Source: a virus
Virus record (IMG/VR): IMGVR_UViG_3300017963_000356
Location: 1 to 48,995 of that record
Reading direction: 5' to 3' (one strand)
DNA: 48,995 nt
A program made the position numbers and the translations under genes. Below are positions 1-48,995 of the stretch, one piece after another; the first letter of the stretch is position 1; every line of letters starts with the position of its first letter. The notes under the pieces were generated by a model. The model saw only the letters and a list, made by a program, of their open reading frames with translations. It had not been told where the DNA came from and did no database searches.

Positions 1-71
1 TCACCAAGCGGAGATCTGAGCTCACCTTGAGGCTGGGAAGCATCTTTCAGCCCAAGACATGGCTAAGCTAA
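1..71 (+). CDS. possible 3' end of an upstream gene (partial)
   Basis: One forward frame is open from the left edge to a TAA at 69-71. It encodes a short basic tail and overlaps the next gene by 13 nt, which matches the overlap style of the region. The other two forward frames stop at 17-19 and 28-30, so they could equally hold the end of the upstream gene. The piece is too short to recognise. Confidence 0.25.
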   Translation, partial: TKRRSELTLRLGSIFQPKTWLS

Positions 72-409
72 GAGAAGTTGACAAGCGTCCTAAAAGACAA
101 TTCCAGCCTGGCGACGTAGTCCGTAAGAAGGATGGAATGCAGGGCCTTGTATTGCAGACTGAGCCAGATAAGAGGGGGCATGGCTACCAGATGTGCTGGT
201 GTCTCTTTGCTGCCCGTGAAGTGAATCTTTATACCGCTGCTCGAGCATTTGTAGCGAAGAAGTCTAAGGATTCAGAGTACATAACTGGCATCAAAATTTC
301 CAATACCCAACTCTCGTACATCTCTACTGCTCCGGAGAGTTGGTTGAGACGTGTCTCCGCACAAGAAATACGAACGCTTAGGTTTGTACAAATTGTGGAG
401 GAGGACTAG
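59..409 (+). CDS. hypothetical protein, 116 aa
   Basis: I do not recognise this protein. It starts at ATG 59 with only a weak purine-rich stretch upstream. The N-terminal 15 residues are basic. They are followed by a GDVVRKKDG segment that reads like the start of a small SH3-like or KOW-like beta barrel, then a WCLFAAREV strand. No catalytic motif or membrane segment is visible. It opens the run of small + strand genes and ends in TAG 15 nt before the next start. The SH3-like reading is only an impression from the strand pattern. Confidence 0.6.
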   Translation: MAKLREVDKRPKRQFQPGDVVRKKDGMQGLVLQTEPDKRGHGYQMCWCLFAAREVNLYTAARAFVAKKSKDSEYITGIKISNTQLSYISTAPESWLRRVSAQEIRTLRFVQIVEED

Positions 410-423
410 AAAGGATATAAGTA

Positions 424-699
424 ATGGATCCCAATCTTGAAAAAATCAGAGACGCAAACATGCACCTCGTCAAACGAGGAAAGCTCGGCGTACCGATTCT
501 TCAAGCCAAAGACTATCTCATCTATATTCTAGGTGAGGACAAGATGGACCAGGTGGATAGGGAGATGGACGAGTTTGTGGACCACTTGAAGGCATTGGCA
601 AAGGACGCAAAGAAGGAGTACAGAAAGAGAAAGCGGAGGAGAGACAATGGCAGCCAAACAGAAGAACGCCAAGAAACCACGGAAGCATCGAGTCAGTAG
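424..699 (+). CDS. hypothetical charged helical protein, 91 aa
   Basis: The start is supported by an AAGGAT ribosome binding site about 9 nt upstream. The protein is highly charged and predicted helical. Residues 38-70 alternate acidic and basic residues and pass into an Arg/Lys block (RKRKRRR), followed by a polar Gln/Glu/Thr tail. The 3' 53 nt overlap the next gene in another frame. Function is unknown. The basic block could bind nucleic acid, but that rests on composition alone. Confidence 0.6.
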   Translation: MDPNLEKIRDANMHLVKRGKLGVPILQAKDYLIYILGEDKMDQVDREMDEFVDHLKALAKDAKKEYRKRKRRRDNGSQTEERQETTEASSQ

Positions 700-925
700 T
701 GGCACAGGACGCATGGCTAAGGCCAGGCAGGTGCTACGTAGACTACGAATGAAAATCAAGCGCTGGAAGAAGAACCAGACAGAATCATCAAAAGTACCCA
801 AGTGGAGCAAGGACCAAAGTCCTCGCAAGAGATCCAGGCACAACGGATGGGACACCTCCGGTCTGGAACGACACGCCCAGCTTCAAGAAGAGATCATCAA
901 GCGGGGTAAAACAAAGAAGAAGTAG
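647..925 (+). CDS. very basic small protein, 92 aa
   Basis: A GGAGGAG ribosome binding site 5-11 nt upstream of ATG 647 fixes the start inside the previous gene. Roughly a third of the residues are Lys or Arg, spread over the whole length, with few acidic residues except near the C-terminus. There are no Cys or His clusters and no membrane segment. The composition suggests binding to DNA, RNA or a negatively charged protein surface, but I cannot assign a family. A second, even more basic ORF lies at 1439-1537. Confidence 0.6.
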   Translation: MAAKQKNAKKPRKHRVSSGTGRMAKARQVLRRLRMKIKRWKKNQTESSKVPKWSKDQSPRKRSRHNGWDTSGLERHAQLQEEIIKRGKTKKK

Positions 926-928
926 CCT

Positions 929-1429
929 ATGGAGCGCAGAAAGCCTGCGTATACGTTAGAGGCAATCAAAAGATTACAAAGTACTGCTCGCCATAGTGGA
1001 GCAGTAGGAAATAAGTTGACGGCAGTATCTCGATGGGTTGTTAAGCTGGGATATCCTGGCTTAAAGATCCTAGATTTTGGCTGTGGACCAAAACATAAGC
1101 AGACTAACAAGCTGCTAAAGTATGGTCTGGACGTAACTCCGCATGACTTCGATATAAATCCAAGCCTGGTAGGCTCTGAATTTGATATCATCATGCTGTC
1201 TAACGTCCTGAATGTACAGGAAAATCAGGATCAGGTCATCGAGGTACTCGTCAACTGCTCAAATCTGTTGGCTCCAGGCGGATTTGTCCTAGCCAACTAT
1301 CCTCAGAGCCCACGACGCATCAAGTCAATGACCAAAGAGGTCCTAGAGAGCGTATTTGAGGGCATCTTCAGCCATTTCTGGCGACTACCCGACAATAACC
1401 TTGTGTACAAACTCATGCAGCTATACTAG
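929..1429 (+). CDS. class I SAM-dependent methyltransferase
   Basis: The 166-aa product has a Rossmann methyltransferase core. Motif I is LKILDFGCGPKHKQ at about residues 45-58, which binds S-adenosylmethionine. A second strand ends in an acidic pair (HDFD, about 71-74). A motif IV-like IIMLSNVLN follows at about 87-95, then the LLAPGGFVLANYP strand. The substrate is not evident. There is no N-(6)-adenine DPPY or cytosine-C5 PC motif, so a DNA base methylase of those classes is unlikely. A small-molecule, RNA or protein methyltransferase is possible. It starts 3 nt after the preceding stop. Confidence 0.82.
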   Translation: MERRKPAYTLEAIKRLQSTARHSGAVGNKLTAVSRWVVKLGYPGLKILDFGCGPKHKQTNKLLKYGLDVTPHDFDINPSLVGSEFDIIMLSNVLNVQENQDQVIEVLVNCSNLLAPGGFVLANYPQSPRRIKSMTKEVLESVFEGIFSHFWRLPDNNLVYKLMQLY

Positions 1430-1438
1430 AATGGTCCT

Positions 1439-1537
1439 ATGAAAGTAGGACCAAAAGCTAAGCACAGGGGGCGCAGAAAACGAGGCTCAAAGAAACGCAA
1501 AGTGCGTAGCGCTAAGTATAAGAAGAGAAAGAGGTAG
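1439..1537 (+). CDS. ultra-basic 32-aa peptide
   Basis: A short ORF runs from ATG 1439 to TAG 1537 in the gap between the methyltransferase and the next gene. It encodes a 32-residue peptide of which more than half is Lys or Arg, with several Gly and Ser and no acidic residue, so it is protamine-like in composition. No strong ribosome binding site is visible; the nearest purines are around 1427-1434. It is either a genuine nucleic-acid-binding micropeptide or chance, and its composition matches the 647-925 gene nearby. Confidence 0.4.
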   Translation: MKVGPKAKHRGRRKRGSKKRKVRSAKYKKRKR

Positions 1538-1568
1538 TTCCCTGTCCACAGAAAGAACGAGATAGCGA

Positions 1569-1787
1569 ATGCCAAAGAAGAAGTTCTTTACTGTAAATCG
1601 TGTCGCAAATAGGCTGTATTGGGACTGTCCAGGAAAGGGTTGTGCCCAGTACTATGACATGGTAGAGAATGAACAGCTTCCTAGGACCATTCACTGTCAC
1701 TGTGGTACAGTCCATATAGTGAAGCAAGTAGTTGAAACAACTCGACATACAGCTCGAGTATTAATGGAGATAGTAGAATGCACCTAA
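1569..1787 (+). CDS. small zinc-ribbon-like protein, 72 aa
   Basis: The product has a basic N-terminus (MPKKKFF) and two Cys clusters: a CPGKGC pair at about residues 20-25 and HCHC at about 42-45. This is the pattern of a small metal-binding ribbon. The C-terminus is helical. Such proteins usually bind nucleic acid or protein; the partner is unknown. The 3' end overlaps the next gene by 10 nt. The Shine-Dalgarno sequence is weak. Confidence 0.6.
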   Translation: MPKKKFFTVNRVANRLYWDCPGKGCAQYYDMVENEQLPRTIHCHCGTVHIVKQVVETTRHTARVLMEIVECT

Positions 1788-2092
1788 AATCATCTGACCC
1801 CAGAGCAGCTGACATCGTACACGTCCTGTGTAACGGAAAGCGTGTCAATATGGCAGTGGAGCTCGATACTGACGAAGGCTGGGTAGATGTAATCCTACCC
1901 AAAGTAGACCCCAAGGCTGAGCTCGTAGAAGCAGGTGGCCTAGACAAGGTATCAGACCGCTACTTCGAAGCAGACAAAGACGGAAATCCAGTCGAGAAGA
2001 CTCCGGCTCCATCAGTCGAATGGGAGACCAAGCGCCTGCATGGCGAAGTGAAGGTAATCTTCCGTGAGGATACCAAACCCAGCAGTAATTGA
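1778..2092 (+). CDS. hypothetical protein, 104 aa
   Basis: ATG 1778 is preceded by GGAGAT about 10 nt upstream. The protein has an alternating strand pattern at its start (VHVLCNGKRVNMAVEL, WVDVILP) and a C-terminal KRLHGEVKVIF strand, suggesting a small beta-rich fold. I recognise no family and see no catalytic motif. The gene overlaps both neighbours. Confidence 0.6.
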   Translation: MHLKSSDPRAADIVHVLCNGKRVNMAVELDTDEGWVDVILPKVDPKAELVEAGGLDKVSDRYFEADKDGNPVEKTPAPSVEWETKRLHGEVKVIFREDTKPSSN

Positions 2093-2219
2093 TTTTCTGA
2101 AGAAGAAGATCAAGAAAAAGAAAGAAGAACAGGAAGATAACCGCCCACGAGTCTATATAGAAGAGGATAGGCCTGACGATGAGCAGGAACAGGGACCAAC
2201 TGATAGCGGAACTGAGTGA
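2064..2219 (+). CDS. small charged protein, 51 aa, GTG start
   Basis: This short ORF starts at GTG 2064, with a GAAGG element about 10 nt upstream, and ends at TGA 2219. It bridges the gap between the flanking genes. The N-terminal half is IDFLKKKIKKKK-like (hydrophobic, then strongly basic). A RPRVYIEED segment and an acidic tail follow. A basic helix followed by an RPRV strand and an acidic tail occurs in small phage proteins I have seen, but I know no function. It overlaps genes on both sides (29 and 41 nt). Confidence 0.45.
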   Translation: MRIPNPAVIDFLKKKIKKKKEEQEDNRPRVYIEEDRPDDEQEQGPTDSGTE

Positions 2220-2394
2220 GGAGCTATGGAGGGTCGTCGAAAACTGGTGTGAACCAAACGACGACATCTGTAGCTACATAGATGCTCTAGCTGAGCGAGC
2301 AATCGAGCAGATAGAGACGACAGACAACGATCCGGTAGACGACGAGCCCACAGAAGTACTCTGTGGAGATATGGACAACTTTGGAGAGGAATAA
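2179..2394 (+). CDS. small acidic protein, 71 aa
   Basis: The product is strongly acidic and mostly helical, with a C-terminal Asp/Glu-rich stretch and no recognisable motif. ATG 2179 lies within the previous ORF, downstream of a moderate AGG element. The stop overlaps the ClpP-like start by one base. The acidity and position suggest a regulatory or inhibitor role at most; I assign no function. Confidence 0.55.
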   Translation: MSRNRDQLIAELSEELWRVVENWCEPNDDICSYIDALAERAIEQIETTDNDPVDDEPTEVLCGDMDNFGEE

Positions 2395-3149
2395 TGGGCA
2401 AGTTACACGAGGCTGGCATAAGAGCCAAGGAGATTTCGACAAAGAAACAGACAGAGGACGTGGAGAAACTGGCACAGGACGGTGAGGACGAGGAAGACGA
2501 AGAAGAGTTCGTCAATCCGTTCGAGTATTTTGCTCAGATGAGCAGAGACATGGGATCCTTGGAGAACAGGGGTATCATCATGATCTCTGGTGAAATATCC
2601 AAAGACTCTCTGGCTCGAGCTACTCGTACGCTACTCAGACTCCACTTCGATAAAGAATTTAACGAAGAAGTACAAATCATTATCAATAGTCCAGGCGGAT
2701 ATACTGATGCCGGCTGGGCGTTTATTGATATGATGGACTTCGTAAATCTAAAAATTAGAACTATTGCTATGGGTGAAATCTGTTCTATGGCAACCAGTAT
2801 CTTTGTCTCTGGCGACGAACGAATCATGTCGCCTAACTCTTGTGCAATGATTCATCAATTCTCATGGGGTAGTCAGGGAACCTATAGTGACCTGGTAGCC
2901 CAGCGTAAAGCAGAGGATATGGAGCACAAGAGGGAGATTGGACATCTTATTAGGCATAGTAAGTACAATACTGAGGAGGAGATACGGAAGCACGTTCTCC
3001 TAGATACAGATCATTGGCTAACACCTAGTGAGATGCTAAAACATGGTCTTTGTGACGAGGTATTCACCTCAAAGAAGGATCGTGGCAAGAAGAAACCAAA
3101 GAAGGCTACTAGAAAAGCTAAGGTAAAGAAAAAGAGAAAGAAAGAGTAG
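2394..3149 (+). CDS. clpP: ClpP-family serine peptidase
   Basis: This 251-aa protein carries the ClpP fold. INSPGGYTDAG (about 97-107) is the oxyanion-loop region. The nucleophile Ser131 sits in GEICSMATS, the catalytic His154 in CAMIHQ, and the Asp is probably Asp206 in LLDTDHWLTPSEM, so the Ser-His-Asp triad is complete. It differs from housekeeping ClpP by an N-terminal extension of about 40 residues containing an acidic run (EDEEDEEE) and by a C-terminal tail of about 20 residues that is almost all Lys/Arg. No ClpX or ClpA gene is adjacent. It may use a host unfoldase or act as a phage maturation or host-takeover protease; that role is inferred. Confidence 0.88.
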   Translation: MGKLHEAGIRAKEISTKKQTEDVEKLAQDGEDEEDEEEFVNPFEYFAQMSRDMGSLENRGIIMISGEISKDSLARATRTLLRLHFDKEFNEEVQIIINSPGGYTDAGWAFIDMMDFVNLKIRTIAMGEICSMATSIFVSGDERIMSPNSCAMIHQFSWGSQGTYSDLVAQRKAEDMEHKREIGHLIRHSKYNTEEEIRKHVLLDTDHWLTPSEMLKHGLCDEVFTSKKDRGKKKPKKATRKAKVKKKRKKE

Positions 3150-3153
3150 TATC

Positions 3154-3585
3154 ATGCCTCGAGTCCCTCACGGCTCACCAGTACAGAGATATAGACGTAG
3201 GCTTCAAGCCACCCTGGCAGGAGCCACGTCAAGGAGCAGAAGCTCCACATCTAGGCAGCTTGCCGCCGTTCTGCAGACACTACTAGATGATTTCGATCGC
3301 ATCTTTTCAACGAGCACACCCCCTGGTCTACAACGAGACATTGAACAGTATTGCTATCAGGACAGTACTGTATGTCCTATCTGTGGCAAGGAACTATCTC
3401 AAAGAAAAGGGAAGTACGGAGACTTCCTCGGATGTTCTGACTATCCTAACTGCCATGGCAGTAGGAAGATAGATGGCTCTCCTAGCCTCAATGATGCACT
3501 AAGAGGCTTCCTGAACGAGAAAAAGAAAGAGGCAGGCCAATCTAGTACAAGCAATACAAATAGATTCAGCGGCCTAGAGCTTTAA
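3154..3585 (+). CDS. topoisomerase-type zinc-finger protein
   Basis: The 143-aa product has a basic, Ser/Arg-rich N-terminal half. It is followed by a C-terminal topoisomerase I-type zinc finger: CPICGKEL (about 70-77), then GKYGDFLGCSDYPNC (about 83-97). These four cysteines and the G-FLGCS-YP-C layout are the hallmark of the zf-C4 modules at the end of bacterial topoisomerase IA, where they bind ssDNA. There is no topoisomerase catalytic domain, so this is a stand-alone finger. A small ssDNA-binding accessory role is likely. Confidence 0.75.
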   Translation: MPRVPHGSPVQRYRRRLQATLAGATSRSRSSTSRQLAAVLQTLLDDFDRIFSTSTPPGLQRDIEQYCYQDSTVCPICGKELSQRKGKYGDFLGCSDYPNCHGSRKIDGSPSLNDALRGFLNEKKKEAGQSSTSNTNRFSGLEL

Positions 3586-3776
3586 TGCCAGACACTCGTA
3601 GATTCAGAGAAATTATGATCGAGATGAAAGGCATCAAAAAAGTCTGTCCAGACTGCAGAAACCCACTGAAATTAATAGACTTCCAAATGACTGGAATAGA
3701 TGGTAGAGAGAGTACCATGAGCATGTTCTATTGCGACATGTGTAAAGAATACTTCCTGGAGACACCTAATGAGTAA
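3585..3776 (+). CDS. small zinc-ribbon protein, 63 aa
   Basis: The start overlaps the preceding stop (TAATG), which implies translational coupling. Two CxxC knuckles (CPDC at about 21-24 and CDMC at about 50-53), separated by about 25 residues of strands, make a classic zinc ribbon. No other domain is present. Its partner is unknown. It continues the run of small metal-binding proteins in this part of the arm. Confidence 0.65.
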   Translation: MPDTRRFREIMIEMKGIKKVCPDCRNPLKLIDFQMTGIDGRESTMSMFYCDMCKEYFLETPNE

Positions 3777-4095
3777 AGAAAAAGTTCTGGAATTCAGCCC
3801 GGAAAAAGTGTCAGAGGCTCATGAGAAGATAGTAGATATGCTTAAGGAGAAGAAACTAACTGTCGGAGAACTATTGGTTCTGTATGGCAACTTAGGATAC
3901 ACTCTCGGAGCATCAATAGCTGGATACAAAGAGAAAGGACCGTCACCAGAGGAGCTAGAAAAGCTCTACTACACAGGTAGTTCTGATAGAAAGAAACACC
4001 TGGGTGTAGCACTAATGCTCCAAGGAATGACGGTCACATCTTGGTATGAGGACTGGAAAGGCATACAGCTAAACGAAGATATTCAGGAGGAATAA
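3769..4095 (+). CDS. hypothetical helical protein, 108 aa
   Basis: It overlaps the previous gene by 8 nt and ends 5 nt before the Whirly-like gene. The sequence is mainly helical, with a Gly-rich hydrophobic stretch (LLVLYGNLGYTLGASIAGY, about 36-54) that could be a membrane or buried helix. An acidic C-terminus follows. I do not recognise a family. Its position next to the replication genes suggests co-expression with them. Confidence 0.6.
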   Translation: MSKEKVLEFSPEKVSEAHEKIVDMLKEKKLTVGELLVLYGNLGYTLGASIAGYKEKGPSPEELEKLYYTGSSDRKKHLGVALMLQGMTVTSWYEDWKGIQLNEDIQEE

Positions 4096-4100
4096 CGCAA

Positions 4101-4664
4101 ATGTTACCAATGCAATGGGCTGTATATAAGGGAGTTACAGGAAAGTTTGGAGCAATCCAAATCACTCCCCAAGCACCACATCACTACAAAGGTAAGGAGA
4201 AGTCCTTTAACGAAAAGGATAAGGACGGCGAATCTATCTTTGAAGTCGTGGACGGAAGACGAAAGCTCAAAGAGGGCTGGAGTTCAAGAGATGGATGCTT
4301 GTTCTTGAACATCGCATCCGCTAAAGACAAGAATGTGTATGACTGGGAAAACAAAATTGTTTTTGCCCTCTCAGTCAGCGACATGGGACAAATTCTCTAC
4401 TTCCTCACTATGGGCTGTGATCCGAAGGGCAATGAGTCACTAAGCCTCATGCACGACCCGGGCGCAAAGAGTGAGTCTCAGGGCGCAGTGAAGAAATTCA
4501 TGCGTCTATACTCTCCCAAGGGTGTTGCCAAGGGCTGTATGGTCACTATGACCCAGCAGTCTGGCGGGCAAGAGAGAAAACACGAAGTGCCACTAGACGG
4601 AGCCGAGGCGATGACCCTCAGGTCACTCCTACAAGCGGCTATCCCACAGGCACTTAACTGGTAA
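4101..4664 (+). CDS. Whirly-like single-stranded DNA-binding protein
   Basis: The C-terminal 125 residues of this 187-aa protein read like the Whirly domain of plant ssDNA-binding proteins. GCLFLNIAS (65-73) is followed by YDWENKIVFALSVSDMGQI (80-98), HDPGAKSESQGAVKKFM (118-134), a VPLDGAEAMTLRSL strand-helix (163-176) and the closing IPQALNW (181-187). The plant signature is YDW..K..FALS..E.G, then HDP...S..G.V.K, then P...GW. The start has a GGAGGA site 11 nt upstream. No OB-fold SSB is seen in the window, and RNase H and a 3'-5' exonuclease follow directly, so this is the best candidate for the phage SSB. The family call comes from motif matching by eye. Confidence 0.72.
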   Translation: MLPMQWAVYKGVTGKFGAIQITPQAPHHYKGKEKSFNEKDKDGESIFEVVDGRRKLKEGWSSRDGCLFLNIASAKDKNVYDWENKIVFALSVSDMGQILYFLTMGCDPKGNESLSLMHDPGAKSESQGAVKKFMRLYSPKGVAKGCMVTMTQQSGGQERKHEVPLDGAEAMTLRSLLQAAIPQALNW

Positions 4665-4702
4665 GCTGACACCCAGTCCTCATACCTATCCAGGAGATCA
4701 AA

Positions 4703-5302
4703 ATGAACTTTGAGAAGAAAGAAGCAAACGACAGGCTCGAGGCTATCGTAGAGATGATCTATGAGCACATGAATGCTGCTGACCTACTAGTTAGCACACA
4801 GAATCTGCTCACTCAGATTAGCTGCGTAGCGTTAGGCATAGAGCCAACACAGGAGCAAAGACCCTTGACTAGACCACATATCGTAATATCATGTGATGCT
4901 TCCATCAAAAAGAACCCAGGCGGTCCTGCCTCTGTTGGAATTGTTATCGAATTCCCAGACCAGAGACCAGAACTTGCAATGAGTAGGCCATCCAAGGCTG
5001 AAACTAATAACCAAGCAGAGTACGAAGCTATCTACTTTGCCCTCATGACCCTATTCAACCTACATAATAACCCCGGAACGATGGTTGAGATAAGGTCAGA
5101 TAGCAGACTAGCAATCGAGCAGCTTAACAAGGAAATGGAATGTCGCGACAAGTCACTAAAAAACAAAAGAGACATCATACTGCAGTTTGTAGAAAACCTG
5201 CCAGTGGAAGTGAGGTTTGTGTGGAGACCAAGGAACAGCACACAAGCACTAAAGAAAGCAAACTATCTAGCACAAGACGAGCTAAACGTCCCAAGACACT
5301 AA
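4703..5302 (+). CDS. rnhA: ribonuclease HI, with Asn at the fourth catalytic position
   Basis: The product degrades RNA in RNA-DNA hybrids, for example primers. The N-terminal 55 residues are a helical extension. The RNase H fold follows: Asp65 in SCDASIKKNPGG, Glu106 in NNQAEYEAI and Asp133 in RSDSRLAIEQL. The usual final Asp in the AD-LA motif appears to be Asn187 (KKANYLA). Loss of that carboxylate is milder than loss of the other three in well-studied enzymes, so activity is plausible but may be reduced. A GGAG site lies 9 nt upstream of ATG 4703. The 3' 163 nt overlap the exonuclease ORF if that gene uses its first ATG. Confidence 0.85.
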   Translation: MNFEKKEANDRLEAIVEMIYEHMNAADLLVSTQNLLTQISCVALGIEPTQEQRPLTRPHIVISCDASIKKNPGGPASVGIVIEFPDQRPELAMSRPSKAETNNQAEYEAIYFALMTLFNLHNNPGTMVEIRSDSRLAIEQLNKEMECRDKSLKNKRDIILQFVENLPVEVRFVWRPRNSTQALKKANYLAQDELNVPRH

Positions 5303-5991
5303 GAATCCTCGAGGGTGACATTGACAAGAGGCTATATAATAGCCTGGTTAAACGAGAGTACCTTGGTCTTGATACGGAGACTGATGGACTGAACTGGCTC
5401 TCAGACAAGCTGAGGATGATACAAATTTCCACAGCAGATTTGCGCTGCTATATTATTCGGGAGCCTAACGAATATAGTAGATGGCTACAGGCTCTCCTTC
5501 TACATGGATACGCTACCAAGATCTTTCATCATGCGCTATTCGACCTAAGGTTCATTAAGAGGTGGATGGCAATCGACATAGCTGGACAAGTAGAGTGTAC
5601 CAAAACACTCCACAAGATGATCCACCCAGGAGTTAAGGCTGGACTAGCACACCTAGTCAAGTCTAGGTATGGAATTAGTCTGCCTCACATGGGAACCTAT
5701 AACTGGGATGGTAAGCTTACTGCCAAACAAAAGGAATACGTAGTCGGGGACGTATTGTATCTGCATACATTAGTGCGAGACCTCAAGAGAGAGGCTAGTC
5801 ATGGACAGCTAGCTAGATACAGAATGGCCATGCGCACTATCAGAAATAAAGCTACCCTTGAGGTAGAGGGCTACGAGGATACACTAGACTATCCTATTGG
5901 AGACAAAGATCGTCTAGAAAATATCCGCGCAATCTGGGCTATCATGAAGCAAAGAACTGGCCCACTCACACAATTATCAAATCCCGAATAG
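5140..5991 (+). CDS. DEDDy 3'-5' exonuclease (RNase D / proofreading type)
   Basis: The exonuclease core has ExoI YLGLDTETDGL (Asp78, Glu80), ExoII FHHALFDLRF (Asp135) and ExoIII with Tyr200 and Asp204 (YVVGDVLYL), giving the full DEDDy set for two-metal hydrolysis of a 3' end. It could proofread for the polymerase or process RNA. ATG 5140 has an AAGGA site 7 nt upstream but lies 163 nt inside rnhA, and the first 50 residues are low-complexity Lys/Ser/Thr. GTG 5221, near an AGTGAGG element, is an alternative start that would shorten the overlap to 82 nt. Confidence 0.83.
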   Translation: MSRQVTKKQKRHHTAVCRKPASGSEVCVETKEQHTSTKESKLSSTRRAKRPKTLRILEGDIDKRLYNSLVKREYLGLDTETDGLNWLSDKLRMIQISTADLRCYIIREPNEYSRWLQALLLHGYATKIFHHALFDLRFIKRWMAIDIAGQVECTKTLHKMIHPGVKAGLAHLVKSRYGISLPHMGTYNWDGKLTAKQKEYVVGDVLYLHTLVRDLKREASHGQLARYRMAMRTIRNKATLEVEGYEDTLDYPIGDKDRLENIRAIWAIMKQRTGPLTQLSNPE

Positions 5992-6008
5992 GGACAAGGA
6001 GAGATGAG

Positions 6009-6668
6009 ATGAGTAACGAATGGGAAGAGGATTGGGAAGAGAACTGGGACGAGGAAGATCTGGAAGAACTATACACCGGAGGCGAAGACCACGTCGAGCC
6101 GGAAGATCTGTTCTCGATGGTCATGATCAACAAGAGGAGAAAGGTCAAGACCTCAGTAGAGCTCAGAGATGAGGATGGCGATACAATAGAGCTGAAGGAT
6201 GTAATCCAGCAGCTACTACAGTATTCCAAAGACAAAATGTCTGACAAGGATGGCAATCAGTTCAATGAACAGATCATGCCACTAATGGCTCAGTCAGTAG
6301 TCAGCGGTCTAGGTCGTATGATTGGCATTCGAGCCACAGCATTCCATCTGTCTAACGAGCTGACTCGTGCAGCGTTCGTACAGATGATGGCTATTGGCCT
6401 CCTGATCCTCAAGTTCATCCAAAAGGAAGGGCTCAAGATCTACACATACGAAGAGCCTGTCACAGACGAAGAGATAGAAGATATTCACAGGAAGTCTAAG
6501 GCCAACTCAGTAGCCACTCTGGCAAGCCTGGCCGGGGCAAACCCAAGAGAGGTGCTGGAAGAGCTGAGAGCCCAAGGACACATCACCAATGAGGATCTCG
6601 AAGATATTCTCAATGGTGAAGGAGATGAGAATGAAGAAGACAAAGACGAGGGTAACTCAGGCAACTGA
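6009..6668 (+). CDS. acidic protein of unknown function, 219 aa
   Basis: AAGGAG lies 8 nt upstream of ATG 6009. The first 35 residues are very acidic with repeated Trp (EEDWEENWDEED). A central helical region (about 95-140) contains a hydrophobic stretch ending FVQMMAIGLLILKFI, which could be a membrane helix or a buried core helix. The C-terminus is again Asp/Glu-rich. I recognise no domain. The 3' 38 nt overlap the HIRAN-like gene. A DNA-mimic or chaperone-like role is conceivable from the charge but not supported further. Confidence 0.65.
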   Translation: MSNEWEEDWEENWDEEDLEELYTGGEDHVEPEDLFSMVMINKRRKVKTSVELRDEDGDTIELKDVIQQLLQYSKDKMSDKDGNQFNEQIMPLMAQSVVSGLGRMIGIRATAFHLSNELTRAAFVQMMAIGLLILKFIQKEGLKIYTYEEPVTDEEIEDIHRKSKANSVATLASLAGANPREVLEELRAQGHITNEDLEDILNGEGDENEEDKDEGNSGN

Positions 6669-7224
6669 GGCCTACTGGGCTAAGCCTAGCCCCCTAGGAC
6701 TAAGTTCACAGACATTCCAAGAAAAGAAAAACTCCAAAGGAGCCATTCTGGACCAGCCCGACCGTGGAACCCTAGAGCTGTATCCTGCCGGATTCACAAA
6801 GCCATCACTAATGGATGGTGTCTCTAGGCAGCAGGTTCACAAGGCAATCTACGAGCAGGCACAGAAGCTTGGGACATCTGAGGACCTATACCCCTTTGGC
6901 AAAACAGGAACTCATAGTATTCAGCTAGTCCCGCTGCATGACAACGAGTGGGATCCAAATGCTACGATGATCCAGCTTGTAGCCGACTCAGACAGTCCGC
7001 TAGCCCACCTCAACGGCAGAGACCTGGGATTCATCCCATTGAAGATTTCTAGCCTAGTAAAGAGGAACATTAGTATGTTCACAGGTGGTGCCATACTAAA
7101 GACGAGAGCGGAAGTATACAAACGGTACTGGCAATGCAAGGTCATTCTCTCATATGGCGAGGCACAATTCGCACCACTGGATAGAACAGCTAGGAATAGA
7201 TTTGCTGCTATCATGGGGGAATAA
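6631..7224 (+). CDS. HIRAN-like domain protein, 197 aa
   Basis: I chose ATG 6631 because an AAGGAG site sits 7 nt upstream; in-frame ATGs at 6589 and 6613 lack one. The C-terminal half matches the HIRAN pattern: a conserved strand (SIQLVPLHDNEWDPNAT), then a hydrophobic strand, then NGRDLGFIPLKISSL. In known HIRAN domains D-N-DPNA is followed by G--LGY-P. HIRAN domains in HLTF bind the 3' end of ssDNA, and bacterial copies occur alone or with nucleases. A DNA-end-sensing role in repair or replication is possible. The N-terminal 70 residues are unassigned. Confidence 0.6.
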   Translation: MKKTKTRVTQATEAYWAKPSPLGLSSQTFQEKKNSKGAILDQPDRGTLELYPAGFTKPSLMDGVSRQQVHKAIYEQAQKLGTSEDLYPFGKTGTHSIQLVPLHDNEWDPNATMIQLVADSDSPLAHLNGRDLGFIPLKISSLVKRNISMFTGGAILKTRAEVYKRYWQCKVILSYGEAQFAPLDRTARNRFAAIMGE

Positions 7225-7853
7225 TGCGCTTCATAGCATACGGGTTCAACCTCAACTCAGATAACCACGAGCTAATCCGTCAGATGGTAGGTATAGTTAC
7301 TGAACAGGCTGTAGATATCTACGACCTTCAGAACTACGACGCTATCCATAATGGTGAGGATGTCGTGTTTTTCTTTGGCGAGCACTGGCGCGTAACAGAA
7401 GCTAAAGAGAAGCCATGCTATGTCAAAGTAGATTTTCCAGATGTAGATAGATTGGCCTCGGACTATGGTGACGAAGCTGAGAGGGAACTCGCTTACGAAA
7501 AACTGCTCAAGTTAAAGGGTGCCCTGAGCTCAGGTAACCCGAGCGGTGCAAGTAAATGCGCTGAAGAGCGTCAAGTCAACGTTATTAAAGAAGAGTCTCT
7601 GCCTGATCTGACCTCCCAACAGGTCCTACAGCAGCTTGAGGCTGCAATGGACCAAGAAGGAGTCCAGGCCTGGGAAGGTGTTACCAAAGATGGACTAAAA
7701 GTTCGTTTATCTTTGGAGCCTGAAGAGGGCACAGCAGACGTAAACTTAACGTTCGCTGAACTTTTCTTTATCCGGGCAGGAATGGAGGCTCTCAAGATTA
7801 GGGAGTTCGAACTTGTACCCAAATCTAGCTTTATTCGGAAAAGCAATCCTTAG
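7224..7853 (+). CDS. hypothetical protein, 209 aa
   Basis: The start overlaps the previous stop (TAATG). An N-terminal alpha/beta region (MRFIAYGFNL, then DVVFFFGEHWRV at about 47-58) is followed by a charged linker at about 80-130 and a C-terminal helix-strand region. No motif identifies a family. The VVFFFGE strand could be a Rossmann-like core strand. It lies directly upstream of the Ycf46-type ATPase cluster and is likely in the same transcript. Confidence 0.6.
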   Translation: MRFIAYGFNLNSDNHELIRQMVGIVTEQAVDIYDLQNYDAIHNGEDVVFFFGEHWRVTEAKEKPCYVKVDFPDVDRLASDYGDEAERELAYEKLLKLKGALSSGNPSGASKCAEERQVNVIKEESLPDLTSQQVLQQLEAAMDQEGVQAWEGVTKDGLKVRLSLEPEEGTADVNLTFAELFFIRAGMEALKIREFELVPKSSFIRKSNP

Positions 7854-8013
7854 CGAGGCTGCACGCCGTGTAGTAGAACAAGGAATAACAGAGCTGGATA
7901 AACGAATCGACTCATACGTTGAGTCAATAAAACAGAAAGTAGAAAGAGGAGACAGAAATGTCCGAGCAAGTAACCACTCAGCCCCAGGAAGGGAAAGATC
8001 CCAAGTTCCATAA
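7813..8013 (+). CDS. possible small helical protein, TTG start, 66 aa
   Basis: The 104-nt gap between the flanking genes is covered by this frame, which starts at TTG 7813 with an AGGGAG element 7 nt upstream. The middle (about residues 14-45) is a strongly amphipathic helix (SEAARRVVEQGITELDKRI). The last 18 residues overlap the ATPase gene and look non-native. It may be a real small gene, or the gap may be a leader for the ATPase operon. Confidence 0.35.
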   Translation: MYPNLALFGKAILSEAARRVVEQGITELDKRIDSYVESIKQKVERGDRNVRASNHSAPGRERSQVP

Positions 8014-9751
8014 TGCTATGGAAGAAATCCTGGCGTTGATCAAAGCCCGAGTGCCAATCATCTGGGTAGTCACTCACGAAGAGGGTAGATTCATTGACGA
8101 TTTCGTGAATCTTGTAGCCGAGCCAAATGCTCGACAAGTATGGCTATGGTCTCTCTATCAGGGGCTCATCAGACAGAACCAGTACATGGACAGCCAGGGT
8201 ATGAGAGCTACTGGCGAGGAGTCAGAGACATTCCAGCCACCAGTCGCCCTGGAACACATCGTCAGAATGAAGCCACAGAACAATGACGTAAAGGGCATCG
8301 TGTACATCATGCGTGATGCATACATGGTCATGACCGAGCCTGTTACAAGGCAGATCAGAGACATGTATGAGCATCTGATCAACACAGGCAAGACCCTCAT
8401 CATCACAGGTCCAATGCTAGCCCATGGTGCAGGTGGCCAGATCTCTGGTCTGCCGCCAAACCTGGAAAAGCAGGTCACTGTAGTGAATTTCGAGCTTCCA
8501 AAGCCAGATCAGATCGAAGTTCGTGTGCGAGAAGCAATTCAGCACATGAAGAAGAGCGACAGAAGCCAACGGCACAAGAACACCAAGCTCACATACGACG
8601 ACATGGAAGTCCAGGAATGCACTCGTGCGCTCACTGGTCTGACCATGATCGAGGTAGACGACGCAATCTCTACGTCAGTAACTCACATGCAGGAGCTGAA
8701 CGTACAGAGACTGATTGCCGCAAAGCGTCAGATCATCAAGAAGAATCAGATCCTGGAATTCATCGACCAGCCAGTAGGAATGGAAGATGTCGGCGGAATG
8801 GACCATGCCAAGGAATACTTGGCAAGGTACTCACGTCAGTGGACAGACGAAGCGAAGGCCTTCGGTGTAGAGCCACTGAAGGGTATGCTCCTCACCGGAA
8901 TTCCTGGAACTGGTAAGTCTCTCCTAGCTAAGGCCATCATGTCAGCCTGGAAACTTCCTGGCCTACGTATTGACGTAGGTAAGGTAATGACAGGCCTGGT
9001 AGGTGGATCTGAGGAGAAGATGAGGCAGGTCATTGGACAGCTCGAGGCCATGGCTCCCTGCATCGGCTGGATCGATGAGGTAGAGAAGGCACTGAGCGGT
9101 ACCAAGAGCTCCAACTTCTCAGATGGTGGTACTCTAAGCCGCGTGTTCGGTACACTACTAACCGCGATGGAAGAAGGCCTCAAGGGCGTTACCATCGTAG
9201 CTACAGCGAACGATATCACAGCACTGCCACCAGAGTTCATTCGCAGGTTCAATGAGGTATTCTTCGTGGACCTTCCTGGACCAGACGAACGCTGGGAAAT
9301 CATGGGAATCCACCTGAGAAAGCGTGGCCGTGATATCAAAGCCTTCGAGAAGCAAAAGAAGGAACTTCTGGATGCTACAGACGGATTCACTGGAGCTGAG
9401 ATTGAGAAGGCAATCAAGGATGCCATCGCATCTGCCTTCGAAGAGAACCAGAAGGACGTAGAGTCCAAGAACATCGTCGCTGCTGTAGATGACACCAAGC
9501 CAATCTCCAAGGTCATGGGGGCTAAGGTCGCCAAGCTGAGGGACAAGGCAAAGGGCAGCTACAGATATGCCAGCTCATGGGCAAAGGACCAGGCTGGCAA
9601 GCACGAGGTCAAGACTGGCAAAGGCAAAAAGCTTGACCTAGACGATGCACTTGATAATATGGATGAAGTAGCCACTACGCCTAAGAATAGGCACAAGAAG
9701 GCTAAGGCGAAGATGGGTAACCGCTTCGAAGAAATATCTAAAGAGAATTAA
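7958..9751 (+). CDS. Ycf46-type AAA+ ATPase
   Basis: This 597-aa protein has the layout of cyanobacterial and plastid Ycf46. An N-terminal domain opens with LIKARVPIIWVVTHEEGRF (28-46). A single AAA+ module follows: Walker A GIPGTGKS (314-321), Walker B WIDEVEKAL (371-379), sensor 1 in ATAND (about 415-419), Arg residues 429-430 and a TGAEIEKAI sensor 2 helix (478-486). The last 100 residues are Lys-rich. It should hydrolyse ATP and remodel a protein or nucleic-acid target that is not known. It is followed at 11 nt by a DUF1257 gene and then a DUF2997-like gene, which argues for a joint complex. Confidence 0.88.
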   Translation: MSEQVTTQPQEGKDPKFHNAMEEILALIKARVPIIWVVTHEEGRFIDDFVNLVAEPNARQVWLWSLYQGLIRQNQYMDSQGMRATGEESETFQPPVALEHIVRMKPQNNDVKGIVYIMRDAYMVMTEPVTRQIRDMYEHLINTGKTLIITGPMLAHGAGGQISGLPPNLEKQVTVVNFELPKPDQIEVRVREAIQHMKKSDRSQRHKNTKLTYDDMEVQECTRALTGLTMIEVDDAISTSVTHMQELNVQRLIAAKRQIIKKNQILEFIDQPVGMEDVGGMDHAKEYLARYSRQWTDEAKAFGVEPLKGMLLTGIPGTGKSLLAKAIMSAWKLPGLRIDVGKVMTGLVGGSEEKMRQVIGQLEAMAPCIGWIDEVEKALSGTKSSNFSDGGTLSRVFGTLLTAMEEGLKGVTIVATANDITALPPEFIRRFNEVFFVDLPGPDERWEIMGIHLRKRGRDIKAFEKQKKELLDATDGFTGAEIEKAIKDAIASAFEENQKDVESKNIVAAVDDTKPISKVMGAKVAKLRDKAKGSYRYASSWAKDQAGKHEVKTGKGKKLDLDDALDNMDEVATTPKNRHKKAKAKMGNRFEEISKEN

Positions 9752-9762
9752 AGGAGAGAAAG

Positions 9763-10167
9763 ATGAGTCATTTCACTCGTGTTCGAACCAAGCTCACCAG
9801 CAAAGAGTACATCAAGAAGGCACTCGAGCGAATGGGCCTCAAAGTTGAAGAAGGCAACTTCACTATCTCCCAGTATGGTCAGTCTGAGAAGGCAGAACTC
9901 CGCATCGACAAGGCGGTAGGCATGCAGCGTCAGAAGGATGGTACCTGGAGCATGGTTGGTGACTTCTATCACGCGGACAGGAACAAGCTGAGAAAGTACT
10001 ACGGTTCAACTGGTAACAAAAAGTTCACCAAGGATCTATCTACTGGCTACGCAGTAGAGCAGACTAAGGGCGAGCTCACCAAAAACCACTTCTACTGCAG
10101 CAGCAATGCTGAAGCCAAGGTGGGAGCCGATGGTAAAATCCGCATGGTTTTTGAAAGCTATGCATAA
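9763..10167 (+). CDS. Ycf35-like DUF1257 protein
   Basis: The N-terminus MSHFTRVRTKLTSKEYIKKA, followed by LERMGLKV, is the signature opening of the Ycf35/DUF1257 family. In that family MSHF.....T.......L..AL..LG is nearly invariant. The rest is beta-rich, with a central WSMVGDFYH strand. The family is known from cyanobacteria, plastids and some other bacteria, and its biochemical role is not established. GGAGA lies 8 nt upstream of the start. Its tight linkage to the Ycf46-type ATPase suggests it is a substrate or adaptor. Confidence 0.82.
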   Translation: MSHFTRVRTKLTSKEYIKKALERMGLKVEEGNFTISQYGQSEKAELRIDKAVGMQRQKDGTWSMVGDFYHADRNKLRKYYGSTGNKKFTKDLSTGYAVEQTKGELTKNHFYCSSNAEAKVGADGKIRMVFESYA

Positions 10168-10179
10168 GAGGAGATAAAG

Positions 10180-10374
10180 ATGTCAAAGAAAGTAACAGTA
10201 ATCATCGATCCCGAGACAAACGAGGTCGAGTACCAGGTAGAAGGTGTTCAAGGCGGCAAGTGCACTGATATTACCGAGGTATTGACTCGGTCCAATCAGA
10301 CGCTGGACGTACAGCATACTCACGAGTATCACACTCCAGACGTACTCCCGGACTGGGTAAATACCGGAGAGTAA
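10180..10374 (+). CDS. DUF2997-like small protein, 64 aa
   Basis: The sequence MSKKVTVIIDPETNEVEYQV, then GVQGGKCTDITEVL, fits DUF2997. Those are short proteins of the form K.V...IDP.G.V...V.G..G..C...T..L that sit next to DUF1257 genes in cyanobacteria. The single Cys28 is in the conserved G-G--C position. Function is unknown. It has an AGGAGA site and follows the DUF1257 gene by 12 nt, completing a three-gene set with the ATPase. Confidence 0.72.
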   Translation: MSKKVTVIIDPETNEVEYQVEGVQGGKCTDITEVLTRSNQTLDVQHTHEYHTPDVLPDWVNTGE

Positions 10375-10376
10375 GA

Positions 10377-10619
10377 ATGGCTGAAGGAACCTATTCCACA
10401 ACGGATTTCTATCTGACAGCAGTCCTGATTTCTTGCAAGTACAAGATCCAGGAGACGACTACGGAAGGCCCCAATGGACGCGTAAAACGCTTCCATTTTG
10501 AAGATACACCATCATTGAGAAATACCATCATGCAGTACATGAATGGAGACCTCGAAGGTAACATCAGGGAATTCCGGAACTCGATCGAGACTGTCAAAGA
10601 CATGGTTCACTCAGGGTAG
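10377..10619 (+). CDS. DUF5659-like small protein, 80 aa
   Basis: YSTTDFYLTAVLISCKYKI, followed by RFHFEDTPSLRNTIMQYMNG and a C-terminal F--SIETVK helix, fits DUF5659. Members of that family start with a Y-T-DLYLAA-L motif and contain an F-FED element. The family has no known role and is widespread in phages and mobile regions. It starts 2 nt after the DUF2997-like gene, so it could belong to the same functional set or simply share the operon. Confidence 0.6.
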   Translation: MAEGTYSTTDFYLTAVLISCKYKIQETTTEGPNGRVKRFHFEDTPSLRNTIMQYMNGDLEGNIREFRNSIETVKDMVHSG

Positions 10620-10626
10620 GAAACCA

Positions 10627-11517
10627 ATGCCGCCGAAGACAGACCACCTAGAAGCTACAAAGCTTCCAAAAGAAGATGAACTCAGGATCTATATGGACAG
10701 TCTAAATATAGAAAGTCCATATAGATTTCCTGAGGAAACTACTAGACCGATTCAGCAGTTACTCGCAGAGAGCTCACAAATGGTTGAGCTAAGAGATACA
10801 GCAGCTGGCTACATCTTTCATGACGACTCACTGAAACCAAATCTATACAACAGAGGAAATCGTCAGAGAGAATGCAACACAATCCAACATAATGACGATA
10901 GTCAGTGGAGCAAGAAAACTACCGCATTTAGAACATCCTGGAATAGAATAGAAGCAATAGCTAAGTCTACTGAATACGGGAGGATATCCTGTGCTGAACA
11001 GCTGCGATCATATACACACTTCTGGACAAATGCTCTAAGGTCCTTCAAAGACTATCAGAACCATCGACTTCTAGATGCACTGTATGAGGCTAAACTGGTA
11101 GATACACGAGACGATCCATCCCTTAGAGAAGAGATAGAACTCAGAAAGAAACAGTACCCAAATCAGAAGATCTATACTTTTCTGGGAAGAGATCTAGCCA
11201 GCTATTACCGTGGTGTTGGAATAAACAGAGATTTAAGAGAGTCAATCCTAATAGATGCTAACTATTTTACTCCATACAACTGTCCCGGGACATGGGCAAT
11301 GAACACATGGGAATCAGCTGTTGTCGCTCAATATCAGGCAAGAGTTAACTACTCATTTCACTACGACTATGAGATCGAGAAGATCCCACGCTGGTGGAAA
11401 ATACAAGCCTGGATGTGGACAAAGTTCAATATTAAGGTTGACGAACGCCGCAGGGAAACCGAGATAGTCAATGAAGGACCCGATCAACCATCACGATTTA
11501 GCATGATTGAAATCTAG
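10627..11517 (+). CDS. hypothetical protein, 296 aa
   Basis: I place the start at ATG 10627, after a GGTAGGAAACC element. An upstream in-frame extension to 10543 would only duplicate sequence covered by the previous gene. The protein is rich in aromatic and charged residues, including a Trp/Tyr-dense C-terminal third (RWWKIQAWMWTKFN). I recognise no domain, signal or membrane segment. It ends 9 nt before the radical SAM gene and has an AT-rich, AGA-heavy codon pattern like that gene, so the two may work together; this is only positional. Confidence 0.6.
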   Translation: MPPKTDHLEATKLPKEDELRIYMDSLNIESPYRFPEETTRPIQQLLAESSQMVELRDTAAGYIFHDDSLKPNLYNRGNRQRECNTIQHNDDSQWSKKTTAFRTSWNRIEAIAKSTEYGRISCAEQLRSYTHFWTNALRSFKDYQNHRLLDALYEAKLVDTRDDPSLREEIELRKKQYPNQKIYTFLGRDLASYYRGVGINRDLRESILIDANYFTPYNCPGTWAMNTWESAVVAQYQARVNYSFHYDYEIEKIPRWWKIQAWMWTKFNIKVDERRRETEIVNEGPDQPSRFSMIEI

Positions 11518-11526
11518 GAGATAGTC

Positions 11527-12516
11527 ATGCTTGTCCAAGTAAAGGGCAGTAAGAAGATCCAGGCTGATGCCATCTTCTTTCAGCCCACAAGATATTGTGC
11601 CCTAAACTGTAAGGGGTGCTATGTCAAAGAACATCTCAAGACTGATAAAATTACCCCAGCTGTGCAGCAGGGTCAGCTCATCAGAGCATTATGTGAATCA
11701 GACAAGGCTGAGGTCAACCAAATAACAATGTCAGTTGACCACCTTCCTCCTTCAAGAGAAGGCTCAGCACATAAGCGCTTCCATATGACATCAGTCTTTC
11801 AGGCATTCCTATTCATAGCTAATGATCCTGGTGTAACAACACGACCAGAGATGCACATCACAGTAAAGGGACTTGGTAGCCTACAGACTTATATGTCTGA
11901 GCTCAGGATGCACGACAAAGAGCTATCTGGACTAGACTTCATCAGTCTCAGTGAGATCCCAGTGACATCAACTGGCATAGCAAGCTTTGATGCACTACGG
12001 ACTAGGATCCCAAACACAAAGTTCGGCTGGAATGTGATGATACCAGGCAAAGAGCTCAACGATGCAAAGTACTTGACCTTCCTAGCTGCGATGGATGCTA
12101 TCATGCCGTCTTTAGATCAGATCTACCTGCTTCTAAGAAAGACCCCAATTGGAACCCGCAGAACTCTCGAAACGGTTAAGAAAGACAAAGAGCAGATGAC
12201 TCGAGATCTGCAATTCATCGAGGACGTCAAAGAAACAGCCGAAAGAAGAGGCTATGGACACAAAGTACTTGTTGACGGCTGCCTACAAGATGTCGTAAAG
12301 TTCAAAGAGACAGGCTTCGGATGTTCAGCAAACATATCCAAATTTCAGATCTGGCCAGATGGCTCAGTATCAGGCTGTCCTTATAAATATAAGGCAGTTA
12401 CCGGCCCAGGCGAGACCTGGCAAGAGATCTTTTTGAACATCAGGAAGGCACAATATTTCTACGACTTTCAAGAGTGCCACCTGCCGGAGATATATGATGT
12501 CACTAGAGTTCTTTGA
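11527..12516 (+). CDS. radical SAM enzyme with SPASM-like auxiliary cysteines
   Basis: The product reductively cleaves S-adenosylmethionine with a 4Fe-4S cluster bound by Cys24, Cys28 and Cys31 (CALNCKGC). The C-terminal part has further cysteines: DGCLQ, then GFGCSANISKFQIWPDGSVS followed by GCPY, then ECHLP. The I-PDG-V--CP layout resembles the SPASM or twitch domains that hold auxiliary Fe-S clusters in peptide- and protein-modifying enzymes. No obvious precursor peptide is seen nearby. The start has GGAGA 7 nt upstream. Substrate is unknown; the fold call is firm, the SPASM call is tentative. Confidence 0.85.
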   Translation: MLVQVKGSKKIQADAIFFQPTRYCALNCKGCYVKEHLKTDKITPAVQQGQLIRALCESDKAEVNQITMSVDHLPPSREGSAHKRFHMTSVFQAFLFIANDPGVTTRPEMHITVKGLGSLQTYMSELRMHDKELSGLDFISLSEIPVTSTGIASFDALRTRIPNTKFGWNVMIPGKELNDAKYLTFLAAMDAIMPSLDQIYLLLRKTPIGTRRTLETVKKDKEQMTRDLQFIEDVKETAERRGYGHKVLVDGCLQDVVKFKETGFGCSANISKFQIWPDGSVSGCPYKYKAVTGPGETWQEIFLNIRKAQYFYDFQECHLPEIYDVTRVL

Positions 12517-12832
12517 CAGAAGCAATAACCCCATTGAGGAAGAGGAGTGGAGAGAGAAGTTTGAGGATGACGATTACAGAATCATCAAACTCACTACGCT
12601 CCACGACTTCACAGAAATCTCTACAATCTGGCTTGGCTTTCCTCATGGTAATAGTCCAGAAGGCCCCCTCATTTTTGAAACTTTGGTTAGACACGAAGAT
12701 AGCGATGAAGAGGAAATGTATCGCTATGCGACAGAACAGAAGGCACTAGAGCATCATAAGTATCTAGCAGGCTACCAAGAAGAGCCGTTGACCCCACCTA
12801 GCAGGTGGTGGCAGATAATGAACGAGGACTAA
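12494..12832 (+). CDS. conserved phage-type hypothetical protein, 112 aa
   Basis: This small protein has the layout of a family I have often seen in phages: FFDRSNNPIEEEEW at the N-terminus, then DYRIIKLTTL, STIWLGFPHG (about 37-46) and PLIFETLV (about 53-60), ending in a YRYATEQKALEHH helix. In the family, T.....VSTVWLG is followed by IFETM and a Y.T...A...H helix. No function is known to me. It overlaps the radical SAM gene by 23 nt and has two tandem ATG starts. Confidence 0.65.
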   Translation: MMSLEFFDRSNNPIEEEEWREKFEDDDYRIIKLTTLHDFTEISTIWLGFPHGNSPEGPLIFETLVRHEDSDEEEMYRYATEQKALEHHKYLAGYQEEPLTPPSRWWQIMNED

Positions 12833-13410
12833 TGAAAGTATCACAACTCACCCCAAAGGCGCAAGCCGACCTGATCATGCAGAAAGTGCTGGCAGGACAT
12901 GCGCTAGCTGAGACACTCAACAAGTCATTTGAACAGAGATATATGGTTCGAGGAAAGACCCTGGCACAGTGGAAGGAGCACTTCCGTGTCCGAATTCCTA
13001 TGGACAACATGTCTCCACAGCTCGCTATCGAGATCAATCTCCAGCTAGCAAACCTCTATCAAGAGGCATCTTTTTACTTCATCGAAGCCCAGAAAAAGAA
13101 AGAGAATTTTGAGGTCAGCAAAGACTCCTCCTATGCCGACGTCAAGAAGCAAATTGTTGACGAGTACAGGGAGAATGGATGGAAGCTTCCAGCTGCCGCA
13201 ACTCTTGACTCTTTGGCCGAACATGAAGTACAAAACTATAGTCAAGCTGCAGCCATCTACAAAAGCGAATATAGTTTCTGGAAACAGATACTCGAGCAGA
13301 TCTCTAAAGTTCAGAAGATGGTTGAACAAGCAGCAATATCATGCGCTGTGGAGATGAACCACAGCAAGAGCCTAGACCGCATGCAACGCGGCAATGGCGA
13401 AAGGGAATAA
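12832..13410 (+). CDS. helical protein, possible recombination-mediator analogue
   Basis: ATG 12832 overlaps the preceding stop (TAATG) and is preferred over an upstream GTG. The 192-aa product is almost entirely helical: a basic N-terminal segment with RGKTLAQWKEHFRVRIP, a helix AIEINLQLANLYQEAS, and a C-terminal pair of long helices (AAIYKSEYSFWKQILEQISK). The order, with an N-terminal basic piece, an LYQEA helix and a long helix with a Y/F-W face, recalls T4 UvsY-type mediators that load RecA. This is a weak resemblance, and the RecA gene lies 2.7 kb downstream. Confidence 0.6.
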   Translation: MKVSQLTPKAQADLIMQKVLAGHALAETLNKSFEQRYMVRGKTLAQWKEHFRVRIPMDNMSPQLAIEINLQLANLYQEASFYFIEAQKKKENFEVSKDSSYADVKKQIVDEYRENGWKLPAAATLDSLAEHEVQNYSQAAAIYKSEYSFWKQILEQISKVQKMVEQAAISCAVEMNHSKSLDRMQRGNGERE

Positions 13411-13414
13411 AACT

Positions 13415-13768
13415 ATGAGTGACGTAGAAGCGCAAGCACCAGAAGTAGAAGAGCAGGCTCCAGTAGCCGAAGAGCTCCAAGAAGAGAAGCCAATGGATCT
13501 AAATGATCTGAAGATTGGCTACGTAGTTGGTCTCACAGAAGACAACAACTTCGTATTCCAGGTATTCGGACAACAGCGAGGCCTGGTAGAACTGCTAGGT
13601 GTGCATGGTCACGCCAATAAGCAGATCGACGCAGTCTATAATAACGCTCAGGTAATGGGCGATAGGCTCGTACACGAAGTTGGTCGCGCAGTGCAGGTGA
13701 TGAGCCAGAAGCTCGACCACCTGATCAACACTGTGGCACCACCAAAGGCAGATAACGAGATCGAGTAA
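13415..13768 (+). CDS. hypothetical protein with acidic N-terminus, 117 aa
   Basis: I chose ATG 13415 because AAGGGA lies about 9 nt upstream; an in-frame ATG at 13394 overlaps the previous gene. Residues 1-30 are Glu/Ala/Pro-rich and probably disordered. Residues 35-60 form strands (IGYVVGLTEDNNFVFQVFG), and the rest is a long helix with HEVGRAVQVMSQKLDHL. No family is recognised. It is coupled to the ribonucleotide reductase by a one-base stop/start overlap. Confidence 0.62.
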   Translation: MSDVEAQAPEVEEQAPVAEELQEEKPMDLNDLKIGYVVGLTEDNNFVFQVFGQQRGLVELLGVHGHANKQIDAVYNNAQVMGDRLVHEVGRAVQVMSQKLDHLINTVAPPKADNEIE

Positions 13769-15738
13769 TGGCCAGCTTCAGTCTGTCTGATGCCTTTATC
13801 GATAAGTACAAGGGCAAGCAGCCTGAATGGGGACCACTGGGCTACATCACGTACAAGCGTACGTATGCACGCCCAGTCCCCGGCCAGAACCGAACCGAGG
13901 AGTGGTGGGAGACCCTTCAACGTGTAGTTGAAGGAACCTATACCATCCAGAGGCGGTACTGTGAGGGGCTAAAACTACCCTGGAATGGTGTAAAGGCACA
14001 GCACTCAGCACAAGAAATGTTTCGCCTGATGTGGGAGATGAAGTTCCTTCCACCTGGGCGAGGCCTGTGGATGATGGGAACCGACTTCGTTGAGAAGCGC
14101 GGTGGAGCTGCACTCAACAACTGCTCCTTCGTCTCCACAAAGAATCTCCACATCGAGTACTCAGAACCATTCTGCTTCCTAATGGACATGTCCATGTTGG
14201 GAGTAGGTGTAGGCTCAGACACAAAGGGCGCGGAATCTATCAAGATCCGAGAGCCCAGAGTTGGTAGCTACACCTTTGTCGTTGAGGATACTCGAGAGGG
14301 CTGGGTAGAACTAGTACGCACATACATTGATGCATACTTTGGGCGTGGAGCTCTACCAGCAGAAGTAGACTATAGTAAGGTGAGGCCATACGGCACACCA
14401 ATCAAGTCGTTTGGAGGGACAGCCTCAGGCCCAGCACCTCTACAACAGCTAGCCGAGACTGATATTCCTGCTATCTTAGATCCTCTGATCGATGAGCTAA
14501 TTACATCCGAAGCCATCGTAGATCTGTTTAATGCTATTGGTAGGTGCGTAGTATCCGGGAATGTCCGACGCTCAGCCGAGATAATGATAGGGAACCCTGA
14601 GGACAACAGCTTCCTCGAACTGAAAGACCCCAAGAAAAACAAGAAGAAGCTAGAGGACTGGAGATGGGCCTCTAACAACAGTCTATTTGCTGAGATAGGC
14701 ATGGACTATTCTGTCGTAGCTGAGCTCACAGCTAAGAATGGTGAGCCTGGATACCTGTGGCTAGATACAGCCAGGAACTACGGCAGACTCAAAGACCCGC
14801 CTGACCCAGAGAAGGATGGCCTGGCAGCAGGCTGTAACCCCTGTAGCGAGCAGACATTGGAGAGCTATGAGCTTTGTTGTCTCGTCGAGACATTTCCAGC
14901 CCGTCATCAGAACTTTGAAGAATATCAACGAACTCTTAAGTTTGCATACCTATATGCAAAAACCGTTACACTTGTTCCAACACATAACGCCAGGACAAAT
15001 GCTGTTATGTTGCGAAATAGACGGATCGGCACTAGTCAAAGTGGCATCGCGCAGTCTTTTAGAAAGTTTGGGATACGAGGGCACTATCAGATCTGTGATG
15101 AGGGCTACAGATACCTCAGAAATCTGGATAGGAAGTATAGTAAGTGGCTCTGTATACCTGAATCTATTAAGATTACCTCGGTTAAGCCCAGTGGCACTGT
15201 GTCACTTCTCCCTGGAGCAACTCCAGGAGTACACTTCCCATACGCCGAGTACTATTGGCGAACGATCCGAATGGATGCTGGATCCCAACTTGTTGAAGCT
15301 CTTGAAAAGGCTGGATACAGAATAGAAGAGGGCGAGGGACACAACACAGTAATTGTCTACTTCCCCGTAAAAGAAGATAATTTTTACAAGAGCAGATCAG
15401 AACTATCCATCTGGGAGCAACTAGAAATAGTAGCCCAGATGCAATACTGGTGGGCAGATAACCAAGTCTCCGTAACAATTACGTTTAAGCCAGAGGAAGC
15501 AGAGCAGATTAAGCAGGCACTCGAGTTGTATGAGACACGCCTGAAGTCTGTAAGTTTCCTACCTCTAGTAGAACACGGATATAAACATGCGCCCTACCAG
15601 CCAATGACTCAAGAGGAGTACGAAAAGGCCGTTAAGAAGCTAAAGCCAGTCAAATTGAAGAAAGTATCCGAGACATCAGGATTTGAGCACAAGTATTGTG
15701 ACTCAGAACGTTGTGAGCTTACGGCCCCACAGGGCTAA
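13768..15738 (+). CDS. nrdJ: class II (adenosylcobalamin-dependent) ribonucleoside-triphosphate reductase
   Basis: This 656-aa enzyme reduces NTPs to dNTPs. The N-terminal substrate-site Cys is in ALNNCSFVST. The finger-loop motif NPCSEQ carries the radical Cys and Glu, followed by ELCCLVE with the second substrate-site Cys. A P-SG-VSLLPGATPGVHFPYA segment lines the active site. The last residues carry a CDSERC pair that would relay electrons from thioredoxin. The motif set and absence of a small subunit match the monomeric RTPR of Lactobacillus, which needs coenzyme B12. It is slightly shorter than the roughly 740-aa classic enzyme. The B12 dependence ties dNTP supply to the host's cobalamin. 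Confidence 0.92.
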   Translation: MASFSLSDAFIDKYKGKQPEWGPLGYITYKRTYARPVPGQNRTEEWWETLQRVVEGTYTIQRRYCEGLKLPWNGVKAQHSAQEMFRLMWEMKFLPPGRGLWMMGTDFVEKRGGAALNNCSFVSTKNLHIEYSEPFCFLMDMSMLGVGVGSDTKGAESIKIREPRVGSYTFVVEDTREGWVELVRTYIDAYFGRGALPAEVDYSKVRPYGTPIKSFGGTASGPAPLQQLAETDIPAILDPLIDELITSEAIVDLFNAIGRCVVSGNVRRSAEIMIGNPEDNSFLELKDPKKNKKKLEDWRWASNNSLFAEIGMDYSVVAELTAKNGEPGYLWLDTARNYGRLKDPPDPEKDGLAAGCNPCSEQTLESYELCCLVETFPARHQNFEEYQRTLKFAYLYAKTVTLVPTHNARTNAVMLRNRRIGTSQSGIAQSFRKFGIRGHYQICDEGYRYLRNLDRKYSKWLCIPESIKITSVKPSGTVSLLPGATPGVHFPYAEYYWRTIRMDAGSQLVEALEKAGYRIEEGEGHNTVIVYFPVKEDNFYKSRSELSIWEQLEIVAQMQYWWADNQVSVTITFKPEEAEQIKQALELYETRLKSVSFLPLVEHGYKHAPYQPMTQEEYEKAVKKLKPVKLKKVSETSGFEHKYCDSERCELTAPQG

Positions 15739-16091
15739 TGGATAGATATAACCGGCTCTACCAACACGGAGCAGCACAATTTGAGCTCAGTTTCTATCTA
15801 CCAGACATAGAGGAGTGCCGGTTTCTGATTTTGAAGGTAGTAGAGCAGGCAGTAAGGGACTACCTTTCGCTGTTTGGCTCGAACTTGCCGAACGATATAG
15901 CCACTTGGGAAACGGCAGTGGGATTCATCTTTGATGAAGACTACAAGATCATGTGGGGTAATCTTGAATTGTCCCAAGAGGATTTACTAGGAATCGTAGA
16001 CATAGACGTCAAGTGGTTCCGAGAAAGAATGTTAGAGCGCTTCAAAGAGAAGCATGGAAGGTACCATGGCAAGAAAGAAGAAAGAAGATAA
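15738..16091 (+). CDS. conserved phage-type hypothetical protein, 117 aa
   Basis: The start shares a base with the nrdJ stop. The central segment [20 protein letters not shown] and the end [19 protein letters not shown] match a small family that accompanies phage replication genes, with an F-D--Y-I-WG-----ED-L pattern. Its function is unknown to me. The basic tail lies in the 26 nt that overlap the recA start. Confidence 0.6.
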
Positions 16092-17094
16092 CGAAACCAT
16101 CGAAGATACAAAGTCTCCAGAGGATAAAGCTCTAGAGCTCGCAATCGCATCAATCGAGAAAGACATCGGCAAGGAAGCTCTGATCGTAGGTGACGCAGTC
16201 ATCCCAGATGTAGAGTGGTTCTCATCCGGATGTATGAGTCTAAACAAAGCTCTCACCGGTCACTATGACAAGGGATATCCCAAGGGTAGAATCGTTGAGA
16301 TCTTTGGTCCTGAATCCAGTGGGAAGACTACGCTCTGTCTTCATGCTATCGCAGAGATGCAAAAGATCGACAGACGTGCAGCATTTATTGACGTAGAACA
16401 TGCGTTTGATCCAGTCTATGGAGCAAGCATCGGTATCGATATCAATAAGCTAATCTTCTCTCAACCAGACAATGGTGAACAGGCACTCCAAATTGCTGAC
16501 AGACTCATCAAATCTGGCGCTCTGGGTCTAGTAGTTATTGACTCAGTGGCAGCCCTGACTCCACAGGCAGAGATTGAGGGAGAGATCGGTGACAGTCACG
16601 TAGGTAGGCAGGCTAGACTCATGAGCCAAGCTATGCGCAAGCTCGTAGGACCATGTCTCCGAACCAAGACTACCGTCATGTTCGTCAACCAGATCCGTAT
16701 GAAGATTGGCGTCATGTTCGGTAACCCAGAGACCACCTCAGGTGGTAATGCGCTAAAATTCTACTCGTCTCAGAGATTGGACATCAGACGTACTGGTGGT
16801 GTCAAAGAAGGCACAGGCGATGACAAAGAATTCGTCGCTAACCACACTCGAGTCAAGGTAGTTAAGAACAAGGTAGCTCCTCCGTTTAGAGAAGCTGAGT
16901 TCCAGATCAGATACGGCCACGGTATTGACATCGTTCAGGATCTCCTGTCTGTAGCAGTCAAGCACGATGTCGTAGAGAAATCTGGAGCCTGGTACTCCTA
17001 TGCCGGAGACAGACTTGGCCAGGGAGAGGCCAATGTCGTAGCAGCTTTAAAAGAAAAGCCAGACCTGATTCAGGAAATCCAATCCAAACTGTAA
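16066..17094 (+). CDS. recA: RecA recombinase
   Basis: The 342-aa product is a full-length RecA. It has Walker [19 protein letters not shown] (catalytic-Glu region), Walker [11 protein letters not shown], the L1-loop region [18 protein letters not shown], and L2 ending [18 protein letters not shown]. The C-terminus is short and lacks the long acidic tail of E. coli RecA. It drives strand exchange and recombination-dependent replication. ATG 16066 has GGAAGG 4 nt further upstream of the spacer and is preferred over an ATG at 16054. It lies between nrdJ and the polymerase, consistent with a replication operon. Confidence 0.95.
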
Positions 17095-17412
17095 ATGGCA
17101 TCAGATATCGGCGAGCTGTTTGACTACAGTTCAGAAGGCTATGACGGCCAAATCCACATATGGAGTGGGAACTGGAACAAGCGGTTCATTCACCTATACC
17201 TATGGCGTAAAGTAGATCCACACGAGGGTGGCGTGTGGAAATATGCCCTTGATGTACGTAACAGGTATAATCACACCATAGCCCTAACACAAGCAGAGCT
17301 CAATCACCTCATGGCAGAGGTGATCTACATGGTCATTTCAGGGGAGCGAATCGAAGAAGAGGAAGCCCAGCCTATTGACCGCTTCGCTTTGCTGTTTGGA
17401 GACAACTCATGA
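17095..17412 (+). CDS. hypothetical protein, 105 aa
   Basis: The ATG follows the recA stop with no gap, and the stop overlaps the polymerase PHP gene by 4 nt. The first half has strands rich in Trp and Tyr (HIWSGNWNKRFIHLYLWRKV), and the second half is helical. I recognise no family. Its place between recA and the polymerase argues for a replication-linked role but says nothing specific. Confidence 0.6.
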   Translation: MASDIGELFDYSSEGYDGQIHIWSGNWNKRFIHLYLWRKVDPHEGGVWKYALDVRNRYNHTIALTQAELNHLMAEVIYMVISGERIEEEEAQPIDRFALLFGDNS

Positions 17413-18464
17413 GTAAAGACTTCACACACCTACACGTACACACGGAGTACTCAGTGCTAGATGGAGCTAATAAAATAGATAAGCTAGTCGAGAGAGTAAA
17501 GAATCTTGGCATGTCTGCGTGTGCCATCACTGATCATGGTGTCCTGCACGGAGTCATAGAATTCTACAAGAAGGCAAGAGAAGCTGGCATCAAGCCAATT
17601 ATTGGCTGTGAGGCCTATATTACTGAAGATAGAGACGGACTCGAGAAGGAAGAAATGAGGCGAGATAACCGCCACATGGTCCTTCTTGCTCAGAATGAAA
17701 CAGGTCTGAGAAATCTCATCTGGCTTATCAACAATGCCAACCTGAATAACTTCTACTATAAGCCAAGAGTATTCTATGGGAACCTCAAAGAAAGATCCGA
17801 TGGTCTAATAGCTACTACTGCATGCATGGGAGGCATAGCTGCTAAGAAGACCATGATGAAGAGGGGAGTATCTGGACAGCTTCCAGGTATGGAGGGCATA
17901 GAGATACAGGGCAGCCTATACGACGAAGAGAAAGACGAATTCCTAGATTATTTTGGGGAGGGTGAGCGCTGGGTCAACGAGCTCATCAAGCCTTATTTTG
18001 AAGGAAGACTCTACCTTGAAGTGCAAGATCATAACATCAAGATGCAGAAGGCATACAATAGGTGGGTCATTGCAAAAGCCAAGGAGTGGGATCTGCCTCT
18101 AGTCATTACTGCAGATGCGCACTATCTACGTGAAGAAGATAAGGCTACGCACAATCTCATTATGGCTCAGCAGATGAAGATGACCCTGGAAGAGTATGAA
18201 GAAAAAGAAGATAAGAATGACTATTCGGGTGGAAATTTTTTCATCCGAGATCCGGAAGATATGTATAAGGCTGCTGCCGCAATGGGAGCAGAAGAAGCGT
18301 TCTGGAATACTATAAAGATAACCGAGAAGTGTGGCATCGAGATCACACTAGGTGAATACCAGAACCCCGAGTTTGACATCACTACTAGTGATGACTACCA
18401 AGATTTTCTTGCGTGGCAAGAAAGAGACTGTAGTATACTTGGAACTCAACAAGCACATGAATGA
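17409..18464 (+). CDS. dnaE: DNA polymerase III alpha, N-terminal PHP part (separate frame)
   Basis: The 351-aa ORF is the PHP domain of a DnaE-type polymerase. Its metal ligands look complete: HLHVHTEYS, ITDHG, GCEAY, NRHMVLL, TTACMGG and ITADAHYL. This suggests a metal-binding and possibly proofreading-active domain. The frame runs to TGA 18462-18464, where standard DnaE would continue into the palm and fingers. The core is in the +1 frame and its ATG 18457 lies within the last codons (8-nt overlap). The two halves may be separate subunits, joined by +1 frameshifting near 18408-18412, or split by a sequence error. Confidence 0.88.
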   Translation: MSKDFTHLHVHTEYSVLDGANKIDKLVERVKNLGMSACAITDHGVLHGVIEFYKKAREAGIKPIIGCEAYITEDRDGLEKEEMRRDNRHMVLLAQNETGLRNLIWLINNANLNNFYYKPRVFYGNLKERSDGLIATTACMGGIAAKKTMMKRGVSGQLPGMEGIEIQGSLYDEEKDEFLDYFGEGERWVNELIKPYFEGRLYLEVQDHNIKMQKAYNRWVIAKAKEWDLPLVITADAHYLREEDKATHNLIMAQQMKMTLEEYEEKEDKNDYSGGNFFIRDPEDMYKAAAAMGAEEAFWNTIKITEKCGIEITLGEYQNPEFDITTSDDYQDFLAWQERDCSILGTQQAHE

Positions 18465-21093
18465 GCTAGATCGTTATTTTGTATACAAGTGTGAAGTAGG
18501 TCTACAGACAAGAGGCCTACTAAACAAAGTCGAATATAGAGATAGGCTACGCTACGAGATGGAGACCATCATTAAGATGGGCTTCCCTGGCTACTTCCTA
18601 ATCGTCCAAGACTTTATTGAATGGGCAAAGAGAAACGGGATCTATGTCGGTCCCGGTCGTGGAAGTGCAGCCGGTAGCTTGGTAGCCTACTGTCTTCGCA
18701 TCACAGAAATAGATCCACTAAAGTTTGGGCTACTATTCGAGAGGTTTCTCAACCCTGACAGAATCTCTATGCCTGACATTGACGTAGACTTTGAGAAGAG
18801 ATTCCGAGACAGAGTCATTGACTATGTAACCCAGAAGTATGGCGATGACAGAGTAGCACACATCGGAACCTTCAATATGCAGCGAGCCAAGGCGGCAGTG
18901 CGTAGTATTGCTAAGACCTTGGGCCATCCATATGCAGTAGGTGACCAGCTAGCTAAGCTGCTACTGGCCCCCGTACATGGCAAACCACAGACACTGACAA
19001 CCTCTATCAAACTGGTGCCCGAGCTCCATGCGTACAGAAATTCCGATAGTACACAAGGAGATATCCTACGATGGGCAGAAAAGGTGGAGGATCATATAAA
19101 CAGTGTGGGTGTCCACGCCTCAGGTGTGGTAATCAGCAACGAGACAATGATGGACACAGTTCCTCTGTTCAAGGGCAGAGGGGACGAGGTTACCACCCAG
19201 TGGGAGATGAACAACATCGAGGAATTCGGTCTGATCAAGTTCGACTTCCTTGGCCTCGAGGCTCTAGATAAGATCCATAAGTGTGTTGACATCATTGAGG
19301 AAAGACACAGGCAAAAGATAGACATCAACCAGGTAGACATCGAGGATGACAAAGTCTACGCCAATCTGCGTACAGGTGACAACGTAGGCGTGTTTCAGCT
19401 CGAGGCAAGCTCAGGGATGAAAGACCTTCTGGTTCTCATCCGTCCAACCTGCCTGGAAGACCTGATTGCCCTGGTAGCTATCTATCGTCCAGGTCCATTG
19501 GACTCTGACTACAAAGATATCTATCTATCTGTTCGTGCAGGGCAGAGAGACCCAGAGTATCTGGTCCCAGAGCTAGAGCCTATTCTCTCTAGAACTGCTG
19601 GCTGGCTAATCTACCAAGAACAGATCATGGAGATTGCCAAACAGCTCTGTGGCTACACAGGCGGTGAAGCTGACGAGCTGCGGAAAGCCGTAGGCAAGAA
19701 GAAGCGCTCGCTCATGGAGAAACATGAGCCTAAGTTCAAGCAGGGGTGGAAAGAGTCTGGCCTACCAGAAAAGATGGCAGATCGGCTCTGGAACGACATG
19801 GTTGCGTTCGCCGCCTATGGCTTTAACAAGAGTCACGCCGCTGCGTATGCATATATTACCTACCAGACCGCCTGGTTAAAGACGCACTATCCAGTTGAGT
19901 ACATGTGCGCCGTGATGACCTGTGATGCTGGTAATAAAGACCAAATGATTCGATACCTAGCTGAGTGCAAGAGACTAGGTATAGAGGTGCTGCCTCCTGA
20001 TATCAACGAGAGCAGGCAGTCCTTTCACGTTACTAAAGAAGGCAAGATACGCTTTGGATTGGGCCCAATTAAGAACCTAGGTGAAGGCCCAGTTGAGAAA
20101 GTCATCGAGGAACGAGAGAAGAGACCCTTCACCAGCCTGAGGGATTTCTGTGAACGTGTCGACCTGGGCACGATCAACAGATTAAAGCTTGACTCTCTGA
20201 TCAAAGCAGGTGCATTTGATTGCATGGAGATGACACGTGCAACAATGCAGAGTGCTGTTGAGATCATCTGGGATCACCGAGCTGAAATGAAGAAATACTT
20301 CAAGAAGCTCGAGACCTACCAGAAGAAACTCGATGCCTGTGCCCAGAGATTAGAAGATATTGAGAAAGGTGTCCTATCTGACAAGGGGAAGAAGCTCAAG
20401 CCACTGAAGCCACCGGAACGTCCGGAGGAACCAGAATGGCCAACGATTCTAGAGATGGATGAACTGCCCCAGGACCAACTGCTCGCGGACGAGCATGAGC
20501 TCCTAGGCTTTTTCGTTTCTGCTCACCCCCTTGAGGAGATCGGCACTAAGCTGTTTGGCCACAGATTTAATAGCTTTGAAGACATTAAACAGATGCCTAG
20601 AGGCACCAAGATACAGTTGGCAGCAGTTACTACGAATAAGACAGAGATTACGACCTCCAAGTCCAAGAAGAAGATGGCTTTCCTGACCTTCGAGGACCTG
20701 ACAGGGAGCATTGAGGGAGTTTGCTTCCCCAATGTATATGAAGCCAACAAAGATATGATGGAAGAATCAAAACCAATCAGCGTAGCTGGCGTTGTAGAAG
20801 TAACAGAAGCTGATGACGGAAGAGTGACCAAGATCGTAGTGCGCAAGATGGGCACACTAGATCTAGCAGCCGAAGATACTCCCGAGAGAATCGTAGCTGA
20901 GGTCAAGGCAACGAGAGCTAGTCAACTAACTAGTCTCCTTGAAGAGTACAAAGGGGACTTGCATGAAGTGCAGGTGGTTCTAAAGACCGATGCAGGGGCG
21001 ACTCTACGGAGTCCTACCATTTTCAAGATAGGTAACTACAAGGGAGCCTTCATGCGAAAGCTAACGAGGATTAACAATGGAGAAAACCAGTGA
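18457..21093 (+). CDS. dnaE: DNA polymerase III alpha, catalytic core (separate frame)
   Basis: This 878-aa ORF carries the palm, thumb, fingers and C-terminal modules of family C polymerase. GFPGYFLIVQDFIEWAK is followed by VGPGRGSAAGSLVAY (primer/dNTP site), then SMPDIDVDFE with two catalytic Asp and KFDFLGLEALDKI with the third. The C-terminal part has an HhH region and an OB fold (TFEDLTGSIEGV). Reading could extend in frame upstream to GTG 18352, and residues just upstream of ATG 18457 look protein-like. The ATG 18457 start assumes translational coupling to the PHP gene. With the PHP part the total is about 1,230 aa, normal for DnaE. Confidence 0.9.
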   Translation: MNELDRYFVYKCEVGLQTRGLLNKVEYRDRLRYEMETIIKMGFPGYFLIVQDFIEWAKRNGIYVGPGRGSAAGSLVAYCLRITEIDPLKFGLLFERFLNPDRISMPDIDVDFEKRFRDRVIDYVTQKYGDDRVAHIGTFNMQRAKAAVRSIAKTLGHPYAVGDQLAKLLLAPVHGKPQTLTTSIKLVPELHAYRNSDSTQGDILRWAEKVEDHINSVGVHASGVVISNETMMDTVPLFKGRGDEVTTQWEMNNIEEFGLIKFDFLGLEALDKIHKCVDIIEERHRQKIDINQVDIEDDKVYANLRTGDNVGVFQLEASSGMKDLLVLIRPTCLEDLIALVAIYRPGPLDSDYKDIYLSVRAGQRDPEYLVPELEPILSRTAGWLIYQEQIMEIAKQLCGYTGGEADELRKAVGKKKRSLMEKHEPKFKQGWKESGLPEKMADRLWNDMVAFAAYGFNKSHAAAYAYITYQTAWLKTHYPVEYMCAVMTCDAGNKDQMIRYLAECKRLGIEVLPPDINESRQSFHVTKEGKIRFGLGPIKNLGEGPVEKVIEEREKRPFTSLRDFCERVDLGTINRLKLDSLIKAGAFDCMEMTRATMQSAVEIIWDHRAEMKKYFKKLETYQKKLDACAQRLEDIEKGVLSDKGKKLKPLKPPERPEEPEWPTILEMDELPQDQLLADEHELLGFFVSAHPLEEIGTKLFGHRFNSFEDIKQMPRGTKIQLAAVTTNKTEITTSKSKKKMAFLTFEDLTGSIEGVCFPNVYEANKDMMEESKPISVAGVVEVTEADDGRVTKIVVRKMGTLDLAAEDTPERIVAEVKATRASQLTSLLEEYKGDLHEVQVVLKTDAGATLRSPTIFKIGNYKGAFMRKLTRINNGENQ

Positions 21094-21241
21094 TCTAAGT
21101 ATGTTGTTCCCGTTAGGAGCGGGCATAGCAATCGGTGGTCTTGGTCTATGGGCACTCATAGAACTCTGGCCACTAATCATAATTGGGGCTGGCGTGTTCA
21201 TCGCATTCAAGGGACTTAGTCAGCTGAAGGAGTCCGAATAA
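21077..21241 (+). CDS. 54-aa membrane protein
   Basis: ATG 21077 has GAGG 7 nt upstream, inside the end of dnaE. The stop shares a base with the next start. The peptide has a short polar N-terminus, then two hydrophobic stretches (LGAGIAIGGLGLWALIEL and WPLIIIGAGVFIAFKGL) joined by a Trp-Pro turn. That is a membrane hairpin like the LiaI/LiaF-type membrane segment, where WP---IG precedes the second helix. A small holin, a membrane anchor for replication or a stress-response mimic are all possible. Confidence 0.72.
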   Translation: MEKTSDLSMLFPLGAGIAIGGLGLWALIELWPLIIIGAGVFIAFKGLSQLKESE

Positions 21242-22404
21242 TGCAAGTATGGAATCAGGACGAACTAGAGTTCCTCAGGTCAAACCTAAGCTTGAGCACT
21301 AAAGATTTATACGAGGAATTCAGAGAAGAATTCGGGTCAACCAGATCATATGATTCTATTCAGAAGAAAATCAAAAAGCTGAGAGATGCCTTTGAAACTG
21401 GCGATCTAGACGACGATGACACAGAGCAGCAACTAATACAAGTACTATCCTGTCGAGAGGATAGCCGTATTCTTGCTCCTGTGCCACCAGCAGTAAAGAT
21501 CGCAAGCAATGAACGCAAGCTCAGGTTCATTAAGGAACTAATTGAAGAAACTCCTAACTTCAAGATGCCAAAGGCGTCAAAGCCAGCGAAGAGTAAGAAA
21601 TCTTCTCTAGTAATGGTGCTGTCAGACACACACTGTGGACAACAGAATAAGTCTTTTGGCATACAGGAGTTCGAAGACAGGCTGGCCGAGTACCCGAGTC
21701 TGGTACACAGGCAAATGGCTAGCCAAGAAGTAGATGAGGTCGTTATCAATATGGTGGGAGACATGCTCGAGGGCGAGGATATCTATCCTACGCAACCATG
21801 GCATGTCGTATGCCCGACTATTGATCAGCTAGAAATAGCTACAAATGTCTTCTGGAAGATGTTCTTAAACACACAGGAGGTATTTGATTGTCCTGTAAGA
21901 ATTGTTTGTGTACCAGGCAATCATGGCAGAACAGGGCAGACGGCCAACGAAAAGACTAACTGGGATAATGTTCTGTACCATTGCCTCAAGATTCTGGTAG
22001 GCAATACTGACTCAAAAGGTATTTCTATCGAGCACTCAGGTGAGCCTTTCCAGAGATATCAGGCTAAGGACAGAATAGGTCTGCTGTATCATCAGGGAGT
22101 TAAGCATACCGGTACGCCGGCAATGCGAGAGAAGATCGCTGGCTGGGTCGAAAGTAACCAGTGCGACTTCATCGTAAGTGGCCACTATCACGAGTGGAAA
22201 GTAGGTTCATGGCACAAAGCTACTGTTATTGCCAATGGTAGCCTGTGTGGACCAAATGATCTCTCAGATAGAATGGCTCAGAATACTCCTGCAAGGCAGG
22301 GGTTCTTTCTAGTTACACCGAATGAGCCATTAGGTCACTTCGGGTATATAGAGTGGAAAGGTAGAGATGAAATTCCACTTAACCAAGAAGAGCAGCAACA
22401 GTAA
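21241..22404 (+). CDS. metallophosphoesterase with N-terminal HTH-like region
   Basis: Residues 1-50 (VWNQDELEFLRSNLSLSTKD and onward to QKKIKKL) look like a Myb/GcrA-type helix-turn-helix. The C-terminal 270 residues have the calcineurin-like set: LSDTHCG (129-131 region), VGDMLEGEDI, PGNHGR and SGHYHEW, which bind two metal ions. The fold is shared by phosphatases and by Mre11/SbcD nucleases. The DNA-binding-like N-terminus, and the position right after the polymerase, favour a nuclease or DNA-end-processing role. No SbcC partner is in the window. Confidence 0.8.
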   Translation: MQVWNQDELEFLRSNLSLSTKDLYEEFREEFGSTRSYDSIQKKIKKLRDAFETGDLDDDDTEQQLIQVLSCREDSRILAPVPPAVKIASNERKLRFIKELIEETPNFKMPKASKPAKSKKSSLVMVLSDTHCGQQNKSFGIQEFEDRLAEYPSLVHRQMASQEVDEVVINMVGDMLEGEDIYPTQPWHVVCPTIDQLEIATNVFWKMFLNTQEVFDCPVRIVCVPGNHGRTGQTANEKTNWDNVLYHCLKILVGNTDSKGISIEHSGEPFQRYQAKDRIGLLYHQGVKHTGTPAMREKIAGWVESNQCDFIVSGHYHEWKVGSWHKATVIANGSLCGPNDLSDRMAQNTPARQGFFLVTPNEPLGHFGYIEWKGRDEIPLNQEEQQQ

Positions 22405-23104
22405 AACTGGACCAATCCCAGTAAGTACAAGCCCAGAGGCCACTTGTCCAACTAGATGCCCGTTGAAAGATGCGGGTTGCTACGCGGACGGTGGCCCTCT
22501 GGCCATCCATTGGAAGAAGGTATCCTCGGGAGAAAGAGGGATGTCCTTCGACGACTTCGTGGATGAGATCAGAAAACTTCCCGCACACCAGCTATGGAGA
22601 CATAACCAGGCTGGTGATCTAGTCCCATGTAAGAGGGACACCACTCGCATTGATAAGACGTCCGTAATGAAGCTAGTAGGGGCCAATGAAGGGAAGTGTG
22701 GCTTTACCTATACTCACTATGAGGTTCTCAAGCCTGGATATACCTCAGACTGGAATAGGGACATCATCAGGCGAGCAAACAAAGAGGGATTCACTATCAA
22801 TCTGTCTGCGGATTCGATTCCAGAAGCCGAAAAACTACATGATCTTGATATTGGTCCCGTTACAACCACATTACCCAGCGATATTAAGGTCAAGAAGTTT
22901 ATATCTCCGAGGGGCAAGAGAATCACTGTGTGTCCCGCAGCCATCAACGACAACATTTCCTGCGACAAGTGCAAGCTCTGCGCAGCTCCAAAGAGAAACG
23001 TTATCATTGGCTTCCCGTCCCATGGTATGAGAAAGGGACTCGTAGACAGAATGTTTCACATCATGGAGGAATTGAATGAAGATCAGGAAAGCGTACACGT
23101 TTGA
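22367..23104 (+). CDS. cysteine-rich conserved protein of unknown function (DUF7227-like)
   Basis: The opening MKFHLTKKSSNSKTGPIPVS, then TSPEATCPTRCPLKDAGCYA, GGPLAIHWKKVSSGERG and LWRHNQAGDLVP, is a distinctive conserved set that I associate with DUF7227. Those proteins occur in phages and plasmids and have no assigned activity. Cysteines occur in three groups: an N-terminal C-C-C, a middle GKCGF, and a C-terminal CPAAINDNISCDKCKLC set that could bind a metal or Fe-S cluster. The start has AAAGG and lies 38 nt inside the previous gene. I see no CxxxCxxC radical SAM motif. Confidence 0.72.
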   Translation: MKFHLTKKSSNSKTGPIPVSTSPEATCPTRCPLKDAGCYADGGPLAIHWKKVSSGERGMSFDDFVDEIRKLPAHQLWRHNQAGDLVPCKRDTTRIDKTSVMKLVGANEGKCGFTYTHYEVLKPGYTSDWNRDIIRRANKEGFTINLSADSIPEAEKLHDLDIGPVTTTLPSDIKVKKFISPRGKRITVCPAAINDNISCDKCKLCAAPKRNVIIGFPSHGMRKGLVDRMFHIMEELNEDQESVHV

Positions 23105-24107
23105 TGACCTGATGCTCGTGCCTCAGTACTCTGAGGTAGAGTCCAGGAAGAAACCAGACGTATCTACCAAGCTAGGTGACCACCACCTGGCTCTCCCTGT
23201 CATAGCAGCTCCCATGAACACCATTTGTGAAATGGATATGCTTCATGCCATGATGCAGATAGGAGCCCTGGGTGCCTTGCACAGGTACATGACCAAGGAA
23301 GACCAAGCCCTACAGTTCCAACAGTCTGGAGCTAGGAACTCCTTTGTTGCTATTGGAGCTACAGGAGACTTCCTAGATAGAGCCAAGTTCCTCACCGACA
23401 AGGGAGTCAAGAACTTCGTCATCGACGTGGCAAATGGACACAACATCAACACTATTCGCGCCACAGAACAGGTAAGGTCTCTCGAGCACGTCAACCTCCT
23501 GATGTCGGGTAACGTCTGTACAGCTGACGGAGCCTATAGGCTAAGAGATGCTGGAGCAGACATCATCCGCGTGGGTATTGGACCAGGCAGTGCCTGTACT
23601 ACCAGAAAGGTGACAGGCCACGGTGTCCCGCAGCTCACAGCGATTGCAGACTGTGTGCACGCGATGGAGGGATCTCAGGTCTACATTATAGCTGACGGTG
23701 GAATTAGAGGCTCAGGAGACATTGTGAAGGCTCTAGCAATTGGTGCTGATGCCGTCATGATTGGTGGACTCCTAGCAGGCACCTCACAGACACCTGGAGA
23801 GGCTCACGAAGGCCCTGGAGGACTCTATAAGTACTACCATGGGATGGCGAGCAAAGAGGGCCGCGAGAAGTGGTTCAACAGAGACAATACTTCCTTCGTA
23901 CCAGAGGGTGGATCAGCCAAGGTCCCATTCAGAGGTGACGCAAGGAAGATAGTGGACGACCTGTTCCACGCAGTCCAGGTAGGCATGGGCTACTCAGGAG
24001 CCAGCAACCTGGCTGAGCTCAGAAAGAAGGCCCAGTGGGTAGAAGTCTCACAAAGTGGGTACATAGAAGGCAGCGTAAATAGACGTATGCACGGAGGAAA
24101 AGAATGA
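23076..24107 (+). CDS. IMP dehydrogenase / GMP reductase family protein
   Basis: The 343-aa (beta/alpha)8 enzyme lacks the CBS pair of cellular IMPDH. The catalytic loop is [20 protein letters not shown], with the nucleophilic Cys next to Thr. The nucleotide site has [20 protein letters not shown] and [10 protein letters not shown], followed by YHGMAS and [13 protein letters not shown]. The IDVANGH element and TG-G-PQL fit GMP reductase better than IMPDH (which normally has D-AHGH), while the N-terminal [14 protein letters not shown] is IMPDH-like. It therefore converts GMP to IMP, or IMP to XMP. It adjusts purine pools during infection. GGAGGA precedes the start. Confidence 0.85.
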
Positions 24108-24337
24108 AAGCAACTTTAGAGTTCAAGCTTCCAGAGGAGAGTCGTGAGTATCTCACAGCAGTGCATGCACCTGCCCTCTCTAGCGCTCTCTGGGATATGG
24201 ACCAAGAGCTCAGACAAAAGATTAAGTACGCCTCAGAAGATACACCAGAACTGGTTACTAAAACATTTCAAGAGGCCAGAGATATGCTCACAAAGATCTT
24301 AGAATATCATATAATATTAGAGGTAGTAGAAGCATGA
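24104..24337 (+). CDS. small helical protein, 77 aa
   Basis: ATGA overlaps the previous stop. The protein begins [17 protein letters not shown], continues with ALSSALWDMDQELRQKIKYA and ends in a helix. That is the pattern of a small phage family in which a leading strand ending FDLPEE is followed by a DLDQ-LR-K-KY helix. No function is known. It forms a chain with the next two genes through 4-nt overlaps. Confidence 0.62.
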   Translation: MKATLEFKLPEESREYLTAVHAPALSSALWDMDQELRQKIKYASEDTPELVTKTFQEARDMLTKILEYHIILEVVEA

Positions 24338-24588
24338 CAGAAAACATCATTACCTCTCTAGTAAGCCAATATAACGCTCTCAGACGTGCCGAGAACTGGA
24401 GAAACCAGAAGTTGAGCGATCTAACCGATGCATCCATAGAATATTCAGGTGCATCAAAGGACGTAGATACCTGCCGCCAGCGCATCACTAAAATTAAAAG
24501 CAGCATTAAGGCTGTTTGGGGCGAAGAAGCTCTAGAAATTGCCATGAAGGCAGTTAAAGAAGCTGAAGAAAAGAGAATAAAACAGTGA
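24334..24588 (+). CDS. hypothetical coiled-coil-like protein, 84 aa
   Basis: The whole protein is helical with heptad-like spacing (LVSQYNALRRAENWRNQKL, then a charged C-terminal helix). It overlaps its neighbours by 4 nt on both sides and shares the thyX operon. Nothing identifies a family. Confidence 0.58.
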   Translation: MTENIITSLVSQYNALRRAENWRNQKLSDLTDASIEYSGASKDVDTCRQRITKIKSSIKAVWGEEALEIAMKAVKEAEEKRIKQ

Positions 24589-25217
24589 GAATTATTGAGC
24601 AATCATATACAATCGAATCAGACCTCTCATTACAGATGATCATTGACATCGAGAGGTATGGTCGTACCTGCTACAAGTCAGACGACCGCGAATTCAATGA
24701 AGAGACAGCAAAGAAGTTTGTAGCCATGTTAATCGAACGTGGCCACCACTCTGTACTCGAGCATGGCTCGGCAACAGTACGCTTTGTCTGCGACCGTGGT
24801 GTATCCCACGAGATCGTCAGACACAGGATTGCTTCCTACTCACAGGAGAGCACGAGATACTGTAACTATGCTAAAGATAAGTTTGGCAACGAAATCACAG
24901 TAATCGATCCTCGACCTCACATGGATAGCGATCAGTTTTTGGTCTGGAAAGCAGCTATCATGCAAGCAGAACAGGCCTATTTTAGGCTGGTCGAGTTTGG
25001 AGCCAAGCCTCAGATGGCACGGTCAGTCCTACCAAACAGTCTAAAGACTGAGATCGTCATGAGTGCCAACCCACGTGAGTGGAGACACTTCTTCACCATG
25101 AGAGCAGCAGCTCCAGCTCATCCTCAGATGAGGGAGCTAGCCTGCCCACTACTCAAGGAATTCAGAGAAAGAGTTCCTGTATTATTCGATGATGTGGGCG
25201 ATCCGGACTGTATCTAA
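24585..25217 (+). CDS. thyX: flavin-dependent thymidylate synthase ThyX
   Basis: The product makes dTMP from dUMP using FAD and methylenetetrahydrofolate. The ThyX signature RHR--S---ES-R appears as RHRIASYSQESTRY, and the preceding RGHHSVLEHGSATVRFVCDR fits the substrate/FAD region. The 210-aa length is typical. The start is a GTG that overlaps the preceding TGA (GTGA). It works with the dCMP deaminase at 25947, which supplies dUMP, and with nrdJ. Confidence 0.95.
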   Translation: MRIIEQSYTIESDLSLQMIIDIERYGRTCYKSDDREFNEETAKKFVAMLIERGHHSVLEHGSATVRFVCDRGVSHEIVRHRIASYSQESTRYCNYAKDKFGNEITVIDPRPHMDSDQFLVWKAAIMQAEQAYFRLVEFGAKPQMARSVLPNSLKTEIVMSANPREWRHFFTMRAAAPAHPQMRELACPLLKEFRERVPVLFDDVGDPDCI

Positions 25218-25642
25218 TGCAGACATTTCTTCCACTAGAAAGCTATGCTGAGTCTGCCAGGGTGCTCGATTATCGACGCCTTGGCAAACAGCGCATAGAA
25301 TGTAAGCAAATACTACAAACTTTGCTAGGTAGAAGCAAAGGATGGGCTAATCATCCTGCTGTTAAGATGTGGGAAGGATATGAAGACTCACTGGTCAGGT
25401 ACGCAATCTGTATTTGTTCAGAGTGGAGACTACGAGGCTATAGAGATAACCAGTTAGAGTGGTTTACGCAACTATTCCATCAATCTTCAATAATAGTTCC
25501 AATACCGCCATGGCTAGGTAACGACAAGTTCCACTCTTCACATCGTGCTGCACTACTGTTTAAGAACCCAGATCACTACGGCCAGTTTGGGTGGATAGAA
25601 GAACCAAAGATTGACTATTACTGGCCAACTACTGAGGTATAA
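25217..25642 (+). CDS. MSMEG_6728-like / pyrimidine-dimer DNA glycosylase family protein
   Basis: MQTFLPLESYAESARVLDYR, followed by RLGKQRIECKQIL and WANHPAVKMWEGYEDSLV, matches the family annotated as MSMEG_6728 or pyrimidine dimer DNA glycosylase, related to T4 endonuclease V. Those share an N-terminal nucleophile, an R-LGKQR-E motif and an HPAV-MW-GYE segment. Activity on UV photoproducts is inferred from the family and is unproven for this subgroup. The start shares a base with the thyX stop. The closing region (WLGNDKFHSSHRAALL, FGWIE) also fits. Confidence 0.78.
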   Translation: MQTFLPLESYAESARVLDYRRLGKQRIECKQILQTLLGRSKGWANHPAVKMWEGYEDSLVRYAICICSEWRLRGYRDNQLEWFTQLFHQSSIIVPIPPWLGNDKFHSSHRAALLFKNPDHYGQFGWIEEPKIDYYWPTTEV

Positions 25643-25665
25643 TTAGAGACATGTAGGAGGGTAAC

Positions 25666-25947
25666 ATGTCTCGCAAAGAAGATATTATCAGAGCATTTGT
25701 AGAAGCAGACTGTAAGAAGTTTGCAGGCCTAATGCAGGTCTATATCCGAATGCTTGAAGCAAGAATCCCGTTTGTTGAGAATGCAGATAGGGCCCAAGGA
25801 ATGGCAGATGCGGTAGAAATGCTGCAGGGTGCTGTTGAGAAGGCTGAAGATGTAGCCAAGATGGTGCTCGAGGGCAAATACAAGGAACTTGAGCAGCTCA
25901 TGGCAGAGGAGGCACTCCCGCCTCATTTAAAACAAAGAATCAATTAA
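25666..25947 (+). CDS. hypothetical helical protein, 93 aa
   Basis: A strong GGAGGG site sits 5 nt upstream of ATG 25666, the first small gap in this stretch of the operon. The protein is helical throughout, with FAGLMQVYIRMLEARIPF and an Ala/Glu-rich second half. No motif is recognised. The stop shares a base with the deaminase start. Confidence 0.65.
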   Translation: MSRKEDIIRAFVEADCKKFAGLMQVYIRMLEARIPFVENADRAQGMADAVEMLQGAVEKAEDVAKMVLEGKYKELEQLMAEEALPPHLKQRIN

Positions 25948-26483
25948 TGGATCATAATAATTGGAAGACCAGTCATCGCCTTGATAGGATAGAGAAAGAA
26001 GACTGGTATATGCTTGAGGCTATCCGAGCTTCATGGAGAAGCCCAGATCCCAATACACAGGTAGGTGCTTGCCTAGTGACACCAGATGGAAGGCCACTAG
26101 GCAGTGGATACAATGGTGCTCCACGTGGTATGCCACTAACTGCCATGCCATGGGAGAGAAAAGGGGACTGGCTAGATACAAAATATGCCTATGTGGTACA
26201 TGCTGAGAAGAACGCCATTTTAAACTCAGTTGGAGACACGACAGGAAGCATAATGTACGCTACAATGTTTCCGTGCAACGAATGTGCTAAAGACCTTGTA
26301 CAAGCTGGGGTAAGACAACTATTCTATCTCACCAATCCATATATAGACCAAGATTTCTCCAAGGCAGCGGCCTGGATTCTAGGGCAGTCCTATGTCAGAA
26401 CAGAGCAATACCAATGGAAAAATATAAAAGCAATCCATATGCATCTAAAAGCTCTTTTAGAAACTATACCTTTGCAGGAATAG
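25947..26483 (+). CDS. dCMP deaminase
   Basis: The product deaminates dCMP to dUMP for ThyX. The zinc site is complete: VHAEKNAIL (His plus catalytic Glu) and PCNECAK (two Cys). The N-terminal DPNTQVGACLV and SGYNGAPRGM are the typical nucleotide-binding elements of the dCMP deaminase (ComEB) group and separate it from cytidine deaminases. The 178-aa length is slightly longer than usual because of a C-terminal extension. It lies in the same operon as thyX. Confidence 0.92.
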   Translation: MDHNNWKTSHRLDRIEKEDWYMLEAIRASWRSPDPNTQVGACLVTPDGRPLGSGYNGAPRGMPLTAMPWERKGDWLDTKYAYVVHAEKNAILNSVGDTTGSIMYATMFPCNECAKDLVQAGVRQLFYLTNPYIDQDFSKAAAWILGQSYVRTEQYQWKNIKAIHMHLKALLETIPLQE

Positions 26484-26485
26484 TC

Positions 26486-26902
26486 ATGAAGTTCAATGAA
26501 CAGGACTTTAGGGTAAGTTCTATTCAGATTGAACAGATGGACTGTGGGTGGCTAGGACCCCATAGCTCTATCCTGCGCCTTGTAATGCCAGACAACGAAT
26601 TCGAAAGAATGTATAGAGGTTATGTCTCTAACCAGGGCTGGTCTGCCAACATCACAATCTCAGTAAAAATGCTCGAGGGAGAGACTCCTATTGTTCTAGA
26701 GAATGGCTATATTTCAGAGTGTGATGGGACAGAAGTTCTAGTAGTAGTTGACCTACCACCACATGCAATGAAAGAATTCGATGAGCATGTAAACTTCAGA
26801 GATTATGTAATATCAGAGGACATAAGAAGGGAGGAAATTGAAAGGATTGAGTCAGATAAGCCACATCTGCAGAGATTCCGAATCGCCATGGAGGAGGACT
26901 AA
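26486..26902 (+). CDS. hypothetical protein, 138 aa
   Basis: I chose ATG 26486, with CAGGAAT upstream, over the in-frame ATG 26414 that lies inside the deaminase gene. The first 90 residues read as beta strands (DFRVSSIQIEQMDCG, SSILRLVMPD, SANITISVKML, VLVVVDLPP). The C-terminal 40 residues are helical and charged. I recognise no domain. Confidence 0.6.
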   Translation: MKFNEQDFRVSSIQIEQMDCGWLGPHSSILRLVMPDNEFERMYRGYVSNQGWSANITISVKMLEGETPIVLENGYISECDGTEVLVVVDLPPHAMKEFDEHVNFRDYVISEDIRREEIERIESDKPHLQRFRIAMEED

Positions 26903-26905
26903 ACC

Positions 26906-27772
26906 TTGGCTCAAACTTATACCGGTGTGCGTGTCGTTGACACTCGACCAGAGGTAGTTAACGAGGTGTACAAGAAGGGAACAATCCCTACCGATTTTAA
27001 TCGTAACTACAAGTTTTTCCAAAACGAGTTTGTAGTACTTAAGGCACTGGATTCTCAGACTGCACTAACAAGATGCATCGGAGATCACCTGTTCCTGCTT
27101 AGAATAGATAGAAAGCATCAAATTTGTGGCGTTAGCGCCAGAAACAAAGAGCAGCTATTCGCTCTTGATATCCTATTAGATGACAGAGTGAAGGTAGTTG
27201 TCCTTACTGGGCGTGCAGGCACTGGGAAGACCTTACTTACCCTGGCCTCAGCCCTACATCGGGTAGAATCCAAGGACTCTCCATATGAGCGTGTAATCCT
27301 GACCAGACCTATGAGTTGGGTAGGAAAGCATGGACTAGGAGCTCTGCCTGGTGACGTTGATGAGAAGTTTGGTCCGTACCTAGAGAACTATGTATGCAAT
27401 ATCGCCCACCTCCTAGGTGGAGATAAGCGTAAGGTACAGGACGCCATCAACCAGTACAAGATGGAATTTATCCCTCTCCAGCTAATCAGAGGAGCCAGCT
27501 GGGCCAAGAGCTTCATCATCGCCGATGAGGTTCAGGTCCTGGACTACCAAGAGATGGTAGCACTAGGCACCCGAGTAGGAGAGGGTAGCAAGATAGTCAT
27601 CATGGGTGACCTAGGTCAGAGGGACGAGAAAATTACCCGCGAGAAGACAGGTATACATAAGCTCATGAACGACAGAAGAGCACAAGAGAGTCAGATCTTT
27701 GCATCTCTCGAGCTCATTAAGGGCGAACGTAGCGATGTAGCTAACATGTTCGCAGAAATCTTTGGTGTATAG
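26906..27772 (+). CDS. phoH: PhoH-like ATPase
   Basis: This 288-aa protein has the PhoH P-loop ATPase core. Walker A is GRAGTGKTLL (102-111), followed by RVILTRPMSWVGKHGLGALP, the Walker B-like SFIIADEVQVLD, and a sensor region KIVIMGDLGQRD. PhoH proteins are very common in phages, have been linked to phosphate stress and to RNA or toxin handling, and their phage role is unsettled. The start is a TTG with a GGAGGAGG site, a strong rescue of a weak start codon. Confidence 0.93.
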   Translation: MAQTYTGVRVVDTRPEVVNEVYKKGTIPTDFNRNYKFFQNEFVVLKALDSQTALTRCIGDHLFLLRIDRKHQICGVSARNKEQLFALDILLDDRVKVVVLTGRAGTGKTLLTLASALHRVESKDSPYERVILTRPMSWVGKHGLGALPGDVDEKFGPYLENYVCNIAHLLGGDKRKVQDAINQYKMEFIPLQLIRGASWAKSFIIADEVQVLDYQEMVALGTRVGEGSKIVIMGDLGQRDEKITREKTGIHKLMNDRRAQESQIFASLELIKGERSDVANMFAEIFGV

Positions 27773-28122
27773 TGTATTTTGACGATAACTATGAGTCCAT
27801 GATGTGGGGCCACGCCGGTTGTCCAAAACAGAAACAGGCTGGCCTCCATCTATTTGAATTCATGGGGTGTAATAAGCTTCAAATAGACGAAGAGCTCCAC
27901 CTAACCAACACTGCAAGAAAGAAGCTGGCTAAAGATCTAGCACCTAGCCTCATGCTTCAGCTCCAGCTCCAAGAAGACACACTCTTTAAGATGGTAGAGC
28001 AGATAGCCGATCAGGTTCTCAAGAAAATGAGTGAGAACCCAGAAGACCCTACAATTGAGGCCATAGTAGAGGCTATCAGAAACAAGAAAGCGAGTAGATT
28101 CGATGGAATTTCATCTGAATGA
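27772..28122 (+). CDS. hypothetical protein, 116 aa
   Basis: The frame can start at GTG 27772, overlapping the phoH TAG, or at ATG 27799; neither has a strong ribosome binding site. The N-terminal part has two Cys (GHAGCPKQ, FMGCNK), and the C-terminal part is helical (MVEQIADQVLKKMSENPED). No family is recognised. Confidence 0.5.
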   Translation: MYFDDNYESMMWGHAGCPKQKQAGLHLFEFMGCNKLQIDEELHLTNTARKKLAKDLAPSLMLQLQLQEDTLFKMVEQIADQVLKKMSENPEDPTIEAIVEAIRNKKASRFDGISSE

Positions 28123-28399
28123 CATAGTATACATAATTGATTCAAGGACAGATGCTACTAGGTCATGTCCAACCTGTGGTCAATCCAGGTTTGAGAACAG
28201 ATATGTGATCATACAGTCAGAAATCTCTGAGAAAATGTCACATATCTCGACTACAGAGGAACCACAGTATAAGTACAGAGTCCGAGTAGATGATGAGATC
28301 CAGGACATGACTTGGCACGAGGAAGGGAAGACTCTGTTTGCCCATCTAGGAGCAGCAGAAGAACAAGTAGAAAGGTTACAGCGTGGCCGTGGAGTTTAA
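28103..28399 (+). CDS. hypothetical protein with a CxxC knuckle, 98 aa
   Basis: The ORF overlaps its neighbours by 20 and 17 nt. It starts with a strand (FHLNDIVYIID), then CPTCGQSRF, a single CxxC, and further strands (RYVIIQSEIS, YKYRVRV). The fold may be a small beta barrel with a zinc or disulphide knuckle, of the type used for RNA or protein binding. No function can be given. Confidence 0.55.
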   Translation: MEFHLNDIVYIIDSRTDATRSCPTCGQSRFENRYVIIQSEISEKMSHISTTEEPQYKYRVRVDDEIQDMTWHEEGKTLFAHLGAAEEQVERLQRGRGV

Positions 28400-29045
28400 G
28401 ACAATTAGTCAGCTTAGAGCCCATCTGCATCTCGAGGGATGTAAGAAGTGTGACCTAGGATTTCAGCCCAATATCAATGGCTGCTGTGTATCAAAAGGTC
28501 CAGTTGTCACTACCAAAATGATTATTGGTGAGGCTCCAGGCAAGAATGAGGACAGTACAAGGCTGCCCTTTACAGGCCCAGCAGGAAAGCTCCTAGATGA
28601 TATCTGGAGAGCCGCTGGCATGGATACGAAGGACTGGTACATTACCAATGTAGTATTGTGCAGGCCAGTAGCTGCTGTAGGGAGTGGAAAGCAGAATTAC
28701 ACGCCTCGAGCAGAGCAAAGAAGACAGTGTAGACCGCATCTAGACGCTCAGATTTCGCTTCTGAAGCCTAAAATCATAGTCACACTAGGCAAGCCTGCAA
28801 CCGAGGCCATTCTGGGCGTTAGCGGGTTCCGTATGGGCGATGTCAGAGGACAGCTCAGAGGTGGTCCATCCATAGCTAGCTTTGATAGCAAAGAAGTAGT
28901 TAAGGACGCGCCTTTTATCTTCCCTATGCTGCATCCAGCTGCTATATTGCATTCTACCGGCACAGATCGGTATGATCTATACAGGCAACAGACCTGGGAT
29001 GATGTTAGAAAACTCAAATCATTCATAGACGAAAGGAATATATGA
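28383..29045 (+). CDS. family 4-type uracil-DNA glycosylase (Fe-S)
   Basis: The product removes uracil from DNA. Motif A is GEAPGKNED (49-57), followed by PFTGPAGKLLDD and NVVLCRP. The C-terminal active-site HPAAIL is at about 184-189. Cysteines Cys20, Cys23, Cys93 and Cys116 are placed to bind the 4Fe-4S cluster of family 4 or 5 enzymes. The Glu in motif A favours the UDG4 group. The start is GTG (28383, or 28389 in frame). It fits with the dimer glycosylase at 25217 as a phage base-repair set. Confidence 0.88.
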   Translation: MAVEFKTISQLRAHLHLEGCKKCDLGFQPNINGCCVSKGPVVTTKMIIGEAPGKNEDSTRLPFTGPAGKLLDDIWRAAGMDTKDWYITNVVLCRPVAAVGSGKQNYTPRAEQRRQCRPHLDAQISLLKPKIIVTLGKPATEAILGVSGFRMGDVRGQLRGGPSIASFDSKEVVKDAPFIFPMLHPAAILHSTGTDRYDLYRQQTWDDVRKLKSFIDERNI

Positions 29046-29596
29046 TGGGTAAGAGTACAGACAACGTGGTTGAATTTCCAGCCACATCAGCAAAGCCAGC
29101 CACAGAAGAAACCCCTCAGGCTATGACGCCTGAAGAGGCTCAGGCTAAGGCCCAGCAAGGGCAGGAGTTCCTGCTCAAGATGATCGAAAAGAAGCGACAT
29201 GAGGGAGTTGAAATTCTCTCGCGCAAGGTAGATAACCTCGAGAACGGGGGAGAGCTCGCACAAGACGCAGCGGTAGAAGCACGGCTCAGGGACCTTCAAA
29301 AGGGCCTCGGAGGATCGTTGACTTCGCTAGAGGCCATCAACAGCCTGCTAGACTATTTCCGCCACGACCTCTTCCAGGTTATCAAGAACCTTACCCGCCT
29401 AGAGCAGGTTCAGTTCCAATCTGGAGCTCATCTCCAGACCCTGCTTCGCCTGCTAGAGAAGAAGGAAATCATCTCTGAGCAGGAGATGCAGGAAACCTGG
29501 AATGAGATGGTTCCCCAGGAAGCTCAAGTAGCTAACGAGACTACTGAGACGACCGAGGAAGCAGCTACTTCCGAGTCAGAGGCTGACCCAGAGTAA
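29042..29596 (+). CDS. hypothetical coiled-coil protein, 184 aa
   Basis: The last gene of the + arm. The N-terminal 35 residues and C-terminal 30 residues are low-complexity Ala/Thr/Glu/Pro. Between them lies a long helical region (about 40-150) with heptad-like leucines (LLKMIEKKRHEGVEIL, LEAINSLLDYF, LLRLLEKKE). It likely forms a coiled coil. Its 3' end overlaps the convergent - strand gene by 32 nt. Confidence 0.65.
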   Translation: MMGKSTDNVVEFPATSAKPATEETPQAMTPEEAQAKAQQGQEFLLKMIEKKRHEGVEILSRKVDNLENGGELAQDAAVEARLRDLQKGLGGSLTSLEAINSLLDYFRHDLFQVIKNLTRLEQVQFQSGAHLQTLLRLLEKKEIISEQEMQETWNEMVPQEAQVANETTETTEEAATSESEADPE

Positions 29597-29798
29597 GCTC
29601 AATATGAGATCCTAGCTCGTACTTGATGGCCACGACATTGTTGCGTGAACGCAGGACGAGAGCAAGGACCTCAGCGATCTCATCAGCGGATTTTTCATGT
29701 AGGGTTTCGATCCCTGGGACTCTGATCCTTTCGGTCTCAGTCTCAGGGACAAAATCCTTATTATCCCTGATAATATCCGCTTGATTCTGTTGCCTCAT
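29565..29798 (-). CDS. hypothetical protein, 77 aa
   Basis: A strong AAGGAG site lies about 8 nt upstream of ATG 29798, and the gene starts inside the sigma-like gene (38-nt overlap). The protein has a polar N-terminus (ADIIRDNKDFVP), a charged middle, a helix (SADEIAEVLALVL) and a strand (NVVAIKYELGSHIELTL). Function is unknown. It is the most downstream gene of the - arm and ends within the convergent + gene. Confidence 0.6.
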   Translation of the reverse strand: MRQQNQADIIRDNKDFVPETETERIRVPGIETLHEKSADEIAEVLALVLRSRNNVVAIKYELGSHIELTLGQPLTRK

Positions 29799-30369
29799 TG
29801 AATACTCTCCTTAGTTTTTGTTTAGCTTTCTTCAGTCTATCCATGACTTTATCTCTACCTGTCTTTGACAGTCTACTGACTTCATTTATAGTCAATCCCC
29901 GAGCATAGTACAAGAAGATTAGGTATCTCTCGTATGGGGTAAGTCTACACCAGGGCTCGTCTTTCGTTCCACATAAGAGCCATACAAGGCTGAGCTCTCT
30001 ATCCGGCGTAAGATCCTCTTCGCCAGCTCCTTCACTTGGTTGCTTATCGGGGGACTTGAACTGCTCCCATAACCAGTCGCGAAGTCCGAAGGCTCCATAT
30101 CGGATAAGGTAAGACCTAAGTGTAGTTTTCGATTGGATCTTCCTATATGAAGTGATGCCTTCAAGCCAGATGAGCTCGAGCTGTTGCTCAACATCTTGCT
30201 TGGAGATGGAAAAACCGTTCCTTTTAGGAACCTTTTCGGCGATTCTTTCAAGAAGTTTTGCATATGACTGAGGGTAGGGAACACGAGCTCCTTGAGATAT
30301 CCGATATGCGGTGTCACAGAGGATATTGAACTCCTCTGGGTAGAGCTCCGATGGTCGCTTGGCATTCAT
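29761..30369 (-). CDS. sigma-70-like RNA polymerase sigma factor (candidate)
   Basis: The C-terminal 45 residues are a sigma region 4 helix-turn-helix: LTPYERYLIFLYYARGLTIN, then EVSRLSKTGRDKVMDRLKKA, with basic residues in the recognition helix. An upstream helical region (about 70-115, with LRSYLIRYGAFGLRDWLWEQF) could stand in for region 2, and the linker is acidic. The size (202 aa) fits ECF-like or T4 gp55-like phage sigma factors. It could redirect host RNA polymerase to late genes. No matching promoter set was identified. The region 4 HTH is clear, the region 2 call is inferred. Confidence 0.62.
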   Translation of the reverse strand: MNAKRPSELYPEEFNILCDTAYRISQGARVPYPQSYAKLLERIAEKVPKRNGFSISKQDVEQQLELIWLEGITSYRKIQSKTTLRSYLIRYGAFGLRDWLWEQFKSPDKQPSEGAGEEDLTPDRELSLVWLLCGTKDEPWCRLTPYERYLIFLYYARGLTINEVSRLSKTGRDKVMDRLKKAKQKLRRVFNEATESSGYYQG

Positions 30370-30944
30370 TACTCCCAGTGTGGCAGCTTGTTCTTAAACT
30401 TCTTATCAAGATCATTCATGTAGGCTATAACAGGTATACCTTCTGCTTTAAAGAACTTGTCTGCCTTAGTTCCTTTTCTACCAACAATGGCCCGCAGCTT
30501 CTTGAACTCTTTGGGATAGAACTTCTTAAAGCGCCTTATCGCTGTTTGGCCCTTCCTATCTAGGTATCCTTTAACCTCGACCCATAGCGTACCGGCTTTA
30601 AAGTCTGGACAGTAGGATACTGTGCCCCTTTTGATACCATACTCGAGGAAGGAAAAGACTTTGGGTTCATATTCCCATTTTTTCTTCTGGTGATTGAGCC
30701 AACGAGCCACGTTAGCTTCCCAATTACTTCTGAAAAACTGATTAAGATCATCTCTTCGACCAATGACCGAACGCTTAGCCATCTTTTTGGTGACTGATTT
30801 CCCATCAAGCTCATCACACTTCCTCTTTACCGCAGCCCTGGACTTAGCTAATGCTAGGCTCAGCTGATTAACGTCCATGGTATCTCTGTTTGCCTTGAGA
30901 TAGTCAATCTCAACAGGCGACCACACTACCTTATTCCGAAACAT
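30369..30944 (-). CDS. HTH-fused PD-(D/E)XK endonuclease
   Basis: The N-terminal 45 residues (WSPVEIDYLKANRDTM, then VNQLSLALAKSRAAVKRKC) form a Myb/GcrA-like helix-turn-helix. The rest has a PD-(D/E)XK nuclease pattern: FRSNWEANVARWLNHQ (Glu helix), SYCPDFK and LWVEVKGYLDRKG (Asp, then E-x-K). RS-WEAN-AR-L is typical of phage and homing-type nucleases of this superfamily. It could be a free-standing homing endonuclease or a replication/recombination nuclease. The stop and the next start share a base. Confidence 0.76.
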   Translation of the reverse strand: MFRNKVVWSPVEIDYLKANRDTMDVNQLSLALAKSRAAVKRKCDELDGKSVTKKMAKRSVIGRRDDLNQFFRSNWEANVARWLNHQKKKWEYEPKVFSFLEYGIKRGTVSYCPDFKAGTLWVEVKGYLDRKGQTAIRRFKKFYPKEFKKLRAIVGRKGTKADKFFKAEGIPVIAYMNDLDKKFKNKLPHWE

Positions 30945-30946
30945 GA

Positions 30947-31627
30947 TTACCTTTCCAGATACTCCTTGAGTGCAGCACGAGACTTAGGACCCCAATCGGC
31001 ATCTAGTTTACCCAGATAGTAACCTTTAATTCTTAGTATAACTTGACAGTAAAGAGCCACGTTATGGCGTAGCTGATCTAGGTCTACTGACATACCTGGG
31101 CAGGTCTTCCTGAGCCGTTTAGACCCCTTGAACCAGAACCAGCCCGTTCCCTTGAGCTCTCTATGTCCATAGACTTCTGTAGGCTGTATTCCCAAGGCTA
31201 GACAGATATCTCCTATGCGACACTGTAGAGCTTTGATAGCTTTTTCTGTTGGAGCATGTTGATCTTGCCCCATAGAATTGCTGCAACGATATGAAAGAGC
31301 AATGCCAAGTGAACCTGCATTCCAGATCCCCACATGCCATGCAACCTCTTCAAACGGGAGAGTATGATACACAGTCCCATCTGGCATTACCATCTCATGA
31401 TATGTAATAGCTGGACAGCCTGTATCGGAGATATGATTAGGCTCAATATCGTACTCAGCCAACTCGATAGGCTCAACGTTCCAGTCCGTTGTGTGTACAA
31501 CGACACGCCTCAAGTCTGAAATGTTGCGGGTACTGTATACCTTTGTCGGATGACGAGGGAGACCCGCAGAAACGTCAATGGGCTTCACTTGTTTACAGTC
31601 CTCTAACATAAGGTCTGGATCACTCAT
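30947..31627 (-). CDS. N-acetylmuramoyl-L-alanine amidase (PGRP-type lysin)
   Basis: This 226-aa enzyme cuts the MurNAc-L-Ala bond. Zinc ligands are probably His45 (VVVHTTDWN), His155 (VYGHREL) and Cys176 (RKTCPGM), with catalytic Tyr76 (ITYHEMVMPDG) and Lys174, as in T7 lysozyme. A C-terminal half peptidoglycan-binding module (YYLGKLDADWGPKSRAALKE) follows. There is no signal peptide, so a holin would be required. ATG 31627 overlaps the preceding stop; the longer frame upstream is the shadow of the VSR-like gene. It is the likely endolysin. Confidence 0.88.
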   Translation of the reverse strand: MSDPDLMLEDCKQVKPIDVSAGLPRHPTKVYSTRNISDLRRVVVHTTDWNVEPIELAEYDIEPNHISDTGCPAITYHEMVMPDGTVYHTLPFEEVAWHVGIWNAGSLGIALSYRCSNSMGQDQHAPTEKAIKALQCRIGDICLALGIQPTEVYGHRELKGTGWFWFKGSKRLRKTCPGMSVDLDQLRHNVALYCQVILRIKGYYLGKLDADWGPKSRAALKEYLER

Positions 31628-32246
31628 CTTTGAGTTTCTCCTTGAAAGCTTTTTGCTCCAAGTACCTCTTCTTTCGAAGCTCGCGCGCAATCTCAAGTCG
31701 TTCCTGGTGCGCTTCAGATTCAAGGTACTGAATTCGAGCAGCTTTCTTTCGTTCTTTAAGCTCCTTTTTAAGCTTCTCCATGAGGTTCTTTTCATCGGTT
31801 TTCTCAAATCGATTACCAGTATACTGGCTTTGCTCGAGCTTGGCTAGCTCTATCTGATTCATAATGTACTGAATGTCTAGACTATTCAGCTTGTTATACG
31901 GAATCATCACATAGAGATATCCGGCCTCGAGTGCAGCCTCCTTCTTGGCCTTATCCCGAGCTTGTCCTTCCCTAAAGGCCAACTCAGCTTTCTCTACGTC
32001 CCCGTCCCATGCCACAGCACGAAAGTGCTGCTCGCCATGACATTCCACCACAATACCAAGCTTGGGAATCACCCAATCAAAGTGATGTCTACCGTCAGGG
32101 TAGTTCTCGTTTACTCTATTTACAGGATATTCCTGATATACCTCAAAGTCCCCAAAAACTGTGCTGTTTCTGAGAATTTCGCCGACTGCTTTGTGCAACT
32201 TAGAGGCACTCTGACGGTAGCCATACTTGAATCTATTAGTTTTCAT
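31620..32246 (-). CDS. VSR/DUF559-like PD-(D/E)XK nuclease with coiled-coil tail
   Basis: Residues 1-130 resemble very-short-patch-repair-like nucleases: YPDGRHHFDWVIPKLGIVVE, then CHGEQHFRAV, followed by an RDKAKKEAALEAGY helix and a YVMIPY strand. The Asp in FDWV and the Glu-Cys-His in VECHGEQ give the nuclease core. The C-terminal 70 residues are a charged coiled coil (KKLKERKKAARIQYLE). I start at ATG 32246 (TAATG overlap). Role: nicking or repair of DNA, unproven. Confidence 0.76.
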   Translation of the reverse strand: MKTNRFKYGYRQSASKLHKAVGEILRNSTVFGDFEVYQEYPVNRVNENYPDGRHHFDWVIPKLGIVVECHGEQHFRAVAWDGDVEKAELAFREGQARDKAKKEAALEAGYLYVMIPYNKLNSLDIQYIMNQIELAKLEQSQYTGNRFEKTDEKNLMEKLKKELKERKKAARIQYLESEAHQERLEIARELRKKRYLEQKAFKEKLKDE

Positions 32247-32989
32247 TAGATATCCCAATCTCTTGAAAATGGATTGTAGCCTGACAGCGTAGGCAACTCA
32301 GTATCCGGGTTCCATGGAACCACTTCATCTTGCCTAAACGTCGGTGCTACTACCGGTTCTCCTATAAGACGCAACTCTTGTGGAAGAGCAACTTCATTTG
32401 GGACTACAGGTCCAAACAAGAGACCAGAGGCAGTGGCAACCATTGATTGTTCTTCAACAATATCGCTTACACTGAGTCCATGGTCTGGATTCTGTACAAA
32501 GACTCCTGGATAAACTTCTACACCTGCGCGAATAAGACCACTCGCTGCTGCATCAGCAGGTGCAAAAACACGAGAGTACTCATCATAGCTAGGAGATGGG
32601 ATAGCCCCGAAATCCTCACGACGAGGGCGAGCACTAACCGATGCCTGTTCATTGTGTTGAAGTATCATCTCAGCAGTCTCAGGAGATACTACAATAGTAT
32701 CAGGAACAAGCTGCTGCTCGAGTATTTCCCTGTGGAGATCCTCGATCTGATGTACTAGCTCTCCAGCATTCTGAGGATAGTCTCTAAACGCCTCTCTGAG
32801 CACTTCTTCTGGGAAGACCCTTCCATTCGCATCAGGTTGATCACTAAATTCACCAAGAACCGTCGATACGTAGTTGTCATTTTCTTGTTCCTTTTGTAGC
32901 TCGTCGATCTCTCGTTGACGTGCTTGTGCTGGAGATTCTTCACCATTTACTTCGGCGAGAAGTTCATCCCACCTATGCCTGTTATCCAT
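32246..32989 (-). CDS. hypothetical acidic protein, 247 aa
   Basis: Residues 10-45 are charged and helical (AQARQREIDELQKEQEN). From about residue 95 the protein becomes strand- and Pro-rich (DTIVVSPETAEMI, EVYPGVFVQNPDHG, PVVAPTFRQDEVVPWNPD). No motif is found, and there is no membrane segment. It may be structural, but nothing proves it. It lies between two nuclease-like or zinc-ribbon genes. Confidence 0.6.
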   Translation of the reverse strand: MDNRHRWDELLAEVNGEESPAQARQREIDELQKEQENDNYVSTVLGEFSDQPDANGRVFPEEVLREAFRDYPQNAGELVHQIEDLHREILEQQLVPDTIVVSPETAEMILQHNEQASVSARPRREDFGAIPSPSYDEYSRVFAPADAAASGLIRAGVEVYPGVFVQNPDHGLSVSDIVEEQSMVATASGLLFGPVVPNEVALPQELRLIGEPVVAPTFRQDEVVPWNPDTELPTLSGYNPFSRDWDI

Positions 32990-33303
32990 GATGACCTCCC
33001 GGTCTCTACCAGCTGACCCATAATTCGTTCATGGTCTGTCAGGCGATTCTCTGCTGCAAATGCAGCTAAATCCTCAGCTAATGCATCATCCTCAATGAAC
33101 TTGCAGTTCGCGAAGACATCTGTCGTGTAGTCTACCGTAGTTAGTACTACTTCTTCGATATAAACCTTGCCTCTGTGCTCACCATTAACGCACAAGAGAA
33201 CAATAAACTCCCGAAGCCCAGAGCCAATGGTCCCTAGATGAACCATATGTTGGTTAGGCGGCGGGAGCTTAAAGATATCAGAGCTCTTGACTTTGAATGC
33301 CAT
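32947..33303 (-). CDS. SUKH-like small protein (tentative), 118 aa
   Basis: The core MVHLGTIGSGLREFIVLLCV, followed by NGEHRGKVYIEEVVLTT, has the layout of SUKH (SMI1/KNR4) proteins: a glycine-rich strand pair followed by G-VY-. A later NCKFIEDDALAEDLAAF could be the conserved C-terminal helix. SUKH proteins are immunity proteins of toxin systems and also occur in viruses. The match is only to this segment. Overlaps on both sides are 43 and 26 nt. Confidence 0.45.
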   Translation of the reverse strand: MAFKVKSSDIFKLPPPNQHMVHLGTIGSGLREFIVLLCVNGEHRGKVYIEEVVLTTVDYTTDVFANCKFIEDDALAEDLAAFAAENRLTDHERIMGQLVETGRSSWITGIGGMNFSPK

Positions 33304-33664
33304 CTTCTTCTAGCTGCTCTTCCTGTTTTTCTTCTTTCTCAGTAGTCCTGGCGTCAAACTTACCCTCGAGGGTATCCAGGAAGTGGTCATAGTCCTGAGC
33401 GGCCAGATCTCTCACAGTCCGTGAAACACGTGGCTCAACCAGATTTTGACAATGGATGCAGCGAAGTAGGATATATGGAACCGATCCAGGCTTAGCTGGC
33501 ACCGGCTGTCCAATCACTACCTGTCGCTGATTCTGGTACCTCGATACCGGAACCTGCTCAAACCACTGGCTCTGACACTGAGGACACTTGATACAATCTA
33601 GGTCTTTCTCTTCCTCTGCTTTCATTGCTAGCATCTGAGATCTCTCAAAATCGCTGTAACTCAT
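33278..33664 (-). CDS. zinc-ribbon protein, 128 aa
   Basis: Two CxxC knuckles, CPQC (about 27-30) and CIHC (about 69-72), separated by about 40 residues of strands and linker, form a zinc ribbon. An acidic Glu-rich tail follows (EKEEKQEEQLEED). The start overlaps the preceding small gene as ATGA. No further domain is seen. Confidence 0.6.
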   Translation of the reverse strand: MSYSDFERSQMLAMKAEEEKDLDCIKCPQCQSQWFEQVPVSRYQNQRQVVIGQPVPAKPGSVPYILLRCIHCQNLVEPRVSRTVRDLAAQDYDHFLDTLEGKFDARTTEKEEKQEEQLEEDGIQSQEL

Positions 33665-33828
33665 TCCTTGTCTCCTTCCTCCTTATCCTCTTCATGGCAC
33701 TTACAGTTACCACAACACGGCTTCTCTTCTGTCTTCTCTGCTGGCTTCTCTTCCATCTCTGGTTCGCTAGCGTCGTCTTTAAGGACACCAACAACTTTAC
33801 CACCTTCATCCTTGAATTTTAGACTCAT
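33661..33828 (-). CDS. 56-aa? small acidic protein with CCxxCxC motif (55 aa)
   Basis: A very strong AAGGAGGTGC ribosome binding site lies just upstream of ATG 33828, on the - strand. The 168-nt ORF encodes 55 residues: a strand (SLKFKDEGGKVVGVL), an acidic Lys/Glu/Pro middle, then CCGNCKCHEEDKEEGDKE, a metal-binding-type cluster. It ends in an ATGA overlap with the next gene. Function is unknown; it continues the zinc-ribbon theme of this arm. Confidence 0.7.
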   Translation of the reverse strand: MSLKFKDEGGKVVGVLKDDASEPEMEEKPAEKTEEKPCCGNCKCHEEDKEEGDKE

Positions 33829-34529
33829 AGTAAGCACCTCCTTAGGTACTTGCAGCTTCTACACTGCTCAGTTCTTGAGGGATACGAAAGTCCTGCCCGA
33901 ATGCCTCTGAGCACCTGTTTCACTACCGATTCTGTACGCTTGTGATCCTCTTCGTCCAGAGAAACTTCGATTATATTCAGGCCTCCTTGTGGGCCAACCG
34001 TAATGGTTCTTATATTGACCATTATCCCTTCTAATGCACAATATATTAACCATCCGAGACCTCGCACCTCGAGATCATTATACAATTCAAGTCTAGTTAT
34101 GCCTAGGTCCTTGAAAATAGTAAGAGTTACAGGATCAGTGCTATGAATGATAGGGGCGGTTCCAGCAACTATGTTATCTCCTACATTTTTGTAGAGATCC
34201 AGATCAGCATAACTCTCAAAGTTTTCTTCCATGTACGTGGAGTACCACTTTTGGACTGACGAAAGGATGTGAGTAGACAACGCTTTCGCAGCCCTGAAGT
34301 TCTCATCATTATCTATATCAACACCTGCAAATACATCGGCATCTACCCAGCCCACAACGGATCTCCAGCTAGTCCTATAACCCGTCTCGGTGGCTTGAAT
34401 GTAGCACTTCTTAATGACGGACTCTATCACCGCCCTACGACGAGGGATAAGGACTTGGTCCCCTTCCGAGAATCGAAAGAGGGCTGGGCAGTCTGAGAAT
34501 GCCTTAATGTCTTTCAGGTGGAGCTTCAC
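33825..34529 (-). CDS. Cas4-like Fe-S protein lacking nuclease residues
   Basis: The four cysteines have the Cas4/AddB layout: Cys14 near the N-terminus and Cys223, Cys226 and Cys232 (CRSCKYLRRC) at the very end, which should hold a 4Fe-4S cluster. The nuclease core appears degenerate. Where an active enzyme has G--D and then E-x-K, this one has VAGTAPIIHSTD and TIFKDLG, so catalysis is unlikely. It starts at GTG 34529 with an AAGGAA site. A structural or DNA-binding role is likely, compared with the intact paralogue-like gene at 38968. Confidence 0.66.
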   Translation of the reverse strand: MKLHLKDIKAFSDCPALFRFSEGDQVLIPRRRAVIESVIKKCYIQATETGYRTSWRSVVGWVDADVFAGVDIDNDENFRAAKALSTHILSSVQKWYSTYMEENFESYADLDLYKNVGDNIVAGTAPIIHSTDPVTLTIFKDLGITRLELYNDLEVRGLGWLIYCALEGIMVNIRTITVGPQGGLNIIEVSLDEEDHKRTESVVKQVLRGIRAGLSYPSRTEQCRSCKYLRRCLL

Positions 34530-35046
34530 AAAGTTCCTTTACTTTCAGCTCGACGAAGTTAATACGATCATCCTGAATCAATTCAGAAATCAATTCACGA
34601 AGGGCTCTCTGCTCCTTAGAAAGCCGAGCATTTTTGCCCGTCTTAACGTCAACAAAATCTATTCGCCCATCCATTCCCGAACAGGAATCTGTAGGCAGTT
34701 TGATGCAAAGAAAGTCCACAATATTACCAAGCGGGATAACTCTGTCGTATTGTGCCTGAAGCCTAAGGTAGCCAATGAGCTCGCCAAGTGCGCCTTTTTG
34801 TGTGTTAGTTGAGTTCTGAATACTTTGCAGTACTTTATTAGGTAGCTCTCTCACGGCCTTGTGAACAGGCTCGAGGTCAATATGTACCACAGGAGCGGGA
34901 ATCTCTGGGATCTCCGGTGGAGGTAGCTCGAGAGACTGAAGCTGTTGAATAAGCTTGGTCTTCTGGAGACCTGTCCGGTAACCATAGATGCCGACAGCAC
35001 CAGCTAGGATACCTGCAATCACGCTTAGTAAAATAACTTCAATCAT
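34504..35046 (-). CDS. membrane-anchored Holliday-junction-resolvase-related nuclease
   Basis: Residues 2-22 form a transmembrane helix (IEVILLSVIAGILAGAVGIY). After a Pro-rich linker, residues 82-170 resemble the COG4741 group of predicted secreted or anchored nucleases related to archaeal Holliday resolvases: GALGELIGYL (Glu89), GNIVDFLCI (Asp111), DFVDVKTGKNARLS (Asp133 and Lys135), and INFVELK. The active residues look intact. A membrane-bound nuclease could attack incoming DNA, or act at the replication or packaging site. The orientation of the catalytic domain relative to the membrane is not known. Confidence 0.76.
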   Translation of the reverse strand: MIEVILLSVIAGILAGAVGIYGYRTGLQKTKLIQQLQSLELPPPEIPEIPAPVVHIDLEPVHKAVRELPNKVLQSIQNSTNTQKGALGELIGYLRLQAQYDRVIPLGNIVDFLCIKLPTDSCSGMDGRIDFVDVKTGKNARLSKEQRALRELISELIQDDRINFVELKVKELCEAPPERH

Positions 35047-36050
35047 TAGAGCATAGAGCTAATTAGGAGGCCAACATAGCCACCTTCTGGGAACATCCAG
35101 CCTACGTGCGGAGCAATCCAAATATCGCTCAGCACTGGCAAAGGATCTCCAACGTTGTACAGAACGGGAGTAAAGCCAAGAGCCGGTCTCTCCATGAGAT
35201 CAAAAGATATGCGTCCAAATCTCCAGGTTAGATCGTTCTGTGTCTTTCCCCAACCCATGAACGATAATCCTAGAGATGCCCCTGGCTTAAATTCTGCTTC
35301 AGGTAGGAGTACCGTACCGATACCTCCTACGTCTAGTTTAGGGTTGAACCAATGAAATTTGCTCTTTCTTTGGTCGTCCACAATGACTTCAAATTTGGTG
35401 AGAGCTACCTCATTTCCCTCACCTTTTGGTGTCAACTCGTGAATCTTTATGAAGTGGTTGATCGCTCCCGTTGGCGAGATGGTCTCAACGAGACGTGCCC
35501 GCAAACGGAAGGTCAAATTATAGGTGAATAGGAAGGGTAGTTCTCTCCTTCTATTCGGGATAGGAGTGAAAGTACACGTTGCAGTAAGTCGATGATCTTT
35601 GTAAGAAGCGGCCATCTTTTCGACTGCTGCGAGGCTTTTATCAGTAATAGCCTCGTAATACATGCCACGAGTGAACTCAATATTGTCGCACTCAACTGCC
35701 AAAGGATTACCTGGATAGTACTCAACACGCACCTTCCCTTTCTGTTTCTTGAGGACCTTATATTTGGCCTCTAGTTCTGCGTACCGCGTGACCTGTAGTC
35801 CAAGGTTACTGATACTGTCTTGTAGTGACTCCTCGAGAAGCACTACACGATCATTCGCTTTCCCGATAAGAGTGAGAGCTTGCCCCTTTTCGAGGTTAGC
35901 TCGTTGTAGCTGTGTGTTCAGTGTCCTAGTAGCATTCTTAAGCTTGTAGTTGGTAATCCCAACCCGAACAAGGAGCCCAAGAGATAGCACGAGAGACGCA
36001 ATAAGTGCAGCCACGATTAGGTTGAATTTCATACGTTCCACCTGCTCCAT
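35046..36050 (-). CDS. membrane-anchored coiled-coil protein with beta-rich C-terminus, 334 aa
   Basis: I start at ATG 36050; the longer frame to TTG 36080 lacks a clear signal. A transmembrane helix (FNLIVAALIASLVLSLGLLV) lies near the N-terminus, followed by a coiled coil of about 70 residues (LNTQLQRANLEKGQALTLIG and on), then about 220 residues of beta-strand character, ending GWMFPEGGYVGLLISSML. The end of the protein resembles outer-membrane beta strands in alternation of aromatic and small residues. An envelope-spanning or spanin-like role is possible; I do not recognise a family. Confidence 0.62.
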   Translation of the reverse strand: MEQVERMKFNLIVAALIASLVLSLGLLVRVGITNYKLKNATRTLNTQLQRANLEKGQALTLIGKANDRVVLLEESLQDSISNLGLQVTRYAELEAKYKVLKKQKGKVRVEYYPGNPLAVECDNIEFTRGMYYEAITDKSLAAVEKMAASYKDHRLTATCTFTPIPNRRRELPFLFTYNLTFRLRARLVETISPTGAINHFIKIHELTPKGEGNEVALTKFEVIVDDQRKSKFHWFNPKLDVGGIGTVLLPEAEFKPGASLGLSFMGWGKTQNDLTWRFGRISFDLMERPALGFTPVLYNVGDPLPVLSDIWIAPHVGWMFPEGGYVGLLISSML

Positions 36051-36208
36051 GAGCCATGTCTTTTGTGTTTGGGCTGCCAATTAGGGATCTTTTTCATCTT
36101 ACTTGGCAGAGCCCCACACTTTTCGCATGGCTCGTTATTCTTCTCTGCCATTTTATGCCAAACCTCTTGTTCGTGTAAACAGACTTGGCACTGATATTTG
36201 TAAATCAT
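36029..36208 (-). CDS. FmdB-like zinc-ribbon protein, 59 aa
   Basis: The sequence opens MIYKYQCQVCLHEQEVW, followed by a second CEKCG knuckle. This is the layout of FmdB-type putative regulatory ribbons: M---Y-C--C, then a second CPxCG. The C-terminus is basic and Trp/His-rich. GGAGGATT lies 4 nt upstream of ATG 36208. It overlaps both the 36153-36335 gene and the 5' end of the membrane-anchored gene by about 22-56 nt. Partner and role unknown. Confidence 0.6.
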   Translation of the reverse strand: MIYKYQCQVCLHEQEVWHKMAEKNNEPCEKCGALPSKMKKIPNWQPKHKRHGSWSRWNV

Positions 36209-36335
36209 TGGAATCCTCCAGGTAATTGTCGATGAAAAACTCTATACAGCCTTCAACCTCCTCGGCGGTGAGACCAAGCTCTCGAAGCTCGCGCTTCTCC
36301 TGCTCAATCTCTAGTACCGCCAGAAGGTTCTGCAT
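36153..36335 (-). CDS. small helical protein, 60 aa
   Basis: ATG 36335 lies just after the primase-helicase stop. The N-terminal 40 residues are a helix pair (QNLLAVLEIEQEKRELRELG, then LTAEEVEGCIEFFIDNYLED). The tail is read in a frame that overlaps the FmdB-like gene. No family is recognised. The longer frame upstream is the antisense-of-coding shadow inside the primase gene, not part of this gene. Confidence 0.5.
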   Translation of the reverse strand: MQNLLAVLEIEQEKRELRELGLTAEEVEGCIEFFIDNYLEDSNDLQISVPSLFTRTRGLA

Positions 36336-36336
36336 C

Positions 36337-38943
36337 TTAGTAGCGGGAGTCCTGCTTGTCTCGATGGCCATATTCGCCTTCGAACTCAGCCCTCCAAGCC
36401 TTAGGAGGCTCGACCCCATATTGATCCTTGAAGCACCACCAAGCGCGTCCAAGTTTATGCCCTTTCTCGCCACACTCACGGGCGACAATCTCTCGGTAAG
36501 AGGCATGTAGATCCTCTAATTGATCCTGCATCTGAGCCTGCATCTTCGTAGAATCAGTTCCGATGAAATCAGAACTTGCAGGCCAGAAGCTGAAGTACAG
36601 CTTATTCTTGAAGGCAGTGATCTTGTTCTTTCCAACATCTCCTTCAATGACTGGAAGCTTCTTGAGCTCCCCGTCCTGGTTGTCTACATGGAACAGACCA
36701 GCTTGATCCCCCATCTCATGCATTTCGTTATAGATATGCATTACGAAGTTGGCATCGTACTCGATCTGACCAGTTTCACCGATATCTGCGTTAGTACCTC
36801 GCTTACCCTGCTCAACCTTCTTGTACTCTACGGTTGCAAAGATACAAATATGCCAGCGGGTAGCCAGATCCTTCATTACCTGAGACATCTGCTTGAAACG
36901 CACACGCTCATCACCACGGCCCAGGGCCTTAAAGTCCTGAAGCTTGTGGAAGTTATCCAATACATAGACGATGTTCCTATCTGGGTAACGCTCCTTGTAG
37001 TAACGAATAACCTGATTGGCATACGCAATAGAGGCTCCATCATTAGCGTCTTTGATAATGATACGACCCTTACGAATGAGCTCCCGAACTACGGAATAAC
37101 CAGCTTCACGTCGGTCAAACATAGACTGACGTTCAGCTTCATCAGCGATGCTAGTCGCGTGATAGTTAGGATCCATGACCTGATTGAGATTCAGCTTCTT
37201 CGAGCCCTCTGCAATACAGATAAACTTTGGAAGAATCTGCTCAGTCGTGTCATCGATCGTGTGATAGATAACCAAAGCATCGTTCTCGTCATGACGTGCA
37301 ATCTCATATGTGAGCTTACACATCAGAGAGGTCTTGCCACAGTTGGCCTTACCGGCAAAACAGAACCAGACATCCTTCTTCCACTCACCACAGAGAGCAT
37401 CTTGCATCTCTTGCAGATCAGGTCCAAGAATGTAACCAGAGAATGAACCATCTTTGGCTTCTTCATAGTTCTTCTGACGATCTAGGCGAGCCATAGTCGC
37501 CTCTTCAGAGAAGGAATCCTCATCATACTTGCGGTTCAGGTCAAAGAGCTCAGTCTGAGCCTGCTGAATCGCAAACTCGAGGTTGTCAGGATCCTTCTTA
37601 ATAGTTAGAGACATCGCATCGATGATTGACTGACGCTCTCTAGACTTCTCTGCATCGCGCTGGTTCTGAAGTCTGTTCAATTCAGCTTGAATTGCCTTCA
37701 AAGAGACACCAGTAGCTCTGGCAAGTACACGACACTGCTTTTCCTGCTCGATATAAGAGGTCTCATTCACGATAAGTGGAATCATTGCCTTGGCAACAGT
37801 ATCGCCTTCTTCGTCGTCGGAAAACTGAGCAAGTCTCCACTCAAAGGCAGACCACTTCTTGAGCCTCTTGAACTTATTCGCACCATGGGCACGAATAAAC
37901 TCATCAGGATCCATCTGATCAGGAATCATCACGACCTCTACTGAGAGATCTTTATGTCCTGCAAGAACAGTATCCAGAAGCTTTGCAGTTCTCTCCTGGC
38001 CAGCCTGATCACCATCCAGACAAAGGATAATGCCATAGAATCCATGAGACTTTAGAAGCTGCACCTGTTCCTCTGTGAGAGCTGTACCACCACAAGCTGT
38101 TGCGTTATTAATTCCATTCTCAATAGCAGTTGCAACATCTGAGTACCCCTCGAACACGTACACAGACTTTGTACGCTTGGTCCGAGTTTTAAGAACTCTG
38201 TCCAGACCGAACAAACGCTCAGACTTACGATAGATGTTACACTTTACACCAGTGTGCTTCTGGTTAACGTACTTGCTCCCATTCTGTTTGTCTCCATTGA
38301 ACTTCAGGTTCCTAGAGGCAAATCCAACAGGACGTCCACGCTCATCTCTGATAGAGAAGATAAGACAGTCCTCACCAAAAATCTCACGACGAGAAAGGTC
38401 AACATCATCTAGAAAACTAGCAGCAAAGCCACGAGCCTTGAGGTGATTCCTAAATGCAGCATAATCTGGAACACAACCGATACCCAGCTCTTCACAGGTT
38501 TTCTTAGACCAGCTACGTTCCTTGACAGCCTTGTTGAATTGCTTGCTCTTTACACCGTGAGTAATGAACTCAGCTGCCGTACGATATGCACGATAGGTGT
38601 CGAGCTCATACACCTGTTCCTCAGTTAGGGGAGTCCCATCTACAGGGATACCATACTTCTCAGCTAGAGGTATGAGTGTCTCAGTGATATACTCCTGCCC
38701 TACGAGAGGCTTGCCTTCGAGAAAGTGAGCAGCTGTAAAGATATTTCCTGCGACACCACAGCCAAAGCAGTGGAAGATCTCACCGTTCCCATCACCAGAA
38801 ATGGTTGAAGACGGTGTCTTGTCGTTATGTTGAGGATCGATACAACGGAAATGATTATCCGTATCGATACCATGCTCTTGGAGATACTTCGGGAGATATG
38901 CGCGAAGTTGTTCGACAACCTCATCGTAATTCTTGATGTTCAC
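36337..38943 (-). CDS. primase-helicase fusion (DnaG/DnaB-like, T7 gp4-type)
   Basis: This 868-aa protein combines a primase and a replicative helicase. The CHC2-type zinc finger has Cys34, His39, Cys59 and Cys62 (FRCIDPQHN, FHCFGCG). The TOPRIM domain carries FEGYSDV (Glu265) and LCLDGDQAGQER (310-315). The helicase has Walker A GKANCGKTS (531-539), Walker B IVYVLDNFHKLQ and a downstream TVEYKK motif. It should unwind and prime the fork, as T7 gp4 does. The start is GTG 38943 with AGGAGA about 8 nt upstream. It follows the Cas4-like nuclease and precedes the nuclease-rich stretch. Confidence 0.92.
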   Translation of the reverse strand: MNIKNYDEVVEQLRAYLPKYLQEHGIDTDNHFRCIDPQHNDKTPSSTISGDGNGEIFHCFGCGVAGNIFTAAHFLEGKPLVGQEYITETLIPLAEKYGIPVDGTPLTEEQVYELDTYRAYRTAAEFITHGVKSKQFNKAVKERSWSKKTCEELGIGCVPDYAAFRNHLKARGFAASFLDDVDLSRREIFGEDCLIFSIRDERGRPVGFASRNLKFNGDKQNGSKYVNQKHTGVKCNIYRKSERLFGLDRVLKTRTKRTKSVYVFEGYSDVATAIENGINNATACGGTALTEEQVQLLKSHGFYGIILCLDGDQAGQERTAKLLDTVLAGHKDLSVEVVMIPDQMDPDEFIRAHGANKFKRLKKWSAFEWRLAQFSDDEEGDTVAKAMIPLIVNETSYIEQEKQCRVLARATGVSLKAIQAELNRLQNQRDAEKSRERQSIIDAMSLTIKKDPDNLEFAIQQAQTELFDLNRKYDEDSFSEEATMARLDRQKNYEEAKDGSFSGYILGPDLQEMQDALCGEWKKDVWFCFAGKANCGKTSLMCKLTYEIARHDENDALVIYHTIDDTTEQILPKFICIAEGSKKLNLNQVMDPNYHATSIADEAERQSMFDRREAGYSVVRELIRKGRIIIKDANDGASIAYANQVIRYYKERYPDRNIVYVLDNFHKLQDFKALGRGDERVRFKQMSQVMKDLATRWHICIFATVEYKKVEQGKRGTNADIGETGQIEYDANFVMHIYNEMHEMGDQAGLFHVDNQDGELKKLPVIEGDVGKNKITAFKNKLYFSFWPASSDFIGTDSTKMQAQMQDQLEDLHASYREIVARECGEKGHKLGRAWWCFKDQYGVEPPKAWRAEFEGEYGHRDKQDSRY

Positions 38944-38967
38944 TGATGTCTCCTGTTAGTTACGGGG

Positions 38968-39873
38968 TTACTTCTCGCCCCAACAGACTTCCTTGAAACG
39001 GCAGTAACTGCACTGCCAGTCTCCTATCACCTCATGTGGTTTTAGCTTACCTTTTTCCCATGCTTCGTATTTCGTCTTCGCTATCTTTCCCTTTCCGCCC
39101 TTCTCCTTCGGGGCGAAATCTCTGATCTTGTCATCAGAATATCTGAGTTCAAAGTCATTTGGAGGAACATCATTAGCATCAATGTGAGCTTGCAAAGAAC
39201 GGTATCTACCTAGGATGTCTTCGATAGTGAATGACCTAATGGTCTCTCCCTCTACCTTTGGATACGTTCCATCAGGTTGTTTGTCTAGCTCAATCTTGAA
39301 CGTTCGTCTCTTAACCGAATCTCGAGCAAAGTAGACCATCCTAAAATAGGGTAGCCTATCCTGAAAATGATTGAGATAAACAAGAGTCTGTAGAAGCTGA
39401 CCCATCTTGGGAAAGCCCTTCTGTCTCTTGTTTCCGAACAGCTCCTTCTCTGCATAGTAGCCGTAGAAGCTCTTGACCTCTACTCCATAGAGCTGACCAT
39501 CTGGTGGTTCAGCAAGAATGGCATCAAGCTCGCCAGAGATGTTGTTTTCATGATCGACCCACTTTACGTTGTTGTCGACCCACACACCCATCTGCTTCCA
39601 CTGCTCAATCAGCATAGCTTCTACTGCATTACCCTGCATAAAGATAAACTCTGACCTTGCATCATGTGGAGTACCTTCGAACTCTCCAGATAGCCTGAAG
39701 TAGCTCGCACGTAGACATCCACCGTGAGTAACACGGTCGCCATGCTCATCGAATACTTGAACGGAAGCTTCAGATGGATAAAATCGTTTTTCTCTCTCTG
39801 CTCTGAACTTTGGACGAGTCAAATGTTCGTCCACTGCCTTGAACAGGTCATACGAATCATAATTTGTTTTCAT
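38968..39873 (-). CDS. Cas4/RecB-like Fe-S exonuclease
   Basis: The 301-aa product has a complete PD-(D/E)XK core: GNAVEAMLIEQ (Glu85), ISGELDAIL (Asp117), YGVEVKSFYGY (Glu132 and Lys134) and the RecB-type QTLVYL. Cys53 and the C-terminal Cys288, Cys291 and Cys297 form the Cas4/AddB-type 4Fe-4S set. It should cut ssDNA or process ends, and it lies next to the primase-helicase with RecA elsewhere in the window. It is the active counterpart of the degenerate protein at 33825. It is not linked to a CRISPR array. Confidence 0.85.
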   Translation of the reverse strand: MKTNYDSYDLFKAVDEHLTRPKFRAEREKRFYPSEASVQVFDEHGDRVTHGGCLRASYFRLSGEFEGTPHDARSEFIFMQGNAVEAMLIEQWKQMGVWVDNNVKWVDHENNISGELDAILAEPPDGQLYGVEVKSFYGYYAEKELFGNKRQKGFPKMGQLLQTLVYLNHFQDRLPYFRMVYFARDSVKRRTFKIELDKQPDGTYPKVEGETIRSFTIEDILGRYRSLQAHIDANDVPPNDFELRYSDDKIRDFAPKEKGGKGKIAKTKYEAWEKGKLKPHEVIGDWQCSYCRFKEVCWGEK

Positions 39874-39882
39874 TGTGTGGTT

Positions 39883-39911
39883 ACTATACCTTTCTTACCT
39901 AACGAGCACAA
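39883..39911 (-). promoter_or_regulatory. possible sigma-70-type promoter
   Basis: On the - strand, TTGTGC (39906-39911) and TATAGT (39883-39888) are separated by exactly 17 nt, upstream of the Cas4-like/primase genes. The -10 has 5 of 6 consensus bases and the -35 only 3. The -10 ends 9 nt before the start codon, so the transcript would be leaderless or nearly so. It lies in one of the few gaps of the - arm. It is a chance-level candidate. Confidence 0.25.
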
Positions 39912-39915
39912 GCGC

Positions 39916-40119
39916 CTACTGATGAAACGCTTGGAGGGCTTCTACCTGCGACTGCAGATCAGCTACTGTCTGCTGGAGCTCTTGGATCTCGCTCTGCCTA
40001 ATATTCAGAAGCTGTTTGAGCTGAGCTCTTGAAGCCAGCTTGTTGATCGCTACCTGCATTTCGTTGATCTTAGTCTCGATAGCTTGGACTCGAGCTGTTT
40101 CTTCACTGCTCCACGCCAT
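39916..40119 (-). CDS. coiled-coil protein, 67 aa
   Basis: ATG 40119 has AAGGAG 7 nt upstream. Nearly the whole protein is a coiled coil with heptad leucines, isoleucines and valines (VQAIETKINEMQVAINKLAS, then IQELQQTVADLQSQVEALQ). It follows two membrane genes and may be a partner of them or of a structural protein. No family is assigned. Confidence 0.65.
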   Translation of the reverse strand: MAWSSEETARVQAIETKINEMQVAINKLASRAQLKQLLNIRQSEIQELQQTVADLQSQVEALQAFHQ

Positions 40120-40129
40120 TGCTTACTCC

Positions 40130-40432
40130 TTAGCCTTGTGGCCCTGGTCCTTCTTGTTCGTCACCTGGGTCCACTACCGGCTCTCCTCTTGGTGTTGTTC
40201 TCCTATCTACGATCACCTTAGTATCTGGCCTCGTAAGGACATACTTATTACCAACATTGCCGCCACAGTAGATAGCAAAGAAGGCACTGAGTGCTCCTAC
40301 ATAGGTCCCATAAAATGCACCAAGCACTGGGATAGTCATAGTAGCAAAGAATGCCGCTGTAGCCAACAGAGTGCAATATAGACCCATTCTAAACTTGCGT
40401 CCATTCTTTACTGCACTAAGATCTTCAATCAT
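40130..40432 (-). CDS. small two-helix membrane protein (holin candidate), 100 aa
   Basis: Two hydrophobic stretches lie at about 16-36 (MGLYCTLLATAAFFATMTIP) and 39-58 (AFYGTYVGALSAFFAIYCGG), followed by a hydrophilic tail with Pro and acidic residues. The layout is typical of a small phage holin, but the lysin is 8.5 kb away, so the assignment rests on topology alone. It could also be an anchor or transport protein. The start is coupled to the preceding stop. Confidence 0.6.
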   Translation of the reverse strand: MIEDLSAVKNGRKFRMGLYCTLLATAAFFATMTIPVLGAFYGTYVGALSAFFAIYCGGNVGNKYVLTRPDTKVIVDRRTTPRGEPVVDPGDEQEGPGPQG

Positions 40433-40794
40433 TAGTAATGTCTCCTACTTAGAAGCCTTTTCATATCCTTGCTGATCTCGTTAACTTTATCCTCCATGTT
40501 CTTGAGTACAGCCTCAGTAGTAGCTTTAGATACTTGCTGCTCTGTGCGGAGATTCATAACGTTTAGCTGGTTCTCAAAGGTACGAGTCTGATTAGCTTCA
40601 ACCATCTTTTCAAGGTGATCGATTTGGGTAGTCATCACACCCCAGTTAATAAGAATACCAGCAATAATAACGATAATGGATACAAGAGGACCCACAAACC
40701 ATTTCCGGTCGCGTACACGATATCTGGTATCTATCTCAGATCTCAGATTCTGCTTCAGCTCGGCAATAGCCTTGAGTACCTCTTCATCTGGCAT
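40432..40794 (-). CDS. single-pass membrane protein with coiled coil, 120 aa
   Basis: I place the start at ATG 40794 (MPDEEVLK), with GGAGG about 10 nt upstream, rather than the GTG at 40824. A transmembrane helix (FVGPLVSIIVIIAGILINWG) lies at about 33-52, followed by a coiled-coil region with many polar residues. This layout is shared by envelope spanners and by tail- or holin-associated proteins. No family is assigned. Confidence 0.6.
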   Translation of the reverse strand: MPDEEVLKAIAELKQNLRSEIDTRYRVRDRKWFVGPLVSIIVIIAGILINWGVMTTQIDHLEKMVEANQTRTFENQLNVMNLRTEQQVSKATTEAVLKNMEDKVNEISKDMKRLLSRRHY

Positions 40795-40824
40795 CTCTTG
40801 TCCTCCACCGAAAGTGTAGCACAC

Positions 40825-41784
40825 TTATGCAGTCAAATCTGCATGCACCATTTCTTTGACGAGCTCTTCAAAGGTAATCTCTGGTCTCCACCCAAGTTCC
40901 TGTTCTGCTTTACTATAGTCTCCAACTAAAACATCAACTTCGGCAGGCCTATAGAACCTTGGATCAATTTCTACGTAATCCTCATAGCTTCCAAGCCCAG
41001 CCTCTTCAAAGGCTACCTTGCAAAAATAGCGAACAGTCTGAGCTTTCCCAGTAGCAAGGACGAAGTCATCTGGTTTATGGTGATTTAGCATCATCCACAT
41101 GCCGCGCACAAAATCTTTCGCGTGACCCCAATCTCTCATAGCATCCAGGTTACCCAAGTACACCTTATCTTGCCTATGCTTAGCTATATTGGCACAGGCC
41201 AGAGTGATCTTCCTAGTTACGAAATTAGGTCCACGCCGTGGACTCTCATGGTTAAAAAGGAGCCCATTGCACGCAAACATCTTGTAGGACTCTCGGTAGT
41301 TAATAGTAATCCAGTAGCCAAAAAGCTTGGAAACACCATAGGGTGAGCGAGGGTGTAACTCACTGGTTTCAGTCATCTTTGTCTGGCCATGAAGTCCACC
41401 GAACAACTCGCTCGTAGAAGCCTGATAGAAGCGCGTATGGAGTCCAGACTGCCTCACAGCCTCAAGACAGTTTAAAACGCCGAGAGCGGTCACCTGGGCC
41501 GTATAGAGAGGCTGTTTGAACGATGTTCCTACATGCGACTGGCTTGCTAGATTGTAGAACTCATCAGCTCTAGCCAGGGCACATAGCGAGCTGAGACTAG
41601 GCAAGTCTAGCAAATCTCCTTCTACTACCTCGATATCCTTTTCAAGATGTTTTGAACATCCAAGCGAATGGTCTGAGGTCCTTCGTTTTAGACCATAAAC
41701 CTTATAGTCTTTCTCGAGCAAGAGCTCTGCTAGATAGCTGGCGTCTTGGCCAGTGATCCCGGTAACGATAGCTGACTTCTTCAT
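40825..41784 (-). CDS. gmd: GDP-mannose 4,6-dehydratase
   Basis: The product converts GDP-mannose to GDP-4-keto-6-deoxymannose, precursor of GDP-fucose, -rhamnose and -perosamine. It is a short-chain dehydratase: GITGQDASYLAE (9-20) is the family-specific nucleotide-binding loop. The catalytic part has STSELFG and SPYGVSKLFGYW (Tyr and Lys), and RFYRPAEVDVLVGDYSKA is the substrate-binding tail. At 319 aa it is somewhat shorter than cellular enzymes. No epimerase-reductase (GMER) follows in the window, so the next step must come from the host or elsewhere in the genome. Confidence 0.92.
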   Translation of the reverse strand: MKKSAIVTGITGQDASYLAELLLEKDYKVYGLKRRTSDHSLGCSKHLEKDIEVVEGDLLDLPSLSSLCALARADEFYNLASQSHVGTSFKQPLYTAQVTALGVLNCLEAVRQSGLHTRFYQASTSELFGGLHGQTKMTETSELHPRSPYGVSKLFGYWITINYRESYKMFACNGLLFNHESPRRGPNFVTRKITLACANIAKHRQDKVYLGNLDAMRDWGHAKDFVRGMWMMLNHHKPDDFVLATGKAQTVRYFCKVAFEEAGLGSYEDYVEIDPRFYRPAEVDVLVGDYSKAEQELGWRPEITFEELVKEMVHADLTA

Positions 41785-42455
41785 TGGTAACCTAATCTCC
41801 TTAGTTCTTTCCCTGCGATCCTATTAAAGGTTTCGATCTCCCATTCTGTCCAGGTCTTCCAGCGTTCATTAATATTCTGGAGAGTTCCGAACGAGCTATG
41901 TGTAGAGACCAACTCTCTGTGCCGACACAAGCGTTCAACTCTCTGAGATAACGCCTTCTTATCGATAGGTAGATTCAGGAAGTTAAACATATTTAACACA
42001 GTGTTGTAAGGCTGAATAATGAAGTTTTCCATCTTGTATAACTTTACATTTGGCAAGCTGGCCCACCTCAGTGCATAGTTCGCCCTATGTTTAAATCCTG
42101 TACATGCCTTCTCAAACCACTCTTTAGGATTCATAACAGCACGTTCGCAATCTATACTTCCCTTATGCTTACGCTGTGATTCTATCTGATTTCTGCCATC
42201 TCTGACCAGAACAATAGCCCTAAGTTTATTCCCAAGACTTTCTGGATTCCTTGGAAGACCATCTGCATAAACAAGATCTCCCACACGTATAGCATAACAA
42301 GTGTTAGTATCGCTCTCTACTTCTTCAAGAGTAAAGCTAGTAGGTACCAATGGTCGGCGATCAGGCGTAACCATATCCTGGGTACCAGGATGTTGTATCA
42401 GGGAGTATAACAAGGTACTACCCCCTCTAAACCAGGTTATAAAAGCTCTATTCAT
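41781..42455 (-). CDS. PAPS-dependent sulfotransferase
   Basis: The product should transfer sulfate from PAPS to a hydroxyl or amine. The 5'-phosphosulfate loop is FITWFRGGSTLLYSLI (about 5-20). The 3'-phosphate motif is AIVLVRDGRNQIES (about 82-95). The C-terminal end has WKTWTEWEIETFNRIAGKEL, followed by RRLGY, typical of carbohydrate sulfotransferases. It lies within a glycosyltransferase cluster and its stop overlaps gmd by 4 nt. The likely target is a sugar on a surface glycan, but this is inferred. Confidence 0.84.
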   Translation of the reverse strand: MNRAFITWFRGGSTLLYSLIQHPGTQDMVTPDRRPLVPTSFTLEEVESDTNTCYAIRVGDLVYADGLPRNPESLGNKLRAIVLVRDGRNQIESQRKHKGSIDCERAVMNPKEWFEKACTGFKHRANYALRWASLPNVKLYKMENFIIQPYNTVLNMFNFLNLPIDKKALSQRVERLCRHRELVSTHSSFGTLQNINERWKTWTEWEIETFNRIAGKELRRLGYQ

Positions 42456-43335
42456 GCCAATCCCTTGGGTCTGTAATTACATCAAATACAGAATCTATGT
42501 CCTGATCTGATATCTGATATTTTCCTAGTATTTCTGGCTCTCTACATATATTCCCCAGGTGTATTACCTGTGCAGGAGCAGATCCTAGTAGAACCTGGTC
42601 AAGTTTAGGAAGATAGTACATACCCCTCATCCATCCAGGTCTAGCTAGTGTTCTAGAAGGGTCTGGTTTATCTGGTGCCTGATATATTACCCTATAGCTA
42701 CCAGGAGAGTCTAATTCCATTGCAATTGTTCTATTTTTCTTAGATTCGTTAAATAATATTTCTCCCGTGGGTAGTAGGAATAGGTCATGAGAATGTAGAA
42801 GTTTCTCATTTTCATAATAGAATCCACTCTTTCGGTCCCCAACCACTCCTATAGAACTAAACAAACAGAGACTCTCGCACATAGAGTTGAAGTGTAATCT
42901 GTCTGGACTATCAGGATCATGACTAGGAATTCCATCATGAATAGTAGTCATATCCTCCATTTTAATAAAACTTACTGGAGTAAACGAATATAGCGAGTTG
43001 TTCCGAGTACTTACTACCCACAGAATATCATGTGATCGGGGATAAATCTGATGAATATCCTGACATTCTTTAGACCACCAGGCTATTTCAGGGGTCAATG
43101 TGTCTGGATCAAACCGCGTAATGTTGTCCCAACCTGCACAAAACAGTTTTTCGTTATGAAAAGCAAGACCTCGAGCTCCCCTAGAACCTCCTCGAGGGTT
43201 GGGAAGTTCGATCATTGCCATCGGAATATGGATTTGAGACAGAACTTTTCCAGAATCTAAGTCTAGACAGTAGACTTTTCCTGATTCCTTGTGCCATCCA
43301 CCACGTCTGCAGGTCGATACGTAGACTCTTTTCAC
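42448..43335 (-). CDS. beta-propeller-like protein, 295 aa
   Basis: Repeated strand-turn units of about 40-50 residues are visible (VYCLDLDSGKVL, LFCAGWDNITRFDPDTL, ILWVVSTRNNSLYSF, GSYRVIYQAPD), typical of a beta-propeller. The pattern recalls proteins of the DUF4915/TIGR03032 type. It starts at GTG 43335 and ends 8 nt into the sulfotransferase gene. The codon use is AT-rich. No catalytic motif is seen; a sulfotransferase partner or glycan-binding role is possible. Confidence 0.6.
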   Translation of the reverse strand: MKRVYVSTCRRGGWHKESGKVYCLDLDSGKVLSQIHIPMAMIELPNPRGGSRGARGLAFHNEKLFCAGWDNITRFDPDTLTPEIAWWSKECQDIHQIYPRSHDILWVVSTRNNSLYSFTPVSFIKMEDMTTIHDGIPSHDPDSPDRLHFNSMCESLCLFSSIGVVGDRKSGFYYENEKLLHSHDLFLLPTGEILFNESKKNRTIAMELDSPGSYRVIYQAPDKPDPSRTLARPGWMRGMYYLPKLDQVLLGSAPAQVIHLGNICREPEILGKYQISDQDIDSVFDVITDPRDWHE

Positions 43336-44390
43336 TTTAAGTTCTCCAAAAACTTCTTGATCTGCTCAAACTCAGCATCAAAGTCGACTACTTCTTTGAA
43401 TTTTGCATACACACGACCAGACCAAGTGTCATAATCATCTGCTCGAGCCTTCAATTTGTCTGCAATTTGAGCTGGAGTATTGGTCAAAGCATCAATTACA
43501 GTATCATCATCGTACAACATACCTGCTGTCCACTTGTCTTGATAACTTTTTCCTACGATCATTGGCTTTCCGCTTGCGAACGATGTATGAATATTGTATC
43601 CGTACCCCTCATCCTCCTTCTTCACATGCCAAACAAAGCCTGTATCGCGCAGTTTTTGAGGAAGATCTACTCCTGGAATAGGCTTATCCCTGCCTCCGGC
43701 CCCATGATAACCAAATTCCCAGTCAGGAAGGAACTTCTCAAGCCTCTTCATTATACCAACAGAGGTAGAGAAATGTTGTAAGTTAATAATAGACTTAGGG
43801 TTTTTACATTTACCAGGATGATAGGCACTAGTATTAAACTCCTGGTGATAGAAAACTTGGTTGGCATTCTTCTTACTAGGGACACAACCCTTGGCAGAAG
43901 TCATTAAATTCTCAGTATCTATAGCACCCCAGTTATTACCAGCTTGAAATATAAGCTTAGCAGCTGGCTGATATGTATCTCGTAACTTACGAAAGCGTGA
44001 CAAATGCTTTGGCATAGAAGCCAAAATAATGTCGAATTTCATAGACTTAAACGCTTCTAGGGTAATAGCAATATGGTCTATACGATCTATATGACTAGTA
44101 TCTCGTACCCGATATACTCCATTCCCTATATCTATAGTAAACCTATTTAACCAGGGGTCTGTCCCATGTAGTTTGTCTACGGGATCTCCTCGGATATCTA
44201 GAGGCATAGTTTGGGGATCTATTCCCAAGTACTGTTTAGCAGTATTTACATGAGGATAGACAGCCCAGTAATTCTGGTGATACCAGTCCATCCCTATTGG
44301 CCTATACAATTCCCACCCTAATCTCTTCTCAAAGAGTATCTGTAGAGAGTGATACAGGTCATAGTGATGTAAATCTGCAAGTACTTTCAT
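43332..44390 (-). CDS. GT-B-like glycosyltransferase (candidate), 352 aa
   Basis: The overall length and a C-terminal nucleotide-binding segment suggest a GT-B fold glycosyltransferase. The segment FVWHVKKEDEGYGYNIHTSF, followed by ASGKPMIVGKSYQDKW, replaces the EGFG/E-x7-E region of GT4. The N-terminal half has LADLHHYDLYHSLQILFE and GYHGAGGRDKPIPG. Acceptor and donor are unknown. It lies between gmd-sulfotransferase genes and another GT. Confidence 0.62.
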   Translation of the reverse strand: MKVLADLHHYDLYHSLQILFEKRLGWELYRPIGMDWYHQNYWAVYPHVNTAKQYLGIDPQTMPLDIRGDPVDKLHGTDPWLNRFTIDIGNGVYRVRDTSHIDRIDHIAITLEAFKSMKFDIILASMPKHLSRFRKLRDTYQPAAKLIFQAGNNWGAIDTENLMTSAKGCVPSKKNANQVFYHQEFNTSAYHPGKCKNPKSIINLQHFSTSVGIMKRLEKFLPDWEFGYHGAGGRDKPIPGVDLPQKLRDTGFVWHVKKEDEGYGYNIHTSFASGKPMIVGKSYQDKWTAGMLYDDDTVIDALTNTPAQIADKLKARADDYDTWSGRVYAKFKEVVDFDAEFEQIKKFLENLK

Positions 44391-44391
44391 C

Positions 44392-45405
44392 TTAGTCCCC
44401 TAAATACTGTTTCCACTGTGGGTAGATTTTATCCTTACCAAACAGGGAAATAGCCATTTGCCTACCTCTAGCTCCCATCTCGGCAGCAGTCTCAAAGTTA
44501 CCGAGCATAGTCTTCACATACATTCCAAGCATCTGGATGTCGTTACTTACAAACCCATTGTAGCCATTTGAAATAAAGTTTCCAACCTCATAGAGAGTAT
44601 AGCCAGGCATGTCTCCAAGGTTAGGCCCAATAGCTACAATTGGAATACCTGTCATAAATGCCTCAATAAAGTTGAGGGTATAACTAGCAGGCTTAGTTCC
44701 AGTATAGAAGTACACTCGATTATCGCGCATCTCCTGTTGAAGCTGAGAGAAGGGAACCATTCCAGTTGCAAAATCAACCGAGCCCTCATTCCCCTTCCCA
44801 AATAAATGCCTGTCACAGCCCATAGTAGCCCTATTAAAGGCGTCAAAGTTACAAGAGTCACCGCGAGCCCTCATGCTTTGTGCGAACGTTATGACGCGCT
44901 TCCTCTGGCCTGTCCATGGACCATAATCACTTGGATCCTTGTAGAACCTGATTGTTGCATCCTCGCCAATATATCCAGGAATATTGCTCTCCATCGGAGA
45001 GTAACGAACAATCTCCATCCCCTCGTCACGATAGCGTTTCATACCAGTCTCAGTATGAGCAACGGATTGACCTATTGTCCTCCAGATTACTCTCTTATGC
45101 TTCATGACATCCCAATTCTTATGGATCCAGGCAGGAAGATGCATAACAATAACAGTATCAAAGTTATCAACAAATTCCTTAGTTAGACGCTCCCGAGAAT
45201 CAATTCCCTCTGGAGCAAGTCTTCCATACTCCTCGAGTAGATCAGGGTCCACAGTCATTCCTGTAATAGGAGGCCTCATATCATCATGAGGTTTGCTTGG
45301 GTCAACATACGCACCAGCTGGGAACACTTCATGTCCAAGCTCGTGTAGCATCTTAACTTCGTCATACTCTAAAATTGAATGGCACGATAGATACAGAATT
45401 TTCAT
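44392..45405 (-). CDS. glycosyltransferase, GT-B fold, 337 aa
   Basis: The N-terminus MKILYLSCHSILEYDEVKML, followed by HELGHEVFPAGAYVDP, is the first strand and switch of a GT-B domain. The C-terminal domain has YTLNFIEAFMTGIPIVAIGP, which corresponds to the nucleotide-sugar loop, and a final ARGRQMAISLFGKDKIYPQW. It should add a sugar to a glycan whose identity is unknown. A 1-nt stop/start overlap links it to the next gene. Confidence 0.75.
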   Translation of the reverse strand: MKILYLSCHSILEYDEVKMLHELGHEVFPAGAYVDPSKPHDDMRPPITGMTVDPDLLEEYGRLAPEGIDSRERLTKEFVDNFDTVIVMHLPAWIHKNWDVMKHKRVIWRTIGQSVAHTETGMKRYRDEGMEIVRYSPMESNIPGYIGEDATIRFYKDPSDYGPWTGQRKRVITFAQSMRARGDSCNFDAFNRATMGCDRHLFGKGNEGSVDFATGMVPFSQLQQEMRDNRVYFYTGTKPASYTLNFIEAFMTGIPIVAIGPNLGDMPGYTLYEVGNFISNGYNGFVSNDIQMLGMYVKTMLGNFETAAEMGARGRQMAISLFGKDKIYPQWKQYLGD

Positions 45406-46109
45406 TAGATGCTCCTAATCCAAAGACTCTGCTGAAAGTCCATTAGACATACCCAGCCCTGCTCAGCTAGATACTCTTTAGCAAGCCGAGGCTTTCCGCC
45501 ACCTGGCAACTGATTGTCATCTATTAGAACAATTGATCGAGGATGAAGGTTCTTTTCAACAGCCTTCATTTCCTTTAGGCAATGCTTTTGACACGGATCA
45601 ATAATTGAACCAAAGCGCGAAAGGATCTCTTTAACATCAAGCTTCTTGAGCTCCTCTTCTGCATTCACTAGATTCTTCTGACCTCCAAATGCGTTTAGCA
45701 TCTGACCATAGGGATAGTCCCAACTGTCAAGATAAATTAGGTCAATAGAATCTGTCCAACCGTTTAGAAACTCTACTGAGTCCATAGTAAAGAACTGCTT
45801 GTCTATATTGTAATTACGAGTAACCTTTTGTGCAGCAGAAATACTGTTTGGACTAAGATCAACACTCACTAGGCTGCCACCATACCTGCTTATATACTCA
45901 CAAAACAAAGTAGTAGACATTCCACCACCAAGATCATCCTTAAGACGCTGACATCCGGTCTCCACAATATGAGGCTTATCGAACCTCTGATTCAAGAGGC
46001 CCAATGTAATCTGCCAGGTAGGATACCTGGAGTTTGCTCCACCTCTATACCAATCTCTATAGAGCCAGTTCTCCCAGTCTGGACCAGTAAATATTAGGCT
46101 TCTATCCAT
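45405..46109 (-). CDS. SAM-dependent methyltransferase in glycan cassette
   Basis: Residues 50-105 show a methyltransferase core: HIVETGCQ, then LGGGMSTTLFCEYISRYGGS followed by LVSVDLSPNSISAA, then DLIYLDSWDYPYGQ. This pattern (G-G-S, acidic end of strand 2, LDSWD) is typical of class I family 24-type enzymes. The C-terminal part is unassigned. It may methylate a sugar in the glycan; the substrate is inferred from the neighbours. Confidence 0.76.
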   Translation of the reverse strand: MDRSLIFTGPDWENWLYRDWYRGGANSRYPTWQITLGLLNQRFDKPHIVETGCQRLKDDLGGGMSTTLFCEYISRYGGSLVSVDLSPNSISAAQKVTRNYNIDKQFFTMDSVEFLNGWTDSIDLIYLDSWDYPYGQMLNAFGGQKNLVNAEEELKKLDVKEILSRFGSIIDPCQKHCLKEMKAVEKNLHPRSIVLIDDNQLPGGGKPRLAKEYLAEQGWVCLMDFQQSLWIRSI

Positions 46110-47214
46110 TAATACTTTCCAACCTTTCTTTCATAAGCCGTCCAACAGTCTGCCAATTTAGGTTCTCTTTTACCCAGGCCTTAGCCCTTTGTCCTTTCTC
46201 AGCAGCCTCTTCTCTGTTCTCAAATATAAACCTCATAGCTCTGCGAGCCTGCATAAGATCCGGCTCTGCCCATTCCATATAGCCCTTGTACATAGGCCAG
46301 GGCATACCTGCTACCGGAGTCATTTGATAATCTATCGGCCAGCCATTATCCTTATTGAGAAAATCTTCAGCACCACCATATTGTGTAGCTATAACAGGTT
46401 TTCCAGCTAGCATAGCCTCTGTAAGAGGAATCCCAAATCCCTCGCAGCGATTCAGAGAAACATAACAATCGCATTGCTTATGAAGAGACAGGATCTGGTC
46501 TCTTGTCATCAATGAGGAAATTAACAAAAGCCTTGGATACTCAGGAAGATATAGATTATGCTTAATAGCCTGAATACCCTTAGTAACTGACTGCGCATCC
46601 TCAGGACGTCCTGGATGTTGGCGAAAAGTTTTCATTACGAGAGTTACGTGTTCATCTGTCTTGAACTCAGTAAGAAATGCTCTCAAGAGCCCGATAGGAT
46701 TCTTTCGCTCGAGCCACTGGAAGATAGAATAGAAGTAGAACTCTCCATCCCGGCCCTTAACTATAGGTTCCGATTGCTCGAGGTTCTCTACTTCATTCAC
46801 ATCAAAGGTATGGGGAATAACATAAACGGGGATATCTATGCTCTTCTCAAAAACCTCTTTGTTGTGTTGAGATGGCACCCAAACCTCGTCTAAGAGGTTA
46901 ATCATTGGTATCCACTCATCGGGTAAACGACTAGCCTCCCAGGCTGCGTAACCAATATTATAGTGAGCTTTCCTAACTAAGTTACGATAGTTAGGTGGTG
47001 TAGCATGAAGGATACGAATCTTGGTTTTTCTATCATCTCCTATCAAACTATCGATCAAGTCACCAAGCTTACCCATATTGGTCTTCTTGGCCTCAAAACT
47101 AATAGGAACAACCTTTTGCTTTACTCCAACAGCATTCAGGGCTGCAATGTTATTCCTCGCTGCCTCAGCATATCCAGAGCTATCTAGACATGCTCCGATA
47201 TAAGTAATCTCCAT
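46102..47214 (-). CDS. GT4-family glycosyltransferase
   Basis: The 370-aa protein has a GT-B layout. The C-terminal EGFGIPLTEAMLAGKPV holds the E-x7-E motif of retaining GT4 enzymes, and an upstream FYSIFQWLERKNPIGLLRAF corresponds to the linker and second domain. It transfers a sugar from a nucleotide donor with retention of configuration. The donor is not determinable. It overlaps the methyltransferase start by 8 nt. Confidence 0.85.
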   Translation of the reverse strand: MEITYIGACLDSSGYAEAARNNIAALNAVGVKQKVVPISFEAKKTNMGKLGDLIDSLIGDDRKTKIRILHATPPNYRNLVRKAHYNIGYAAWEASRLPDEWIPMINLLDEVWVPSQHNKEVFEKSIDIPVYVIPHTFDVNEVENLEQSEPIVKGRDGEFYFYSIFQWLERKNPIGLLRAFLTEFKTDEHVTLVMKTFRQHPGRPEDAQSVTKGIQAIKHNLYLPEYPRLLLISSLMTRDQILSLHKQCDCYVSLNRCEGFGIPLTEAMLAGKPVIATQYGGAEDFLNKDNGWPIDYQMTPVAGMPWPMYKGYMEWAEPDLMQARRAMRFIFENREEAAEKGQRAKAWVKENLNWQTVGRLMKERLESING

Positions 47215-47216
47215 AT

Positions 47217-48485
47217 TTAGACCTCTGCTATAGCCAGACTATTACTTCTTTGCTTCGGGATAACAATTCTACTTTCTGACTCTATCTCCTCAAACAGCTG
47301 TACCCACTGCTTGGTTACTTCCCACCAGTCATGCTTTATTGCCCACTCCCGCGCCGCAGCTACTTTTGGATTTTCGAACTTATTGCCGTCATTATAGGCA
47401 GCTAGCATCTGCTCTACGATATCAGGAATCAGCCCCTTTGGACGATACCCAGAGTTATCGATCCAGATAGTATCGTTACAGTCGTACAAATACCCTCGTT
47501 CACTATTCTCACCTAGCTGTTGAGGCATAGAGGTATTCCTTGGAGCTACTACCGGAGTTCCGGCAGCCATAGCTTCAGTAATAGTAAGACCCCAGCCCTC
47601 TCCTAAATGAGTAGTTAGAAACATATCAGCTGCGTTGTACAACTGGTTCATAGCCTGCGCACTAATAGGATTTGTAGCTGAATACTTCAATGGATAGATG
47701 ATATCAGATTGGGGGCTCAGACCCAGAGTCCTAACTGCCTTCACCAGATCTCCACCAATATCTAGAGCCTTGGAGTGCACGTACATCACAGCATTAGGCA
47801 CGTGCTTCTTAAACTCTTTGAAGGCTAGAAATGAATACTGGATCTGCTTTCTAGGTGAGTTCCTATTTACGTTGATGATGAGTGGTGTATCAGGATCCTG
47901 GCCAAGGCCCTCTTTCAGCTTAGGAACAACCTCTGGCACAACTGGATAGAAGATCTTAGTATCTGCACCATGTGGAATCTGGCGAAGCTTTGGTTGGATT
48001 GTAGGAAAGACCTTCAGTGTCTCTTCTCTCCCATGGTCTGTATAGCATACAGGAATATGTGCTTCCTTGAGGAAGTCACTTCCGTCAGAGGGAACCTGAC
48101 AGTCAACGGGATAGTAGTAAATAATTTGAGGCCATCTCTTTCCTCTACTCAAAAGATGCTGCTTAGCCTGCTGCAAGCCAGGAACAATCTCGTTAGTTAC
48201 ATAAAGATCATTGCAGACCCAAACAAGATCATAGTCCCCTCGAGCAAGTGTTCTCAAGAACATCTTCATACCATGGGGATCTTTTGGGTCCATTAGTTTG
48301 GCAGGCTGCTGCTGCCAAGGAACATCCTCTGGGCGAGTAAACTCACCCCTAAAGTTGATAGCGAGATGATGAATATCATACTTCCCAGTCTTATACAGAG
48401 CCATGAGTACATGCTTGCTCACTACCCCAAAGCCAGTTCCGGCAATAGCTGAATCTGACCATGCAAGAAGCTTCTTCTTCTTCAT
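47217..48485 (-). CDS. GT4-family glycosyltransferase
   Basis: This 422-aa protein has GEGWGLTITEAMAAGTPVVA, the E-x7-E donor site of GT4, preceded by LIINVNRNSPRKQIQYSFLA (start of the second Rossmann domain). The N-terminal region has a GTGFGVVSKH acceptor-domain loop. It is distinct in sequence from the neighbouring GT4 gene, so the two probably make different linkages. The stop is 2 nt before the next start. Confidence 0.86.
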   Translation of the reverse strand: MKKKKLLAWSDSAIAGTGFGVVSKHVLMALYKTGKYDIHHLAINFRGEFTRPEDVPWQQQPAKLMDPKDPHGMKMFLRTLARGDYDLVWVCNDLYVTNEIVPGLQQAKQHLLSRGKRWPQIIYYYPVDCQVPSDGSDFLKEAHIPVCYTDHGREETLKVFPTIQPKLRQIPHGADTKIFYPVVPEVVPKLKEGLGQDPDTPLIINVNRNSPRKQIQYSFLAFKEFKKHVPNAVMYVHSKALDIGGDLVKAVRTLGLSPQSDIIYPLKYSATNPISAQAMNQLYNAADMFLTTHLGEGWGLTITEAMAAGTPVVAPRNTSMPQQLGENSERGYLYDCNDTIWIDNSGYRPKGLIPDIVEQMLAAYNDGNKFENPKVAAAREWAIKHDWWEVTKQWVQLFEEIESESRIVIPKQRSNSLAIAEV

Positions 48486-48995
48486 TATTTCCTCGTTTCC
48501 TCTAGATGCCTGATACAGGTATTGATAACTGTATCCTCATAGATATTGCTCCAACAAGCAGTGCTAATATAACATGGACCAAACCAACATGGACAGGGAT
48601 TAAGATCTCTCCCTCCCCAGATCGCTACCGCTCGAGGATAGTGGTTAATTCTAGCATCAGGATGCGTAGGGCCAAATAGAGCTACTGTAGGGATATCCAG
48701 AGCTCCAGCTAGATGGAGAATAGCCGAGTCCTGACAAAGAACCAGGTCACAATGTGTCATTACAGCTGCAAGCTCACGCACATTCCAGTTCCTGAGCTCG
48801 TTTGCTCCAGGAATATTGTTCCACAAAGTGTCCGTAGGCCAATCCTCACTATGTGTAGCTATAAAACAGGCAATACCCTGCTTTGTAAGCTCCATCACTA
48901 CCCTTTTTAGCTTAGGATGTGGATAGCTTCTTCTGTCACAGCTGGCCGAGGGCTGTACAAAGACCTTTGGCTTCGGATCAAAGTGCTCAACTCGA
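48485..48995 (-). CDS. GT9-like (heptosyltransferase-type) glycosyltransferase, partial
   Basis: The frame is open to the right edge, so the 5' part is missing. What is visible is the C-terminal domain of an ADP-heptose-type transferase. KVFVQPSASCDRRSYPHPKL leads into the nucleotide-binding fold. LVLCQDSAILHLAGALDIPT (with the D-S--H-A motif) is followed by VALFGPTHPDARINHYP and a Cys-rich CPCWFGPC. It belongs to GT family 9, typically adding heptose or related sugars to a lipopolysaccharide core. The Cys-rich segment before the C-terminus is a common feature of the family. Confidence 0.82.
   Translation of the reverse strand, partial: RVEHFDPKPKVFVQPSASCDRRSYPHPKLKRVVMELTKQGIACFIATHSEDWPTDTLWNNIPGANELRNWNVRELAAVMTHCDLVLCQDSAILHLAGALDIPTVALFGPTHPDARINHYPRAVAIWGGRDLNPCPCWFGPCYISTACWSNIYEDTVINTCIRHLEETRK

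Follow-up and report, generated by a model that had tools for sequence, protein, structure and literature searches.

Can a phage carry a member of the Whirly family, and if so, would the protein stand in for an SSB or act beside one? This question was raised by an open reading frame near the start of the stretch of DNA analysed here (the window, which is the entire 48,995-bp 'linear' IMG/VR record). Whirlies are presented in reviews as proteins specific, or unique, to plants (PMC9070903, PMC6963530). The gene and its translation signal are as follows.

4101..4664, + strand: Whirly-family protein of 187 aa with an ATG start, assigned from PF08536, an AlphaFold2 model, Foldseek and conserved positions
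4085..4090, + strand: AGGAGG, ribosome-binding site of the Whirly gene as read from the sequence, within the 3′ end of the upstream gene

A Pfam-A scan of this ORF matched a single family, PF08536 (Whirly), with 62 bits and E 7e-17 over residues 62-175. The curated Pfam cut-off for this family is 23 bits, and it was also exceeded by the nine relatives searched and by both MAG contigs described below. Searching PDB sequences with phmmer returned six plant Whirly chains (E 1e-7 to 5e-7), followed by unrelated chains at E ~1, so that the sequence matches of the window protein in the PDB are Whirly only. As a control for chance matches, an HMM built from four plant sequences alone was run on about 1600 ORFs from 14 loci. 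The window ORF was detected at E 5e-13, and a further 12 Whirly ORFs from viral or MAG contigs at E 4e-12 to 7e-25; the best unrelated ORF scored E 2.5. The preliminary description of the locus had likened the C-terminal two thirds of the protein to plant Whirlies, and the expected motifs are present: YDW-E-K at residues 80-85 (Y80, D81, W82), H118 D119 P120 and a terminal NW (W187). The likeness also reaches the N-terminus. The N-terminal strand reads YKG(VTGKF)GAIQ, for which the plant counterpart is YKGKAAL, and because the N-terminal stretch YKGVTGKFGAIQ pairs with plant YKGKAALT in the alignment, homology extends along nearly the whole length. We conclude that the product of ORF 4101-4664 is a true member of the Whirly family.

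The predicted structure agreed with this assignment. AlphaFold2, supplied with an alignment of the window protein and three viral relatives, returned a model (pLDDT 80.9) with two antiparallel sheets, each accompanied by a helix (residues 92-104 and 167-185), forming two sheet-plus-helix halves. Foldseek against the PDB placed plant Whirlies at all of ranks 1-16 (E 1e-10 to 3e-8), and every solved plant Whirly was matched. Pur-alpha and MRP1/2 came next, at a distance (E 7e-4 to 5e-2). These proteins share the broad fold class of the window protein in Foldseek, but no sequence similarity to them was found and the match is clearly weaker than that to Whirly. The window protein is not an OB-fold SSB: its model has the Whirly fold, and PF00436 has no match in the window.

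Plant WHY1, WHY2 and WHY3 (PF08536; PDB 1l3a, 3n1h, 4koo, 4kop, 4koq) are thus homologous to the window protein over most of its length, with 27-29% identity to plant WHY2. The two sheet-plus-helix halves, YKG, YDW, HDP, VP..E and the terminal W are common to both. Unlike its plant homologues, the window protein is encoded within a phage gene block, has YKGxxGKxGA with a four-residue insertion in place of KGKAAL, and has a longer region between residues 30 and 60.

Single-protein scans of viral contigs with the window Whirly or the AAA ATPase of its block returned no relatives, so that alignment queries were required. Fifteen relatives were recovered (16 sequences with the window). Twelve are in IMG/VR contigs found by alignment-driven scans (L002-L007, L009-L011, L025, L040 and L044), one is in Acinetobacter phage ME3, and two are in Thermoplasmata MAG contigs (L008 and L019/L027). 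Apart from ME3, all Whirly contigs are metagenomic and most are probably partial. A tblastn search of INPHARED phages and PLSDB plasmids gave nothing beyond chance.

Ten residues are invariant in the 15 viral sequences that remain when ME3 is left out, namely Y9, K10, G65, Y80, D81, W82, K85, H118, E169 and W187. The same ten are found in the four plant sequences, except for F at Y9 in AtWHY2 and StWHY2 and R at K85 in StWHY2. Fourteen positions are conserved in at least 14 of the 15 viral sequences, and 13 of these 14 are common to plants. D119 and P120 are variable in distant viral members.

We considered archaeal Whirlies as a source of the Thermoplasmata matches and rejected them. A match was obtained in only 2 of the 293 genomes of the phylum. 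One match is on a 3-kb contig with the start of a ribonucleotide-reductase-like ORF; the other is close to one end of a 25.7-kb contig that also has profile matches to RNase H, RecA and RNR. From this frequency and the contents of both contigs, viral contigs in Thermoplasmata bins are likelier than archaeal genes.

The gene of the single cultured carrier is the following.

KU935715, 97413-97778: ME3_95 of Acinetobacter phage vB_AbaM_ME3, annotated as hypothetical

ME3_95 is Whirly-like by profile (E 7e-10; E 2.6e-6 with the profile of the window's clade), and was not detected with the plant-only profile (E 2.6). In the structure search, an ME3 protein, presumably ME3_95, matched the window protein at E 7e-5. 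RecA and an exonuclease are encoded near it. Compared with the window protein, ME3_95 as annotated is truncated at the N-terminus and has lost HDP. Just upstream of 97766 on the minus strand of KU935715, a stretch resembling the Whirly N-terminal strand sits beside ME3_95 in another frame; a frameshift or sequencing error may therefore have shortened the gene as annotated. Among predicted viral structures, the top match of the window protein was UniProt A0A6J5NR37 from an uncultured Caudovirales phage (E 1.2e-8, TM 0.72 on target, 23% identical in the structural alignment). This entry already bears the automatic name 'Whirly transcription factor', so a phage Whirly was on record in databases before.

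The Whirly gene belongs to a conserved block, which in the window comprises the following genes in addition to a ClpP-like gene.

3769..4095, + strand: 108-aa protein, probably helical as judged from sequence, directly upstream of Whirly in nearly all relatives
4703..5302, + strand: RNase H (PF00075, E 2.8e-8), acidic residues CDAS / AEYEA / SDS present (alignment A7)
5140..5991, + strand: 3′-5′ exonuclease of the DNA_pol_A_exo1 type (PF01612, E 1e-15), true start probably after the first ATG
6009..6668, + strand: acidic protein of ~200 aa, conserved in 8 loci
7224..7853, + strand: conserved block protein of ~200 aa, profile matches in 9 loci
7958..9751, + strand: AAA+ ATPase, last in the block (PF00004, E 7e-24; phrog_8638, E 7e-120)

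The position of Whirly just upstream of RNase H and a proofreading-type exonuclease, pointed out at the outset, was thereby confirmed. The order ClpP-like, helical protein of ~100 aa, Whirly, RNase H (or RNase H-like), further conserved genes and AAA+ ATPase is found in the window, L002-L007 and L009. Common to most relatives is a small helical protein, Whirly, an RNase H-like protein, in some cases an exonuclease and an OB protein, and the AAA ATPase. The helical gene was found in 11 of 14 Whirly loci and the AAA+ ATPase in 9 of 14. When loci were collected independently, by their AAA ATPase, 80 were obtained; 9 of them had Whirly together with the helical gene, and the remaining 71 had neither. 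The exonuclease is syntenic in the window, L002 and L003, and an OB-type gene absent from the window lies just before the acidic-protein gene in L002, L003, L004, L005, L006 and L009. The neighbourhood is not universal, since L010 and ME3 lack the local block.

Other features were also seen in these loci. Upstream of the ClpP-Whirly block, L002 (5384-6214; RVT_1, E 7e-21) and L003 (6519-7373; 2e-20) encode a reverse transcriptase with an HNH-like ORF after it; none was seen there in the window. The AAA ATPase of L007 (13008-16943) is apparently broken by two inteins, as judged by eye, and a ribonucleotide reductase of L025 (12907-16983) has intein splicing and LAGLIDADG domains.

The rest of the window contains further DNA metabolism genes.

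16054..17094, + strand: RecA recombinase (PF00154, E 4e-115)
17409-18464, preceding ORF: PHP part of DNA polymerase III alpha (PF02811, E 4e-46)
18352..21093, + strand: DNA polymerase III alpha (PF07733, E 4e-89)
36337..38943, − strand: primase-helicase, DnaG Toprim and DnaB-like (Pfam and PHROGs)

RecA is also present in several relatives, and the window encodes a class II ribonucleotide reductase. DNA polymerase III alpha occupies two ORFs, a PHP one and a catalytic one, with an overlap of ~110 bases as listed. A nucleotide-sugar epimerase and two glycosyltransferase genes lie towards the window end (40825-41784 and 46102-48485, − strand). No recognised virion-structure gene was present among the ORFs scanned, so the window is very likely a fragment. 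The identification of the block carriers as tailed phages rests on the 116-kb L003 record, which has the same block together with baseplate wedge, tail-fibre and virion structural proteins. A terminase was found neither in the window nor in most relatives; the L010 record has a likely one.

This setting bears on what the protein acts upon. The MRP1/2 fold binds guide RNA, and plant Whirlies were first described as the transcription regulator PBF-2. Plant Whirlies bind RNA and promoters (PMC9070903), and in structure the window protein comes closest, after Whirly, to MRP1/2 and Pur-alpha; both facts would suit a protein that chiefly acts on RNA or regulates transcription. We regard this as unlikely, because the genes of the block serve replication and recombination. 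Conservation does not discriminate, the best conserved positions being common to plant Whirlies generally.

Does the phage Whirly then replace an SSB? The preliminary description proposed a phage SSB of different fold because no OB-fold SSB was seen in the window. Our searches of the window agreed with that observation: PF00436 had no match at E <= 10, the OB profile of the relatives had none, and no SSB was present among the ORFs scanned with Pfam or PHROGs. The relatives told a different story. In L002, L003, L004, L005, L006, L009 and L011, an OB-type protein of 105-116 aa is encoded 0.9-1.9 kb downstream of Whirly. These proteins were missed by PF00436 and by PDB profile searches, and their resemblance to SSBs was visible only by structure prediction. 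The model of the L006 protein is an OB fold (pLDDT 86.5) whose 40 best PDB matches are SSBs. In addition, a Pfam SSB is present elsewhere in the 136-kb L010 record (E 4e-28) and in the 195-kb L044 record (2e-26), the latter without a local OB gene. With an SSB-like OB gene in seven relatives and a Pfam SSB in two, Whirly usually accompanies an SSB-type protein. Bacterial-type OB-fold SSBs (PF00436) resemble Whirly in their expected substrate, ssDNA, and in genomic company, but differ from it in fold and have no sequence relation to it; SSB-type proteins occur together with Whirly in nine relatives. Thus Whirly membership, fold and phage setting held from the preliminary proposal, and its reading as the SSB of the phage, with a different fold, was not supported across the family. 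Since an ordinary SSB is found alongside in related phages, Whirly probably works with it rather than replacing it.

The window's subclade (the window and L040) may be an exception to this company, though both records are short (49 and 65 kb). There, the OB gene could have been lost, leaving Whirly as a sole SSB of non-OB fold. The window has no SSB of any searched kind, L040 has neither a PF00436 match nor a downstream OB gene, and none of the window, L007 and L040 has an OB gene at the usual position. However, these three records are short (49, 76 and 65 kb, respectively) and probably fragments, compared with relatives of up to 116-195 kb; the window and its closest relative, which lack both a local OB protein and a Pfam SSB, are both probable fragments. 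Seven relatives have the OB gene beside Whirly and two, including L044, have a Pfam SSB elsewhere. We therefore judge a sole-SSB role quite improbable, even in this subclade.

Small proteins with ends resembling the C-terminal tip of bacterial SSB were also observed. They end in DIPF (L011, 5907-6215; L023, 5949-6287), SIPF (L025, 11434-11808) or GIPF (L007, 1-246). Those of L011 and L025 match SpoVG at or just under the cut-off, and that of L007 is similar by eye only. By imitating SSB, such proteins may draw in repair proteins of the host.

The RNase H-like neighbour keeps its catalytic acids only in the window, L005, L006 and, by eye, L040. In six loci (L002, L003, L004, L007, L009 and L019) the gene position is kept and the acids are apparently lost; the proteins of L004, L007 and L009 were assigned solely by position and weak alignment. 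With the catalytic set apparently complete in those four loci only, a role in R-loops cannot be general, and the RNase H-like protein may be a binding partner, not an enzyme, in the other phages.

The KGKAAL region differs among carriers. In plants, 24-mer assembly has been linked to KGKAAL, and some authors also connect the motif with binding of ssDNA. The window has YKGVTGKFGAI at this site, and its clade shares the four-residue insertion (YKGxxGKxGA); L010 has YKGKAAM, L044 YKGKGAM, L008 YKGKGAL and L011 YKPKAAV. KGKAAL is a motif of higher plants, missing from algae and Marchantia, and the KGKAAM kept by L010 is reported for rice WHIRLY1 in one review (PMC9070903). The altered motif in the window's clade would count against a coat formed alongside SSB, the reading that we prefer. 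It also bears on whether Whirly, instead of being a repair factor, might have an architectural role and compact or shield phage DNA during replication. Whirly1 has a nucleoid role in plastids and plant Whirlies form a Dps-like 24-mer (PMC9070903), and most phage sequences have what looks like a counterpart of the second lysine, the one tied to 24-mer assembly. An architectural role is nonetheless very unlikely in our view, given the insertion in the lysine region of the window's clade and because 24-mers of phage Whirlies are hypothetical.

We consider it probable that the phage protein, as a Whirly, binds ssDNA and takes part in replication, recombination or R-loop repair together with an SSB, RecA and RNase H. 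By analogy with the plant family and from the fold, it would form an oligomer that binds ssDNA on two beta-sheets. It would coat the ssDNA exposed when forks stall, when recombination intermediates form and when an R-loop displaces a strand, acting beside an SSB and not in its place, and would steer repair to RecA and RNase H, away from microhomology joining. The model for this putative repair role comes from the chloroplasts of Arabidopsis, where RNase H1C and RecA1 are associated with WHY1/3 and act with them, and where microhomology-mediated rearrangement increases once WHY1/3 are lost (PMC10909546, citing Wang et al. 2021 and Marechal et al. 2009). SSB and OSB proteins are used along with Whirlies in plant mitochondria (PMC6963530). 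The phage block offers the same company as Arabidopsis, Whirly with RNase H and an SSB-like protein, with RecA encoded in the window and in several relatives; RNase H and RecA thus accompany plant and window Whirlies alike.

Twinkle, the primase-helicase of organelles, is thought to descend from a phage gene. Plant organelle Whirlies could similarly derive from a phage gene, phages having provided a Whirly and SSB kit in which the partnership with RNase H and RecA was pre-existing; we hold this possible, if doubtful. The four plant sequences form one group in the tree (100/99) without any viral member, so that the window protein is not placed as a land-plant orthologue. L010 joins the plants in the unrooted tree at 81/80, and because this support is weak we do not claim a phage origin of plant Whirlies.

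The preliminary description named no characterised phage Whirly, and our search found neither a paper on any phage Whirly nor a characterisation of A0A6J5NR37, most subscription journals and preprints lying outside that search. Within the literature so covered, the phage Whirly family appears to be undescribed, as do its conserved block and its co-occurrence with SSB proteins. A diverse phage branch with one cultured member, ME3, provides a simple setting in which to ask what Whirly adds where an SSB exists, and makes the origin of plant Whirlies testable by phylogeny.
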